In this document: one piece after another, positions 1-64,000 of the stretch | How positions within the stretch are numbered: the first letter of the stretch is position 1 | How the letters are laid out: each line of letters begins with the position of its first letter | Assembly: GCA_016617785.1 (NCBI GenBank) | Contig: JADILM010000004.1 | Location: forward strand, 1,798,001-1,862,000 | Origin: Sporobolomyces roseus | Lineage: Eukaryota; Basidiomycota; Microbotryomycetes; Sporidiobolales; Sporidiobolaceae | Length of the DNA: 64,000 nt | Direction: 5' to 3' | Notes under the pieces: generated by a model | What the model saw: the letters and a program-made list of their open reading frames with translations, nothing else | Told to the model about the DNA's origin: nothing | The model's database searches: none | Program-made: the position numbers and the translations under genes

Positions 1-929
1 GGAGAAAGTCAGGTGCCGCAGATTTGAACCGATGAGCGACACGAGTGTCGAAAAGTCGGCAGCGTCATATCGGCAATCGACGCTAATGTAAAGTCGCTTG
101 AGCGTGGAGCGGGTTGAGGGGAAGAAAGGGAAGTACGTTGAGAGTTGGGCTCGATAGGTTGTGATGTCAAGGAGTTTGACGGGGAAAGGGATTTGCGAGG
201 CTTGCACGGTCGCGTCGAACGGGATAGACGAGCCTGCTCGATTTAATACAAGGCTGTCCAAAGATCGTAGAGGTGCCACAGACAGCGCTTCTAGTATGTC
301 AGACTGAAGATTGGATGAGCTCCAGTCAAACCGTCCTTCGCCAAAGGTGATGTTCCGAACTGATGAATCGCGGACGAATCGATAGGAGGCCTTTGGATCC
401 GACGAAGGGAGGATTGGGGGAAGGAGGTCGACGGCGTGAAGGAGGTTGTGCAATTCGTTTGCGTTCGAGAAGTAAAGATCGACGCTATGAAGATTCGGAC
501 AAGCGGAGAGTATGTCGATGTACCATCTTGAAGTTTGCTCAACCGCTCTATTAGGGGATACCTCGCCGTCTAGAAGCTTTTTGAGGTCCTCCAGCCAAGA
601 AGCGATACACGAAGTATTGCGAACGAGTCGTCCCAGGCGCTGATCGTTCGACCGCAATACTGCGAGCAAGCAGAGAGCCTGACTCCAACGTAGATCGTCT
701 CGCAGCCTGGTATGGACGTCGAACGGCTCTTGATAGAGAGCTCTGCGAGCAGAGGGTAGAGTTTGGCGAGAGACGAGGCACAAAGACGGGAGGGTGGCCG
801 ATCCATCTGTTTGAAGCGAGGATTGATCAGTACACGTTCTTTGACAATTTATACGGAGCGTCTCGCACTATTTTCGAGGTAATCGGCGATGTTGTCGACG
901 AGTTCCTCGGGAAGTTGCGAGAAAGACAT
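1..929 (-). CDS. F-box-like protein A, left-arm copy (partial, 3' end beyond window)
   Basis: The start codon at 929 opens MSFSQLPEELVDNIADYLEN, which looks like the first half of an F-box (LPxELxxxI). That motif normally recruits Skp1 in SCF ubiquitin ligases. An intron at 868-807 (donor GTGCGA, branch CTGAT, acceptor AACAG) joins 61 nt of exon 1 to a long exon. The long exon reads LPSLCLVSRQT and then a leucine-rich region without a clear catalytic motif, and stays open to the window edge. It is almost identical to the plus-strand copy at 23432-24785. The key difference is a run of five C (minus strand, about 415-419) where the other copy has four, so this copy keeps the frame. Family assignment rests on the N-terminal motif and the leucine-rich pattern only. 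No function can be named. Confidence 0.6.
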
Positions 930-1184
930 GATTTCTGTGTCAACAACAGCGAAGGAGGTTAGCACATTCCGGAAGTGAGCGGGCTTTATACTGTTTGAGA
1001 ATAGCAGCGAGACCACCAGCATCTCTAGTCGCCTAACAAAGCGGATCTCAACTCTTTGAGAGAAGAAGAGCACAATCTCCTCCTCTTCACCTTCGGCTGA
1101 TCCTTGACGCATACTCAGAGGTTTGAATACACTCCTTCTATCCCTGCAATGATGTTCCTAGGTCCCCTTTGCTTTCCTCGCTGA

Positions 1185-1371
1185 TTTTTTTTTTTTTGTA
1201 TAAAGGAGAGATGAATTGCGGAAATTTAACAAGAAGCTAATACACTAAGTACGACAAAGGAGGGCTCAAACGATACCTTCCTACACCCTACCGAGACTGC
1301 GGCTCATGCACTCGAATCGACACAGTACACCGCTAATCCCACTCCTCGTAGTCAATTTTGAGAAACTCAAC
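1185..1371 (-). other. LINE 3' UTR and poly(A) tail
   Basis: About 170 nt follow the ORF2 stop without coding potential and end in 13 A residues (minus strand). The host sequence TCAGCGAGGAAAGC resumes immediately and matches the right arm at 23180. Confidence 0.8.
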
Positions 1372-4300
1372 TCACGAAAGTCGTCGAACTATTCCGTCGA
1401 TTGTCCGTTGCGATAATTCGGAAGGAGAGGGAGAGGATTGGCTAGGATCGGACTTGATTCTTGACCATCGAACATCTGCTAGAGTTTGGATTGCGACGGC
1501 GACGACAGCTCGGATAGTTATCTGAACTGGTGCGTCAGCTTGCGATCTCAGGGTTGGTAGTCCCATGAGAATCTCGTCGGAAGAGAAGGTACTCGTGTTG
1601 AAAGCGGTTGAGAGAGTGTTCGAGAGGGTTTCGAGAAGTCGTGACCAGTACTCTTTCGAGTAAGCACAGGTGAAGAACGAGTGCGAGATGGTGTCAGGAG
1701 AATCGCAGCAGAAGACACACGTCGATGGGGTAGAATCGCTCCATTGGTGTAGTTTGGTTCGAGTGATCACCACCGAATGAAGCAATCTCCAGTGTGTCTC
1801 TGCCTCTCGAGGGCTCACCGGTCGGGCGTTGATCCATAGCCAAGTCCTCCTCCACTCGTCCTCGCCGGCATGGAGCATCGACGAGTACGACCGAGGAATC
1901 GGTGAAGACGATCGTTGACGAAGTAGTTCGAGTCGACCTTCGCTTGCTGAGAATCCGTGATTGAGTCCGAGAAGCGTGAAAGAGCGAGGTTCTGGGAACG
2001 AAGGGAATGGTAGAGTAGTAGCCTGGCGAGGCGTAGGGAAGAATCGAGAGAGGATGGTATGCGTACGAGTGAAAAACTGCCATGCCTGTTTCGCAGATTT
2101 ACCGTCCTTCTTTCCTAATGGCACAGCTACCTTTTGATCTGGGAGAGTATATAGAGGGCTTCGAACTCCGTTGAAGTAGAGTTCAGCGATAGAGTCGACA
2201 GAGGAGACGGAGGGATGCGAGCAGAAGTAGGAGGGAGGGAGACTGAGAATTTGAGAGTGGGTGAGAGTGGTAAGGATGAAAGAGATGTTTCCGAATTTCG
2301 CTGAACGCGCGAGGGACTGCCAGAGTGGGTGATCGAGGCGAAAGGACGAGGTACGAAAGAATGAGAGGGGGCTTCGAGGGAGTAGGGTCGAGTGAGAGGA
2401 GGAATCGGTAAGGACGACGTGACGAAGGAAACTTCTAACAAAGAGGTCGTAGTAGAGAGTATCGATCGATGCCATGTAGGTGTTGAGTCGTCGGAGGTTG
2501 TGGGAGGTGTCGAAATCGGTGGGAGAGAGGAGGCCTAATCCACCATCGGAAACCGGTCGAAAGACGATGTCCCTTGCGACAGAGTGAGAGCGCCCGCCCC
2601 ATACGAAGTCGACGAGTAACGATTCAAGTTGTTGAAGGAAGGAAAGAGGTGCAGGATAGAAGGAGAGAGTGTGAAGAACGAGAGAGACGATGTGGGAGTT
2701 GGCGTAAAGTGCTCGAGTTCTTGCAGTTGAGTAAAGTCCTTGAGCTCCTTTGCATTTTCGTTCGACTTTCATGAGAAGGAGTTCGTAGTGCGCTGGAGGC
2801 TGAGGAGTGGTCGAAATCGGGAAGCCTGCCCAAAGAACGAGTTCTTCGGGTTGAGACCAGACGATTTCGCCTGCAAGTGGATCCTCCTGTGCTCTTGCGC
2901 CAATCGCGAGTGCCGTAGTCTTCTCTGCGTTGAGTCGTCCGTTTGTTGCGAGTCGCCAATCGTGAGAGAGTTGTCGAAGTTTGGGGAGAGCGGAGGAGAT
3001 GGATTCGACGAGGAGAGTCGAATCGTCGGCAAAGGCGAGGGAAGTGACAAGAGAGGGTCGATCATGATGGAGCGGTGAAAGGAGCGTAAGGGCGATCCTC
3101 CTGCGAACGAGAGCATCGAGGAAGGGCTGAAACGAGATCACCCAAGATGCGCAGGAAAGTGGGCATCCTTGCGGTAGTCCACATCGGAGGGAAATTGGAT
3201 CAGAGAAGTAGCCGTTGATGTTGTAACGAGCTGTGAGTCGATTCGAGTCGTAAATTGCTGAGAGGAGTTGGAGGAATCTCGACGAAGCGCCGAAAGCAGC
3301 GTAACACGCGAGAATCCAGTCGTGACGATCCAAGTCGTATGCCTTCGCTTGATCGAGATTGATGACTGCAGCTTTGGGTAGATCCATCTCCGCCACCTCT
3401 TCAGCAGCAAGTTGGAGTTGAAAAGCTGCTTCGGAGCTTTCTCTACCCGGTACGAATCCAATCTGATTTCGAGGGATGGAGGTTGCGAGGAGGGGATTGA
3501 GGCGAGCGACGACGAGTCTACCAAGGATACGATAATCGGTTTCGCGAAGGGAGATTGGTCGATAGTGAGAGAGGAGAGTGGGGTCGGCGTTCGGTTTCTG
3601 GGATTTGAAGAGGAGTCGAACTCGCGCTTCAGTTTGCGAGGGCTGGAGGTGTCCGACGTTCCATGCTGTGTTGAGGGAGGCTGTGAGATCCGAGACGATA
3701 GTTCCAAGGTTCTGCTTGTAGAATTCGTAAGGAAGACCAGTAAGTCCAGGACTTGACGAATTTGGAGTGTCGAGGATTGCACGTTTGACTTCGCTGATGG
3801 TGAAGGGAGCGTCGAGCTTGATTGTGTCTTCCTCGCTCCAACGTCTTGCGAAGCGAGGATCCGAGTCGGGAGAGGTCGTTCGGATGAAATCGAGAAAGTC
3901 GTTTCGAGCGATTTCGACTTGTTCCTTGTGCTGAGCCGAGGGTGTGAACTGTTCTTGGAAGTGTTTGCGAGTTGCTTCGAGTGCCGATTCTAGAGCGGTT
4001 GTCTCTGTACCATCTTCGAGCTTGATACTGGTGAAAGTTGTCGAAGCTTTCCGAACGGCGAGTCGTTTGCGTAGGACGTGGGCGGCATTCGTCGAATTCG
4101 GATAGTACGGAGTACCGGTTCGGAGGCAGAGCGTTTCGGTCTTGTGAGTGTTGAGTTGGTGTAACTTGAGTTGAGTATCGGTCCAAACGTTCTGCTGGGA
4201 GGGAGTGAGTGAAGACTCGTTCTCGAGCGAGATGAGGATAGTCTCGAGAGCGAGCCTTCGGGTGTTTTGATGTTGAGCGAGTTGTCGAGCACTTCGTTGA

Positions 4301-5214
4301 GCGAAATCGACAATGAGTTTCTTCTTGACCTCCCAACCGATGTTGCTGGGTAGGTGGGCGGTCTGAGGGGTGATTGAAGTCTCGTAGTAGTGTCGAAACT
4401 CGTCGGCGAAAGCTTTGTTTCGGAAGAGGAGAGGGCTGATTCGGTGAATGAGTGAGTTTGTTGAAGGAAGTCGAGCTGTTGAAACTGCTTGTTCAAGGGT
4501 GATGACGGCGACAACTGGACGATGGTCGGATCCGGGAGCGTCGAATCGAATGTGAGCGTCGCGAAGAGTTGATTTGTGTCGAGTGCTGAGGAGAATGTGA
4601 TCGATTCGAGACCAGGACCGTACGGTTCCTCCTTTCTTGTCGAGTTGAGGACGAGTGAAGAGAGTTCGACTTGGGTGTCGATGTCGGATAGTGTCGATCA
4701 TCTGAACCGGAAAGTTTCCCTCGAGTTTCGACCAATGCGTGATCGGGTTTGATTGATTCTTGCGGTCAACCTTGATGTTCGGACAGTCATTGAAGTCGCC
4801 AGCTAGAAGGGAGAGATGGCAAGGTCGATGAGCGAAGCGGAAGTTTGAAAAGAAGGGTTCTCGAAGTTCTTGTTTGACGGGAGCGTAGAGGTTTCCAACT
4901 TCGAGACTAGTTCCATCGTTGAGGTTCAGGTATGTTGTAAGTAGACGGTTGTGAAGGCTTGACGACGATGTCGGCGGCTGCTGGAGTTGGGAGTAGAGGG
5001 AGGGAGAGATGAGTGTGAGGAGATGTGGTGTCGAGTAGATGAGGAAAGTGGTTTTCGAAGTGAGCTCTTCGAGAGCGGCGGTTTTGAGGTGATGTTCTTG
5101 TAAGAGGATGATGGAGGAGGAGGACAGGAATTGGGAAAGATAGTTGAGGATGTTGGCTTGATTGCTCGCTTTTTGAAGCGAACGAACATTCCAAGATACG
5201 ACTTTGATATTCAT
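1372..5214 (-). CDS. LINE ORF2: APE endonuclease / reverse transcriptase / zinc-binding tail (1280 aa)
   Basis: This is the replicase-type polyprotein of a non-LTR retrotransposon, which nicks target DNA and reverse-transcribes its own RNA in place. Residues 1-240 form an AP-endonuclease-like domain: VVSWNVRSL at the start, LLQEHHL, LAGDFND, and near the end RIDHIL then SDHRPVVAVI with the catalytic Asp-His. The reverse transcriptase occupies about residues 480-830: YRPISL, IGFVPGR, INLDQAKAYD, GLPQGCPLS and the catalytic FADDSTLL. The C-terminus (about 1150-1200) has CVFCCDSPDTISHSFFTC, a zinc-binding motif of the zf-RVT type. I see no RNase H domain, which some Tad-like elements carry. The ORF is unbroken. 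It starts at ATG 5214 overlapping the ORF1 stop as TAATG, which suggests translation by termination-reinitiation. Confidence 0.93.
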   Translation of the reverse strand: MNIKVVSWNVRSLQKASNQANILNYLSQFLSSSSIILLQEHHLKTAALEELTSKTTFLIYSTPHLLTLISPSLYSQLQQPPTSSSSLHNRLLTTYLNLNDGTSLEVGNLYAPVKQELREPFFSNFRFAHRPCHLSLLAGDFNDCPNIKVDRKNQSNPITHWSKLEGNFPVQMIDTIRHRHPSRTLFTRPQLDKKGGTVRSWSRIDHILLSTRHKSTLRDAHIRFDAPGSDHRPVVAVITLEQAVSTARLPSTNSLIHRISPLLFRNKAFADEFRHYYETSITPQTAHLPSNIGWEVKKKLIVDFAQRSARQLAQHQNTRRLALETILISLENESSLTPSQQNVWTDTQLKLHQLNTHKTETLCLRTGTPYYPNSTNAAHVLRKRLAVRKASTTFTSIKLEDGTETTALESALEATRKHFQEQFTPSAQHKEQVEIARNDFLDFIRTTSPDSDPRFARRWSEEDTIKLDAPFTISEVKRAILDTPNSSSPGLTGLPYEFYKQNLGTIVSDLTASLNTAWNVGHLQPSQTEARVRLLFKSQKPNADPTLLSHYRPISLRETDYRILGRLVVARLNPLLATSIPRNQIGFVPGRESSEAAFQLQLAAEEVAEMDLPKAAVINLDQAKAYDLDRHDWILACYAAFGASSRFLQLLSAIYDSNRLTARYNINGYFSDPISLRCGLPQGCPLSCASWVISFQPFLDALVRRRIALTLLSPLHHDRPSLVTSLAFADDSTLLVESISSALPKLRQLSHDWRLATNGRLNAEKTTALAIGARAQEDPLAGEIVWSQPEELVLWAGFPISTTPQPPAHYELLLMKVERKCKGAQGLYSTARTRALYANSHIVSLVLHTLSFYPAPLSFLQQLESLLVDFVWGGRSHSVARDIVFRPVSDGGLGLLSPTDFDTSHNLRRLNTYMASIDTLYYDLFVRSFLRHVVLTDSSSHSTLLPRSPLSFFRTSSFRLDHPLWQSLARSAKFGNISFILTTLTHSQILSLPPSYFCSHPSVSSVDSIAELYFNGVRSPLYTLPDQKVAVPLGKKDGKSAKQAWQFFTRTHTILSRFFPTPRQATTLPFPSFPEPRSFTLLGLNHGFSASEGRLELLRQRSSSPIPRSYSSMLHAGEDEWRRTWLWINARPVSPREAETHWRLLHSVVITRTKLHQWSDSTPSTCVFCCDSPDTISHSFFTCAYSKEYWSRLLETLSNTLSTAFNTSTFSSDEILMGLPTLRSQADAPVQITIRAVVAVAIQTLADVRWSRIKSDPSQSSPSPSELSQRTIDGIVRRLS

Positions 5215-5216
5215 TA
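5212..5216 (-). promoter_or_regulatory. TAATG stop-start overlap between LINE ORF1 and ORF2
   Basis: On the minus strand the ORF1 stop TAA (5216-5214) shares its last A with the ORF2 ATG (5214-5212). This arrangement is known for termination-reinitiation in some LINEs and mycoviruses. It would explain how ORF2 is translated from one bicistronic RNA. Confidence 0.7.
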
Positions 5217-7088
5217 ATTGGTTGAGGGGGGAGTCTCGTCGATGACGGTAGAGTTGGTAGAAGAGGTTGAGTTCAAACTAGAACCCGAAGCAGACGAAGC
5301 GAGAGGGACTTTGACCGGCGCAGCCGAAGACGAAGCAGCCGAAGAGTGAGGTGGAACAAGTTGTCGTTCAATACTTGCAGCCTCAGTCATTTCTTCGTGT
5401 TCTATCTCGGTGTCGCCAGCTAAAGACGAAGTGTCGTCCAAGGCCATCGTTTCGTCGGGATCTTCGCCTCCGGCTGACTTTTGAGGTTGAGTGGCAGCGG
5501 AAGAGGATGAGGGAGAGGGAGAGGTAGAGGCAGTAGTGTTGGTGGATGAGGAGAGCGAGAGCTTGTCGCCGGAGGTGGCAGCTACGGGAGTTGGGGCAGT
5601 CTTGGGAACTTGAACTTGCATCTCGAAAGGTCCTTCGAAAGCGGGTTTCTTGCGAAGAGGTTGGTCGATTGAACTCGTGGTAGAGCCGGCTTGAGGACGT
5701 TTGGTAGGGGACATCTCGAGGTGAGAGCGTACGGGTGCGAGGGGAGGGAAGTTTTCATTCATATCTCCATTTAATCCCTCCGACTGATCTTGAAGTACTG
5801 CAAAGGGATTGAGGTTTCCGAGTGGAGTGGCATTGGCCTTTGAGATTCGAGGAGTGTTGTGAGAGCGACGGGAGGGAGCTTGACGCCAACCTTCTTCGAC
5901 TCGAGGAGTGACGGGAGGAGGAGGAGGGAAGTTTCGAGTTTTGGTAGGTTGTCCTCGGATTGCTTGAGAACGACGACCAGTGGGATCAGTACAGTCAGTA
6001 CTGACATGTCCAGCACGATTACACGCTGAACAGGGGAACTTGGGGCAAGTCGAAGCTGAGTGTCCCGCGAATTTGCAGCGAGGACAAAACTCATCTTCGA
6101 AGTTGTGACGAAGGGGAAGCTTGTGCGATCCAATGGTGATGGTTGAGGGGAGAAGAGAGAGTAGCTTCGAACGATAACTACCATGTTCATCGGGTTTGAG
6201 ATTGTCAATCTTGAAGTAAGCGACAACCTTTCCTCCGAAAATTGGTGCGTCGGGACCGGAATCGGACTTGACGGTTTCGTAACGTTTGACGAGCGAGAGG
6301 AGCTTGCCACATTCGAGTCCTCCGAAAGCGAACTTGAGCACTCCCTCGGGAGTATTGAGGTCTTTGAGGTCTACCCTCAACTCGACGACACCTGCTAAAG
6401 AGTCTGGAATACCGAATTCGATTGGTACCTCCTTTCCAGCGTAGCAGAAGGGCTTGTTGAGAGCAGCATCGAAGGCTTCTTGGTCGACGAACGAGACATC
6501 GAACTCGTAAGAAGCGGGAAGAGAATCGCGGGCGGGGTGAATCTTGACGAGATTGACACCGGTGACGGGGCAGATAAGGTGCTTGAGTTCCTCTGGAAGG
6601 TCGGCTCCTTCGATAGGTGTAACCCAAGTACCTCCGTTGAAGTGTGAGATGCAGGAGTTGCGTACCTCATGAAAGTGACGGCGGCGAACAGCACCATCAC
6701 TTCCAGCAGCTTGAGTGGCGAGCTTGAGCCTGATAGTATTCTTGTTGATTGTACGATCGGGATTCTGCATCAAACGAGCGGCTTGGGCGAGGAGAGAGGT
6801 CGAGTGAGTCGGATTCGAGGGATGAATAATTCGAGCCTTCCAACCTGCATCACTACGCTCGAAGCCGGCTTGCTTGTAGTACTTGTCGATAGCTTGAAGT
6901 ACAACTTGCTTGTCGGCGGTAGAGGCAGTAGCCCACGACGTAATGGCGTTCGTGAGTGGGGGTGGTTGATCGGAGGTGGCTGAATCGGGAGAGGGAGAAC
7001 CTTGAGTAGCTGGAGCGGCAGCGGACGCCTGGGGTGGAGCTTGGCGATCCTCCTGGACGTTTGTAGCAGCTTTAGCGGGGTCGGGCAT
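5214..7088 (-). CDS. LINE ORF1: gag-like nucleic-acid-binding protein
   Basis: This is the ORF1 product expected to coat element RNA. A long Pro/Ser/Thr-rich protein contains cysteine knuckles: CPRCKFAGHSASTC, then CSACNRAGHVSTDC, the CCHC spacing of retroviral-type zinc knuckles. The N-terminal half holds a conserved-looking domain with ITSWATASTADKQVVLQAI. The frame reads back to an ATG at 7127. However, comparison with the right arm shows that 7102-7130 is host DNA flanking the insertion, so I place the element's own start at 7088 (MPDPAKAATNVQED). The 3' end overlaps ORF2 by one base. The C-terminal 150 residues are acidic, low-complexity Ser/Thr. Confidence 0.85.
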   Translation of the reverse strand: MPDPAKAATNVQEDRQAPPQASAAAPATQGSPSPDSATSDQPPPLTNAITSWATASTADKQVVLQAIDKYYKQAGFERSDAGWKARIIHPSNPTHSTSLLAQAARLMQNPDRTINKNTIRLKLATQAAGSDGAVRRRHFHEVRNSCISHFNGGTWVTPIEGADLPEELKHLICPVTGVNLVKIHPARDSLPASYEFDVSFVDQEAFDAALNKPFCYAGKEVPIEFGIPDSLAGVVELRVDLKDLNTPEGVLKFAFGGLECGKLLSLVKRYETVKSDSGPDAPIFGGKVVAYFKIDNLKPDEHGSYRSKLLSLLPSTITIGSHKLPLRHNFEDEFCPRCKFAGHSASTCPKFPCSACNRAGHVSTDCTDPTGRRSQAIRGQPTKTRNFPPPPPVTPRVEEGWRQAPSRRSHNTPRISKANATPLGNLNPFAVLQDQSEGLNGDMNENFPPLAPVRSHLEMSPTKRPQAGSTTSSIDQPLRKKPAFEGPFEMQVQVPKTAPTPVAATSGDKLSLSSSTNTTASTSPSPSSSSAATQPQKSAGGEDPDETMALDDTSSLAGDTEIEHEEMTEAASIERQLVPPHSSAASSSAAPVKVPLASSASGSSLNSTSSTNSTVIDETPPSTN

Positions 7089-7101
7089 GTTGCGAGAGAG
7101 G

Positions 7102-8021
7102 GTTGATGCCTTTTCCCAAACTTTCATCTCCCTGTTCCTCTTTCTCTCTCCCTAGACTCGGAGAGAAATAGAGACTCGCCTCGAAAGGTCGATATTTAGC
7201 TGATCGAGTTCTCCTGTACTTGTCGAGCGAATCCGAAGTTGTGGACTAAAGGGTGAAATTGAGAGAAGTTTCGTCGCCTTGAATTTCGCAAGAAGTTCCC
7301 CTCGATTCTCTCGGCAGTGTTTGAGCTCCGCCAGCGCTATTCCACGTGTCGCGAACGACGATGACCTATAGAATAGCAGAGATGGAGGAAAGCAGTCAAG
7401 AAGCGAGAGGTCAAACCGAAACATGCTTTTCGACGATCCTCAACGATCCTCAAGAGCCTGATACGACCGGCACTTCTTGGCCTAGTCCATGAGAATAAGA
7501 GAGCCACAAATCATCGAGTCAACTGATGGAGAGCCACGCCGGACGAGAGAGAGCTGAAACTATCGAACTGACTCTCGTTCGTTGCGACAACGTGAAAAAG
7601 CTTGTAGCACAGCACAGACGATAGAGGGAAAGCGAGTATGCACTCTCTTCACAATATCTACCTCTCATCCTGATCCATTCCCTTCAGCCACTATTCATCC
7701 CTAGCTGAAAATCATCCTCTTGTTCTCCTCTAACTCCTGCAAGATCTCCCTCCGACTCTTACCAGTTTCCGTACCCTCCCCGACAGATTTCGTCGACGTT
7801 TAGATAGCGATTAAAGTATGCGACGACTGAGAAGAAGTCACGGGAAAGACCAGATGTCAGCGAATCTCGATCTTGCTTATCCTCACTCGCTCGCTGCTCC
7901 TCTGACATCGAAAAGACAGAACGTACCGAGTGCTCAATCACGTCCGTCAGATCCACTGCACACTCTCTAAGTGCGTCACGTCATCGAGCCTACTATTCTC
8001 CTTAAAGAGCCAGCTTCATCG
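7102..8021. other. Intergenic spacer between gene B and the LINE insertion
   Basis: The spacer aligns over its whole length with about 22260-23178 of the right arm. It contains a short reading frame (7759-7956, minus) kept open in both arms, but the differences between copies change residues and it opens with GTG. I therefore do not call it a gene. No RNA gene was recognised. Confidence 0.5.
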
Positions 8022-9374
8022 CTAATCTTCCTCTTCATCCTCATCGCACACCCCATATTCGACCTTGATTCCCGATTCTCTGACTGTATCAGCAAATTCT
8101 GAATAACTCCCGGGGTCCAGCGTAGGAAGAGTGCCGAGGTGAATTCTTTCAAGGAATCGGAATTGTCGTAAAGTTGCCAGGATCTGCACCTCGGGGAAAA
8201 TTTCGTCTTGTTGATTCGACAGGGCATTGGTATCCGCGATCCAGCGAGATGACATGAAGGAGATATGGCGGAGGAGCGGTGCTTTCCGGGCGAGCGTTTT
8301 GAGGAGTCGAAAGGAGGGGCCGTGAAAGTTTCGGAGATTGAGGGTGATAAGGTGAGGGAAGGTACTGAAGGCGTCCGTAGGTATACGAGGCAGCGAGGAA
8401 GGTTGAGCATAGGTCGAGAGGCGCGGTTCGGCTTCGGGTGAAGAAGGGGTGAAGCTCAAGGAGAGCATTTCTAGGTTGGAACCGACGAGGGAGGGAAGTG
8501 ATAGTAATTCCGTACCATTGAGATCGATTGCACCGGAGAAAGTCAAGTCTCGAAGGGATGAGGTGTTCTTGGGAAAGAGGTGAGCAGAATCGGCGAGTCG
8601 TCGAGAGCGAGAATGGATTGTGAGAGTTTTGACGGGGAAAGGGAAACACGGCGAGGATGAACGAGGTCCCGCACGAAGCCAGGCGACGTTTCCAAAGTAG
8701 ACCTTGTCAAGGGAGCGGATCGAAGATAACGAGAGAAGGTTGAAGACATGGGTGTAGTCGAATTCTAGCGGGATAGTTGAATCTTCGTCGAGGTTGTAAG
8801 GGAAGGTAAGTTCGCGGAGGGTCGCGAGGGGTGAGAATGCTCGAGGGTCGCGGTCGGCGCGGAGGTAGAGTGCCTGAAAGATCTTCGATAGGTCGTGAGA
8901 GCTCGAGGAGAGAAGGAGGTCGACCTTTCTCAGATTGGGACAACACATCAAGCATGCTTGATACCACGACTTTGTTTGAGCAACGACATCTTGCGGTTCC
9001 CGGGATTGAGCTGCTGTTGCGAGCTCATACAGCCACTCATCGATTCCTGTAGTGTCGCGAACAAAGTGTCCGAGCCTTTCGTTTCCGTTGAGAGCTCGAA
9101 GGAGAGCATAAGCTGGCTCCCAGTCGTGGTAGAGATTGCGATTGAAGGGTTCTTGGTAGAGGACTCGCTGAGCGGAAATGCGAGTTTGTCGAGAAACGAG
9201 GCAGAAATCGAGAAGGGACCGACTTGCTTTACCTGGATCATGATTCCGATACGTTAGCAGCTTTCCCGGTCGTCTGAGCGAGCAAGCAGAATGCTTACGT
9301 CTGAATTCTGGAGCTGAGCCTACGAAATCAGCGATCAAGTCGACGAGTTCCTCCGGGAGAATTGAGAACGACAT
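8022..9374 (-). CDS. F-box-like protein B, left-arm copy (428 aa)
   Basis: The protein opens with MSFSILPEELVDLIADFVGS, an F-box-like N-terminus, followed by CLVSRQTRISAQRVLYQEPF and a leucine-rich remainder ending in an acidic CDEDEEED tail. An intron at 9298-9233 (donor GTAAGC, branch CTAAC, acceptor ATCCAG) has no stop and is a multiple of three, so the unspliced reading frame is also open. The right-arm copy (20920-22259) has an intron at exactly the same place, which supports splicing. If it works as an F-box protein, it would be a substrate adaptor of an SCF ubiquitin ligase. The target cannot be guessed. Both copies of B are intact, unlike A and C. Confidence 0.7.
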   Translation of the reverse strand: MSFSILPEELVDLIADFVGSAPEFRRKHSACSLRRPGKLLTYRNHDPGKASRSLLDFCLVSRQTRISAQRVLYQEPFNRNLYHDWEPAYALLRALNGNERLGHFVRDTTGIDEWLYELATAAQSREPQDVVAQTKSWYQACLMCCPNLRKVDLLLSSSSHDLSKIFQALYLRADRDPRAFSPLATLRELTFPYNLDEDSTIPLEFDYTHVFNLLSLSSIRSLDKVYFGNVAWLRAGPRSSSPCFPFPVKTLTIHSRSRRLADSAHLFPKNTSSLRDLTFSGAIDLNGTELLSLPSLVGSNLEMLSLSFTPSSPEAEPRLSTYAQPSSLPRIPTDAFSTFPHLITLNLRNFHGPSFRLLKTLARKAPLLRHISFMSSRWIADTNALSNQQDEIFPEVQILATLRQFRFLERIHLGTLPTLDPGSYSEFADTVRESGIKVEYGVCDEDEEED

Positions 9375-10037
9375 AATCTGGCGAGAGGGCGAACAATCGA
9401 GGTCAGCTCATATTACCTTCACTGCCCTTCATACACCATTGATTACGATGAAACGCTCCATCTAAGACTGATTCCTCGAGTTCTCCTGCACCTCTTCCCT
9501 CGAAAACGAGAACAAAGGGAACCCTCCTTCTCTCCACCGACTCGAGCTATTGAGCCAGTCCGACGGGCAAAGAGACACCTCGTGAGGTATCTCTAGTTTC
9601 CATGATCACGCCCTGTTGCGTCCTCGTTGATTCCAATTCCTTCACTCAACCCTTCATCTCCCTCCCTCCTTGTCTCCTTCAACGAAGCTCTCTGAGGTAT
9701 AGAAACTCACTGATACGCTAGAGAAGTATACTTACGACCTTTTGACGAAGTTTGAAGCGAATCCGAGATAGTCGAAGGAAGAGTGAGGAACCAACTCTCA
9801 TTTCGCTCCTTTGTCTTGGAATCTTTCAAAATGATCTCGAGTTTTCGCTTTTGCTCTCTCTCTCTCATCGCTCATCTCATTCAACGTCGAGGAAATGAAG
9901 TCTACGTCATTCCACAACTTCGTTTCAAGCGTTTCGATTCTATAACTCTTTTCGCAAAATCTCGTTTCGTCCTCGGTTTCTTCGATTCCTCTCTCGCCCT
10001 CATACTTTCCCTGACACCTCCGATACTTCACAGCCTT
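9375..10037. other. Spacer between genes B and C (left arm)
   Basis: This is non-coding by my reading. It aligns with 20278-20919 of the right arm, with substitutions and small gaps. An open frame on the plus strand (9783-10142) is not preserved in the other arm. No further signal was recognised. Confidence 0.4.
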
Positions 10038-11347
10038 TCACGCGACTGGATCAGGGCGACACGGGGCCCACTCCGATTCGACGTTGCGTTCCTTCATTCC
10101 TTGAGCGAGAAGCGGATAAGCGTTCGAGTCGATCGTAGGTAGATAACCGAGATGAACGTGACGGAGGTGCGGGAGTTTCTGGAGATTGGCGAGGACTGCG
10201 AGTTCGGGGAAGATGCGAGTTGGGTGGTCGGATTCAGAATCTGAGGTGGGATTCGAGGAAAGGGGAGTCGAGATCCAGAGAGAGCTTGTGAAATCAATCG
10301 TATTAAGATGAGGGGAAGCCGTGCAGAGAGCATTGAGAAAAGGTAACGAAGGGCCCTGGAATCGTTTGAGCGTGAGATTGGTGAGGGATGACAAGGATTC
10401 GAATCCTGCGACGGGAATGAGAGAAGAAGAGGGTAGAAAAACCCTCTGTTGGTGTGACCTGAGGTAAGGTGGATCGTCGAGTTTGTTATTCCGGCAGACA
10501 ATCTCGAGGCTCTTGAAGCTCGGAGAGAGCGAGCTCAAAAGATCGGTGAATCGGTCTGCACCAATCGTAGAGACGTCGAGACGGATTGTACGGAGTGTCG
10601 AGCGGTCTGCTGGGAGTAGTCGCCTAACATGATTGAAGTGCATGTAGGCTGCTATCCTGAGAGACTGAAGAAGGATAGGGACGCTGCTATTCAGCTGAGA
10701 AGTGAAATCGATATCGATGTTGTCGATGGCTAGGTGTTTAATCTGTCTCAATTGAGAACGTCGGAGGGCCTCCTCACCGATATGATCATCGAAGCGCCAG
10801 ATACCTCCGCCGACGAGACGAGAGTCGGTACGGAATGTTCGAGTGCTTCGAGGATTGCGTTTAGCGCCTGCATCGTGTCGCAGCTGAGATCGATGGCGAA
10901 GAGACGAGGACAGGCTGAAATGAGGGAGAGGTAGAGCGAGAACAATTTCGTGTAACCACGGAGGTCGAAGGAAAGAGGGAAGTTGGGCCCAGTGTCGTGT
11001 TCGATTCCGCCAACGAATTCGACGATCCCATGGAGCGAACGGACGAGCCGAGCGAGATGAGTGATTAGAGATGCATGAAGAGCGATCGCATGAGTCCAGC
11101 TGGCCTCCATCGACGGAATCGGACGATAGTAGAGATCCGAGCGAGCGATAGGGAGGAATTGTTTCGAGGCGAGGCAGAGTGAGGCGAAAGTAGCCTGAGA
11201 CTCGACTATACGCATCGATCGTGTCAGTATAACTTGTGTCTAGGGAGACAGATGTGAGACAGACTGACGAGTAGGTCTAGCAGTTTTGTCGTGAACTTGC
11301 GAGAAGATCAATTCGAGGATTTCATCGGGGAGACAGACGGCTGACAT
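10038..11347 (-). pseudogene. F-box-like gene C, left-arm copy, frameshifted
   Basis: The start at 11347 gives MSAVCLPDEILELIFSQVHDKTARPT, an F-box-like start. An intron follows with donor GTCAGT, branch CTGAC and acceptor GTATAG. Exon 2 reads LESQATFASLCLASKQFLPIA in line with the right-arm copy. At about 10815-10825 a net loss of 10 nt relative to the right arm shifts the frame, and it stops at 10748. The correct frame resumes and runs to 10038, where the C-terminal region (HLGYLPTIDSNAYPLLAQGM) is intact. The right-arm copy is broken elsewhere, so each copy preserves the part lost in the other. Confidence 0.7.
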
Positions 11348-11751
11348 TCCTGAATCCGAGCAGAGTGAGAAGACATCAGTTCATCGTCGCACATAGACGC
11401 CAGTAAGGTTGTAGACGAGCGAGCAATCGTAGGCGAACTCAGGAGACAAGGGAAGATGGGAAACAACTCCTCGCCAATCGCTAGAACTAGATCGCTACCA
11501 CATCCTCTAGAATCCTCTGGACCTGTAGCTCTGTCCCTTCGGGCCTGCAGATCTTCACGATATTGCCATCTCGTCGTCCATCCCACCTCTTGAAACTTTG
11601 AGAATTGTAGTGCGCTCACCTATGAGGGTTCTACTTGTGCTTGAGAGTCGAAATGACCAAAGCGAGACGAGCAGTGAAACGTTGAGGAGCAAGCAATTCC
11701 CCTGCAACTTCTTGAACCCTTCCAATCACCCAACTTTCTCACAACATCACC
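11348..11751. other. Arm boundary and divergent promoter region
   Basis: Homology between the arms ends near the start codon of gene C. The remainder is unique DNA that must contain the promoters of gene C (minus) and the dioxygenase gene (plus). I see no clear core promoter motif. Confidence 0.4.
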
Positions 11752-13505
11752 ATGGGTAAAGCGGGACAAGCCAGGAAGAAGAGAAAACAAGCAGAGCTCA
11801 CCCGAACCGAGTCCAATCTCGAACTAGAAGACTCCGACCCCTCTGAACCGACTTCGAAAGATTTCTTGTTAGGTCTCATCTCTCCTCAAGAACTCGCCAC
11901 CGCTACTAGGGTATTACAGACCTTGTCGAAACATCCGAATGAACTCATCAAGGATCAGAAACAACATTTGAAACAGATCAAGACGGCAGTGTGGGATTTC
12001 CAGAGACAGGCAGCAGCGGTCTCGGGAACTGGTTAGTCTAGCTCTCTTGCTGTGTAGAGTAGACTCGAACTTTCATGCTGACGACGAACCAACCCGGGCA
12101 ACACTAGGCTCCTCGCTGACTTCTCGAATTTCCGAAGCTCTCTCTTCAGGACGACATACCGATGCCCTTGTCCTCCTCTCTGAACTCCGCATCCGCAAGC
12201 TACCTCTGCCACTCGGCAGTCTTAACAGATGGGTCAGAGAATGCGACGCAGCATCTCGTTCAAACGGTAGTTTCGGAGACGCAGAAGTTCTGAGAGTACT
12301 CGATTCTATCTTGAGGTGCACCTACGATCAAGAAGAGATGCTGAGACCACCTGTCGTCAAGAGGGATGAATGGGTACAACGAGGATTGAGTGGGCTGGAT
12401 GTGTGGAAAGAGATTCAGGAGGGGAGTCTACCGAAACCTGAGGAGAAGGAAGTTTTGGCGAAACGGTTCCGATTGCGTGAGCACCTCTTTCTCGACAGTC
12501 CTCAGCCCATCCTGACTAACAAATTCTCCACATTATCAGTGCACACCACTCCTGGACCTGAACGTCTACCTCCGAATCTCCACCCTGCTCTACTATTTCA
12601 TTCCCATCCCGGTTCAATCCCTCTCTCCGACTCACCCTCAATCCCTTCAACCGCTATCCCTGTCCCTGGAGTAGATGGAGCCATGATGCTCACGGACGTC
12701 CTCTCCCCTATCGAATGTCGGGAAATCCTCGGTTCCGCCGAATCTGTCGGGTTCCACCCAGATCAACCAGTGGCCGATAGATCAGCTTCCGTTCTCGCTC
12801 ACAACCTGTACTGGTTGGCCGATGAAACGTTCCTGGAGAGATTCGTCAAGAGATTCCTACATCTCGTACCGCAGGAGATTCATGGTGGGAAAGTGCGAGG
12901 AATCAATCCGAGGTTCAGAGGTGAGCCACCTAGCTCTTTAGTTACTTGTTCTCAAACATACTGAAATCCTCCTTGGTGTCACAGTGTACCGCTACGTGCC
13001 TGGAGCTATCTATCGACCTCACATCGACGGTGCTTGGCCAAGAAGCGGAATCGACCCTACAACCGTGAGTCGATTCCAGTTTTCAGCTGCTGGTTCTCGA
13101 CTGATCTCGTGCAATTCGTCTCACAGGGGGAGTATCTGTACGATTCATCACCGAAAGATGCACCCGAATGGTCTCGTCTAACCCTTCTCGTTCGTTTCCT
13201 CGCTTCCTGCCTTTCTCTCATTCCGCTTACTCCTCCCCTCTCTGCAGATCTATCTCAACGATGGTTTTGAAGGAGGTTGCACAACGTTCTTCGTCCCTTC
13301 TCCAGTGGTCGGTACAATGGATGCGTTCCCAGTCAAACCTATCGCCGGCTGCGCCCTTGCATTCCCTCATGGTTCCTCGATCGGTTCTTTATTACACGAA
13401 GGATCTCCGGTTGGCTTGGGTGGAGCGAAATACGTCATTAGGACGGAGATCTTGTATGAATCGAAAGGTGTCGTTGCCGAGGGATTCGAGACTTCTACTT
13501 TGTGA
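11752..13505 (+). CDS. 2-oxoglutarate/Fe(II)-dependent dioxygenase, prolyl-4-hydroxylase-like (about 476 aa)
   Basis: The predicted activity is oxidative hydroxylation of a protein or small substrate using 2-oxoglutarate, O2 and Fe(II). Six exons join in frame: 11752-12031, 12108-12476, 12540-12920, 12985-13064, 13127-13189 and 13248-13505. The C-terminal third has the double-stranded beta-helix signature: YRPHIDGAW supplies the first His and the Asp (HxD), TLLIYLNDGFEGGCTTFF is the core strand, LLHEGSPV supplies the distal His, and YVIRTEILY the 2OG-binding Arg. The N-terminus is basic (MGKAGQARKKRKQ), which may be a nuclear or nucleolar signal, followed by a helical region unlike classical P4H subunits. 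There is no signal peptide, so a cytosolic or nuclear role is more likely than collagen-type hydroxylation. The substrate is unknown. Confidence 0.8.
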
Positions 13506-13719
13506 GGAGACGGCGTGTACGGGACTGAGGGTATATATTGTAGCAATCATGTAGCTGTATCGGTTAGGCTGTTGCAAGTATCTCGTTCACCAAGCTATAT
13601 CTCGAGACAGCGCACAACAATCGTGAACCTCTCGATTCGAGCATATTCGGACGTCTCGACGAGGGAAACCTGCTTGATATTCGACAATAAACACGATATG
13701 CAGTCACTCTAGAAGGCCT

Positions 13720-15903
13720 TTAGCACATACTCCTCCAAACCTCCAACCCCTTCCCAATCACCTTCAAGCTCTCCATCATCCCAACCAATTCATCTCTCTC
13801 CCTCATCGCACTCCTCTCGATCCCCTCACAGCTACTCCGCACCCTCTCATATCCTATCTTCGCTTCCATCAATCCCAGCTCCAGCCCACTTGTCGCTCTT
13901 TGCGGTTTGACGAGTTCCGCCAAGTTCCTCTCAAACTCCTTTCTTTCCCTCTCCCATACCTCCCTTTCCTTTCTCATCCGACTCTCCAAACCCTCTCTCA
14001 TTTCCCTCAAATCCTTCTCTTTCTCTTCTTCAACAACTCTCAGCTTCTCCTCCAATTCCTCTTTCTCTCTCCTCAATTCCTCCTGTCCCATCCTTTCTAA
14101 TACCAATACCTCCCTTCTCTCCTCCTCCTCCTCCTCTACTTCTTCTTCCACATCCGGTTCGAAGCTCACGTCTGCCCTCTCTAAATCTCTCCTCGGACTC
14201 CTCCCTTTCGACATATTCAAACTGACCACTCTCCCCCTCCACGGACTACTAACCCCTCCAATCTCTTCCAACATAACCCTCGAGATTTCTTCATCCATCA
14301 ATTCGAAACTCCCTCCTCCTCCTCCCGCGATTCCCGAGATCCCAGTGGGAGTCGAAGGGAGAGGGGAGGAGAATAATCCCGAAGCTAGTAATTCTTCGAG
14401 CGTTGTCGAACCACGAGGTTTCCGTTTAGTCGCAGTGGTGGAGGAGCGGAGTAAAGAGATTTGACGCGGAGTTGGATCGAGGTGAACTTGGGCGAGAGAA
14501 GTCGAGGTTGAAGTGGAGAGGTGTTTCGAAGCTGAAGGGGTCGAGAACGGATTCGTTCCTGATCCTGGGGGAGACGTGGGAGAACTGAGAGAGGTGGGGT
14601 CGAGGGAAGGACGAGCCGAACGATTCGATCCTACAGTCTCCCACGATTCTCGTCGTTCTCGACCATCTCTTCTTTCGTCCGGCATATCTTCCATCTTTCT
14701 ACTTCTTGGTGTCCCTCCACTAGCTCCAGTGTTACTCCCTCGCCTTGTTTGAGAGACCGATACTCGTCTAGCTACGGGTGGTGGTCCTAAGCCTTTCAAT
14801 CTTTCCCCTCCTTCGTTCGCTCCTACCCGTTTCGCACCAGTTTGACGATTGGAGGATTGTGGGATAGAAGAGAGCTTAGTGATGGATGAAGTAGAAAATG
14901 GGAGTCTACTGAGAGGAGGACGAGGAGGACGAATCGATGCATTCGAAGAAGAAGACGGAGGTAGACGAGTTGTAGTGGTCGATCGTTTGAGTGGAGAATC
15001 TGTTGGTTGGAGGGACGTGCGGGATGAAGTGGATCGAGAGAGAGTGGAGGAAGTCATGGAGCGATTTAGAAGCGAAGAGGAGGAAGGTTTGCGAGATGTT
15101 GAGGTTTGGACAGAGGGGGATGGAGGACCTCTTCTAGTACTTCGAGGTGAGGCAGTGGCAGATTCACGGTCTATACGTCGACTCGGGGTACCTGAGACGG
15201 TCCGTCTCGAGGTAGCAGGGCCTCCAGCAGTCGAAATTGGAAGCGAACGAGAAGTATTGAACGAATCCGCAACGTTTGATTCACTTTGAGAGGGCGGCCT
15301 CGATCTGGTTGATTCGGCCTTTCCTTCTCTCTCATCGAGTGTTGATCTTGAAACGGATTGCGAGAGCTGGGAACGACGCAAGGGAGTTGTCGCGGGTCTG
15401 AGGGCAGCTCGGGAAGAAGACGGGGGTCGGATCGAGCTGGATTGACTTCGAGGGAGAGTAGATGGATCTATGCGTTCCTTCCCGTACTCCAGTAAGCTGG
15501 GGAGCGACTGAAAACAGCGAGAGAAGAACGCACCTCCTGTTGATTTCGAACTATCCCTCAACCCTCTCTGTTCACCCGTGGTCTCTTGTACACCTTGCAA
15601 GACTCTTCTTGGACCCCTCACACTCCCTATACTCCCAATCTCATTCGTTCTGCTGGAGGTCGATGAAGAACCGAGTTGTTTGGCACTAACTTTTCTAGCT
15701 CCTCCCACTCCTCCAGACCGTGCAGTAGGTAGTTTGAACTCTTCCTTATGCTGTGATGCGCTTGGAGTAGCGTTCGAGGTGAGTTGACGGTGAGAGGACG
15801 AGATGTTGATTGATGAAGATGAAGATGGAAGGGAGCGATGGGAAGCTCTTGGTAGCGTTGAAGTAGATGTGGATGGTTGTCGTATATGTGTCGAGGTCGA
15901 CAT
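13720..15903 (-). CDS. Ser/Thr/Arg-rich protein with C-terminal coiled coil (about 727 aa)
   Basis: I do not recognise this as a named gene. The frame is open from 15993, but the first ATG is at 15903 (MSTSTHIRQPSTSTSTL), which I take as the start. Residues 1-480 are basic, low-complexity Ser/Thr/Pro/Arg sequence, probably disordered and phosphorylated. They contain KLSSIPQS, a match to the SxIP motif that binds EB1-type microtubule plus-end proteins. A stretch near 520-590 is more ordered. Residues about 600-720 are charged heptad-like sequence (EELRREKEELEEKLRVVEEE), a likely coiled coil. The layout fits a cytoskeletal or spindle adaptor, but this is inference. A short intron near the middle cannot be excluded. 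The gene lies tail-to-tail with the dioxygenase gene, about 215 bp apart. Confidence 0.65.
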   Translation of the reverse strand: MSTSTHIRQPSTSTSTLPRASHRSLPSSSSSINISSSHRQLTSNATPSASQHKEEFKLPTARSGGVGGARKVSAKQLGSSSTSSRTNEIGSIGSVRGPRRVLQGVQETTGEQRGLRDSSKSTGGAFFSRCFQSLPSLLEYGKERIDPSTLPRSQSSSIRPPSSSRAALRPATTPLRRSQLSQSVSRSTLDEREGKAESTRSRPPSQSESNVADSFNTSRSLPISTAGGPATSRRTVSGTPSRRIDRESATASPRSTRRGPPSPSVQTSTSRKPSSSSLLNRSMTSSTLSRSTSSRTSLQPTDSPLKRSTTTTRLPPSSSSNASIRPPRPPLSRLPFSTSSITKLSSIPQSSNRQTGAKRVGANEGGERLKGLGPPPVARRVSVSQTRRGSNTGASGGTPRSRKMEDMPDERRDGRERRESWETVGSNRSARPSLDPTSLSSPTSPPGSGTNPFSTPSASKHLSTSTSTSLAQVHLDPTPRQISLLRSSTTATKRKPRGSTTLEELLASGLFSSPLPSTPTGISGIAGGGGGSFELMDEEISRVMLEEIGGVSSPWRGRVVSLNMSKGRSPRRDLERADVSFEPDVEEEVEEEEEERREVLVLERMGQEELRREKEELEEKLRVVEEEKEKDLREMREGLESRMRKEREVWERERKEFERNLAELVKPQRATSGLELGLMEAKIGYERVRSSCEGIERSAMRERDELVGMMESLKVIGKGLEVWRSMC

Positions 15904-16758
15904 CGCTATCGTGCGAGATGGAACGAAGTGAGGGAGGAGAGAAAGCGAGAAGCGACTTTCGCAGACTAGCGATTTTGTGGTCTGCTTGCTCAAGAGACGA
16001 TCGCATCCACTCGAACTGAAAAAGACACTCTCTGGACTTCATGAAGCTTTGCGGCCGGAACGAGAAGAACGGATATAATCGATAAATTTCGCAGGATCAT
16101 AAGCAATTCGCCGCTTCCCTCGTCCTGCCTTCCGACGAGAGACTCAAGATGAGCTCAGGAAGATTCTTCTGGCTTCTACGATCACTGGGAAACTAGCACA
16201 AGTCGATCCCATTCGTTGACCTGGCCCTGTTTACTTGTAGATATCCTGTTCTGCCTCTATCTCCTACTCCTAGACCTTCTGCTCCGCTTCCAACACCCTG
16301 TACCTCCTCTGTCGATATAATACCTAGCCTTGCGTCTTGTTTGAGGCCATCTTGGGATGCAACTAGATGTTGTAGCGACGCGAACGAAGGTTGAACGGAT
16401 GAAGGGTGAATCATTTCCGGCTTGACCGGGTCCCCGATCGCTCCGATGAATTGCGACTAGCTCATTGGGCGTATATAGCTAGTCTAAGCGCATCCAGAGG
16501 GTTGCCATGATTGCTGAAGGTCTTGACTCGGTTTTGAGTTGATTGAAGATCGAAAATGAGCGAATCTGGACGGAACGACGTAGAAGTTGTCCAGATTGAT
16601 AGAGGAAATGTTCTAGCCCTAGTCTACGAGTGCTGGAGTCTGAAGCAAGAGTCAGTGTGGAGCGTAGGAGATGAACCTCCCACTCTTGATCTTCCCACAA
16701 CTTTCTGCTTCCTCCACCTCACTTGCTCTGCCGTTCTCTCCTCAATCCACTCTCAAGA
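15904..16758. other. Divergent promoter region between coiled-coil gene and RPB4
   Basis: There is no convincing coding sequence on either strand. Short frames here lack splice-compatible context. It should hold the promoters and 5' UTRs of both flanking genes. Confidence 0.4.
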
Positions 16759-17465
16759 ATGTCACGTATCACCTCACGTATCAAGCCTGAAGACGAAGAT
16801 GCTTCCCAACTGAAATTCGGACCAGGTAAATCTCACCCTCTCTCTCTCCTCTCACTACCTCCTGCCGCTAGCTAACCCTAGAGAATTGATGCAGAATTCG
16901 AACAATCATTCGTACAGAAGAACACGTTGACCATTAGTGAGGTGAAAGTGATTTTGGATACTATAGATCAAGATAAACAACCTGATAACGCGTGAGTCTC
17001 TCCCGCCTCTCCAGCTCTGGACACAGAGCCCAGGCTGAATTTGGTAGGAGGCCGCACGCACAGTGTGTTTACGAAAACGAGAGATTATGTTGATATTTTC
17101 GCGAGGTTTCCAACTTCAGAAGTTTCAGATGCAGTTCGACAGTACGTTCCACTCGATCCCTCTACCCTAGTGTTCAGAACAGTACCTGACGGTGTGACAC
17201 TTTGCTGCGAGCGTACAGATCATTACCGGACGATCAATTAAAGTTTTACGAAATCGCACAATTGATCAACCTGTGTCCGGCAGATTCGGAAGAAGCGAAA
17301 GCGCTCATACCTTCGTATGTCGCTCACTCTCTCTCACCATATGCTCTCGCATAGGAAGAGCGCTGATGACGATGTGCTTGTGGAACGTACAGGATTAAAT
17401 TGGATGATGAGATTTTACAATCACATCTGACGGATCTGGCGATGGTTAGGAAGAATCAATCATAA
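16759..17465 (+). CDS. RPB4: RNA polymerase II subunit Rpb4 (136 aa)
   Basis: Rpb4 forms the stalk of RNA polymerase II with Rpb7 and acts in initiation, and in mRNA export and decay. Five short exons join in frame: 16759-16825, 16895-16991, 17064-17141, 17219-17314 and 17393-17465. The C-terminal signature is FYEIAQLINLCPADSEEAKA followed by LIPSIKLDDEILQ, the hallmark of the RPB4/RPC9 core. The N-terminus FEQSFVQKNTLTISEV also matches the family. The length is close to plant and animal Rpb4 and shorter than the yeast protein. Four introns in 400 coding bases is dense even here. The gene lies in the single-copy segment between the inverted arms, so recombination between the arms could flip it. 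Confidence 0.9.
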
Positions 17466-17723
17466 CGCACGAGATCAGCGGTTCGTTGTAGGAAGGAGAC
17501 GCAGTGAATCGAGGTTCTGATGGCGTTGTATCGATTTTAGAGGGTTTCGGGCTTAAGGTCATTTTCCGAAAAACATTGTTGTAACTACCAAGAAGAGCTT
17601 TTTTCGTTCTCACACTACAGCGCTCTTCTAGTCTCTTCACAAGTACCTCCTTTGGACTCGTCGTACTATGCAGAGCAACGAGATCGACCTAATGTAGCTC
17701 ATTGCGTAAGATCTCGTCTCATT

Positions 17724-18682
17724 CTATTCAAACTTCAATACTTTCCCCATCTTCCCACTCGTCGTCTTGCCCTCGTTCCTCCACCTCTCCTTCTCCTTCT
17801 TGCCCTCCTCGACCCTTCCAAACACTCTCCAATACAACCACCCCTCAATCATAGCAATCGCAATCGCACCTCCCATACTCAATCCCAATCTCTACAACAC
17901 TCACTGTTCAATCAACTTCCGTGCCTTTGAAAGAGAGAGGGGAGACGTACGACAGCTGGAGAATACCCGAATCCAACCCAATAAACACTAGTGAAAACCG
18001 CTCCCATCGAAACCAACACGTTGACAATCGCACTCAATTCCCTCTTGATCTCGCCCCATTCCTCAGCGACGGTTTTGGAGGATGACGAAGCGTGGATATC
18101 AGTTTGAGGGAGGAGAGAAATGTGCGAAGGGGTTTGAAGGGAGGTGAGGGAAGCGTAGGAGATGCGATCTTGGGAGAGCTGGATTGAGGAGAGAATGGCT
18201 AATAGCTCGGGGGACTGAGGAGGGAAGGGAGTCAGTAGGGAGGAGAAGGAGGGGAGGGGAAGGGCGTACTTTGGTGCGGGGTTTGAGAGGTGGAGCGTAG
18301 ATGTCCGTTAGTTTCAGAAGGGAAGATAGGCGGATTGGATCTGTTGGCATACTTGATCATAACACTCAGCTCATTGTTCGATCAAAGCAGTCCGAGAGGG
18401 AGTATGCGAACCTTTTCCACCCAAATTGTGCAATTTACCTCTCAATCCTTCCTCCTCCTTATTCTTGACCCAAGTCGATATCTTGACCAATACATTATGT
18501 TCAATCGTGTTTACTTGCTCGCCTTTCTCAGTGATCTGAGGCAGAGGTGACGAAGTTGATTCAATCGATTCTAGTGGTTGATCTAGATGGAACTGGACGA
18601 GTTGGAGGAGTTCTTGAGGTAGTAGAGGTAGAAGCGGTTGTAAGCGCGTCTCTAGAGCGGGCGTCAGAAGGAGGAGTACCAT
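17724..18682 (-). CDS. VMA12: V-ATPase assembly factor, Vma12/TMEM199-like (257 aa)
   Basis: Vma12 works in the ER to assemble the membrane sector of the vacuolar H+-ATPase. Four exons join in frame: 18682-18412, 18340-18270, 18214-17951 and 17891-17724. The protein starts MVLLLLTPALETRLQPLL. It has the family's central motif LSSLLKLTDIYAPPLKPRT and then two C-terminal membrane segments: IVNVLVSMGAVFTSVYWVGFG and LGLSMGGAIAIAMIEGWLYW, followed by a charged tail. A conserved-type EEWGEIKRELSAI lies just before the first segment. The length agrees with fungal Vma12. Identification is by motif layout, not by alignment. The gene is tail-to-tail with RPB4, with about 260 bp between stops. Confidence 0.72.
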
Positions 18683-18954
18683 TGCTGAGTGAGATGTAGA
18701 GGAGAAAGAGCAAGAAGAGAAAGGTTGGATCAGACCATTTCAACACAATACTCGCTTGGGCTACTCTGATAAAATCACTAGCTAGAGAAGATCATCAGGG
18801 TGAGTCTACAAGCGTCTTTTGGCTAGCGGGAGGTGAGATGGAGGAGGAATCGCGGGTGAGAGATGAACGGTGACGACGCGGTCGGAAAGCAGTGAGTAAC
18901 GCTGGAAGAGGGACGGGAGATGTACGAATTGACTAACAATGTCTGTGAACAGCG

Positions 18955-20277
18955 ATGTCGTCCATCTACTTCCCCGATGAAATCCTCGAATTAATCTTCT
19001 CGCAAATTCACGATAAAACTGCTAGACCTACTCGTCAGTCTGTCCTTCTTCCCACCTAGACACAAGCTATACTGACACAATCGATGCGTACAGTCGAGCC
19101 TCAAACTACCTTCGCCTCACTCTGCCTCGCCTCGAAACGATTCCTCCCTATCGCTTGCTCGAGTCTGTACCATCGCCCAATTCCGTCGAAGGAGGCCACT
19201 TGGACTCGCGCGATCGCTCTTCATGCATCTCTAGTCACGCCTCTCGCTCGATTCGTCCATTCGCTCGATGGGATCGTCGAATTCGTTGGCGGAATCGAAT
19301 ACGACACCGAACCCAACTTCCCTCTTCCCTTTAATCTCAGTGGCTATACGAAACGGTTCTCCCTCTACCATGCTCTCGTCTCCGCCTTTCCGCATCTCTT
19401 CGCCGTAGATCTCGGCTGCGACACGATGCAGGAGCTAAACGCAATTCTGGGAGCACTCGAGCGTTCCCTACCGACTCTCAAAATTATCAACCTCGTCGGC
19501 AAGGGTATCTGGCGCTTCGATGATCATATCGCTGAGGAGGCCCTCCAACGTTCTCAATTGCAACACATTAAACACCTAGTCATCGACAACATCGACATCG
19601 ATTTCACTTCTCATTTAAACGGCAGTGTTCCGATTCTTCTTCAGTCTCTCAAGATAGTAGCCTACCTGCACTTCAATCATGTACGGCGACTATTCCCAGA
19701 AGACCGCTCGACACTCCGTACAATCCGTCTCGACGTCTCTGCGATTGGTGCAGACCGATTCACCGATCTTTTGAGCTCGCTCTCTCCGAGCTTCAAGAGC
19801 CTCGAGATTGTCTGCCGGAATAACAAACTCGACGATCCACCTTACCTCAGGTCACACCAACAGAGGGTTTTTCTACCCTCTTCTTCTCTCATTCCCGTCG
19901 CAGGATTCGAATCCTTGTCATCCCTCACCAATCTCGCGCTCCAACAATTTCAAGGCCCTTCTTTACCCTTTCTCTTTTCTCTTTTCTCTCTGCACGACTT
20001 CCCCTCATCTAAACACGATCGATTTCACAAGCTCTCTTTGGATCTCGACTCCCAATTCTTCCAATCCTGCCTCAGACCCTGAATCCGACCACCCAACTCG
20101 CATCTTCCCGAACTCGCAGTCCTCGCCAATCTTCACAAACTCCCGCACCTCCATCATGTTCATCTCGGCTATCTACCTACCATCGACTCGAACGCTTATC
20201 CGCTTCTCGCTCAAGGAATGAAGGAACGCGACGTCGTATTGGAGTGGGTTCCGTGTCGCCCTGATCCAGTCGAGTGA
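18955..20277 (+). pseudogene. F-box-like gene C, right-arm copy, frameshifted near the 3' end
   Basis: The start at 18955 gives MSSIYFPDEILELIFSQIHD. An intron at 19034-19093 (donor GTCAGT, branch CTGAC, acceptor TACAG) matches the left copy. Exon 2 stays open through LKIINLVGKGIWRFDDHIAE, the segment lost on the left. The frame breaks at about 19965-19990, where a TTTTCTC-rich stretch is expanded relative to the left copy. A second break at about 20087 removes one C from a CCCC run. After that the original C-terminal frame resumes, ending at the TGA at 20277. Read as is, the protein would end at 20082 with an unrelated tail. Slippage in pyrimidine runs is the likely cause. Confidence 0.7.
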
Positions 20278-20919
20278 AGGGCTGTGAGGTATCTCCGCGC
20301 GTCAGGGAAAGCATGAAGGGAGAGAGGAAACCGAGGACACCGAGGACGAAACGAGATTCAGTGAGAAGACTTCTATAATCGAAACGCTTGAAAAGAATTT
20401 GTTGAATGATGTAAACTTCTCTCTTTCAAGGTTGAAAGTGAGAGAGAGACGAAAAGCGCAAACTCGAGATCACTATAAAGATTTTGACAACAAAGGAGCG
20501 AACGACGAAGGGTGGTTCTTCACTCTTCCTTCGACTATCTCGGATTCGCCTCATACTTCGTCAAAAGGTCATTAGTATACTTCTGTAGCGTAGCCGTGAG
20601 TTCCTCTAGCTCAGAGAGCCTCATGAAGGGAGACAAGGAGGGAGGGAGCTGAAGGGTTGAGTGAAGGAATTGAAGTCAACGAGGATGCATCAGGGAGCGA
20701 TAATGAAGGCTGAAGATACCTTCAAAAGTGGCTATAAGCCCATCACATCGGCTCAATCGCTCGGGTGGGTGGAGAGGAGGAGGATTCCCTTTGTTCTCGA
20801 TGAGGTGAAGAGCTCGAGGAGTCCAGTATCGATGGAGGTACTGCATCGTACTCAGTTGTACGCGAAAGGCAGTGAAGGCTTTGTAAGCTGACCTCAGCTC
20901 CTTAATCCATTGTAGAAAT
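20278..20919. other. Spacer between genes C and B (right arm)
   Basis: This aligns with 9375-10037 of the left arm. No coding sequence or RNA gene was recognised. A short ORF at 20661-20891 is not preserved in the other copy. Confidence 0.4.
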
Positions 20920-22259
20920 ATGTCGTTCTCGTCTCTCCCGGAGGAACTCGTCGACTTGATCGCTGACTTCGTGGGCTCAGATCCAGAGTTCAGAGGTCAG
21001 TCTCTTAATCTTGAATACGATCGAAAAGCTGCTAACGAATCGGAGACTCTCCAGGCATCGCAAGGTGTTCGCTCCTTAGACTCTCCCTCGTCTCACGACA
21101 GACTCGCATTTCCGCTCAGCGAGTCCTCTACCAAGAACCCTTCAATCGCAATCTCTACAGTGACTGGGAGCGAGCTTACGCCCTCCTTCGAACTCTCAGC
21201 GGAAACGAAAGGCTCGGACACTTTGTTCGCGACACTGCAGGAATCGATGAATGGCTGTATTTGCTCGCAACACCGGATCAATCCGAGGAAACGCAAGATA
21301 TCGTTGCTCAAACACAGTCGTGGTATCAAGCATGCTTGAAGTGTTGTCCCAATCTGAGAAAGGTCGACCTCCTCCTCTCCTCGAGCTCTCGCGACCTATC
21401 GACGATCTTTCAAGCACTCTACCTCCGTCTCAACTCTGAACCTGGAGCAGTCTCGCCCCTCGCGACCCTCCGTGAACTTACCTTCCCTTACGACCTCGAC
21501 GAAGATTCAACTATCCCGCTAGAATTCGACTACACCCATGTCTTCAACCTTCTCTCATTATCTTCGATCCGCTCTCTCGACGAAGTATACTTTGGAGACG
21601 TCGCCTGGCTTCGTGGAGGACCTCGATCGACCTCACCGTGTTTCCCTTTCCCCGTCAAAGCTCTTTCAATCCATTCTCGTTCTAATCGACTCGCCGATTC
21701 TGCTCACCTCTTCCCCAAGGATCCTTCTACCCTCCGACATCTGGTCTTCGATGGACCTATCAATCCAAAGGGCATGGATCTACTATCACTTTCGTCTCTC
21801 GTCGGTCCACACCTAGAATCACTCTCCTTGAGTTTTCCCCCTTCTTCACCCAAACCGCGTCTCACAACCTACGCTCAACCTTCCTCGTTACCTCGTATGC
21901 CCTTGGATGCCTTCAGTACATTCTCTCACCTTATCACCCTCAACCTGCATCACGCTCACGGCCCCTCCTTGCGACTCCTCGAAACGCTCGCCCGGAAATC
22001 ACCGCTCCTCCGTGATCTCTCCTTCATGTCATCTCGCTGGATCGCGGATACTAATCCACTATCGAATCAGCAAGTTGAAATCTTCCCCGAGGTGCAGATC
22101 CTAGCAACTTTAGGACAATTCCGATTCCTGAGAAGCATTTACCTCGGCACTCTTCCTACCCTCGATCCCGCAAGGTACACAGAATTTGTTGATACAGTCA
22201 GAGAATCGGGAATCAAGGTCGAATATGGGGTGTGCGATGAGGATGAAGAGGAAGATTAG
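20920..22259 (+). CDS. F-box-like protein B, right-arm copy (426 aa)
   Basis: Exon 1 is 20920-20995 (MSFSSLPEELVDLIADFVGS). The intron has donor GTCAGT, branch CTAAC and acceptor CTCCAG. Exon 2 is 21055-22259 and reads CSLLRLSLVSRQTRISAQRV and onward, collinear with the left copy to the acidic CDEDEEED end. Exon 1 length (76 nt) and phase equal those of the left copy, and the frame is unbroken. The two proteins differ by scattered substitutions. Frame and splice sites have both been kept despite roughly 10% divergence, which suggests that B is the copy pair under selection. Its role as an SCF adaptor is inferred from the N-terminal motif only. Confidence 0.7.
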
Positions 22260-23431
22260 AGGAGAAGCTGGCTCTTTAAGGAGAATAGTAGGCTCGATGA
22301 CGTGACGCACTTAGAGAGTGTGCAGTGGATCTGACGGACGTGGTTGAGCACTCGGTACGTTCTGTCTTTCCGATGTCAGAGGAGCAGCGAGCGAGTGAGG
22401 ATAAGCAAGATCGAGATTCGCTGACATCTGGTCTTTCCCGTGACTTGTTCTCAGTCGTCGCATACTTTGATCGCCATCTAAAAGTCGACGAAATCTGTCG
22501 GGGAGGGGACGGAAACTGGTAAGAGTCGGAGGGAAATCTTGCAGGAGTTAGAGGGGAAAAAGAGGATGGTTTTCAGCTAGGGATGAGTAGTGGCTGAAGG
22601 GAATGGATCAGAATGAGAGGTAGATAATGTACAAAGAGTGAAGACTCATTTCCCCTCTGTCATCTGTGCTATGCGACGAGCTTTTGCACGTTGTCGTAAC
22701 GAACGAGAGTCAATTCGATAGTTCCGGTTCGCTCTCGTTTGATGAGGCTCTCCATCATTTTACTTGACCGGTTTTGGCTCTCTTATTCTCATGGACTAGA
22801 CCGGGAAGTGTTGGTCGCATCGGGCTCTCGAGGATCGTGTAGGCTAATCGAAAAGCATTGCTTCGTCTGGACCTCTCGCTGTTTGACTGTTTCCTCCATT
22901 CCTGCCATGCTATAAGCCGTCGTTGTTCTCACCATCATGGTAGTGATGGCAGAGTTTCAATACTGTCGAAGAATCGAGGTTGACTTCTTCCGAAATTCAA
23001 GGCGACGAAACTTCTCTCAGTTTCACTTCTCCCTCGACAACTTCGGATTCGCTCGGCAACTACAGGAGGACTCTATCAGCTAACTGTTAACCTACCGAGG
23101 TGAGTCTCTGCTTCTCTTCGGGTCAACGGAGGTAGAAAGAGGAAGAGGGAGATGAAACTTTTGGGGAAATGCATCAACATCAGCGAGGAAAGCAAAGGGG
23201 ACCTAGAAAATGGCTGTAGGTATAGGAGGGAGTGTATAGAAACCTCCCAAGCTGCCTCAAGGATCAGCTAGCTGTAGAAGAGGAGATTTCGGTCCTCCTC
23301 TCTCCAAGGTTGAGATACGCTTTGTTAGGCGACTAGAGATGCTGGTGGTCTCGCTGCTATTCTCAAACAGTATAAAGCCCGCTCACTTCCGGAATGTGCT
23401 AACCTCCTTCGCTGTTGTTGACACAGAAATC
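22260..23431. other. B-A spacer of right arm containing the LINE empty site
   Basis: It contains GCATCAACATCAGCGAGG at 23171-23188, the uninterrupted target of the LINE seen in the left arm. From about 23320 onward it becomes practically identical to the left arm, whereas before that it is visibly diverged. No gene was recognised. Confidence 0.6.
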
Positions 23432-24785
23432 ATGTCTTTCTCGCAACTTCCCGAGGAACTCGTCGACAACATCGCCGATTACCTCGAAAATAGTGCGAGA
23501 CGCTCCGTATAAATTGTCAAAGAACGTGTACTGATCAATCCTCGCTTCAAACAGATGGATCGGCCACCCTCCCGTCTTTGTGCCTCGTCTCTCGCCAAAC
23601 TCTACCCTCGGCTCGCAGAGCTCTCTATCGAGAGCCGTTCGACGTCCATACCAGGCTGCGAGACGATCTACGTTGGAGTCAGGCTCTCTGCTTGCTCGCA
23701 GTATTGCGGTCGAACGATCAGCGCCTGGGACGACTCGTTCGCAATACTTCGTGTATCGCTTCTTGGCTGGAGGACCTCAAAAAGCTTCTAGACGGCGAGG
23801 TATCCCCTAATAGAGCGGTTGAGCAAACTTCAAGATGGTACATCGACGTACTCTCCGCTTGTCCAAATCTTCATAGCGTCGATCTTTACTTCTCGAACGC
23901 AAACGAATTGCACAACCTCCTTCAGGCCGTCGACCTCCTTCCCCAATCCTCCCTTCGTCGGATCCAAAGGCCTCCTATCGATTCGTCCGTGATTCATCAA
24001 TTCGGAACATCACCTTTGGCGAAGGACGGTTTGACTGGAACTCATCCAATCTTCAGTCTGACATACTAGAAGCGCTGTCTGTGGCACCTCTACGATCTTT
24101 GGACAGCCTTGTATTAAATCGAGCAGGCTCGTCTATCCCGTTCGACGCGACCGTGCAAGCCTCGCAAATCCCTTTCCCCGTCAAACTCCTTGACATCACA
24201 ACCTATCGAGCCCAACTCTCAACGTACTTCCCTTTCTTCCCCTCAATCCGCTCCACGCTCAAGCGACTTCACATTAGCGTCGATTGCCGATATGACGCTG
24301 CCGACTTTTCGACACTCGTTCCGCTCATCGGTTCAAATCTGCGGCACCTGACTTTCTCCTCTATCGACCCGCGTCCTCCCATCTTCGCCCTATCAAACTA
24401 CTCCGTAGTAACAACTGGCCATCCCATCCCATCCGAAGCCTTCCGATCTTTCCCACGCCTTACCTCCCTCTCCCTCACTGGCTTTCATGGTCCTTCCCTT
24501 CGACTTCTTGACACGCTCACTCAGAACTCACCTCTACTCGTTTGCGTCAGCTTCATGAACTCGCGCTGGGTAGCGGACAACAACCGTCTTTCGGCCAATC
24601 CAGACGAGATCTTCCCAACCGCCCAAATACTCGCAGTCCTCCAGCGTTTCAGCCGTCTCAAAGGATTCTTCCCCGGCTTTCTCCCCGCTGAAGATCAGGC
24701 TAGATATTCAGGATTTGCTCAAGTATTGAATGCACGAGGGATTGCAACGGAATTCGAGTTATGCGAGAAAGAGGACGAAGATTAG
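23432..24785 (+). pseudogene. F-box-like gene A, right-arm copy, one-base frameshift
   Basis: Exon 1 is 23432-23492 (MSFSQLPEELVDNIADYLEN). The intron runs to 23554, then the frame DGSATLPSLCLVSRQT continues to about 23940. A CCCC run at 23951-23954 region (TTCCCCAAT) has one C fewer than the left copy, so the frame passes into a stop at 24069. In the shifted frame the protein resumes as SYRFVRDSSIRNITFGEGRF and runs to the stop at 24785. Nothing else looks damaged. The lesion is either recent or a homopolymer sequencing error. Confidence 0.65.
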
Positions 24786-25290
24786 CGAGGTGGAGGTGGG
24801 GAGAAGGGTAGAAGTCAAACATGTATGGGGAAGATCAATGGGTGCGTTTGCGGTCGACGATTGACGCTTCGGCAGGTGGAAGATAAGCGAGGAGAGGGAC
24901 AGTAGTGCTATTCTTTACAATTCCTTTGTTGCTCCCGTTGGCTATTCCAACTCTCTTCCCCCTCTCTGAGAGTGTTCTCGACGACAGCAGACCATCGGGG
25001 AAAAGAGAGATTCGCTCTTGCGAGTCACTTGATCGACCTTCGCATTTTGACCCACTCTGCATTTTCCGAAACTTGCTGATAGAGCGGGTTACCAATCTCG
25101 CTGTTCTCCAAGATTCCGACGAGCGAGTTCTGTCCGAATCAAAGCTGACTGAAATCAGAAAGTAAGATAAGTCAGCCCTTGGTCAGCGTCGAGCGATCGA
25201 TTCGCAGTAAAATCGTCAATTTCCTCTCTTTCTCTCCTCCTTCTCACTTTTCCTCGCTTTCATCAACAACTCTCGCTCCTATCGCGCAAC
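24786..25290. other. Intergenic region upstream of the aldehyde reductase
   Basis: No gene was recognised. The last 100 bp before the reductase ATG are pyrimidine-rich (TTTCTCTCCTCC tracts), as is usual for promoters and 5' UTRs in this genome. Confidence 0.4.
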
Positions 25291-26643
25291 ATGGTTCAAA
25301 TCGATAACGCTGTACTCCCTACGGGATCTCTCATCCTCGTCACTGTTCGTTTGTCTCTCTCTCCGTTCGAGTCGCACGAAAACTGAATTACTCGTCTCTC
25401 TTGTCGCTAGGGTGCAAATGGTATACTCTTGCAACTCTATCTACTAGCAAGGAAATCCTCTGACTCCTTTGAACGCTATTAGGATTCATCGCAAGTCATA
25501 TCGTCGAACAACTTCTCGAACTCGGTTACAGAGTACGAGGAACTGCTCGTTCTCTTTCCAAACTCGACAATCTCAAGAAGAGGTGGGACGACAAGTATCC
25601 TAGTCTCTTTGGAGCTGCAGAGGTACCCGATATTATCAAGGAGGGAGCTTATGACGAAGCGATCAAAGGTAAATCTTTGCACTTCTCTGTTCTTGCCTCG
25701 CTCATGAAGCTGAACCTCTATTTGACAGGCGTCGCTGGAGTAGCTCACGTCGCTTCAAATGTCTCTTTCTCCCCTGATTACGAAACCGTCGTTCGCGATG
25801 CAGTCGAAAGCACTCTCGTCGCTCTCAAAGCTTCTCACGCTACTCCCTCGGTCAAACGCTTCGTCCTGACTTCCTCCGTCGTCGCCGTCGCCACTCCCGA
25901 CTCGTCGCGTCAAAAGGATCTTCGCGTTACTGAGAAAGACTTCAACCACAAGACGATCGAAATCGCTAAATCTCTCAAAGACGATGACCCTTCGAAAGGA
26001 GCTTATGTCTACGGAGCTAGCAAGACTGAAGGGGAACTCGCTGCCTGGAAATTCGTCAAGGAGAACAAGGTCAGTTCAGAATTGCTCTCTGCTTCGTTCG
26101 AATCCAACTTAGATTTTTTGTATTTCTCTCAGCCTTCTTTCGAATTCTCATCTGTTCAACCCGCGTTCTGTATCGGAGAAATCCTCGACCCTGCTTCTCA
26201 ATCAGGCTCCACCTCAGGATGGTTGAATGGACTCTTCACCGGGAAGGACACTGCGGTTCTCAAGCTCGTTCCCGATGGTCTGTTCCCTTTCCTTCCCTTC
26301 CCTCTTTCTGCTTTCCCCGACTGAATTCACTCTATTCTCCTCATCAGTCGATCTCGTACCCGTCACCGACATCGCTCTTCTCCACGTCGGAGCTCTCCTT
26401 CTCCCCTCTGTCAAAAATCAACGTCTTTTCGGATCCGCCTACTCCCAAAATTGGAACGATATCCTCGCCATTTTCCGCAAGAACTACCCCAACAAGTCCT
26501 TCCCCGAGGACGTCAAGGATCCTAACCCTTCTTACGCAATTTTTGATACGAAGAGGTCTTTGGAAGTTTTGAAAGAGTTGGGTAAAGACGGCTGGGTTCC
26601 GTTGGAGGAGGCTCTCGATCAGAACGTTCGCATTCACGCTTGA
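25291..26643 (+). CDS. NADPH-dependent aldehyde/ketone reductase of the extended SDR family (343 aa)
   Basis: This enzyme reduces aldehydes or ketones with NADPH. It is similar in length and motifs to aldehyde reductase II of Sporobolomyces salmonicolor and to Gre2-type methylglyoxal reductases. Six exons join in frame: 25291-25344, 25411-25420, 25483-25668, 25729-26069, 26133-26277 and 26348-26643. The Rossmann motif is VTGANGF, with RGTARS for NADPH preference. The catalytic residues are the Ser in FVLTSSVV and YGASK (YxxxK). The C-terminus reads GWVPLEEALDQNVRIHA. The second exon is only 10 nt and encodes most of the TGANG turn. The protein is cytosolic, with no signal peptide. Confidence 0.9.
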
Positions 26644-27175
26644 GAAGAAGTCGAAGTGGTTTTAGCTTGTTTGTCGAAGTCAACGCTTGTTGTAGAGTAA
26701 CTACTTTTCAGTTTGTCGTCAATCGCAACTTTTGTTTCTGTTTGTTTCTATTCGCAAGATAATGCACAGCGATACGATCTATCCATTTCCTTTCTTGAGC
26801 GAGAGAGATGGGGCAGAGAAAGGCTCGATTGAAGTGGTTGACACTTTCTAATTTCAGTTTAGTGGTGCAAAGGGGGGAAAAGAACGAAGACTGCAGTTGA
26901 TGCGAAATAAAGAACGAGAAAGTCAATAGGGAAAATGAAAGAGAAGAAGGAGAAAAAAATGCGTGTTGAGACGAGATACAAGGTTGAGCGTTGAGACTAC
27001 TTTCGAGAGAGAGTGAGGGGTAAAGGTTTACTGCTTTGTGGAGATAGTTGAGGGAGGCCTGTTGAAAGCAACAAAACAGAGTGTTGAGACTGCTTGACGA
27101 TAGTGTACATCCGATGAGAGTGAGAAATTGGTTATATAGACAGGAGACGATAGAAGTGGAAAAGTGGAGGTGGGT
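26644..27175. other. Tail-to-tail intergenic region
   Basis: This lies between the reductase and MTHFR stop codons. It is A/G-rich on the plus strand (for example GAGAAGAAGGAG at about 26940) and should contain both 3' UTRs. Nothing else was recognised. Confidence 0.4.
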
Positions 27176-29747
27176 TTAGTTGGCGAGAACCTCAGCGGTG
27201 GAGTGACCGTTGATACCGTTTTGATTGATCGTGGAAGAAGAAGAAGGGTCGAGGAGGGGTCGAAGTTGTTTCTCCTCTGCGAGGTCGAAGAAGGGTTTAA
27301 AGACTGCATCTTCGTTCGGGTCTTTGAAGTCGTTGTAGACGATATTCACTGTATGTAGAGATGTCAGGTGAGTTCGAAGGTATAGAACAAGTGAGAGTGG
27401 GGAGAGTGTGCGTACCTAGGTGGAACTCGTCAAATATACCTCGAATAACCTTGTTCGATTCTGGTGCCGTCTGACTATAGAGCGTTGCCCATTGTTGTCC
27501 CAACTCGTACGCCTCGTCTTTCCACGCTTGGAACGCAGTCGAGTCGACGACGGTTGGTTGAATGACTTCGGCTCCAGGGAAGACTCCCCAGGTGACAGCG
27601 TTCGGTCCTGGAACCGTGTTGGAACGGAAGTTGCCAGACTTGTCGACGCAGTGATAGGTGATCGAAGGAGTCTCGGACAGGATCGAGAGCAGTGATTCGA
27701 CGTGTTCAGGAGGACAGAAGAATTCGAGATAGGCCTGTGAGAAAGCAGAAATCGGTCAATTCGTCTTCGAGGGATTACAGATCTCGCATCGACTCACCTT
27801 CTGATAAACGTATCCATTGATCGGTCCCCATCCCAGTGCAGGATCTTCTGATTTCGCTCCATCGACACTGGGTTGAGAGTTGATCTGCACGTAGACGTAC
27901 ACTCCGTCAGTTCCGTCTAAAGCCCGAGCGTCAAACTGAAGGAAGTGCATCGACATACGGTCAAGAATCCCAACTGATTGATTTTTGCCAATTGACTCGC
28001 GATTCTTCCCGTCTCTTTCGCAGCGGGTTGATCACTCCAAGGCAGACTCTTCAATTCACCTTTACAGAACCTCGCGAACAATTCTGCGACGTCTCCGATC
28101 GAGGTAGGGGTACCCCAGAGTGTGATCGCGTCTTGAGGTTTTTGAGGGAGCGAGAGGATGAGATTGTCGAGATCTCCGAAGGCGGGAGAGGAAGAGTTAC
28201 CCCATCGACCGTTAGGGAACTGAGAGCGAGACATCAGCTCAAGGTACGCGAGAGGAGAGACGAACAAAAGAATAGAAGCTTACTTCGTCCCAATCGGAAG
28301 TTCGACTGAGGTAGGATTTTTGGCGGTTTGACCAGAAAATCGGTCGAGTTGTTTCGGTGCGGCGTTTCGAGGTGAGTGAGACTCGCCAAGGCAGACTAAT
28401 AAGGAGAACGGGTCGAGTCAGTCCCCGAATCGGCCGAGATGGGAAGCGAGAGGAAACTGACGGTTTGACGATATCTGAATGAGGAACAAAGTTGAGTTCT
28501 TGTAGAAGCATCTCGGTACCTCGAGAGAGGTTCATAGTATCTGTAAGTGGCCACTTCGCATTAGTAGCGAACAGTCTGCGAGAAGCACTGATGAACGAGC
28601 GGAAACCCACAACAATGAACTCCATGAATTCCCAACCCACTCGTCAAGATCTTCCTACACATCTCGGCGACGTACTTCGTTCCCGCCTCTCGTACTTTCA
28701 AATCGTCATCTTTGATCGGTTCCAACAAGTCCCAGAGTTCTTGAGGAACGAGAGTTTTCGCCCAAGAGGTTCGACGTTTGAAAGCGGCGAAAGTTTGGAT
28801 AGGCATGATTCCGGGTACGATGGGGATCGTGATACCAGCTGCTCGAAGTCTTCTTCCCCAATCGATGAATACTGCACGAATCGAACGAGATCACTAAACA
28901 GCGAAACGCAGAGAGTGGAAAGGAGTTGGCCCGAACGTACCTTCAGCATCGTAAAACATCTGAGTAAAGATAACATTGGCACCAGCATCCACTTTTTGTT
29001 TCAAATGTTTGATCTCGATCTCTGGACTCTCACTCCCCGGATGTCCCTCTGGAAATCCCGCGACTCCAATATCGAAGTAATCTCCATAGTTCTTTCGAAT
29101 GTGCTTGACGAGGTCGATCGCGTGGTTGAATCCACCTTCAGTAGGTTTCCATTCTTCGACTCCACGGGGTGGGTCTCCTCGTAAGGCGAGAATGTTGCGA
29201 CATCCTGAATCGTACGCTTCCTATGAGAAAAACGGTGGGAGAGCGAGTGAGCTTCGAGATCGTGCGAGGGAGAGGGGGTAAGTGGGAGAGGAGACGTACT
29301 TTGAGTGCTGAATCGACCATTTCGATAGGCATGTTGGTGCAAGTCAAATGCATACAAGTTTCCAGTCCCAAATCTGCATGAGCAGTCTTGACAAAGTTTG
29401 TCGTAGCTTCTGAAGTAGATCCTCCTGCTCCCCAGCTGTCATCCCAAGCTTCATCTTATCAGCTGTCGTTCACAAGAACGAGAGATGAGAGGAAAGAAAG
29501 AGACGAACGTGATATCTACGAAAATTGGACCCAATAGTTTCATTCTCTCAATCCGATCATACAAGTTGACCCAACCATCAGGAGTCTTGGGTCTAATTAT
29601 CATCAGGCAATCCCAAAGGAATCAGTTTTAAAATCGATTTCACTCGGCAATGGGGAAGAGAGACGATACTAACGGGAAGAACTCGAGAGACCACCAAGGT
29701 CTACCTTCTCGTTCAGCTTTCTTGATCTTGTCACTGATCTTGACCAT
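27176..29747 (-). CDS. MET13: Methylenetetrahydrofolate reductase (MTHFR)
   Basis: This flavoenzyme reduces 5,10-methylene-THF to 5-methyl-THF for methionine synthesis. The start at 29747 gives [20 protein letters not shown] and LEFFP. The N-terminal catalytic TIM barrel shows [65 protein letters not shown] and VPGIMPI, and ends around CCGFP. The C-terminal regulatory, AdoMet-binding region includes [51 protein letters not shown] and [17 protein letters not shown]. It closes with [11 protein letters not shown] and a variable tail ending AEVLAN. At least eight introns interrupt the gene. The two-domain length is that of eukaryotic MTHFR. Fungi often have two paralogs (MET12, MET13), so the symbol is provisional. 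Confidence 0.93.
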
Positions 29748-30247
29748 TATTTAGGTTGAAAGGAGGAGGATCGGATAGGGAATTTTCTGAAGGTTTGATG
29801 AAGAAGAATTTCAATAGTCGGGAAAGAGCGAGGGCGGCAGTCGTTTATCTGAGCGAGAATGTGTAGCTGCTTCAGGTACTGTCTGTGTAGTTGGAAGCGT
29901 AAGGAGAGGTGTAGAAGGAGATCTAAATCACAACATCCGAGAAAATTTCTGGAGAGATTGACTCGATTTACTGACTACTCGAGGTACAGTCGGAGATAAG
30001 TCAATGACTTCTTACTCTACCGAGATCTTTGGATCCAAAGCGCTCGCAAAATTCCGAGGGGAATGTTTGAAATGAACCACTCGTCTGCTTCCCCCGTCTC
30101 ACTGCTAGCTTCAATCGATCGCCCAGACACTAGATCAAGGCCTAACGAAGGTCTACAGGCCAAACACAGAACGCTACCTCGTTTCCACGCTCCTTTCTCC
30201 CCACCTCTCTCATCATCAAGTCAAGTCCCTCTCCTCTCCTCTAAGAG
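29748..30247. other. Divergent promoter between MTHFR and CCZ1
   Basis: About 500 bp separate the two start codons. No gene was recognised. A short frame at 30063 overlapping the CCZ1 start is not supported by splicing. Confidence 0.4.
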
Positions 30248-32920
30248 ATGCCCACTCCACGCACTCGACAATCCTCCAACTTTACTCCATGGCCTCACCT
30301 ATCTCTCCTCTCGGTCTACTCTGCAATTCCAATCATCGAAGAAGAAGAATCAATTTCGAAACATTCGGATGAGCAACTCGAAGCGGCAAAGATCCTTTAC
30401 TTCTGCTCACCTAGTCATAAGCGAGAGGATGGCAACGATTTGACTCCGGAAAGGAAGAGGAGATTGATGGGGACCGTCATGGGAGTCGCAGATTTCGCAA
30501 AGTAAGTCTCTATTCACCTCGTTCTGGGTACGAAAGGCGTTCTGCTGATCAATAGAGTGAGTGAGGGTAGGATGATGACACCTAGTGGGAAAGATAATAA
30601 AGTGAGGAGCGTGAAATCTAGTAAGAGGAGAATGGTTTGGATTGAACCAGAAAATGGAATCTTCGTTCATGCAGTTTGTTCCCTCTCTCTCCTTCTCGCA
30701 AATCATTCTCACCTCAATCAATGTCGATAGACTATCGCTATTCCGCGAACCTCGAAACGACATTCGCGGCAAGCCTCAACTGCAACCACTTCGTCTTCTC
30801 GTTCTTTCCCTTCAGATTCCCCACCGATTCCTCTCGATGATCAATTACTCCTCACTTCCCTCGAGCTCGCCAGTCAGTCATATCAACTACAGTACGGAAG
30901 TGTCAAAGAGAAGCTTGAGAAGAAAGGGAAAGAGGAAACGATGAGAGATTTGAAAAGGTTTTGGGATGAGTGGAGTGAGAAATGGGATGTAACCAGTTAT
31001 GTGGATGCTCAGAGGAGTATACAACAGGTCATGAGAGGTAAACCTATCTGCACTATCTATCGTGTCAGCGTGTACTGATTGAGGTGTCTGGCGGCTTGCA
31101 GGACTACCCATGTCCCCCCTTTTGACCCCTCAAACTATCGCCCAACTTTCACCACTCCTCGACCAATTCTCCGCTTCGAATCCCACAATTCTACCTATCC
31201 TGCTCCACAACTCGCATCTCCTTCACTTCCCAAATCTCGATTCTTCCTCCGCAGACTCAAACTCCCCAAATCTATCTCCCTCAACCCTCTCAGCTCTGGC
31301 TCACCACCTCCTCTCGATCTCTTCCCTCCGCACCTCTTCTGCTCTCTCCACTGAACTAACCGACTCAACCCTCGTTCCTCCCCCTCCCGATGTCTCTTCC
31401 AATTGGACTTCCTCCGCGCTTTCCTACCTCGACCCACGAAACGTCCCGATCTCTTCAATCTCCTCCTCCTTCCTCTCGACTTTCAATAGCACCTCGTCTT
31501 CCCCTGAACTAAGGAAAGATTTCTCCCAATTCCGGAAACTCGAGAGTCAACATAGGAGGGGTGAATCATCGACTTCTGAGGCGAGCGAGGTGGGGATGAG
31601 GAGTAAGAAGGAAGTGAGGGCAAAGAAGGAGAAGGAGAAGGAGGAAGGAGAGGCCAGTGCGAGTGGGACTTGGGGTTTGAGGAGCGTTAGCAAAAGTTGG
31701 ACGAAATTGATCGCTGGTGGTGATAGAACCGGTGTAACTGCTGATTCGACGAAAACGACACCAACAACGAGATTGGTTACACCAACTGTTGAATCGACGA
31801 GTCTAGGTTCGACTTATCCTCCTCCTCAACCTCTTTCCGCTCAAACTCCTCTGATCGAACCGGATCCCGTTCAACCGACTACGATCGAACTACCGAAGCC
31901 TGATCTGGAAGAGCCGATGGAGACGGAGGAGGGTCCGATTACTCCCGCGGTTGAATTGGCGCCGGAGGTGGACGAGGAAGAATTGAAAGAGGCTATGAAA
32001 GGGATCGATCTGGGAGGAGGAGAGAATGAAGTGGCCGGCGAGTCCGCAGAAGTCGTGACGGGTGAGGTGGATACGAGAAACACGGAGGAGAAACTGGAGA
32101 AAGCGAAGGATGGGGAGGAGGAGCGAATTTTGAGGTTCTTTGGGAACGAGGATGAACCATTCGAGGTTCGACTAGTCGAGGTGAGTCCTTTCGTGTCATT
32201 ATTGCAAACTACACATGCTGAGCGCACTGCGAGTCATTTATAGCGAGGTTCACTCACTCTCGCTCTCGCCTCTCGACCTCTCTCCGGCCCTTCAATAGCT
32301 GCAACCGATCAAGAGCTACTACACAGTCGAGCGAATCGGCTACTTGAAGCAGTTGAAAGCGTGCTCGAGTCTGCTACCCCTCCAAAGGACTTGTAAGGAT
32401 CCTTCATACCATTTTCGCTCAAACCTGCGAGTTGACGAGTCGATACAAACTCATACTTTATAGATCTGCTCCCTCATCGCTCATCAAGCACGAGTCATTG
32501 CTCTACTCTCGACTTCCCTCCAACGATACAGGGAAGAACTCTTCCGATACGGATTCTTCGAAAGAAGCAGAACTCGAAACGACTTCTGCATTCCTCGACG
32601 CTCATCACGCGCTCAACTCGTAAGCTGTCCTCTAGGCCCCGCTTAGACTCTCAGTAGCTTACCCCCAGGCTCATTTACGCAGTTCCCCTCAAATCCTCGA
32701 ATCCCTCACACGACTCCCGACTTCCTCCACTTGGCTCTCCCTCGTCCGTTCTTTCCCACTCCTACCCTCCTCGCCTACCGAAGTATCAGAGAGACAAGTT
32801 GAGGTATTGGCGATCTTGCCGGCGAAGAATTCGAAGGGGAGGGAAACTAGTCTGGTTGAGGCTGCTGAGGGAGCTAGGAGGATCGAGAGGAAGTGGGTCG
32901 CACAGAGAGGTGGGGCTTGA
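30248..32920 (+). CDS. CCZ1: Vacuolar fusion protein Ccz1
   Basis: Ccz1 pairs with Mon1 as the guanine-nucleotide exchange factor for the Rab7/Ypt7 GTPase on late endosomes, vacuoles and autophagosomes. The start at 30248 gives MPTPRTRQSSNFTPWPHLSL and LSVYSAIPI. The first longin domain reads ILYFCSPSHKRE, KRRLMGTVMGVADFAK and KRRMVWIEPENGIFVHA, then TIAIPR and LELASQSYQLQYGSVKEK. Exons join through canonical introns, for example 30503-30555 and 30676-30730. The middle (about residues 250-600) is Ser/Pro-rich, acidic and probably disordered. The C-terminus again shows an ordered strand-helix pattern ending VEVLAILPAKN and ARRIERKWVAQRGGA. Identification is by longin-domain motif layout. The long internal insert is typical of basidiomycetes. 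Confidence 0.8.
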
Positions 32921-33244
32921 AAGTGTTGATTGAGTATGCAAAGGAGGAGGACAGTGGCAAGTAATCGAGATCCGCACTTTCGAGGAGCGAGACGGGACTC
33001 TGACGAAACTCTTGACGGGCAGCTTTGTATCGTCGTAACTGGGTTAGTGCGGTAGTATCGAATACCTTGCTCGTCGCTCTCGAGTCCCACTCCCCAAACA
33101 TGCAAATGGACGCGACGAGGCGACTTGGAGACTTTGAGCCCTGCAATCACATTTGGGTGCAAACTCTCGTTTCTCACTTTCCTTCTCGCCTTCCTCTCCT
33201 TCTCTTCTTCTTTTCTGCTCTTCACCTCCACCTATCCGACCGTG
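32921..33244. other. Intergenic region
   Basis: Non-coding by my reading. The last third is strongly pyrimidine-rich before the next start codon. Confidence 0.35.
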
Positions 33245-35314
33245 ATGTTACCTCCCTCTCCCCTTCCTTTACCTCTCCCAGAGATCACTATCAGCGCAAC
33301 CAGAAATGTCAAGTCCGGACAACAGCAAGAGCTTCAACGACAACTCGGCAATCTTGACAGCACTCACTCGTTTACAGCGCCTGCAATTGCTTCGACTAGC
33401 CGCTCTGTTTCTGATCCTCCTTCGCCGAAGAAAGCGAGGAATTTGGTAATTTGTTTGGATGGAACGCTGAATACCGTTGGAGATTCAGTGAGTTTTCCCC
33501 GCCTCTGAGGATCCTTCGCTTCGCTGACTTCCGTGCATTTACTCCCACTATAGCCCACAAATGTCCTTCAGACGTTTGCTCTCTCGGCAGAAGACCCCCT
33601 CGTCCAGATTCGACATTATCAAGTAAGTTTTTTGTCTATCTTTTCCTTCGTTCAATCAATAGAAGCTGACCTTTCGCTTTCTCACTAGACTGGTATCGGC
33701 ATCAACCTCAAGTCGTGGCAATCGTCGAATCCTCTCGATTTGATCTCGAGAGTCGTCGATTCTGCTGTCGCTTATCGTTTGGGAGAACACGTTTGCGAAG
33801 CTGATCGATTCTTGGTCAAGGCGAGTCCCGCACTCTTCAGCGATTATGCTAGCTCTGTCTGACATCAATTCTCGCCTTTTTCATCGATCGCGATCAGAGT
33901 GGGTCCGAAGCTTCTCTAACTCGACAGCCCGATCAAAGCTGACCCGCGAAACAGACTATCAAGCTGGAGACAAGATCTTCGTCTTTGGATTCTCTCGCGG
34001 CGCATACGCTGCTCGCTGTCTTGCCGGCATGATCGAACAGGTGAGCTCTCCTTGTTTGACACAACTTAAGCTGAACCTCGAATCGAAAATAGGTTGGCTT
34101 ACTCTCGCAAGGCAACGAAGCGAGCATATCTCTCGCCTACGAAGTATACAAGCGAAGCGGGACCCCGAGTGCCGAGCTTCCAGGTGGCTTGACGTTGCCT
34201 CAATACTTTTCGCAGAACTTCGCGAGATCCGTTCAAATCGATTTTCTCGGCGTCTGGGTAAGCTTACTTGTCCCTCAACTCATGACAGTCTCTGATCTAT
34301 CTCGACTGTCTCTGATCCAACTCGGCTGGACAGGATACCGTCTCGAGCATCGGCGCCGTCATTCCTCGCGATTTACCTTTCTCTACCTCTTCCTCTGCCA
34401 TCCTCCACTTTCGCCAGGCTGTAGCACTCGATGAAAGGCGATGCCTGTATGCCTATCACCCACACCACGGCAGCTCCGACAATTCTCATCCCGATCAAAA
34501 GACTACGAAAGAAGTTTTCTTTGTTGGAGCTCATTCCGATGTCGGAGGAGGAAGTTTCCCAGGAGACGGTACTGCTCAACTTTCGAACCTCTCCCTCAAG
34601 TGGATGCCCAAGGAAGCGCTCGAACATGGACTCAAGCTCAGTCCCGCCGTCGACTCGGATCCTCGATTCACTCCTTTCCGTTTCGACGCAACTACAGCTC
34701 TCTCCGATCGTCAATCACTCGTCTCTCGCTACGTCCTCTCCATCGTCCCCAAAATCGATCTCAAGAGTCCAGATGCTTTTGCCCTCGCTGTCCTGTACCT
34801 GGCCAATGATCCCTTCTCTCCAACCGCAATTATCGATTCACGCGCACCTCGCTCCGATGCCCTCTCCTTCCGCATCCGACACAACAGCTCCAAGTCTGCC
34901 ATCACTTCGGAAAGAGTGAGGCTGTGGGTCGATAGACTGGAACAAAGAGTGGAAACGTTGGGCTGGAGAGTTCTCGAGTACCTTCCGATTGCGAAAAGAC
35001 GATGGAACCCGAACGAATCGAAGTTCAAACTCACGTTCCGGTACGCTTAATCTCTCACGCTCAGAAAACAACTGGCACCGACAGGTTTCTCTCCTAACAG
35101 TCCTGGATTCGCAACTTCTCGTCGAATTCCACTAGACGCAGAACTTCACCCGTCTGTTCTCATTCGTCGAAACACTTCGATCGATCACTTCTCGACTCAA
35201 GGCAACAACAAGAATGTACCGGAAGTCAAACCTTATGTTCCAAAAGCGAAGCTCGAGGAGAGGGGAGAGGCGAAGAAAAAGGAAATTGAGACGGATTCAT
35301 CGAAGTGTGTCTAG
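33245..35314 (+). CDS. DUF2235 alpha/beta-hydrolase-like protein, copy 1
   Basis: The DUF2235 fold is shared with the Tle1 type of bacterial phospholipase, but fungal members are mostly uncharacterised. The N-terminal strand NLVICLDGTLNTVGDS is followed by HYQTGIGINL, then IFVFGFSRGAYAARCLAGMI with a GFSRG nucleophile elbow (GxSxG). DFLGVWDTVSSIGAVIPRD carries a likely catalytic Asp, ALDERR follows, and FVGAHSDVGGG supplies the candidate His. The start at 33245 is the first in-frame ATG. Exons include 33245-33487, 33554-33622 and from 33689. The intron at about 33824-33948 has no clean donor. The stop is at 35314. No signal peptide is certain. The partner gene on the opposite strand (35612-37734) is a paralog, tail-to-tail 300 bp away. 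Confidence 0.8.
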
Positions 35315-35611
35315 TTTGATACCGTATCTCTAATACTGCCATATCTATCAATCGCTTTTGTCCGTCAACGTTCGAGGGTATAGAGCTGTTCACTTGAGCG
35401 CTCGAAGAGTTGTTCGAGTTTTGCGAAGCGACTCACGAGTCTCTCTTGTCTTGACGGGCAGTAGCTCGATATGACTTTGAATCGATAGTATCACTCGCTC
35501 TCACTCTCCGCGAACGGACAGCCTGAGGTGAAAGAACGGCAACAGGTATAGCAAATAACTTAGAGTGAAAAAACAAAGAAACTAAGAAAGCTCACCAAAA
35601 CCCAAACCTCT
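35315..35611. other. Tail-to-tail spacer between the two DUF2235 genes
   Basis: About 300 bp holding both 3' UTRs. No extended inverted repeat between the two gene ends was seen by eye. Confidence 0.35.
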
Positions 35612-37734
35612 TCAATCTGCGTACTTGACGTTCGCCCATCCCTGACCCTTCCTGAACCTCGCAAAAGGCTTATAAGATTTCCCTTCCTCTACATTCTCAT
35701 CGTTGCCGTACTTTCCGAAGTCTTCTGCTGTACCCTCCAGACGAGTCTTCACCGAGTAATGGAAAGTTGGGCTGGGAGGGAGGATTCGACCACGACCTAG
35801 ATTTGCCCTGTTGTAACGAGGGACTGTCAGCTTGCCCCCCGAAGGGAGCCGAGAGAAACGAGAGAAACGAGAGACGAACGCAATTTTCCATTTTCTCGTG
35901 TTCCCTTCCAAATCCCACACTACTTTCAACGTCGGCGAGATTTCGAGTAACCACCAAAGGAGAGTTACCACTCTCGTCTTGAAGCGCTTGAAGAACCTCG
36001 AGATCTTGTCTGAGAATTTGAGTCCGTTCGCATTCGAGGACTGAACGTCAAAATCGAGCTTGTCACCACGTAGGGCGAGTGCGTCGGCGGTGTTGAGAGC
36101 GTTCGGTTCGGCTGCGAGGTACACGACTGCGCAGACTAGTACATCGACGTTCTTGTTACGAGATTTGCACTTGTTGATGAATTCATGAACTTTCTCGTCG
36201 CGAGGTACGGTATCCTCTCCTTCGATTCGCGCGACGAGACGTTTTGCTGAGGTGTAGAAGGGTGCAAAGATCAGGTTGGTAGAGAGTGCGTGATGATCGA
36301 GTTCCATGCCTGCTTCGACGGCTTCTCGGAGCATCCACTTGAAAGAGGGATTCGAAAGCGATGGGGTCGTCTCTCCATCGTAATCGAACGCTCCTCCTCC
36401 TACGTTCGAATGAGAGCTATCGAAGCAGAAAGATCGCATCAGTCAAGGTCAGAGGATGGAGATGAGTGGAAGTTCTGGCTCACCCAGCGAACCAAAGTTC
36501 TTTGACAGAAGTCGGATCCGGAGGAATCGCAAAGTAAGAACCCGAGTGTTCGACAAACGGAGGTTCCGTCTCGTCGTAGATATAAGGCTGTTCTGCGAAT
36601 CTAGCTCGTCTTTCATCGAGTGCGAGCGCTTGACGGAAGTTACGAATGTAGTTTGTTCCTTGTGCGAAGGGGAGTGATCGTGGAATGATGGCGCCGACTG
36701 AACTGACCGTGTCCCATACTCCGACGAAGTGGACGTAGACATCTCGAGAGAATGTTCTTTTGAATCCCTGGGCAACCGTTTCTTTCGACTTGACGAGAAT
36801 CGTATCGGCTTTGCGAGAGTCTAGAGAGGTGGTGGAAGGTAGGATTCGACGAGCACGGTCAGTCCGAGCGTTCGTGTCGAGTGTGACAGACGAAAGTGGC
36901 AGGAGGGACAGGGAGGTGGAGTTGAACATACAGATTGAGTAAGCGAGTCCGACGGATTCTTCATTTCCTTCAGGAAGCAAACCAACCTACATCAATCAAT
37001 GGTATCAGCGACTCCTGCTCTTTGAGGTGGACGAAACTGTTCTCGAAGCGAACGTTGTCAAACAATTCGAAAACTCACTTGTTGCAACATTCCTGCCAAA
37101 GCTCTCCCCGTAAACGCTCCTCTCGAGAACCCAAAGATGTAGACTTTGTCTCCAGGCTTCCAGTGCTGTGAACAGAAGCGACAGGTGTCATTACGATGAA
37201 ACGGAAGACGGAAAGGTGGAAAATGCCAAAAGACGATTACTCACATTCATCAACCAAGTATAAGCATCCTTGACGTGAGTAGGTAGCGAGAGAGCTACTG
37301 CCGCATCCAACGCTTGCTTGAGTTTCCCGTAGAGGTTCCATGGATCAGAGGAAGTTCCGATGCCGCTTTGATAGTAGACAAGTTGCTTTGAGGGATCTAG
37401 GTCTGCGAGGGAGGAGAGACGAATGACATTGGAGATCTTGGAATGTATCAAGTGGTTAAGAGAGTGCAGAGTGGGTTGTGTTCGGTGAAGAGAGGGAGAG
37501 TTGAGTGAGAGTGATGAGGGGAAGAGGGGAAGAGCGAGGAGAGCTCGAGAGGTCAGCTCGACACTACAGAAGTATAGAAGAGATAGTCAGACATACCTCT
37601 GTGCCAAAAGTGTTGCCTGTGCCATCGAGGAAGAGTAGCAAGTTGCGTGAAGGACCGTGTTTCGAATCTGGGTCGATTCGTCTGTATCTCCTCGACTGAG
37701 GTTCGAATGGATTGCTAGATTTGTCCGAAGCCAT
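35612..37734 (-). CDS. DUF2235 alpha/beta-hydrolase-like protein, copy 2
   Basis: This is a paralog of the convergent neighbour. The start at 37734 gives MASDKSSNPFEPQSRRYRRI and then LLLFLDGTGNTFGT. LVYYQSGIGTSS follows, then VYIFGFSRGAFTGRALAGML with the GxSxG elbow, EGNEESVGLAY, VHFVGVWDTVSSVGAIIPRS, ALDERRARF and WFAGSHSNVGGGAFDYDG. The C-terminal half is an alpha-helical region ending GQGWANVKYAD. Several short introns interrupt it. Both copies keep the Ser, Asp and His candidates, so both are likely active. Catalytic activity on lipid esters is an inference from the distant Tle1 relationship. Cellular location is unknown. Confidence 0.8.
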
Positions 37735-37888
37735 ACTCAACTAGATTTGAGAGTGAAGGTAGAGGAAACGAAGAGAGAAATCGTCTCCACTTGCTCCGAG
37801 TCCGAAGAATTTAGAGTTTCGCAAAGTTTGTAGTCTGGGAAATCACGAGCACCAAAGATCACGGGATTACAGTAAATAAAGTCCAAGG

Positions 37889-39927
37889 CTAGGTATTCCG
37901 TCTTCGATCTATGTCCTCTTCCTCCTGCCCTTGTTGAACAACTTTCGTAGCTCCCGTCGCTTTCTCGAAATCTCCCCAATCCTCCTCTTCTTCCTCCTCA
38001 TCTCGCCCTCCATACTTACTCAGTCCATCTACATCGTCCAATTCAACCGCTTCCATCCTATCACTCTGCGCACCCAGTACAGAATCCCCATCATTCTCCT
38101 CCAACCTTTGAACTCCCTCCTGTTTTCTCCTCTCACTCTGACTCGCCTCTCCCACTCCCGCCCTCCTCGTCGACGCCGAAGAGTTTCCTCTAGGTCTCGC
38201 TGATCCCTCTGGTAATCCCCCAAACAGTTTCCCCAATAATCCTTGACCTCGTTTCAGCTCCTTGACCTCCTCTCCTCCCTCAACAACAACTCCACTCTCG
38301 AGTTCCCCCGTCGTCGCTCGATTCAACGAAGGTTTCGAATTGGTCGAGGATAGTTCGAGGTCGTTGGGGTCGTTGAAAGGGTTCTCGAAATCTCTTTGAG
38401 AAACTGAAGATCCCGCTCGAGGTCGAGAGGGGCGAGGGGATTTCTTCAGAGCTAGTAAGGTGACACCGACGACGAGGACTGCTATTGAGAACCAGATCAT
38501 CAGGAACACCCACAATTTATAGCTGTGGAAAGTTAAAAGGGAGGAGGGTCAGTTTTTTTTGGGGGGGTGCAGGAAAAAGGAAAAGGAGGAATGGTGAGAA
38601 TGAAAGTACAGATGGGTTTCGTCGAGATAGACTAGAGAGTTGAGGAATCCTGAGACGGTGTAACAACAGAAGAAGATTGGAACCTTTTATCTCGAGCGAG
38701 TTTCGAGTCAGTTTCTATCGATTTCTGCAGTCAAGAGTGAGAACCAGAAAAGAGTGAGGATCGCACCTGGAAAGTTGAATCATAACATTTCAACCCTTGA
38801 TTGAGGCAGTAAACTTGAGCGACGGCGCAAACGACGAGGAGAATGATGATCAACCAAGTCAAGGGTGAGGTGAACTGGTTTGCTTCGTTCGGATCGGTTT
38901 TGTTGATTGCTGAAGTGACTAGTTTGACTCCTGATTTAGCTAGGATCAAAGTTTGTCCAGATAGCATACCTGTTCGAGTAAAATGTATTAGGAAGTGATC
39001 AAGAGCGTGAAGGAAAAGGAAAAGGAAGAATTCGAGAGAAGGACTGTAAGCTCACCCCCTACTACAGCCCAACAGAATCCAGCCAGTTTCCTAATGCTCG
39101 CATCAGGTCTCGATTGACTCCAACTCTCGATGACTCTCTTAACTTTCAATCTCAACCTCCCTCTTCCCATCCTCAATTTATCTCTTATACTTTTTAAATT
39201 CCCCATAAAGCCCTCACCTTCATACGGGTTTGCAACCCTTCTCCCCCCTCCACCCCCAACCATAGATTCTATCCCACTCCCATCCCTCTCCGCATCCCCT
39301 CTCTCATCCGTTATCCGACTCATACAGACCTCGTGACAAATCCCTGCAATCCACCAAGCCAACAACGTAGCAACCTCCAAGGAAACGAAATAAGTAATCC
39401 AATCTGTCCTACCCCACAAGACTTTCAACGTAGACAAGGACAAGTTTGCGTCGGCGTCGAAATCGGAAGCTTGTTTTTGGTTTCCGAATACTACTACTCC
39501 TACTACACCTAACACGATCACTCCCGTGCCGATGATGTCGAGTTTCGCGATTGGGGTTCCGACGAGGAGGTAGGCGAAAATGAAATTGAAGATGAGTGAG
39601 GAAGAGGAGAGGGGTGCGACGTATTGTGCGGGTAAGAAAGAGAGGGCTAGAGTCGAACCGACTACTTGTGATGCTATGTATAATATCAGACCCTAGTTTC
39701 AACTCAGTTACATGTCAGCGTCGACGTGGAAAAGAGAGAGTTGAGAGAGAGGGAGGAGGAGGAAAAAGCGAACGAGGAGCCAAAACGGTCGTAAGTAATC
39801 AGCCCTCCGTTGAGCAGCTGGGATCGACTCTTGTCGAGTCAAGTCGAGCTTTGTGATATTCAACGAGAGTGCGGTTGTGATTGATGCGCCTATCGTGATT
39901 AAGAGGCCAACGATAAAGTCGACCGCT
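37889..39927 (-). CDS. NIPA-type magnesium transporter-like membrane protein (5' exon not resolved)
   Basis: NIPA proteins are multi-span membrane proteins of the drug/metabolite transporter superfamily, linked to Mg2+ transport. The first recognised exon begins at 39927 after a TTAG acceptor: DFIVGLLITIGASITTALSL and NITKLDL, as in the family. Further membrane segments read YIASQVVGSTLALSFLPAQY, SSSLIFNFIFAYLLVG, IIGTGVIVLGVVGVVVFG, WITYFVSLEVATLLAWWIAG, LAGFCWAVVGGMLSGQTLIL, WLIIILLVVCAVAQVYCLNQ and LMIWFSIAVLVVGVTLLA. An acidic cytosolic tail ends at the stop at 37889. The loop with GGGGGRR is expanded. The initiating exon must lie upstream (39930-40410), but no ATG joins in frame by an obvious intron. 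Confidence 0.75.
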
Positions 39928-40575
39928 CTAACGAGGTTGCGAAAAGCGAAGATTCTCAAGTCAGTTACGAGTTCTCAAGAATGGGAGGAGTTGATCTCCA
40001 CCTAAGCCTTATCTTATCCAGCTACTTGACAGCTTCCCTTCACCGCTCGTGCGCTCCATGAAAGATATTTCGGCTTCCATAATTACGAACTCGCCTTTCC
40101 CTCCTGTCTCATCAAAGCGAGAGAACTCACGTATAAGTTGAAGGCGCATACAGATCTGTCTGATTCTGCATCCTAGCTGTCCTACAGCTTCAGTTTGAAG
40201 GGGATTCGAAGTTTGATGACGCTTCGAGTTGGATTGCCGAGGTGGACGGGAACTAGACGAGGGAGGTTCGGATAGTCTTCTCGGCGGGGAGAATAGCTTG
40301 TGTGAGTTCTCAGTGTGCTGCTTGATGAGATTCGAGATGGCGTAGTGAGTGGTGAGAAGGAGGGATGAGGTTTTGCTAGAATCTCGAGGTTTGTTCAACG
40401 ACAACCACTGTTGAACCGTTAAGGGTCTAATCGCTTCTCACTTGCTCCTTGATGAGCGTCTGTTTCAACCAGCTGGAAGAGGGAAGGAGAAAGTTAGGGG
40501 TCTTAACGGCACGTGCCTTTCCTCGCGTTCTCTCTCCTTCCTTCTTCTCACTCCCAAACTATCTCCCAACAGTCT
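39928..40575. other. Upstream region of NIPA gene and promoter of first pseudo-E2 gene
   Basis: It probably contains the unresolved first exon of the NIPA-like gene (minus; an open frame with a GTGAGT donor near 40130 is a candidate) and the promoter of the gene starting at 40576. No other feature was recognised. Confidence 0.35.
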
Positions 40576-41859
40576 ATGAACCCCGCAGCACTCGATCCAC
40601 CAATAGACTCAATAACGACTGCTCTAACAAAGCTCCTCGACTTACAAGAGGACTCACCAAACAATCCCAATTTTGAATCCCTCATCTCATCTCTTCAAGA
40701 CGCACACACAGCTCTGACAGACCTACGAGATGCTCAACAGCACGCTCAAACACCGGCACCATCAGTCGCAACCCCTGTACCTGCTACTCCTCCTCCTCTC
40801 ATCGCCAAATTCCATCCGAACCTAGTCATGCCGTTTTGCAAAGCGATCCGTAGCTTGGAGGTAGATAGACTGGACTTGATGCACGAGGTCATGAGTGATA
40901 TTGAAGAGGGAATGTCAAATTTGGATTCAATGGTTAGTTTTCACTCTCAATTTTCGCTTCATACTTTCGCTTTCAAACTGAATGAGGGATTGGTCGAGTA
41001 CCTTAGGGAATCATCGTCCGACCCAGCTACGTTGCTGGTCAGATCAATCTACTTGAGTGGGAATTCGGGATACCTGGTCGAGCTGGTACTGAATGGGAGG
41101 GTAGTTTGTTCAAAGGAACTTTTGTTTTTCCTCCAGGTAATAAAGCTTTCTTTCTCACTCAAACTCTTCATCTCCAATTCCTCATTCACTCATTCTCGAG
41201 CTCAGACTATCCGAACACCTCTCCGACCGTCAAGACTTCACCACCCCTCTTCCACCCGAACATTCACTCTTCAGGAATCGTTCCGACAAGTTATCGATTC
41301 CGTGATTCTTCCAGAGTGATGGAATGGCCTGAAGTAGGAGGGATCTCCGAGTTATGTAATACTGCAGGAGGCGATAGGATCAATGAATCTTTCAATGAGG
41401 TTTATAGAGAGACGAGTAGAAGTTTGAGGATTCCTCTCGTAAATACAAATTCACCTTCTGTTACTCGAAAGACGCTCGCTTATGGTAGAGCTTGCGATTT
41501 TACAGCTTCTTAATACCGTGAGATTAGTCATTCACTTCCCTCAGTTGACGGACGCTGTGAGAATCGAGGCAGCTACTATGGCAACGTAACTCTTTACTCT
41601 CCCTTTTTTCCTCGTTAGTGCTCTGATCCTGACTTTACTTGCTTCTTGTCGCGCAGAGATATACCCGAGGAATATGAGTAAGTCCTCGACATCTTCTCTT
41701 CCTCTTTTGAATTTGTTTCCGACGACTGAGGAATTCGTCTTCATTTCTTTTCGCAGAACTCGACAGAAAGAGGAAGCCGCCTCTCTCCTCCCTACACCAC
41801 AAGATCTTCTTGATCTAGAAGACGCTCAGAAACGAGTACGAGCTAGGCAAGTTGAGTAG
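40576..41859 (+). CDS. UBC9-like pseudo-E2 with N-terminal helical module, paralog 1
   Basis: This is the first of three tandem paralogs. Exon 1 (40576-40932) encodes an N-terminal module of about 119 residues (ITTALTKLLDLQEDSPNN, then LISSLQDAHTALTDL, LIAKFHPNLVMPF and VMSDIEEGMSNLDSM). The following exons (41007-41136, 41206-41438, 41506-41585, and shorter ones to 41859) encode an E2-like domain. It reads EWEFGIPGRAGTEWEGSLFK, GTFVFPPDYPNTSPTVKTSP, then PLFHPNIHSSGIVPTSYRF. In UBC9 the equivalent is PPLFHPNVYPSGTV followed by the catalytic Cys; here that position is Pro. The C-terminus is charged (RTRQKEEAASLLPTPQDLLD). It is probably a non-catalytic, UEV-like binding protein in SUMO or ubiquitin pathways. 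That is inference from fold similarity and the missing cysteine. Confidence 0.7.
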
Positions 41860-42236
41860 CTTGTTGAGAGTCGAGTAGCTCTTTAGAGAGTCGAGATGTT
41901 AAGGAGGAGGAGGGGGAAGGGAGTTTTCCGATCAGATTTATATACATGCAGTACTATTTACATACCCTTTCTATCTAACTCTCGTCATCGACTCGAAATC
42001 GAGAAGGAGAGCTGAAAGAGCAAGTGACGAAAAGTTGTGCGAAAAAGCAGGCTCTGGCAGTTTTTGCCCTTTTCCTTCCACTTTACTTCTCGAGCGAGCT
42101 TCGCCGCTCATGCACTTTCTCCAAGCTAGTATCTCTGCCAATGCTCAAGACGCTCTGATGAGACGCTCTGATGGATCTCAGTCGCTATGTCGCGAACAAT
42201 TTCCCTTGATCTCTTTCTTCTTCTCTCTCCATCAAC
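41860..42236. other. Spacer between pseudo-E2 paralogs 1 and 2
   Basis: An A/T-rich stretch at about 41935-41985 follows the first gene and may hold its 3' end signal. The last 60 bp before the next ATG are pyrimidine-rich. No gene was recognised. Confidence 0.35.
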
Positions 42237-43512
42237 ATGTCAGCTCCACCCTCGAAACGCCAACGCCTAGACAGCTCAAAATTCGATGCACCTATCTACT
42301 CAATCACAGAAGCTATGAACAGCCTCTGCACGGCTCAGGACAACTTTCCGAAATCTTCAGAATTGTTTGTCGACTTGATTCGACCACTCCAAGAGGCTCA
42401 TATAGCTCTCACTGAACTACAAGAGCAAGAGAATCGACTCGAGGCTTCGAAATCGCCGGATCCAGCACCAACGCCCTCGACACCTTTGATAGCGAAATTT
42501 CATCCGAACCTGACTAGACCGTTCGTCAACGCATTCAGATCACTCGACGCGAAGGATCTTAGTTTGGTGCAGAGAGTGATGAACGATATTGAGGCAGCGA
42601 TGCCGAAATTAGACGAATTGGTGAGTTTCGATTCGAACTCTCTTCGTTCGTTTCGCGTTTTGAGCTGATCTTCTCGCGTTATAGGGGATCATATTGCGAC
42701 CGTGCGTTGTTGACAATACTATGGATCTCTTTGTGTGGGAGTTTGGGCTACCTGGTCGGGCGGGAACGGAGTGGGAGGGATGTTTAGTGAAAGGAACTTT
42801 CGCTTTTCCTCAAGGTAAGCATACTTCTCGCCCTTCACGATCACGCTTACTTCTGACGCAACGTTGAATAGAGTATCCGGCAAAGTGCCCAAAGGTCAAA
42901 ACGGTGCCACCATTGTTTCATACAAACGTTTATCCTTCAGGAACGATTGATCATGGCTATCGGACATTCGCTCATTCATTAGCCTGGCCAGAGCAGAGTC
43001 AAGTGGCTGGACAGTATCACGTCGGTATTCGTCAGGCTGATGAGTGGTATCAAACGCTACCGATTCGTTCACGGATACCTATCGTGAGTTACCTTTTTCT
43101 CGTTCATTCCGACACCGTAGTCTGCGTTCTGAATCCGATCGTATTGTAGCTTCTGCACGCTTGTCGGTTGACAATGCATTTTCCGGAGATGGAAGATCCT
43201 AGTCAGCTCGACGCTTACAGTTTGATGAAGTAGGCTTGTTTCCCTTCGCTTTTTCGCTTCGTCGATACTCACTGATGCTCTTTCGTCACAACAGGAAGAC
43301 TCCTGATCTCTACGTGTATGTCACTACTCACCGATTGTTCAGCACTCGACAGGTCGATTCTCGGCTCTGCAGACTGACTTTCGTTCTCTCTTCCTCGCAG
43401 GATCCGACAAAAAGAAGAAGCTGCTGGCCGACTGCCGACGCCACAGGACATGCTCGATCTCGAGGACGCTCGTAAACGAGTGCTCGGGAAGGAAGGTCAT
43501 GTCGCTCCGTAG
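42237..43512 (+). CDS. UBC9-like pseudo-E2 with N-terminal helical module, paralog 2
   Basis: This is the best preserved member. Exons are 42237-42620, 42685-42814, 42873-43083, 43150-43229, 43296-43316 and 43401-43512, all joining in frame with canonical GT-AG sites. It opens MSAPPSKRQRLDSSK, a possible nuclear signal. The helical module contains LIRPLQEAHIALTELQEQEN, LIAKFHPNLTRPFVNAFRSL and VMNDIEAAMPKLDELG. The E2-like domain reads GIILRP, VWEFGLPGRAGTEWEGCLVK, GTFAFPQEYPAKCPKVKTVP and PLFHTNVYPSGTIDHGYRTF. The UBC9 catalytic Cys follows PSGTV; here Asp follows PSGTI, and HPN has become HTN. The tail RIRQKEEAAGRLPTPQDMLD is shared with paralog 1. Exon 2 is exactly 130 nt in both genes. 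The protein is likely a catalytically inert E2 homologue. Its partner is unknown. Confidence 0.72.
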
Positions 43513-43881
43513 GACTTCTGGGGTCGAGTCAGAGTTCAGGAGTTGTCGTCGTCGAGGTGGGAATGAAGAATGAACTTCTTGTTAGATCTCTGTCAGCTGG
43601 AGAGTGTTGTCTATGCTACGCTATACTTGTCGATCCCTTCCAGCTAAGAACTCGACGGGCAATGACGACAGCGAAAAGCGAGAGAACTTGCGAAAGTTTG
43701 GCGTTGGCGAAAGTGAGCGATACTTCGCTTCTTCCTCTTCCGCTTCTCGATTCAGCTTCACCGCTCAGATCAGATTTCTACAAAGTCCTCTGATCGATAC
43801 GAACAGCGCTCAAAACGAGATCGAGTCCTCGCTTGCACCAAACTTTCCTTCATCTTTCATCCGACCTACGACCTCTTCAAC
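43513..43881. other. Spacer between pseudo-E2 paralogs 2 and 3
   Basis: No gene was recognised. The region should contain the 3' end of paralog 2 and the promoter of paralog 3. Confidence 0.35.
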
Positions 43882-45113
43882 ATGCCTCCAGCCCTCAAAC
43901 GCGCTCGTACATCCTCAGCAACTCCCCCAACTACAGCATCACGAGCAGTTCAGCAAGCCATTGCGACATTGGCTTCTTCCTCAGCCAATTTAGACCCCGC
44001 TCTGTTCTCTCAACTTCTCGGATCGCTTCACGATGCACACGCTATGGCACTCGAACAGGAAGGTGTAGTACCGAAAGTTGAAGCTCCAGAAGAGGATCAA
44101 GGACCAAGAGCATCACCTCAAGTTTCACCTCAACCTCAACCTCAGCCTGAAGCTGAAGAACACTCTAGTAGCTTCTCGGGTCGATGGTGGACGCGTACAG
44201 TACGATTCAATGACAAGACTGATGAGGTAGTCTAGCGCGTTCTGGAAGATGTTGAGGCAGCGTTACCGAAGTTAGACGAATTGGTTCGTTTTCGTCAACC
44301 CTCGTCGGTTTCGCAGAACACTGATGTTCAGTTTGTCGTGTAGGGTATCTTGTTACGTCCTCATTGCGTTGAGGGAAAGATCGATTTGATGATTTGGGAG
44401 TTTGCGATCCCTGGGAAAGCGAAAACTGCATGGTCAGGAAGCTTGATCAAAGGAACCCTCGCATTCTCTCCAGGTACGCACAAATATCGACTGACAGTCA
44501 CAGTAAACTCATTCACTCGTACTCGTTCACGCGCTGATGCGGCATTATCGAGCAGACTACCCCAATACGTCACCTAAAGCAAAGACTGTTCCTCCTCTCT
44601 GCCATCCCAACGTCTATCCTTCGGGTACAGTCAGTGCTTGTTTCGAAATTGGCGATGAAGGTTTTGCATGGCCCGAAGCGTCTGTTCCGTGCGAAGGCAC
44701 GTTATCGAAAGGAGATCGTGTCGAGGCTTACCATCGAGCATTCTCAACCTTCCAACGCGAGCGACGAATAGCATTGGTACGCACACGTCATTCTCTCTAG
44801 TCTTGTTGAGGTTGACGCCATACTTCTCCCATAGTTCTTGTATGGCTGCCAACGAATCATTCATTTCCCCGAAATCGAGGCACCCGCACAGCTGGATGCT
44901 TACCAATTGGCCAAGAAAGATCCTGACGCGTACTCGTATGTTATCACTCTGATCTTGCTTCGGTATCTGGTCTGCAAAGCGCTGATGTGGTCGACATCGT
45001 GCAGTGCGAGAATTGAAGAAGAGGTCAAGAACCGCGCACCAACTCATCGAGACCTACTCGACCTTGCCGATGCACAGAAGAGAGTCGAATCTCGACGTGG
45101 GAGACAGAAGTAG
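43882..45113 (+). pseudogene. UBC9-like pseudo-E2 paralog 3, with an in-frame stop
   Basis: This third tandem copy opens MPPALKRARTSSATPPT, again a possible nuclear signal, and has SQLLGSLHDAHAMALEQEGV. After DKTDEVV a TAG (44233-44235) interrupts exon 1 where paralog 2 has a Gln codon before the VM/VL helix. The frame then continues perfectly: RVLEDVEAALPKLDELG, GILLRPHCVEGKIDLMIWEF, WSGSLIKGTLAFSP, DYPNTSPKAKTVPPLCHPNV and YPSGTVSACFEIGDEG, then the charged tail ending RVESRRGRQK. Ser stands where UBC9 has its catalytic Cys. All other splice sites are kept. Either this is a young pseudogene, or the stop is spliced out as a 36-nt intron (GTACGA...GTCTAG), or it is read through. Confidence 0.65.
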
Positions 45114-45541
45114 CGAGATGAGAAAGGAAGATACACTTTTTGCAGGACGAAAATTACTTTGAAACGTTGCGAAATGACCTTTCAGCTGTCGTCGATTCCT
45201 TGCGAGCGCCTTGTTCGACACTGTCTCGTCCTTTCATCGTCGATCAGAGCATGGTCGCACTCCAGCGTCGCCTCATAAGCAGTCCGCTTTTCGCAAGCGA
45301 TGCTTCGTTTCTTTCTTCGGAATTTCCGTCTTTTTCCTGTCTTCCTCAAAGCGCGTTTCGCAGCTCTTTCTCTCTACTCTGTGACATTCCGACCTCGTTG
45401 ATACGAGTAGACGATATTTTGGGAAATTAACCGACCTTGGCTTGGAAAAAACAATTCGAAAGGCAAACACGCTCCCTCTCTTCTCCTTGCTCTACCCATA
45501 CTCTTCCCAACTTTACACATTCCTTTTAAGTCTACTCTACA
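45114..45541. other. Intergenic region before the PEBP-like gene
   Basis: No gene was recognised. The last 60 bp before the ATG are C/T-rich with a short AAGTCTACTCTACA leader. Confidence 0.35.
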
Positions 45542-46837
45542 ATGCTTTTCCAATCCACCGCAGCTATCCTCGCACTCCTCACTCTTCGCGCCACGGCCCA
45601 ATCGATTCCTGAAGATGCTGATTCAGAAGACCTCGCTCTCGTCAGCGCGCAATTCGCCAACTCTGGTTTCAACTTGACTTCTGTAGGTTCCTCTCTATTC
45701 ACACTTTACGCGTTATAGAGGAGTATTGAGAGTTTAGTTGATTGACCCTTGTTGATTTCCTCCATTCACCTCGTTTTGCCCCCTCCCAAATAGAACGCAG
45801 GATTCGGTCTCACTCTCGATGCAAAGGCTCTCCTTACTGTAGTATACGAGTTCGGTGCCGTTCAGTGAGTTTCCTCGCACTGTTCTCCCATGGCTCTCGA
45901 TTGAATCGCGTTCACTGACCCTCGAAACTTTTCCATCTTAAGAAACGGACAAGAATACTCTGTAGATCAACTCGCAAACGCTCCTGATGTCTACGTTACT
46001 CCTTCCGAAGATACCGTCGCGTGGTTTAACAGCAGTTCTGCCTACACCTTGATGTTGGCCGATGCTTCAGCTCTCGGTGACCCAGATGCTGAGGGTAACT
46101 ACCGGTGAGCTAACTTTATCTAGTTGAAGCGGAGATAAGTCAAAAACGAGTGCAGAAAACTGACCCTTCGCTTTGATCCTTTCGAAAATAGTCATTTCCT
46201 CGTCAATGGACTCACTGGAGCCGCACCTTCAGGAGATAACTTGACCTTCACTCCTCAAGATGGCACTGTTATCACCTCTTACGCTGCTCCTGGTCCATTG
46301 GCCGGATCGGGAACTCACCGGTGAGTCGAAACTTGAACTTTTGCGAGGAAAATGGAAAACTCATCTTTTCTCGCTCCTTCTTAGATATGCCTGGATGATG
46401 TTCGAGCAACCTTCATCCTTCACCGCTCCTGAGGGTCTTTCGGCTGCCGGAACCGCTCCTTCGCACTGGTCGGTCAACTCCTACGTTCAACAAACCGGTC
46501 TTCAACTCGTCGCCGCCAGCTTCTTCACCGTTCAACCCAACGGCGAACCTACTGGAAGTGTCGCTAGTACTCAAGCTGTCGTGAGTAGTAGTTATCTCGT
46601 AGACTTCGGACGTGAACACTGAAAACCTTTTCTTCGCAGAACACCGCAACTCTCTCGGTTTCGTCCGCCGCTTCCTCTCAATCTCAATCCGGATCTCAAT
46701 CTGGTTCCTCCCGTGCCCCTAGCATGACCTCCTCGGGTGCTGGATCGTCACCCTCCACTACCTCGGGAGCTGGTTCCCTCGCCGCCGCTTCCTTCGCCGG
46801 AGTTCTCGTCGCCGGTGCTGCCATCGCCGTCCTTTAA
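45542..46837 (+). CDS. Secreted PEBP-like protein with GPI-anchor-type C-terminus
   Basis: The protein opens with a signal peptide (MLFQSTAAILALLTLRATAQ). The mature part resembles the phosphatidylethanolamine-binding protein family: AYTLMLADASALGDPDAEGN, then HFLVNGLTGAAPSG, then YAWMMFEQPSSF in place of the usual YVWLVYEQ strand. Five or six short introns interrupt it. The last 70 residues are Ser/Gly-rich and end in a hydrophobic stretch (LAAASFAGVLVAGAAIAVL). That is the pattern of a GPI attachment signal, so the protein probably sits on the plasma membrane or cell wall. Fungal secreted PEBPs are abundant, but their ligands are mostly unknown. Confidence 0.8.
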
Positions 46838-47366
46838 GGAAAACCTCAGCCACTTCCCTGGGTTGAACGGGATTCGATCCAGAAATAGACACTAAACCCC
46901 TCCTCTCCTTGCGATCCTCTCTTCGTCATTCTTCGATTAACCCTTTTTTGACTCCTCTTTTCCTCTCTCTCCCTTGCATCATAACCCTCTGCAACCACCT
47001 TACGCATTTGTACCCTATCCTTCTCCCGTCTCCACTGGCCCGAGTAGAGACAGCAGCGGGAAAACTCATCTTTTTCTGCGAATTTTTGTGCGTTTCTTCG
47101 AATGACTCTCGCGCTACTCGAAACGTGCGTAAAAGACCCTCTTCAAACTAGAGTGTTTGAAACGAGACTAACGAGTGTTTGCGAGGCATGTAGGTCGAAA
47201 CGAAGTAAGCCGAGAAAGTTGCGAAAATTGTCGAACGTGCTTGATCTCCCTCGCAAACAGAACGTGTTTTGACAAGTTCGCACGAGTTCGCGCCTTTCCC
47301 CCTTTGCTTCCTCTCCCATCTCACCAGCTCAGTATCGACAACTCATACCGTCAAGTCAGAACCAAG
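46838..47366. other. Intergenic region
   Basis: Pyrimidine-rich DNA between the PEBP-like and glycosyltransferase genes. Nothing was recognised. Confidence 0.35.
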
Positions 47367-49749
47367 ATGCCAAAGAAACGAGAATCGACTGAAACTTCGC
47401 AATCACTTCGTCCTTCGGGTCGCGACCTTGACAAGCTGGAGAAAGCGCGATCTAGTGACAACACGACGACAGGTGGCAAGAGGTCGTTGAGGATAGCTAT
47501 AGTCACTGAGAACTTCCTTCCAAAGTGAGTCTTTCGATTTCTCAGCGTCGCCGTTGAAACAAGAAGAATCGTTTCCGAATTTGACTGTCGACGCTCTCCC
47601 CTAGTTTTAAGCTGACCCTCGATGTCGTATATAGAGTCGATGGCGTAACCCGAACTCTCGCTATGCTTCTTGAACATCTCGCAGCAGAAGGTCACAAAGC
47701 GATCGTTCTCGGACCAGCTTCGACTCTCGTAAGTCTCTCATCTGCCTCTTGACTGCGCTGGTCCTGACTTGTCTCTTGCTTAGACGTCCTACGCTGGTCA
47801 CGAAGTTGTCTCGACAAAAGGAATACCCTTACTCGGAGTCTATCGAGGATTAGGGTTGAATTTCGTTCGACCACTATTCATCACCAAGTTGAAAGAGTTC
47901 AAACCGGATGTGATTCAGTTCGTCGATCCTATCTGGCTCTGCGCGCAGTACGTTCACTTCTGTACGTCTCGATCGGATCTCGAAAACTGAGCTTGCGAAA
48001 CTTTCGTCTCGATACAGAACTATTCCGATCTTTCAATACTACTTCCCGAGGACGCCGATGGTATCATCCTATCATACTAATCTTGCGATGTGAGCTTTCC
48101 GCGTTGTGGAAGCGAGAAAGCGGACGATGAGCTGACCCCAAATCTCGCAGGTACGCAACACTCTTCGGTTTCTCATGGCTCACACCCGTCATGTGGGCTC
48201 TTCAAGTGAGTGTCGGAGTATTGGAGTCGCCCTGCATTGGAGGCAGCTCACGAAAGAACGTTCACAGCGAACACTTCACGGTCAATGCGACTTGACATTC
48301 TGCCCTTCTCCCTCGACTTCACGAATGCTCGAGCAACACGATTTCAGCAACGTCCGCCTCTGGCCGCGAGGAGTCGACACAGACCTGTTCAGACCAGAAG
48401 CTCGAGACTTCGCTCTCCGACAAAGTTGGGAGGTCGAATCCCCAGCTCTCGACGAACACCATCCTTCTCCCAGACTCAATCCCACCGACTCTCGACGAAC
48501 CTCCCTTGACGACGTTCCTCTCCTGTCGTTACCTCCAGCTTATGTCGCGCACGGCTATTCCTCGCCCTCTTCACCGCTACCGGGAAGCAAACTCGTGATT
48601 CTTTACGTTGGACGCATATCGTGGGAGAAGAATCTGAGACTGCTCATTGAAGCATTCCGTGGACTCGAAACTGCCGATGTGACGACAGGTCGACCAGCTT
48701 GTCAACTTGTCTGTACGTGCGAATTTCTACGAAGCTCGATCGACAATCGCTGACTCACTTCGCTTGCTACATTAGTCGTTGGCGATGGCCCAGCAAGAAC
48801 CGAAGCCGAAGCGTTATGTAACTCTTACAATCTAGGAGCGAAGTGGCTAGGATTCAAGAAAGGAGGAGAACTCGCAGCTTGTTTCGCTTCCTCCGACATT
48901 TTCGCTTTTCCAAGTTGGACCGAAACGTTCGGTCAAGTCGTCTCCGAAGCTCAATCAAGCGGGTACGTCTACTTTGACACCATCTCTCTGCCTCGCTTGA
49001 CTATTCTCTCGCTTTGTCGTAGCTTGCCCGTTGTCGGTTTGAGAGCTGAGGGAGTTTGCGATCTTGTCGAACACGGCAAGACTGGATTACTTCTCGATAT
49101 GGACGACCTCGTTCCTTCTTCACAATCTCCTCCTCCTGCGCCCCCATCCACCTTCAAGCCGCTGCCCTCCGATCCTCACTCGCTCGTCGGTTCGAACGCG
49201 CCTACTTTCCCTCTCGCCGTCCAACTTTTCCGTTCCCTCCTCCTCCGGGCTGCGATTCAGCACGAAGAACGTCGCGAAATGGGCGCGAATGCTCATTTCG
49301 TCGCTTCGAAGCGGAGTTGGTACGGAGCGATGGAAATGCTCGTTGACGGGTATCGAGAAGTGGTCGACAAGGCTGAAAGAGCGACGATGGACACGACTCT
49401 CGCAAGAACGTCGACCATAGAAGTCGACATTCCTTCGTTAGCGGCAACCCAAGATATTGTCGCTGTTCCTTCGAAACGACGAAGACTCGCTCGGATTCGG
49501 CGGATGCGACAATCTAGCCAACACCTTCTCACCCTCTCCAGCGACAAGTCGACACAAGCGATCTGTAGTACGTCTGACTCTTGTCCACTGCTCGCCTGCG
49601 CTCGCAGCTGATAAACTCGCTCGATCACAGTTCGTCTCTTCGAGATTTCGGTCCTACTCCTCTTCGTTTACCTTTCGCTCAGGTGGACGTCAACCTGGGA
49701 AGCGCTCACTCATCTACGAGCAGCTCCTCCATCTACTATGTCGACTTGA
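47367..49749 (+). CDS. GT4-family glycosyltransferase with predicted C-terminal membrane anchor
   Basis: This is a retaining glycosyltransferase of the GT-B fold. The N-terminal domain reads LRIAIVTENFLPKVDGVTRT, LLEHLAAEGHKAIVLGPAST, FVRPLFITKLKEFKPDVIQF, MVSSYHTN and FCPSPSTS. The linker carries LWPRGVDTDLFRPEAR. The nucleotide-sugar domain reads ILYVGRISWEKNLRLLIEAF, VGDGPARTE, WLGFKKGGELAACFASSDIF and AFPSWTETFGQVVSEAQSSG, giving the E(x7)E catalytic motif and a loop PVVG. This pattern is shared with sulfoquinovosyl- and mannosyl-transferases of the SQD2/PimB type. An insert between the domains is low-complexity. After a GTACGT donor at about 49570 the last exon encodes a hydrophobic run (LFEISVLLLFVYLSL), which suggests an ER or Golgi tail anchor. 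The acceptor sugar or lipid is unknown. Confidence 0.82.
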
Positions 49750-50026
49750 ACCCCACTCTTACTTCCCCCTTCGCCTTTCTTGTCCAAAGCTTTTTAGATT
49801 ATCTTACCTTTGTCTCTCGTTCTTATTAATTCTCGTCTCGTATAGATACTCTCGTATAGATGGCTTGGTTAGATCTTGGGGTATACATGTTTCGTGGGTT
49901 GCAACAGTTTTATTTGAAGGGGTATGTTGCGAGTTGCTACAAGCGAGAGAGCGAGGTATCAAGATCTGCGAGGTGGCCGGGGAGTGATCAGTGCTGTCGA
50001 GACGTTACGAGTAGATCGGAGAGAGC
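49750..50026. other. Tail-to-tail spacer
   Basis: This lies between the glycosyltransferase and OPT transporter stops, with a TATAGATACTCTCGTATAGATGG direct repeat. Nothing else was seen. Confidence 0.35.
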
Positions 50027-52906
50027 TCACCCAGGAACGCAATGCTCAGTATCGATTGAGCTGTTTCCCCACCAAGTGAAGAACGTCCCCAAGCCAAAGA
50101 TGTAGATAACGAGAGCGTTGATTGATGTTCCAGCATCTAGAGCGGAGCTAAGGACGTAATTATACCGCTCGAACCATTTAGGACGATATCTCAAGGCGTA
50201 GAATTGACTGAGGAAAGAAACAAGGAAGCCTGGGATAAGAACATTCATTGGTGTCTGAGGAGGACCGATGCTCTGTGTAAGAGAGCTTGATGAGTCGGCG
50301 AGCAAGGTCAGAAGGAAAGGAATGGAGCTTACGCCATGCAAAAGAAGAGGAACCGAGATTTGTTTCCAGAATCGATTCCCGCTTCTTCGGTAGAGGAACC
50401 AAGGTACGAATGGTAGGAGAGCGCCGAGAAGGAAGCCCTGTTGAGCCGGAGAAGAATGAGCGAGATTCCAGGAATACGAGAGAGAAAAAGCTCACCCAGT
50501 ACAACGAGCGATATTCTCCAGTGAAGAAGCGAGACGGCCCAACCAAACCAAAAATAACGGAAGCACTGTAGAAAATCTCGACCCTCCGGCCTGTCCATTG
50601 TGCACTAGGGTCGATCAGAGTTCCGTCGAGGTAAGGTCGTTTCGCTGCGATTACTCCTTTGATGAGGGAATAGTTCGTGATCGATCCGAGAGCGGTACCG
50701 TAGACTTGACAGAGAAAGAGATGGCGAGGTGGAATCTTCATGTAGAGTCCGAGTTTGAGATCCGAGGTCAAATCGAGACTTTGAAGCATCGTCATGTAAC
50801 CATACTGTCGAGTCGACGAAATCGTCAGTCGTTGCACTTTCATGAGTTCTTGGTTCATATCGTGGTCTCTTGTTGGGCTTGTGAGTTTCCCACCTCGTCG
50901 AGAAACCATGATTGAGAGAGAGAGGAGACAGGTACGCACACATTTGAAAGCAACGTTTGCGAGTGGTCGACCAGGCCAGATGTATCCAGCGATGAACTCC
51001 GTGATGACGTTCAGCCCTATAACTGTATTTGTAATTGCGGCTATTACCTGAATTCGGGAGCGGATTTCGATGTGAGCGAGTCCGGGACTTTGAGAAAGGT
51101 ACAGAGCAGAACGTACTCCGATCGGAACGAGGAAGAGTACAGCGAGCGTGACAGAGAGGAATAGACCCCAAACTGGGAGCTGAAGTTGAGGATAGAACGT
51201 CAAAAGTATCGCCGCTCCGACGAAGTTGACTCCAAACGTCATCATGTACCACCTGAAGCGACTTAAAAGCGTCAGATAGATTGAGAGCGATCGAGAAGGA
51301 GAAAGCTGCTCACGATTTCGGTACATTCGGATAATTTCGCTCGAGTAATTGAATGTGAACGTCTCCCTGATCTCCCTTCTTCGCCGATATCGCCTGTTTG
51401 ATATCCTTGCTATGCCATAGGAGCACGCTCGAGATCGCCGACATGAGAATAGCGAAACTGATTCCATAGGAAAGAGCAAAATACGGGACAAGTCTCAATG
51501 GTCCAATTTGAGCGTACTTGTCCTCGTTGAGTGATAGATCGGTGTTAAGGATCTCTTTGACGTCGAGTCGTCCAAAGGTGGCGTTGTAGAGATGAGCGGC
51601 GACGGGAGAGTCGAATGATTGAGCGTTCCAGAAGTTCGAGAAGTAGAGGAGAGGGGTGACGATCCAGAGGTTGAAAGCGAGACCGGCGAAGTAGCTGCAT
51701 TGGGCGAAGAAGGGAGTGTAGAGTGCTCCGGTACCTCCGATGACTGACCAGTCGAGGGACTAGACATTCCCATTTCGTCGTCAACTCTCGCAAAAATTGA
51801 TACGAAGAAGAGAAAACTCACGAAGTCGAGGATACCGAACCCATCATAACCTGATCCGAGAGTTCTCAACACCCATGATTGATTATTGATAAGACATAGA
51901 GTTGCAATCGAGGTTAACGTAGGAAAGATGACGGAGGGAATGAACTGCCAGGCGAAAATTGAGGTGAACGATCTAGAAAAGAAGCGCATTCTCTGTTTCG
52001 TCTCTTTGACATCTTCTTCATCTTTGCCGTGTAGTGTTTGATAGAGCGATACTGTAACGAGTTGAGACGGCCAAAGCATCGATGTTGGTCGAACCTGTTT
52101 TTTCGACGGTGCTGTCAATAAGAATCGCTTATGCCGACAGAATCGATCACTCACGAGTAGATTATACGTTAGGCCAGAGAGACCGAAACCAATGAGTTGA
52201 GTTGAAAGCAATAACAGCAATCCGCCAAACGTGCCGATATCTGAATGATAGTACAGTTCCTGCACCGCTACGATCTCTCCCGCGTACGCTGCTGAAGCTC
52301 CACTTGATGCGAGTACACCGACGAGTACGTGTTCCTTCTTTGAGAATGGAGTAGGGTGGTTCAGACTTTCGGGAAGGAATCTTGCAAAGAGTTTGCCGAG
52401 GGGTAAAGCGATGAGAATGATGAAGAATGACGAGAAGCTCGGTGCGTTCGACTTGAAGAAGAATAGTTGACTGATCGCTGCACCGAGAATGCATAGTGCT
52501 GTCCCGAGTAGCCATACTCGAATCGTTAACGTAGGGATTGAAGGATCGTCGGTTTCTGGCACGACCTGCGCTGAAAAAGGGTGAGCGAAGTAGTGGACCT
52601 TCATAAGGCGATAGAGCCCACCTTCTTGACCATATCTATAGCAGATTCGAGTTCAAAGTCCTCCTCACTTATCGTCAATCGACTCTGATCCACCTCCCTC
52701 GCCTTCTCGCACCTTCTGACTGACCCTATGAGTGCAATTCCTTCTTGATCATCCTCTTCATCCCTATCCGAATCCTCCTCCTCCTCTTCTGATCGATGTT
52801 CTCTTTCCTTTCCTTTCTTTGTGGGGTGGATCGATTGAAGTAGGATATCACTGCTGAGTCTGAGGTGTTCTGTATCGGTAGATTCGTTTATCGGAGCATA
52901 GCTCAT
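50027..52906 (-). CDS. Oligopeptide transporter, OPT family
   Basis: This is a proton-coupled importer of small peptides or siderophore-like compounds in the plasma or vacuolar membrane. The start at 52906 gives MSYAPINESTDTEHLRL, followed by an acidic cytosolic N-terminus. The first conserved block is DDPSIPTLTIRVWLLGTALC. Many hydrophobic segments follow, with RPTSMLWPSQLVTVSLYQTL, FPTLTSIATLC, GSGYDGFGILDF, VIGGTGALYTPFFAQ, FGRLDVKEILN, HIQLLERNYPNVPKSWYM, IGLNVITEFIAGYIWPGRPL, ANVAFKCYGYMTMLQSLDLT, SDLKLGLYMKIPPRHLF and VIFGLVGPSRFFTGEYRSLY. These are the standard OPT blocks, including a NPG/WPGRP-type loop. About eight short introns interrupt the gene. The length, about 800 residues after splicing, is normal. 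Confidence 0.9.
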
Positions 52907-53816
52907 ACTCCAAACTGAATGGGAGAGAGGTGAGGCGGAGGGCAGAAGCGAACCAGTTCAAGTTGCACTCTCTTCCTCGTCACTTTCCTCTCGCCTATTC
53001 TGCTCGCTCGACTGCCCCTTTGCTACGCTTACTAGCGAGTCAGCTACTCTACGCATCAAGTACAACTCCTCTCGCCTCGCCCACCTCTACTACGACAACT
53101 TCATCTTTCAAGACGAAAACTGGTCAGACTCGAGACAAACACGACCTCGGGAGCTTACGAAACGCAATGGCTAGTCTATTGCACAGTTTGCAAAGTGGAC
53201 GATCGCGTTACGGGCGCTTCGGAAGGGCTAGCGATGTCGGTAGCGGTCCACTTCTCGAATCTCTGATCCGATCTTCTTGATCTTCTCGGAGGAATCAAGC
53301 GGGCGTCCGCAACGAGACTAGGGGCAGTGCAGTCGTAGGCTCTGTGGGCAAGATAGGTTTAACCGGATGTCTGTTTCCTTGGGTAAGGATTACGGCATTA
53401 AATTAAAAATTTCATTACGAGTGGACTCAAGGGGCCAAGCTTCGAAGCTTCAGACTTTTTCGCAAAGCAAGACTTGCTCGGCTTCAAGTGTTCCATTCCC
53501 CTCCTTAGAACGAAGCCTTTCCGAATCGAACGACCTCCTACCTTGGCTCGAAATCGCTCTCTTCGGCAGTTGTCCAGGCGAATGATGACAGTAATCGACT
53601 CATCTCCTGTGCTATATAGTCTTGGATCCGAATCACCCAAGCTATCGGTCCAATATTCCTCGACTGAATACCGACCGATCAAAGCTATTCATCGTCGTAC
53701 AAAACCCTTCTTCGTCGTCTCCCCTCCCTCCTCTCTCTTTCCTTCATCACTTCACTCTCCTTCTCTACCTCACACCGCTTTTCACTCCACCTCACCTCAC
53801 TTAACCTCAATTCGAT
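52907..53816. other. Divergent intergenic region, 0.9 kb
   Basis: This is the longest apparently non-coding gap outside the inverted arms. It contains a TATATAG at about 53613-53619 and a pyrimidine tract of about 100 bp just before the next ATG. Open frames here are short and poorly composed. No RNA gene was recognised. Confidence 0.4.
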
Positions 53817-54740
53817 ATGCGATTCTCATCAGCCCTCCTCGTCGCCGCCCTCCCTGCCCTCGCAGCTGCCATTCCCCTCTCGGCCCGAAACAACGATTCT
53901 TACAAGAAGGAGGACTCTCACGATGACTCCTACAAGATGGATTCTCACGGTGACGCCATGAAGAAGGATATCGGATCAAACATCTTTGACTTCTCTTCGA
54001 CCTACGTGTGAGTAGCCTTTTTCGAAATTCCGCTCTCGAGAGTCGTCAATACTGACAACGCGAGGTGTATGAAATCAAGGGCATACGCTACCCCTGATCA
54101 GGTAATCAACAACAATCAAACGGCAGTCATGGGAGAAGAGGGAGCATCAGGTGTCTGTACGTTCACTGCCTTTTCGACCCTATAGCCGTCAAACCCGGCA
54201 TTTACACTTCTTTCGCTCACAGTCCGTTACGGTATCGTCGCTTCCGAGGAGGTAATCTGCTACTCCATCGCTGTCATGATCTCCGGTGACTACCAATCAC
54301 CCGCCGTCACTGCTACTCACATCGTAAGCAATTTTTCACTATAGTGGATCCGAAAGCTTGCGTGCTGACTCTTCTGCTTCATCTCACACAGCACGAGGCT
54401 GCTTTCGGACGTGCCGGACCTCCTCGTATCGCCTTCCCTAACCCTACCTCTGACTCTCCCATCGACGAGTTCGGTCGACGAACCTCCTACGGTTGCCTCA
54501 AGGGTCCTTTCACCACTGGTGTCGCCCCCAACGGAAGTGAGCCATTCCTCTCTCTACTCTCTCCTTTGTGTGCCATGAGCTGACTCTCGCTCGCTTCCTT
54601 TAGCTGATACTGCTGAGGGATTCTCAGTCACCCAAATCGAAGCTAACCCTCCCGCCTTCTTCACCGACACACACACTGTCGCTTTCCCCGCCGGTGCCGT
54701 TCGTGGTCAACTCGAACTCGCTTCGACCACCTACAACTAG
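53817..54740 (+). CDS. Secreted CHRD-like domain protein
   Basis: The signal peptide is MRFSSALLVAALPALAAAIP. A short acidic/basic repeat follows (SYKKEDSHDDSYKMDSHGDA). The rest is split by four introns and reads AYATPDQVINNNQTAVMGEE, RYGIVASEEVICYSIAVMIS, HEAAFGRAGPPRIAFPNPTS, RRTSYGCLKGPFTTGVAPNG and FSVTQIEANPPAFFTDTHTV, ending AFPAGAVRGQLELASTTYN. A His near HEAAFGRAGPP and the closing VRGQL strand are the features of CHRD domains, an Ig-like extracellular fold. It is a cell-wall or extracellular protein of unknown role, probably well expressed given the strong pyrimidine leader. Its similarity to the PEBP gene at 45.5 kb is limited to being secreted. Confidence 0.7.
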
Positions 54741-55299
54741 AGCGTTTCTTCGAATTTGAAGATCGTCTCTTTACCCGGATTCCTCTCAACCACCCCGCGA
54801 ACACTAGTCTCTTTACCTTATCTTCTTTGTCTGTAGCTATAGCGCTTCCTCGAAGAAGCAGCGAGCATCTGTATGCTTTCGTCTTTCTTGTACTCTGTTT
54901 TGTCACGTGAAACGATGCAAACCTGTTTATATCTAATCTCCTGGCCTGTCCCTTGACTCTCATCCAATCTCAGACGCTTCCCACTATGTGCGCGTCTGTT
55001 TCTCGGCCCGCATTGTTCTATTCTGCGTTTGCTCCCTCGCGACTTCGAGTGCAGAAGTTTTGAATTCGTCCAGACAAAGCTCGCATTGCTTCCGAGTCTT
55101 TTGGCATTCCTCTGCATTGCATACTCTCATGTCTCCTGTATCATCGAGCAATAGAGCTGGCAGCTCTCGAACCTCTCGATAGTCAAGGAGCGTTTCGCAG
55201 ATCTCTCACGCGATAACTCGAACAGTTGCCGAAAAGTGAAAATATCCGATAGTAACGCTCGCCCACTTCAAAGTAATAATCACAACCCGCGCAAGCACG
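54741..55299. other. Tail-to-tail intergenic region
   Basis: No gene was recognised. Frames on either strand are short and have unlikely composition. Confidence 0.35.
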
Positions 55300-56319
55300 C
55301 TACGTTCGATGACTTGAACCCGGTCTACCTTTCTCCACATCGCTGTCCTCGCTTTCCCCAGCTGAAAAGTCCCTCTTCCCTTCATGATTCTCACGACTAA
55401 CGTACGGCATCATCGCTCGTCTCATGTGAGTTTTCTCGAGCTCAAAAGCTGAGTCGGTCGATAGATCACCGTTCGCCTCCTTGTCGGTCTGAGCTTGTTT
55501 CTGTTTGTTGCGACGGCGGACCATTCCTCGGGGAACTCGGACTTTGACCAGACCATTCTTGCCTTTTGCCTACGAGCAGTCAATGAACGTAAGTCGAGTA
55601 CGAGAGCATGGTGGAGAGATGCTTACACCTCGACAATCGCAAATCATGTAGGACGACTGAACTGAGAGATTCTTGGGCATCATTGGATGGGCTCCGTACT
55701 CTCCGTGCTCGCCGTGTCGTTTTCCGAGTTCGCGTTGTTGGTATCGATTCTTTGACACAAAAGATAGAAAGACGGGTAAGTTTCGTCGTGTCGACACGAT
55801 TCGCAAGGAAGACTACTGACTCCTCCGCATGGGAAAATCACGCACACGGCATCTGCAGCCAGTGAAAGGGAGACTTTCAGCGTCAAGCTCGATGGAAAGA
55901 AGAAGCAAAGAGGAGAAAAAGGATCTCACGAATGAAAGCCGCAAGCCATAGGAGTCCCGCCAATGTGCCAGCCAGCTGACCTATCCATGAACCACCATTG
56001 TAAGCTCCGGAACCGAAGAAAGAACCTCCGAGAAGTAAGTAGCCTCCGTAAAGAGCGATATTCCTATCCGATGAAAGAGCGGAGAACACGAAGATGAGTT
56101 TGGATCATTTGATACTGGAAGTTAGAATCGAACGTACACGAAGAAAGAATGATCGCATGGAGAAGTCGCTATCGCTACTGATAACGGTGCGATGAAGAGA
56201 GCTAAAATGACTAGGATAATTTGACACTGTCGAGTTGGTCGTTACGAGGAAAGGTCAAGAGGATCAGCTCATTCAGCTGGATCGTTCAGCGCAGATACTC
56301 ACCATGTTTCCCGATTCAT
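55300..56319 (-). CDS. Small membrane protein, Pmp3/Sna-like N-terminus with charged tail (structure uncertain)
   Basis: The start at 56319 gives MNRET, and a GTGAGT intron joins this to CQIILVILALFIAPLSVAIA and TSPCDHSFFV. That is the pattern of the first membrane segment and Pro-loop of Pmp3/UPF0057 proteolipids. A second intron leads to NIALYGGYLLLGG and then GTLAGLLWLAAFI, comparable to the LGYxPGxxHAxYI segment, although the match is loose. The last recognised exons carry SVQSSYMICDCRG and a charged cytosolic tail with MVRRRNKQKQAQTDKEANGD, ending at 55300. Sna-type proteins sit in the vacuolar or plasma membrane. Internal exon joins between 55600 and 55920 are not resolved. Confidence 0.4.
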
Positions 56320-56576
56320 GTGTAGAGCGAGAAGAAGAAGAGAGAGCGTGAGCGGGAGGAGAGATCGCTCGAAAGGCCGCGGATTTTTCGGACTTCAAGA
56401 CAATGATTGAATCTCTCTCAATCCATCCACCAACTCGACGCTTTACACTCCACAGCGATGAGAAGCCCTCACACTTCGTTCGAGTGATTCAAGACCGTCT
56501 TCTCGACTAGAAGTTCTCTACCTCTCAGAATCCTCGAATTCGTTCAATCGATCCATGAGTGTCATATTCCATTGGT

Positions 56577-58756
56577 CTAATACGGTCGATACTGCTGCTG
56601 CTGCTGTTGTAATTGCGGATGTGTAGGAGGTGGAGGAGGCAAAGGAGATCTACCATTCTGATTCTCGTAACTCTGCTCGTAACCCGTTGGATGTTGCTGA
56701 TGCGGCGAGTACGATTGACTGTGTGGTAAAGTTCCGTAGGTTGTTTGTTGGAGTGAAGGAGGTGGAGGAGGGGAGAAAACTGGGGGAGGTGCGAAAGAAG
56801 GGTTGTAAAGTTGATGGTGAGGATGGGGAGGGGTTGAATAGGATTGCGAGAGGGATGGAGGAGGGGGAGCGAAAGATTGTGGTGGAGGTTGGGCGAACGA
56901 AGGGGTACTCGGTGAAGGGTGAATCGGAGCGTGAGAAACGGATTGAGGGATATGCTGATATGACATCGAAGAGGGGAGGTTCGGGTAGGTTGCCGAGGGA
57001 GGGAGAGAAGCTGCGAGTTGTTGTTGTTTCTGCCAATAGACTGAAGTGCTCGGAGGAATCGGGGGAACTGGAGGTTGAGGTAAAGGAGGAGGGTAAGAAG
57101 CGGAGAAAGGCGGTGGTTGGGAGTGAGATTGCGCGTATTGATCGTATTGTTGAGGAGGATTATGAGGCGATGGCGCTCCAGACTGAGGAGCGTTGTTGTA
57201 CGAAGGCATTCCAGGTTGAGGGAGAGGACGTTGAGAAGAGATCGAAGATTGTTCGTAACCTGCAGAACGAGGAAATTCGTGAGCATCCGAAAAGAGAGGC
57301 AATGAAAGACGGCAACTTACCTTGACTAGCGTAGTGCTGATGCGCGAGCTGCTCAAATTCGCCCATCTGTTGTTGTTGTGGCTCGTACGGATACTGATCG
57401 TGTCTTTGCTCTCCATAATTCCCAAACTCGTTCGGAGGTTGATACTGATCGTAGCTTGCAGGTGAAGGCTGATAGTAGTACTGAGGCCGGCTCTGTAGAG
57501 GTGGGGCTGAATGCGAATAGCTTTGAGGAGGAGGTGGTTGAGGATAGTTCCCATTTGGTCCGACACTGCTCTGGAAGCTCGAACGTCGATCTTGATTGTA
57601 GTTGTAACCATCGGCGGGGTATTGAGAAGGAGGAAGCTGGTGGTAAGACTGCGAGTGCTGCACCGGAGAAACGTAGGCGGAAGGGCCAGAGTTCATGGGA
57701 GGTTGAGGTAGAGGGCGACCGACGGAGAGAGACGACATTGAGCGGGTGAGAGGATCGAGGTCGGCATCCGGGTAATGGTTGGCTGATAATGGAGCAAGAT
57801 CCGGATCGGGATAGTCGGGAGCTAGGTTGAGAGATGACTATTGAACAAGAGGAATCGGCTCGAGTCTTCCTTTGACGAAGTACTGTAATGACTTACATTG
57901 CCTAGACTCGCTTGAGACTGGTGATGAGGCATCCGTCGAGGTTCTGGATCTTGCTCTGCACCTTCATCCTCCTCTTCCTCGTTCTCGAGTCGAGCTCCAG
58001 CTCCGCCATAACTGCTACGAGTAGGAGAATCGGATCGTTCAGGTCGATTCGGAGTCGCTGGTTTGGGTTCCTGCGTCATGGAAGCGTGTATAAGCATCTC
58101 GAGAGCTATAATCGACTTCAAGGGAGAGCTTACGTTTGAATACCAGGTCAGTTCGAGGTAAATTTCGCCGGCATATCGATCTTTTCGCTCAAGTTTGACC
58201 CAATCTGCGTCCACCTTTCAAGAGATCAGCTTCATCCGTACAAGCTGAATCCAGTGCACGTTGACGCACCATCGAACTTTCCCTTCCTGATCGTTTCTTC
58301 AATGTTCAATTCGCCTTCACCAATCAACCTCGGATCTCGATTATCATCTGCCCAACACGCCAATTTCAAGATCCTCCTCCCATCCCCTACTGTAACTGTC
58401 GCTTTCGGTCTCTCCAGCTTGTTCACCCCTGCAAGATCCTTTGAACTCATGGGTAAAACTCCACCTTTCTTATCGACGTGTGCTGAACCTCCAGCTTCCA
58501 ACTGTTGATTCTCGAATTCGTCCTTGAGGATCTCGAATCTGAACTCTGCATCCCACGTAGGTTGTTGTCCACCTCGTTCGATCGTTTCAGTACGTTTCTT
58601 GTGTAATCCATAAGTTACAGTCGCGTAAGGGTTCTGCTTGCCTATCCTCACTCGGTTCGGTAGATTCTTCGCCCTGAGTACTATCACGATCAAGGTACCT
58701 AACAATCGATCTTGTAGAGGTGGAGATGGAGGTGGGAATTGACTTGAATTCGACAT
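56577..58756 (-). CDS. C2-domain protein with proline-rich tail, Inn1/Fic1-like
   Basis: Ingression-type proteins link the contractile ring to septum synthesis at cytokinesis through an N-terminal C2 domain and PxxP motifs for SH3 partners (Cyk3, Hof1/Cdc15). Here the ATG at 58756 gives MSNSSQFPPPSPPLQDRLLG. The C2 domain reads LIVIVLRAKNLPNRVRIGKQ, NPYATVTYG, PTWDAEFRFEI and RLIGEGELNIEE, and ends at EIYLELTWYSN. An acidic stretch follows, then about 400 residues very rich in Pro, Gln, Tyr and Ser with many PxxP runs (SPPPPPSLQQ, PLPPPPPTHPQL), ending in a Gln run and RPY. Introns interrupt after the C2 domain. Classification rests on the C2 plus PxxP architecture. Confidence 0.7.
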
Positions 58757-59117
58757 TGTTTGATGAAAGACCAAGAGAAGAGGAGAAGCGTTTCCTAGAC
58801 GTGTGGGCGTAGTCGTATAGTGTTAGTCGTACAGTTGAATGGTTGTTGATCTGGTCCAGCGGGGGGAAAGAAGTCGGGAAGTGAGAGGGAAGAGGACAAG
58901 GCGGCTTCAAAATTCGAAAGGAGAATCAGCTCCTATCTTTCTCGAGTTGATACAGACAGTTCTAGCTACATTGCGTGTATAGGACGAGGAAAACTGCGAA
59001 CGGGCGTACTACAACGAAAGACAAAAAGAACAGAGGAGGTACGAAAAAAAGGGGAGTGTCCGTGAAGAATAGAAATTGCGAAGAGGGTGGGTTTGCGAGA
59101 GAGACAGTAGCGAGACT
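58757..59117. other. Intergenic region
   Basis: Upstream of the C2 gene and downstream of the GH20 gene, both on the minus strand. No feature was recognised. Confidence 0.35.
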
Positions 59118-62100
59118 CTAGATGTATTGAGGTCGAGAGCAACGGTTGTAGTCGAGCATGAGGTTCGCACCTTGTCCAGGGTAGATAGTCTGTGGGATTC
59201 AGAGGACGATTTGATCAGCGAACTCATGCTTGCGATCAAAATGTTCAATCTGACTCACCTCCAAGTCGACTTCAAGCTCTTCGATCTTGGTGACAGTATC
59301 GTCGGAAGGGTCAAGGTACGCGATGAGACGTTCGTGCATCGTTTCGAGACGAGTGATCAATCCTCCGTATCGAAGATCGAGAACTTCCCACCCGAAAGGT
59401 TTGTAGAGTCCGAACCAGTTCGATCTATGAATTCTCAAGGAAGAGGCCTCAGCTTGAGAGTGTTAGCTGAGCGATCACCCGAGACTCACCGATGTAAGGA
59501 GTGAAGACGTTTAACGAGTGTCCTCAATCGATTCATCCGACTATTCTCTGTCCTGCCTCCCAAAGCTTCCAATTCAACCCTATCATCCGACCTGTAAGCA
59601 TTGACCAAGCGTTCTCGCAAATGACATTTCAAGCTAAGGACGCTCGCGAGGAGGTAAGGAAGTTGAAGTCGCTTATTGGCTGGGTAATCATCGATCGAGT
59701 GAGGAAGGGAGACGGAAGTCATCGAGGAGAAGTCGGAGGATAACGCTTGCTCGAGATACGTCGCGAGATGGGTGTAGTGTGATTCGAGGTCGTAGCCGCG
59801 GTATTGAGGGGAGAGAAAGGAGTAGAAAGGCTCTGAGGAAGAAAGAATCACGATCATCAGTAGCGGATCACAGAGATCATAGCGGTTCTTTCACCCACCT
59901 TCCCACAAGAGATACTTGGCGATATTGGGAGTGTAATGAGTCTTGATATCGATAGGTTGACTTTCAGGTTGAGTATCGCTGCAAAGTCGAAACGAAGAAT
60001 CAGTTTCGATGAGCTCCTCCGGGAAGAGCTGAGGAGGACTCACTCGACTTTGCTAGCGTAAATGTAATCATCGAGGTCTCCTCCGACAATACCATCAAAC
60101 TTGCGACGAAGTAAAGCAGAATCGACTTCATCTTCCCTCGTATACGCCAACTCTGCTTGATACAAGATACCAGGTAGAGCAGAGTACAAATCAAACTCGT
60201 TGCCTTCGTCACCCCAAATCGTAGTCATCACGCTGTTCCCATCATCTCAAGATCAGCATTCAATCGAAATAGGAGAAGAGGGAGAACCGAGAACTCACTC
60301 TTCGATCCCAGCTGAAGGATCTTTACTAGCCTTCATCGATGCCTTGACCGTAGCGAACGTGAACGGCAAAGCAGTCCAGAACCTGCTCCAAGTCCAAACC
60401 CCACTCGCCATGAACGGAGCTTTCCCTGCCAATTGCCAGTGTTGAGCGATCTTTGCAGTGTAGGCTCGTGAATCCGTGTGGTAGTAATCCCAGAATACTG
60501 TTCCGAGGTCGGACGGGATCGAGTCGGTCAAGTCTTGCGTCACGACTGAGTTTGGGTCGTAGTAGCCTGAGAGTTGATTGTTTTTCGCTGGGAGACAGAA
60601 TAACACTGTGAATTGAAGCGAGCGTGAGTCGGAGTAGACGAGGAGGAAAGAAGAGAATAGAGCGTACTGTCACTCCAGATCATCGGTTCGAGACCGCTCG
60701 CTCGACAGATATCGTTGACTTTTCGAAGATGATCGGTAAACTATTCCTCGAACCTCATTCAGCTCGAAGTAGATCCCATAAGAGTCAGGATTCGGTGCTC
60801 ACCACCTTTGTTGATTCCTTGTACCCAAATAGCTGTCTATATCGTCCCTCACTCACTCCATGAGCTTCGTCCTGACCAATATGAATTCGTTTTGATCGCA
60901 AAGGTCCAGAAATCGATTTGATCATCTAGAACGACGCGAGGAGATCCGTTCGTCAGTGATCCTACTCGGAAGCCTTCAAGGGACGTGATTTGACTGGAGA
61001 GCGACGAAGTGTTTTTTGACTCACCTTTTCGATAAAAGCGTAAGTTTCCGCACTTTCCGCTAGTAAGACTTCGGCAGTATCCCTCAGAGTTCCGAATTTA
61101 GGCCATTGGAGCATCTGACCCAAATGTCCGAGAGTTTGGATACAAGGCATGACTTCGATACCGCTGTTTTGGATTGAAAGTTAGCGAGAATCTTCGAAAG
61201 AGTAGAGGTGTGCTTACAGCGCGAAAGCATAATCGTCGATTTCTCGCAACTCAGCATCAGTGTAGGGTCCTCTGAAGTACCCTGAGGCCGGAAGAGGAAG
61301 TCAGCTTCAAGAACGAGTTGAAACTGAATTCGGATCCGACGTACCGAAGAAAGGTTCTCCTTCGATCTTGTACGTGTCCTCACAATACAGCTGAACGCGT
61401 GTTACTCCAGGTGAGCAAGACATTCGCACAGGAAAGAAAGAGGGGAAACCAGAGCTTACCTGCAGCATATTGCTTCCCATCATCGCCATTTGTCTCAACA
61501 ACCACTTGACACTCTTGACGTTGAGTACACCATTACGAGAACAATCAATCATGACTCTGCGAAACCGAACAGTGACCAGATCAGCTTCTTGAGCGAATCG
61601 ACGTTCTCTTCGCGCGAGGTTGAAAATAAGCAGAAGACGTACCCTACAGTCTTGAAGATACATTGTTCATCTCTCCTCAACTGTTCCCCAACCTTGCCAC
61701 TCCACTTGATTTCAGCCCCTTGAGATCCACTCGGACTCTGTCCATTCATCTCCTCGACCTCGATCGATCCTGTGTTCTCCCCTTCACTCCCACCGATTGG
61801 ATTCGAATCTTCGTCCATTGGAGAGTCCCGAGGTGTGTTGGAGGTGGAGGAGCGAGGAATGAAATTACCAGTGAAGGAAGCGAGGGAACGAGAAATCGCT
61901 AAAATGTGACCAATCCCTCGGAAAGCTGTATTCGCTCACTTCGTCAGAACGATGAGCAGAGCGTTGAACTATCTGATGAGATCGCAGCGACGTACCTTCG
62001 ATTGGTCGGTTATAGCTGATAGTGATAGTGAATAGAGCACCTGGAGGCAAGTTTGCGAAATCATCGTAATTACTTGAAATCTTCATCGCTCCCGAATCAA

Positions 62101-62466
62101 AGTCCTCTTTCTTTTCGAATCTAGACAGAGCTCATTGTGAGCACACGCACGAGGATGAGCTAGCAAGGGAGAGAGAGAAGTTTACTCTATCCCCCACACG
62201 AAAGCTCCTCCACCTCCTTGAGGAACCCTCTCCCCTTCTACGACCGCTACGTTTCCTCTCACTGCCTCTTTCGCTAGTTCCCTAACACCATCCACTAGCT
62301 CTTGTGGGATTCGGGTAGAGGGAAAGACGATAGTGATTCGTGGTAAAGTGGATTTAGTGGGTAATGAACGAGATGAAGCGGTTCTTTGTGGGACTGAGGG
62401 ACGGATTAGGACTGGATCTGGTAAGAGGTTACTGAAGGACGCTAGAGGGGATGCAGAGGAAGCCAT
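59118..62466 (-). CDS. GH20 beta-N-acetylhexosaminidase, hexosaminidase D-like
   Basis: This enzyme releases terminal GlcNAc/GalNAc from glycans or chitin oligomers. The start at 62466 gives MASSASPLASFSNLLPDPVL. The N-terminal domain contains LPRITIVFPSTRIPQELVDG. The TIM barrel begins RVMIDCSRNGVLNVKSVKWL, LRQMAMMGSNMLQLYCEDTY, YFRGPYTDAELREIDDYAFA and LGIEVMPCIQTLGHLGQMLQ. The catalytic pair is in HIGQDEAHGVSEG (Asp-Glu). Later blocks are PMIWSDMLFCL, FWDYYHTD, FMASGVWTWSRFW and VMTTIWGDEGNE. No signal peptide is visible, which fits the cytosolic/nuclear HEXD branch. The C-terminus is helical and ends CSRPQYI. About ten short introns interrupt it. Confidence 0.85.
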
Positions 62467-62807
62467 AGTCGAATGAAGTGGAGGTATCTTAATTAGTTCG
62501 AAAGTTCAGGAGGTTAAAGTAGCGACTTGAGCGAACCACGAGCGACTTGCGACTTTTCGAAAATGAGAGAAAAAAATCGACTTCGCAACTTTCTATTTCG
62601 CTCCTTTTCCTCGCTACCCTTCCCTCTTGTCTCTCCTGCTCGACTGCTCGGATTCTCTCACGACATGATTGCCGTCGATGTCAAAGTCGGTGATCTGCTA
62701 CGGAGTTCCGCGGTCTTTTTCGAATTTCCCCTAATCCCGCTCTGTTGCTCTCTTTTCTCTTTCTCTCTTTCCCTCTGCTCCGTTGACCACCAAACTCTCA
62801 ACCTGAG
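62467..62807. other. Divergent promoter region
   Basis: This lies between the GH20 start and the membrane-protein start. It is strongly pyrimidine-rich from 62700 to 62790. No gene was recognised. Confidence 0.35.
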
Positions 62808-63578
62808 ATGCCTCTCCAGACCTTCACGAACTCGACTCCAGGTAGATGGTGTTTCACTGCCGTAGCTTGCTTCATCCCTTTCTCTCCTCCCTTCGTAATC
62901 CTCGCCTACAAGTGGAGACACGGAGCTCCTCTCCAGCAATGGATCTGGTGGTTCGGTGGCGATCTCTTGTGTTTGTTCCTCGGTAAGCACCCTTCGAGCT
63001 CCTCTCGAGCGATCACTGCTGGTCTTTAACCGCGTTCGGAATTCTCCCAGCTTTCGGTAGCTTAAGTCAGATGTGGGCAAGATTACAGGGGTTGTCGATT
63101 CACGATATCGGATTACAGATTGGCTTACCAACCTCGATCATGTACTTCGCTTGTATCGCTCGTAAGTTCCGAAGTATTGGTCAGCTCGCTCAAACAACGA
63201 AAAGCTAATCTTGCTCTCGGCTCTTACAGTCGCTCTATACGTTATCTGGCAGGTTCGTCTAAGATTCCGATGATCCTATGTATCAGAACTTCGGCTCATC
63301 TCTACTCCATAGAACAGTATAAATTCCCCAATACCACCAGTACCGCGGGCGGAGGAGGAAGCGGAGGGGGCCAACCGTCCTACGACGACAAGGGCAATTT
63401 CAACAGTCTCAACAAGTCCTCTCGACGTCGTGCAATCGTTGATAGCGACAGTTCGGGAGGCGAGGAGGAGAAAAGTTACGGAAGTTCTCATCTCGAAAAC
63501 GTTGCCGACGCGAGAGCGGCAGCAGCTGAACAGACGGTGGGACTACTTGCTTTCACATCTCTGAGAATGACCCACTGA
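62808..63578 (+). CDS. Unknown membrane protein with three or four hydrophobic segments
   Basis: I do not recognise the family. Exon 1 (62808-62982) reads MPLQTFTNSTPGRWCFTAVA and ACFIPFSPPFVILAYKWRHG, then WIWWFGGDLLCLFL. After canonical introns come AFGSLSQMWARLQGLSIHDI, GLPTSIMYFACIA and LALYVIWQ, then YKFPNTTS. The soluble C-terminus has a Gly-rich linker, a basic RRR and an acidic Ser cluster (SDSSGGEEE), suggesting phosphorylation. The 3' end is uncertain. The frame stops at 63578, but a GTGGGA donor just before could extend it by another exon. It has no obvious operon-like relation to its neighbours. Confidence 0.55.
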
Positions 63579-63752
63579 TGTGCGTAGCATAAACCCACAG
63601 AGGAAGGCAGCGCTACGAGATTACTGAGGGAAATCTGCAGGAGTAAATTCCGAACTTTGGAAGCAATCGACCGCAGGCCTCTCTCAAGTAGTCACGACGA
63701 AATGAAAATCACAACTTTATTCACTGAACTACACTGTTTCTTCTTTCTTCAC

Positions 63753-64000
63753 TCAAGCCTTCGCCTTTGATCCAGAAGGAGTAGTACCCTGTTCATTAAA
63801 CTTGATCGACACAGAGTTGACACAATGCCTCACATTCTCCTTTGTCAACCTTTCTCCCCTGAAAGTGTGTCCCTGATGTGCGCCGCAGTTTGCACAAAGT
63901 ATCTCTTCACGGGTGGTACCGAATGATCGATCGACTTCGGATCGGAGAGCTCCTGGGATCGCATCGAAGAAGGCGGGCCCTGTTGTATGGGGAAATGTCG
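63753..64000 (-). CDS. Methionine-R-sulfoxide reductase MsrB (C-terminal part, continues beyond window)
   Basis: MsrB reduces the R epimer of methionine sulfoxide in oxidised proteins. The visible C-terminal part reads GPAFFDAIPGALRSEVDRSF, then TREEILCANCGAHQGHTFRG and RHCVNSVSIKF, ending with a short Ser/Lys tail at the stop at 63753. CANC supplies two zinc ligands. The Cys in RHCVNS is the expected catalytic cysteine. The N-terminus, with the second zinc CxxC pair, lies beyond the window. Confidence 0.9.
   Translation of the reverse strand, partial: TFPHTTGPAFFDAIPGALRSEVDRSFGTTREEILCANCGAHQGHTFRGERLTKENVRHCVNSVSIKFNEQGTTPSGSKAKA

What the first reader, a model, noticed from the sequence alone, without database searches (positions are those of the whole stretch)
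40576..45113. Tandem family of UBC9-like proteins lacking the catalytic cysteine
Three neighbouring genes share an N-terminal helical module and a domain that keeps UBC9 landmarks (EWEG/KGTFxFP, YPxxxPxxKTxPPLFHPNVYPSGT). UBC9 then has its catalytic Cys, but here the residues are Pro, Asp and Ser. Exon 2 is exactly 130 nt in paralogs 1 and 2 and intron positions agree, so these arose by tandem duplication of one gene. Independent replacement by three different residues suggests that catalysis is not merely absent but unconstrained, while the surface and fold are kept. They could compete with or scaffold the SUMO E2, as UEV proteins do for Ubc13. Two start with possible nuclear signals (SKRQR, LKRAR).
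Basis: partly seen in the sequence, partly recalled or inferred. Interest (0 to 1): 0.82.

Follow-up and report, generated by a model that had tools for sequence, protein, structure and literature searches.

The report
Tandem UBC9 duplicates without catalytic cysteine
A red yeast carries a small cluster of genes copied long ago from its SUMO-attaching enzyme UBC9 that have lost the active-site cysteine and the docking helix for the upstream machinery but mostly keep the groove that recognises target proteins, so they are probably non-enzymatic regulators (one copy may be broken).

Summary
Three tandem genes (40576-41859, 42237-43512, 43882-45113) encode an N-terminal helical module plus a UBC9-type E2 domain without the catalytic Cys. 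Copy 3 carries an in-frame TAG in exon 1: a pseudogene, or spliced differently. Descent from UBC9 is firm: all five introns match introns of the genome's own UBC9 in position and phase, with identical 80- and 21-nt exons, and UBC9s are the best solved-structure matches by sequence and fold. Five relatives, all Sporobolomyces, also lack Cys, and all eight form one clade, so one loss suffices, not three independent replacements. 'The surface is kept' is half wrong. Alpha-1 residues that dock SUMO E1 and backside SUMO are gone (R13, K14 and R17 replaced in 8 of 8). The Cys strand and following loop vary most. The HPN turn and acceptor-lysine groove stay largely intact in six of eight. Best reading: a Sporobolomyces pseudo-E2 family that cannot be loaded with SUMO and probably binds UBC9-type targets or partners; competition for E1 or SUMO is unlikely. 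Function is untested. Nine full-text searches (capped listings) showed no such family.

The parts
40576..41859 (+). g1: pseudo-UBC9 copy 1, six exons (40576-40932, 41007-41136, 41206-41438, 41506-41585, 41657-41677, 41757-41859), 307 aa; Pro at the Cys93 position; no KR-x-R; most eroded acceptor groove (4 of 9)
42237..43512 (+). g2: pseudo-UBC9 copy 2, six exons (42237-42620, 42685-42814, 42872-43083, 43150-43229, 43295-43315, 43401-43512), 312 aa; Asp at the Cys93 position; HTN instead of HPN; KRQR at residue 7
43882..45113 (+). g3: pseudo-UBC9 copy 3, exons 43882-44283, 44344-44473, 44556-44776, 44835-44935, 45005-45113; intron 4 lost cleanly (101 = 80+21 nt); Ser at the Cys93 position in the gap-free register; in-frame stop in exon 1
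44233..44235 (+). In-frame TAG inside the alpha-1 coding part of g3: disabling mutation, or skipped by an unproven intron (16 frame-keeping candidates listed)
42685..42814 (+). Exon 2 of g2, 130 nt (also 130 nt in g1, 41007-41136, and g3, 44344-44473); bounded by the phase-0 and phase-1 introns that UBC9 also has
43150..43229 (+). Exon 4 of g2, 80 nt (also 80 nt in g1 and in the genome's UBC9)
43295..43315 (+). 21-nt micro-exon 5 of g2 (also 21 nt in g1 and in the genome's UBC9)
42934..42987 (+). Active-site stretch of g2, PSGTIDHGYRTFAHSLAW; holds no GT dinucleotide and no TGT/TGC in any of the three forward frames

Best explanation
The locus is a Sporobolomyces family of non-catalytic SUMO-E2 relatives (pseudo-UBC9s). 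A UBC9 gene was duplicated with its introns, gained an N-terminal helical module, an extended loop after the Cys strand and a C-terminal helix, lost Cys93 (once is enough), and multiplied in tandem (descent shown, about 0.95). Mechanism (inferred): the proteins cannot form a SUMO thioester at the usual site and have lost the alpha-1 residues that dock the SUMO E1 and backside SUMO, so they probably do not sit in the SUMO relay as competitors for E1 or SUMO. Six of eight keep most of the HPN turn and the acceptor-lysine (psi-K-x-E) groove, so their likeliest action is to bind UBC9-type targets or E3/substrate assemblies, probably in the nucleus (KR-x-R near the N-terminus in six of eight), and so shield or present selected lysines, with the variable loop and N-terminal module setting the specificity. 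The third copy here is probably disabled.
Confidence: 0.4

Rival explanations
1. UEV-like cofactor: the proteins heterodimerise with UBC9 or a ubiquitin E2 and position an acceptor for chain building, as Mms2/Uev1 does for Ubc13.
For: Cys-less E2 fold with an added N-terminal module and a well-kept first half of the E2 core; precedent of UEV1 with UBC2 (PMC7647121, passages).
Against: The UEV1 proteins aligned in PMC7647121 lack the HPN motif, whereas H and N are kept in 8 of 8 here; UBC9 is the closest relative found; no partner known.
Confidence: 0.2
2. Decaying tandem duplicates without present function.
For: Copy 3 has an in-frame stop; g1 has lost much of the groove; g2 and its nearest S. 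roseus relative are only 55% identical in the E2 part while UBC9 is identical at 157 of 158 residues between the two species.
Against: g1 and g2 are open over six exons each; alpha-1 and tail patterns of their own (D[IV]EA..PKLDELG, PT..D[LM].DL.DA.KR, with exceptions in g1, P0001 and P0002) recur across species; pN well below pS between paralogs; long open relatives in four other named species, two of which look mis-modelled (P0002, P0005).
Confidence: 0.2
3. Arms-race decoy: a fast-evolving UBC9 mimic that draws off effectors, viruses or mobile elements which target UBC9.
For: Known only from one genus so far, tandem, fast loop evolution: Cys strand and following loop 7 of 42 identical between g2 and P0001 against 46 of 68 just before it; a non-LTR retrotransposon and F-box/LRR-like clustered frames lie in the same window (by eye).
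Against: No known attacker; fast evolution fits relaxed constraint equally well.
Confidence: 0.12
4. One reading: dominant-negative competitor for SUMO E1 or SUMO itself, like an engineered Cys-to-Ser SUMO E2.
For: Overexpressed SCE1 C94S acts as dominant negative in Arabidopsis (PMC10441941, passages); Lys18, Met/Ile36 and Leu38 positions are largely kept.
Against: E1- and SUMO-docking residues R13, K14, R17 and H20 are replaced in 8 of 8, with net charge of alpha-1 from +2 to between -2 and -6.
Confidence: 0.06
5. Cryptic enzyme: g3 uses the Cys two residues downstream.
For: In one alignment that Cys falls on Cys93.
Against: P0003, P0004 and P0005 have Ala there; g3 has an in-frame stop; E1-docking residues are lost.
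Confidence: 0.02

Closest known systems
UBC9 / UBE2I / SCE1 / Hus5 (SUMO-conjugating E2)
   Same: Fold over the whole 157-residue domain (models of relatives), HPN turn, PSG, much of the acceptor groove, five intron positions and two exon lengths
   Different: No Cys93; alpha-1 docking residues replaced; extended loop after the Cys strand; extra N-terminal module (about 100 residues) and C-terminal helix
UEV family (Mms2, Uev1, Tsg101 UEV domain)
   Same: E2 fold without catalytic Cys; presumed non-catalytic
   Different: UEV1 proteins lack the HPN motif (PMC7647121) and UEVs are a separate E2 branch (recalled); here H and N are kept and descent is from UBC9
Engineered dominant-negative SUMO E2 (e.g. 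SCE1 C94S)
   Same: UBC9 domain with a dead active site
   Different: A point mutant should keep E1 and SUMO docking (inference); the natural family has lost those residues
Family-3 E2s with an acidic loop-7 insertion (Cdc34, UBE2G)
   Different: Family 3 has a 12-13 residue acidic/hydrophobic insert and an active Cys (PMC3399832); here the insert is longer, variable, and Cys is absent
FTS/AKTIP and RWD proteins (recalled)
   Same: Non-catalytic E2-like folds used as binding modules
   Different: Different ancestry (recalled); not tested here

Membership tests
UBC9 (SUMO E2) | E2 (UBC) domain closest to UBC9 in sequence and fold | tested here: met
   g1-g3; g2; significant for the first half of the domain; models of relatives P0001, P0003; shared introns
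UBC9 (SUMO E2) | Catalytic Cys93 | tested here: not met
   117 of 117 UBC9 rows have it, 0 of 8 members; the alternative alignment gives g3, alone, a Cys two residues on
UBC9 (SUMO E2) | Basic alpha-1 site for Uba2 and backside SUMO (R13, K14, R17, K18) | tested here: not met
   R13, K14 and R17 replaced in 8 of 8; K18 kept in 7 of 8
UBC9 (SUMO E2) | HPN motif | tested here: met
   H and N in 8 of 8; P in 7 of 8, g2 has HTN
UBC9 (SUMO E2) | SUMO thioester formation and transfer | not testable with these tools
   Needs purified proteins
UEV | E2 fold without catalytic Cys | tested here: met
   (relatives)
UEV | HPN motif absent as well | tested here: not met
   H and N kept in 8 of 8
UEV | Membership of the Mms2/Tsg101 branch of the E2 superfamily | tested here: inconclusive
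   No UEV row was put in the tree, and the tree does not resolve where the eight attach; shared introns point to UBC9
UEV | Heterodimer with an active E2 | not testable with these tools
   None

The most novel reading that the evidence does not exclude
A natural 'groove-only' UBC9: a pseudo-E2 family that dropped E1, SUMO and catalysis but kept the recogniser of SUMO-consensus lysines, and works as a reader or shield of SUMO sites, with a fast-evolving loop and N-terminal module tuning targets. It would be a second origin of non-catalytic E2 variants, this time from the SUMO pathway.
Probability: 0.22. Interest if true: 0.78.

Novelty: new variant of a known kind. Interest (0 to 1): 0.55.

Why it matters
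Non-catalytic E2 variants are known for ubiquitin (UEVs). A natural family derived from the SUMO E2 did not appear in the listings of the nine paper searches made (open-licence PMC papers only, listings capped). If functional, it separates the parts of UBC9 by evolution: the acceptor groove survives without Cys and without the known E1 and SUMO docking residues. That makes testable whether binding of SUMO-site motifs alone has a cellular use, and offers a natural scaffold for blocking SUMOylation of chosen targets.

Tried and rejected
Rejected: chance resemblance (Pfam, PDB, fold and intron evidence agree). Rejected: retrocopy of UBC9 (introns shared). Not found: further copies in this genome. 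Two six-frame searches with relatives (and 18 rows; 15 first-look candidates scored in each) gave their strong matches at this locus; the other rows are UBC9 or coincide with E2 matches, except C1:4112892 (E 0.03), judged unrelated by eye, and C10:598496 (E 0.5), not looked at. Considered: P0001 of S. roseus is nearer g2 at both ends but nearer g3 from the Cys strand to alpha-4; gene conversion, a mis-joined gene model or loop saturation, not resolved. Considered: psi-K-x-E/D sites before the E2-like domain of P0003, P0004, P0005 and P0002; g1-g3 have none, so not used as evidence. UEVs did not appear among the 50 fold matches listed in each; this says nothing against a shared fold.

The absence of family members outside Sporobolomyces is therefore provisional. 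No DNA of the relatives was obtained, so dN/dS between orthologs and the state of the g3 stop elsewhere were not tested. The N-terminal module gave no Pfam match over a cut-off within the whole proteins and was not folded or searched alone.
Full report
Setting. The window is part of a 22.4-Mb, 15-contig genome (G000:C4:1798001-1862000). Its UBC9 is identical in 157 of 158 residues to UBC9 of Sporobolomyces roseus, so the organism is a close relative of that red yeast; its name is not given.

Gene models. g1 has exons of 357,130,233,80,21,103 nt (307 aa). g2 has 384,130,212,80,21,112 nt (312 aa). g3 has 402,130,221,101,109 nt. All modelled introns are GT..AG. Phases are 0,1,0,2,2 in g1 and g2. 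In g3 the fourth intron is missing and the fused exon is exactly 80+21 nt. The DNA shows three copies of the exon-2 region at 1678- and 1659-nt spacing, 73% and 64% identical to the first. g3 has an in-frame TAG at 44233-44235, within what is coding sequence in the relatives P0003-P0005. Only an additional, unproven intron avoids it. (lengths 30-120 nt, donors 44120-44233, acceptors 44235-44282) lists 16 frame-keeping candidates; 7 have 57-85 nt, the range of the 21 introns modelled in g1-g3 and UBC9, and all of these remove part of alpha-1. For searches I used a 36-nt one (44200-44235). A stop-broken third copy is the reading I favour; RNA would decide.

What the domain is. Pfam UQ_con matches g1, g2 and g3 with 59.5, 53.5 and 57.3 bits (cut-off 27); in g1 only profile positions 14-81 match. 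Against solved structures 158 sequences matched g2 at E 0.01 or better, 60 were shown, and the best 28 are SUMO E2s, E down to 1e-20. The significant stretch is residues 128-198; the second half adds only about 4.5 bits. The genome has a canonical UBC9 on contig C1, with Cys93 and exons of 66,84,49,24,110,80,21,43 nt. Every intron of g1 and g2 lies at the place and phase of a UBC9 intron (UBC9 introns 1,3,5,6,7), and the 80- and 21-nt exons have the same lengths. The intron match in the second half of the domain makes up for the weak sequence score there. The genes therefore arose from a UBC9 gene copied with its introns, later losing UBC9 introns 2 and 4 (or copied before UBC9 gained them).

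Relatives. Three protein searches found five relatives, all named Sporobolomyces: P0001 (S. roseus), P0003 and P0005 (S. pararoseus), P0004 (S. salmoneus) and P0002 (S. blumeae, 505 aa, apparently two adjacent copies in one gene model). P0005 carries 24 extra residues at intron 2, as if that intron had been annotated as coding. None of the five has Cys at the site. In the gap-free register g1, g2, g3, P0001, P0003, P0004, P0005, P0002 read P, D, S, G, L, P, G, G, while all 117 UBC9 rows (116 of the 120 listed hits plus the genome's own) have Cys. In another alignment, with a two-residue gap, the letters are S, G, C, V, A, A, A, G, and g3 would have a Cys. Strand/bridge letters in both models fall on the residue after HPN's Asn and on the two residues before the disputed one, which fits the gap-free register (the E2 pairing itself is recalled). 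In a 34-row tree the eight form one clade, 100/100, against 25 UBC9 rows and RAD6. Its stem is very long (3.27, against about 3.0 for RAD6), g1, g2 and P0002 are flagged as long rows, and the attachment point is unresolved, so the tree shows a single family and not by itself UBC9 descent. One loss of Cys is enough to explain it.

What is kept and what is lost. At 56 positions conserved in at least 95% of the 117 UBC9 rows: alpha-1 (10 positions) keeps 0-1; positions 92-111 (9) keep 1-2; the groove/HPN set (K74, H83, P84, N85, S89, T91, P128, A129, Q130) keeps 9 in g3, P0001 and P0003, 8 in P0004 and P0005, 7 in g2, 5 in P0002 and 4 in g1; the other 28 keep 14-21. In alpha-1, R13 becomes Glu or Asp in 8 of 8, K14 Ala or Glu in 8 of 8, R17 Pro, Val or Ser in 8 of 8, H20 Asp in 8 of 8; K18 is kept in 7 of 8. 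The Uba2-Ubc9 structure paper (PMC3012696, passages) assigns Arg13, Lys14, Arg17 and Lys18 to E1 docking and says that SUMO binding to the same helix is mutually exclusive; a 2025 review (PMC12687455, passages and sections 19 and 20) assigns Arg17 and Lys18 to backside SUMO. Fisher tests within seven proteins, P0002 left out: alpha-1 against the rest p 0.0005-0.008; 92-111 against the rest p 0.008-0.02, in g1 0.12; groove against the rest not significant (p 0.08-0.70); groove against everything else p 0.002-0.06, in g1 0.73. The groove list is recalled, not taken from a call.

Rate. The half before the Cys site is well kept (g2/P0001 46 of 68), while the Cys strand and following loop are nearly free (7 of 42). 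Between the three paralogs pN is 0.35-0.44 and pS 0.73-0.80, i.e. saturated: past purifying selection is likely, present constraint is not measurable. P0001 resembles g2 at both ends and g3 more from the Cys strand to alpha-4, suggesting exchange between tandem copies or a joined model.

How it probably works. The proteins lack the thioester Cys and the known E1 and backside-SUMO contacts. Matches to the Rad60-SLD/SUMO family (11 rows, some probably ubiquitin), the SUMO-E1 UbL domain (1) and SP-RING (1), and UBC9 itself, exist in the genome, so the pathway appears present. The part that survives is the one that reads acceptor lysines. I therefore favour a non-catalytic target or partner binder that shields or presents SUMO sites, with KR-x-R near the N-terminus in g2, g3, P0001, P0003, P0004 and P0005. 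Shown: ancestry, fold (by prediction on relatives), loss of Cys and docking residues, retention of groove letters. Inferred: binding, nuclear site, effect on SUMOylation.

Literature. Nine full-text searches listed no paper on a natural Cys-less UBC9 paralog family; several listings were capped (for example 20 of 163, 20 of 209, 10 of 15), and only the passages and sections named here were read. The UEV1 proteins of PMC7647121 lack both Cys and HPN (passages); family-3 E2s carry a 12-13 residue loop-7 insert (PMC3399832, passages); SCE1 C94S is an engineered dominant negative (PMC10441941, passages).

Numbers and limits were mended (PDB count, intron candidates for g3, tree limits, capped listings).

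Noticed in passing
G000:C1:2041601-2058800 (L005-L008): Four E2 matches at about 5.68-kb spacing. The fetched 3.15-kb stretches L006-L008 are over 99.8% identical; L005 is 75% alike position by position without gaps. The residues look like UBC12, the NEDD8 E2 (by eye). Recent tandem amplification or assembly duplication.
   Followed up: partly
window 1372-7151, - strand: A 1301-aa frame with endonuclease/reverse-transcriptase look beside a 645-aa frame with a CCHC knuckle: a non-LTR retrotransposon by eye. Described only.
   Followed up: no
window 8022-24785, both strands: Several related F-box/LRR-like frames in a cluster, another possibly fast-changing family (by eye).
   Followed up: no
   Followed up: partly
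P0003, P0004 and P0005 residues 67-70; P0002 286-296: SUMO-consensus psi-K-x-E/D motifs before the E2-like domain of these relatives; about 10% chance of one in each shuffled N-terminus, and P0003-P0005 are close kin. Absent from g1-g3.
   Followed up: partly
P0001 (S. roseus): Mosaic likeness: g2-like at both ends, g3-like from the Cys strand to alpha-4; gene conversion or a joined gene model.
   Followed up: partly
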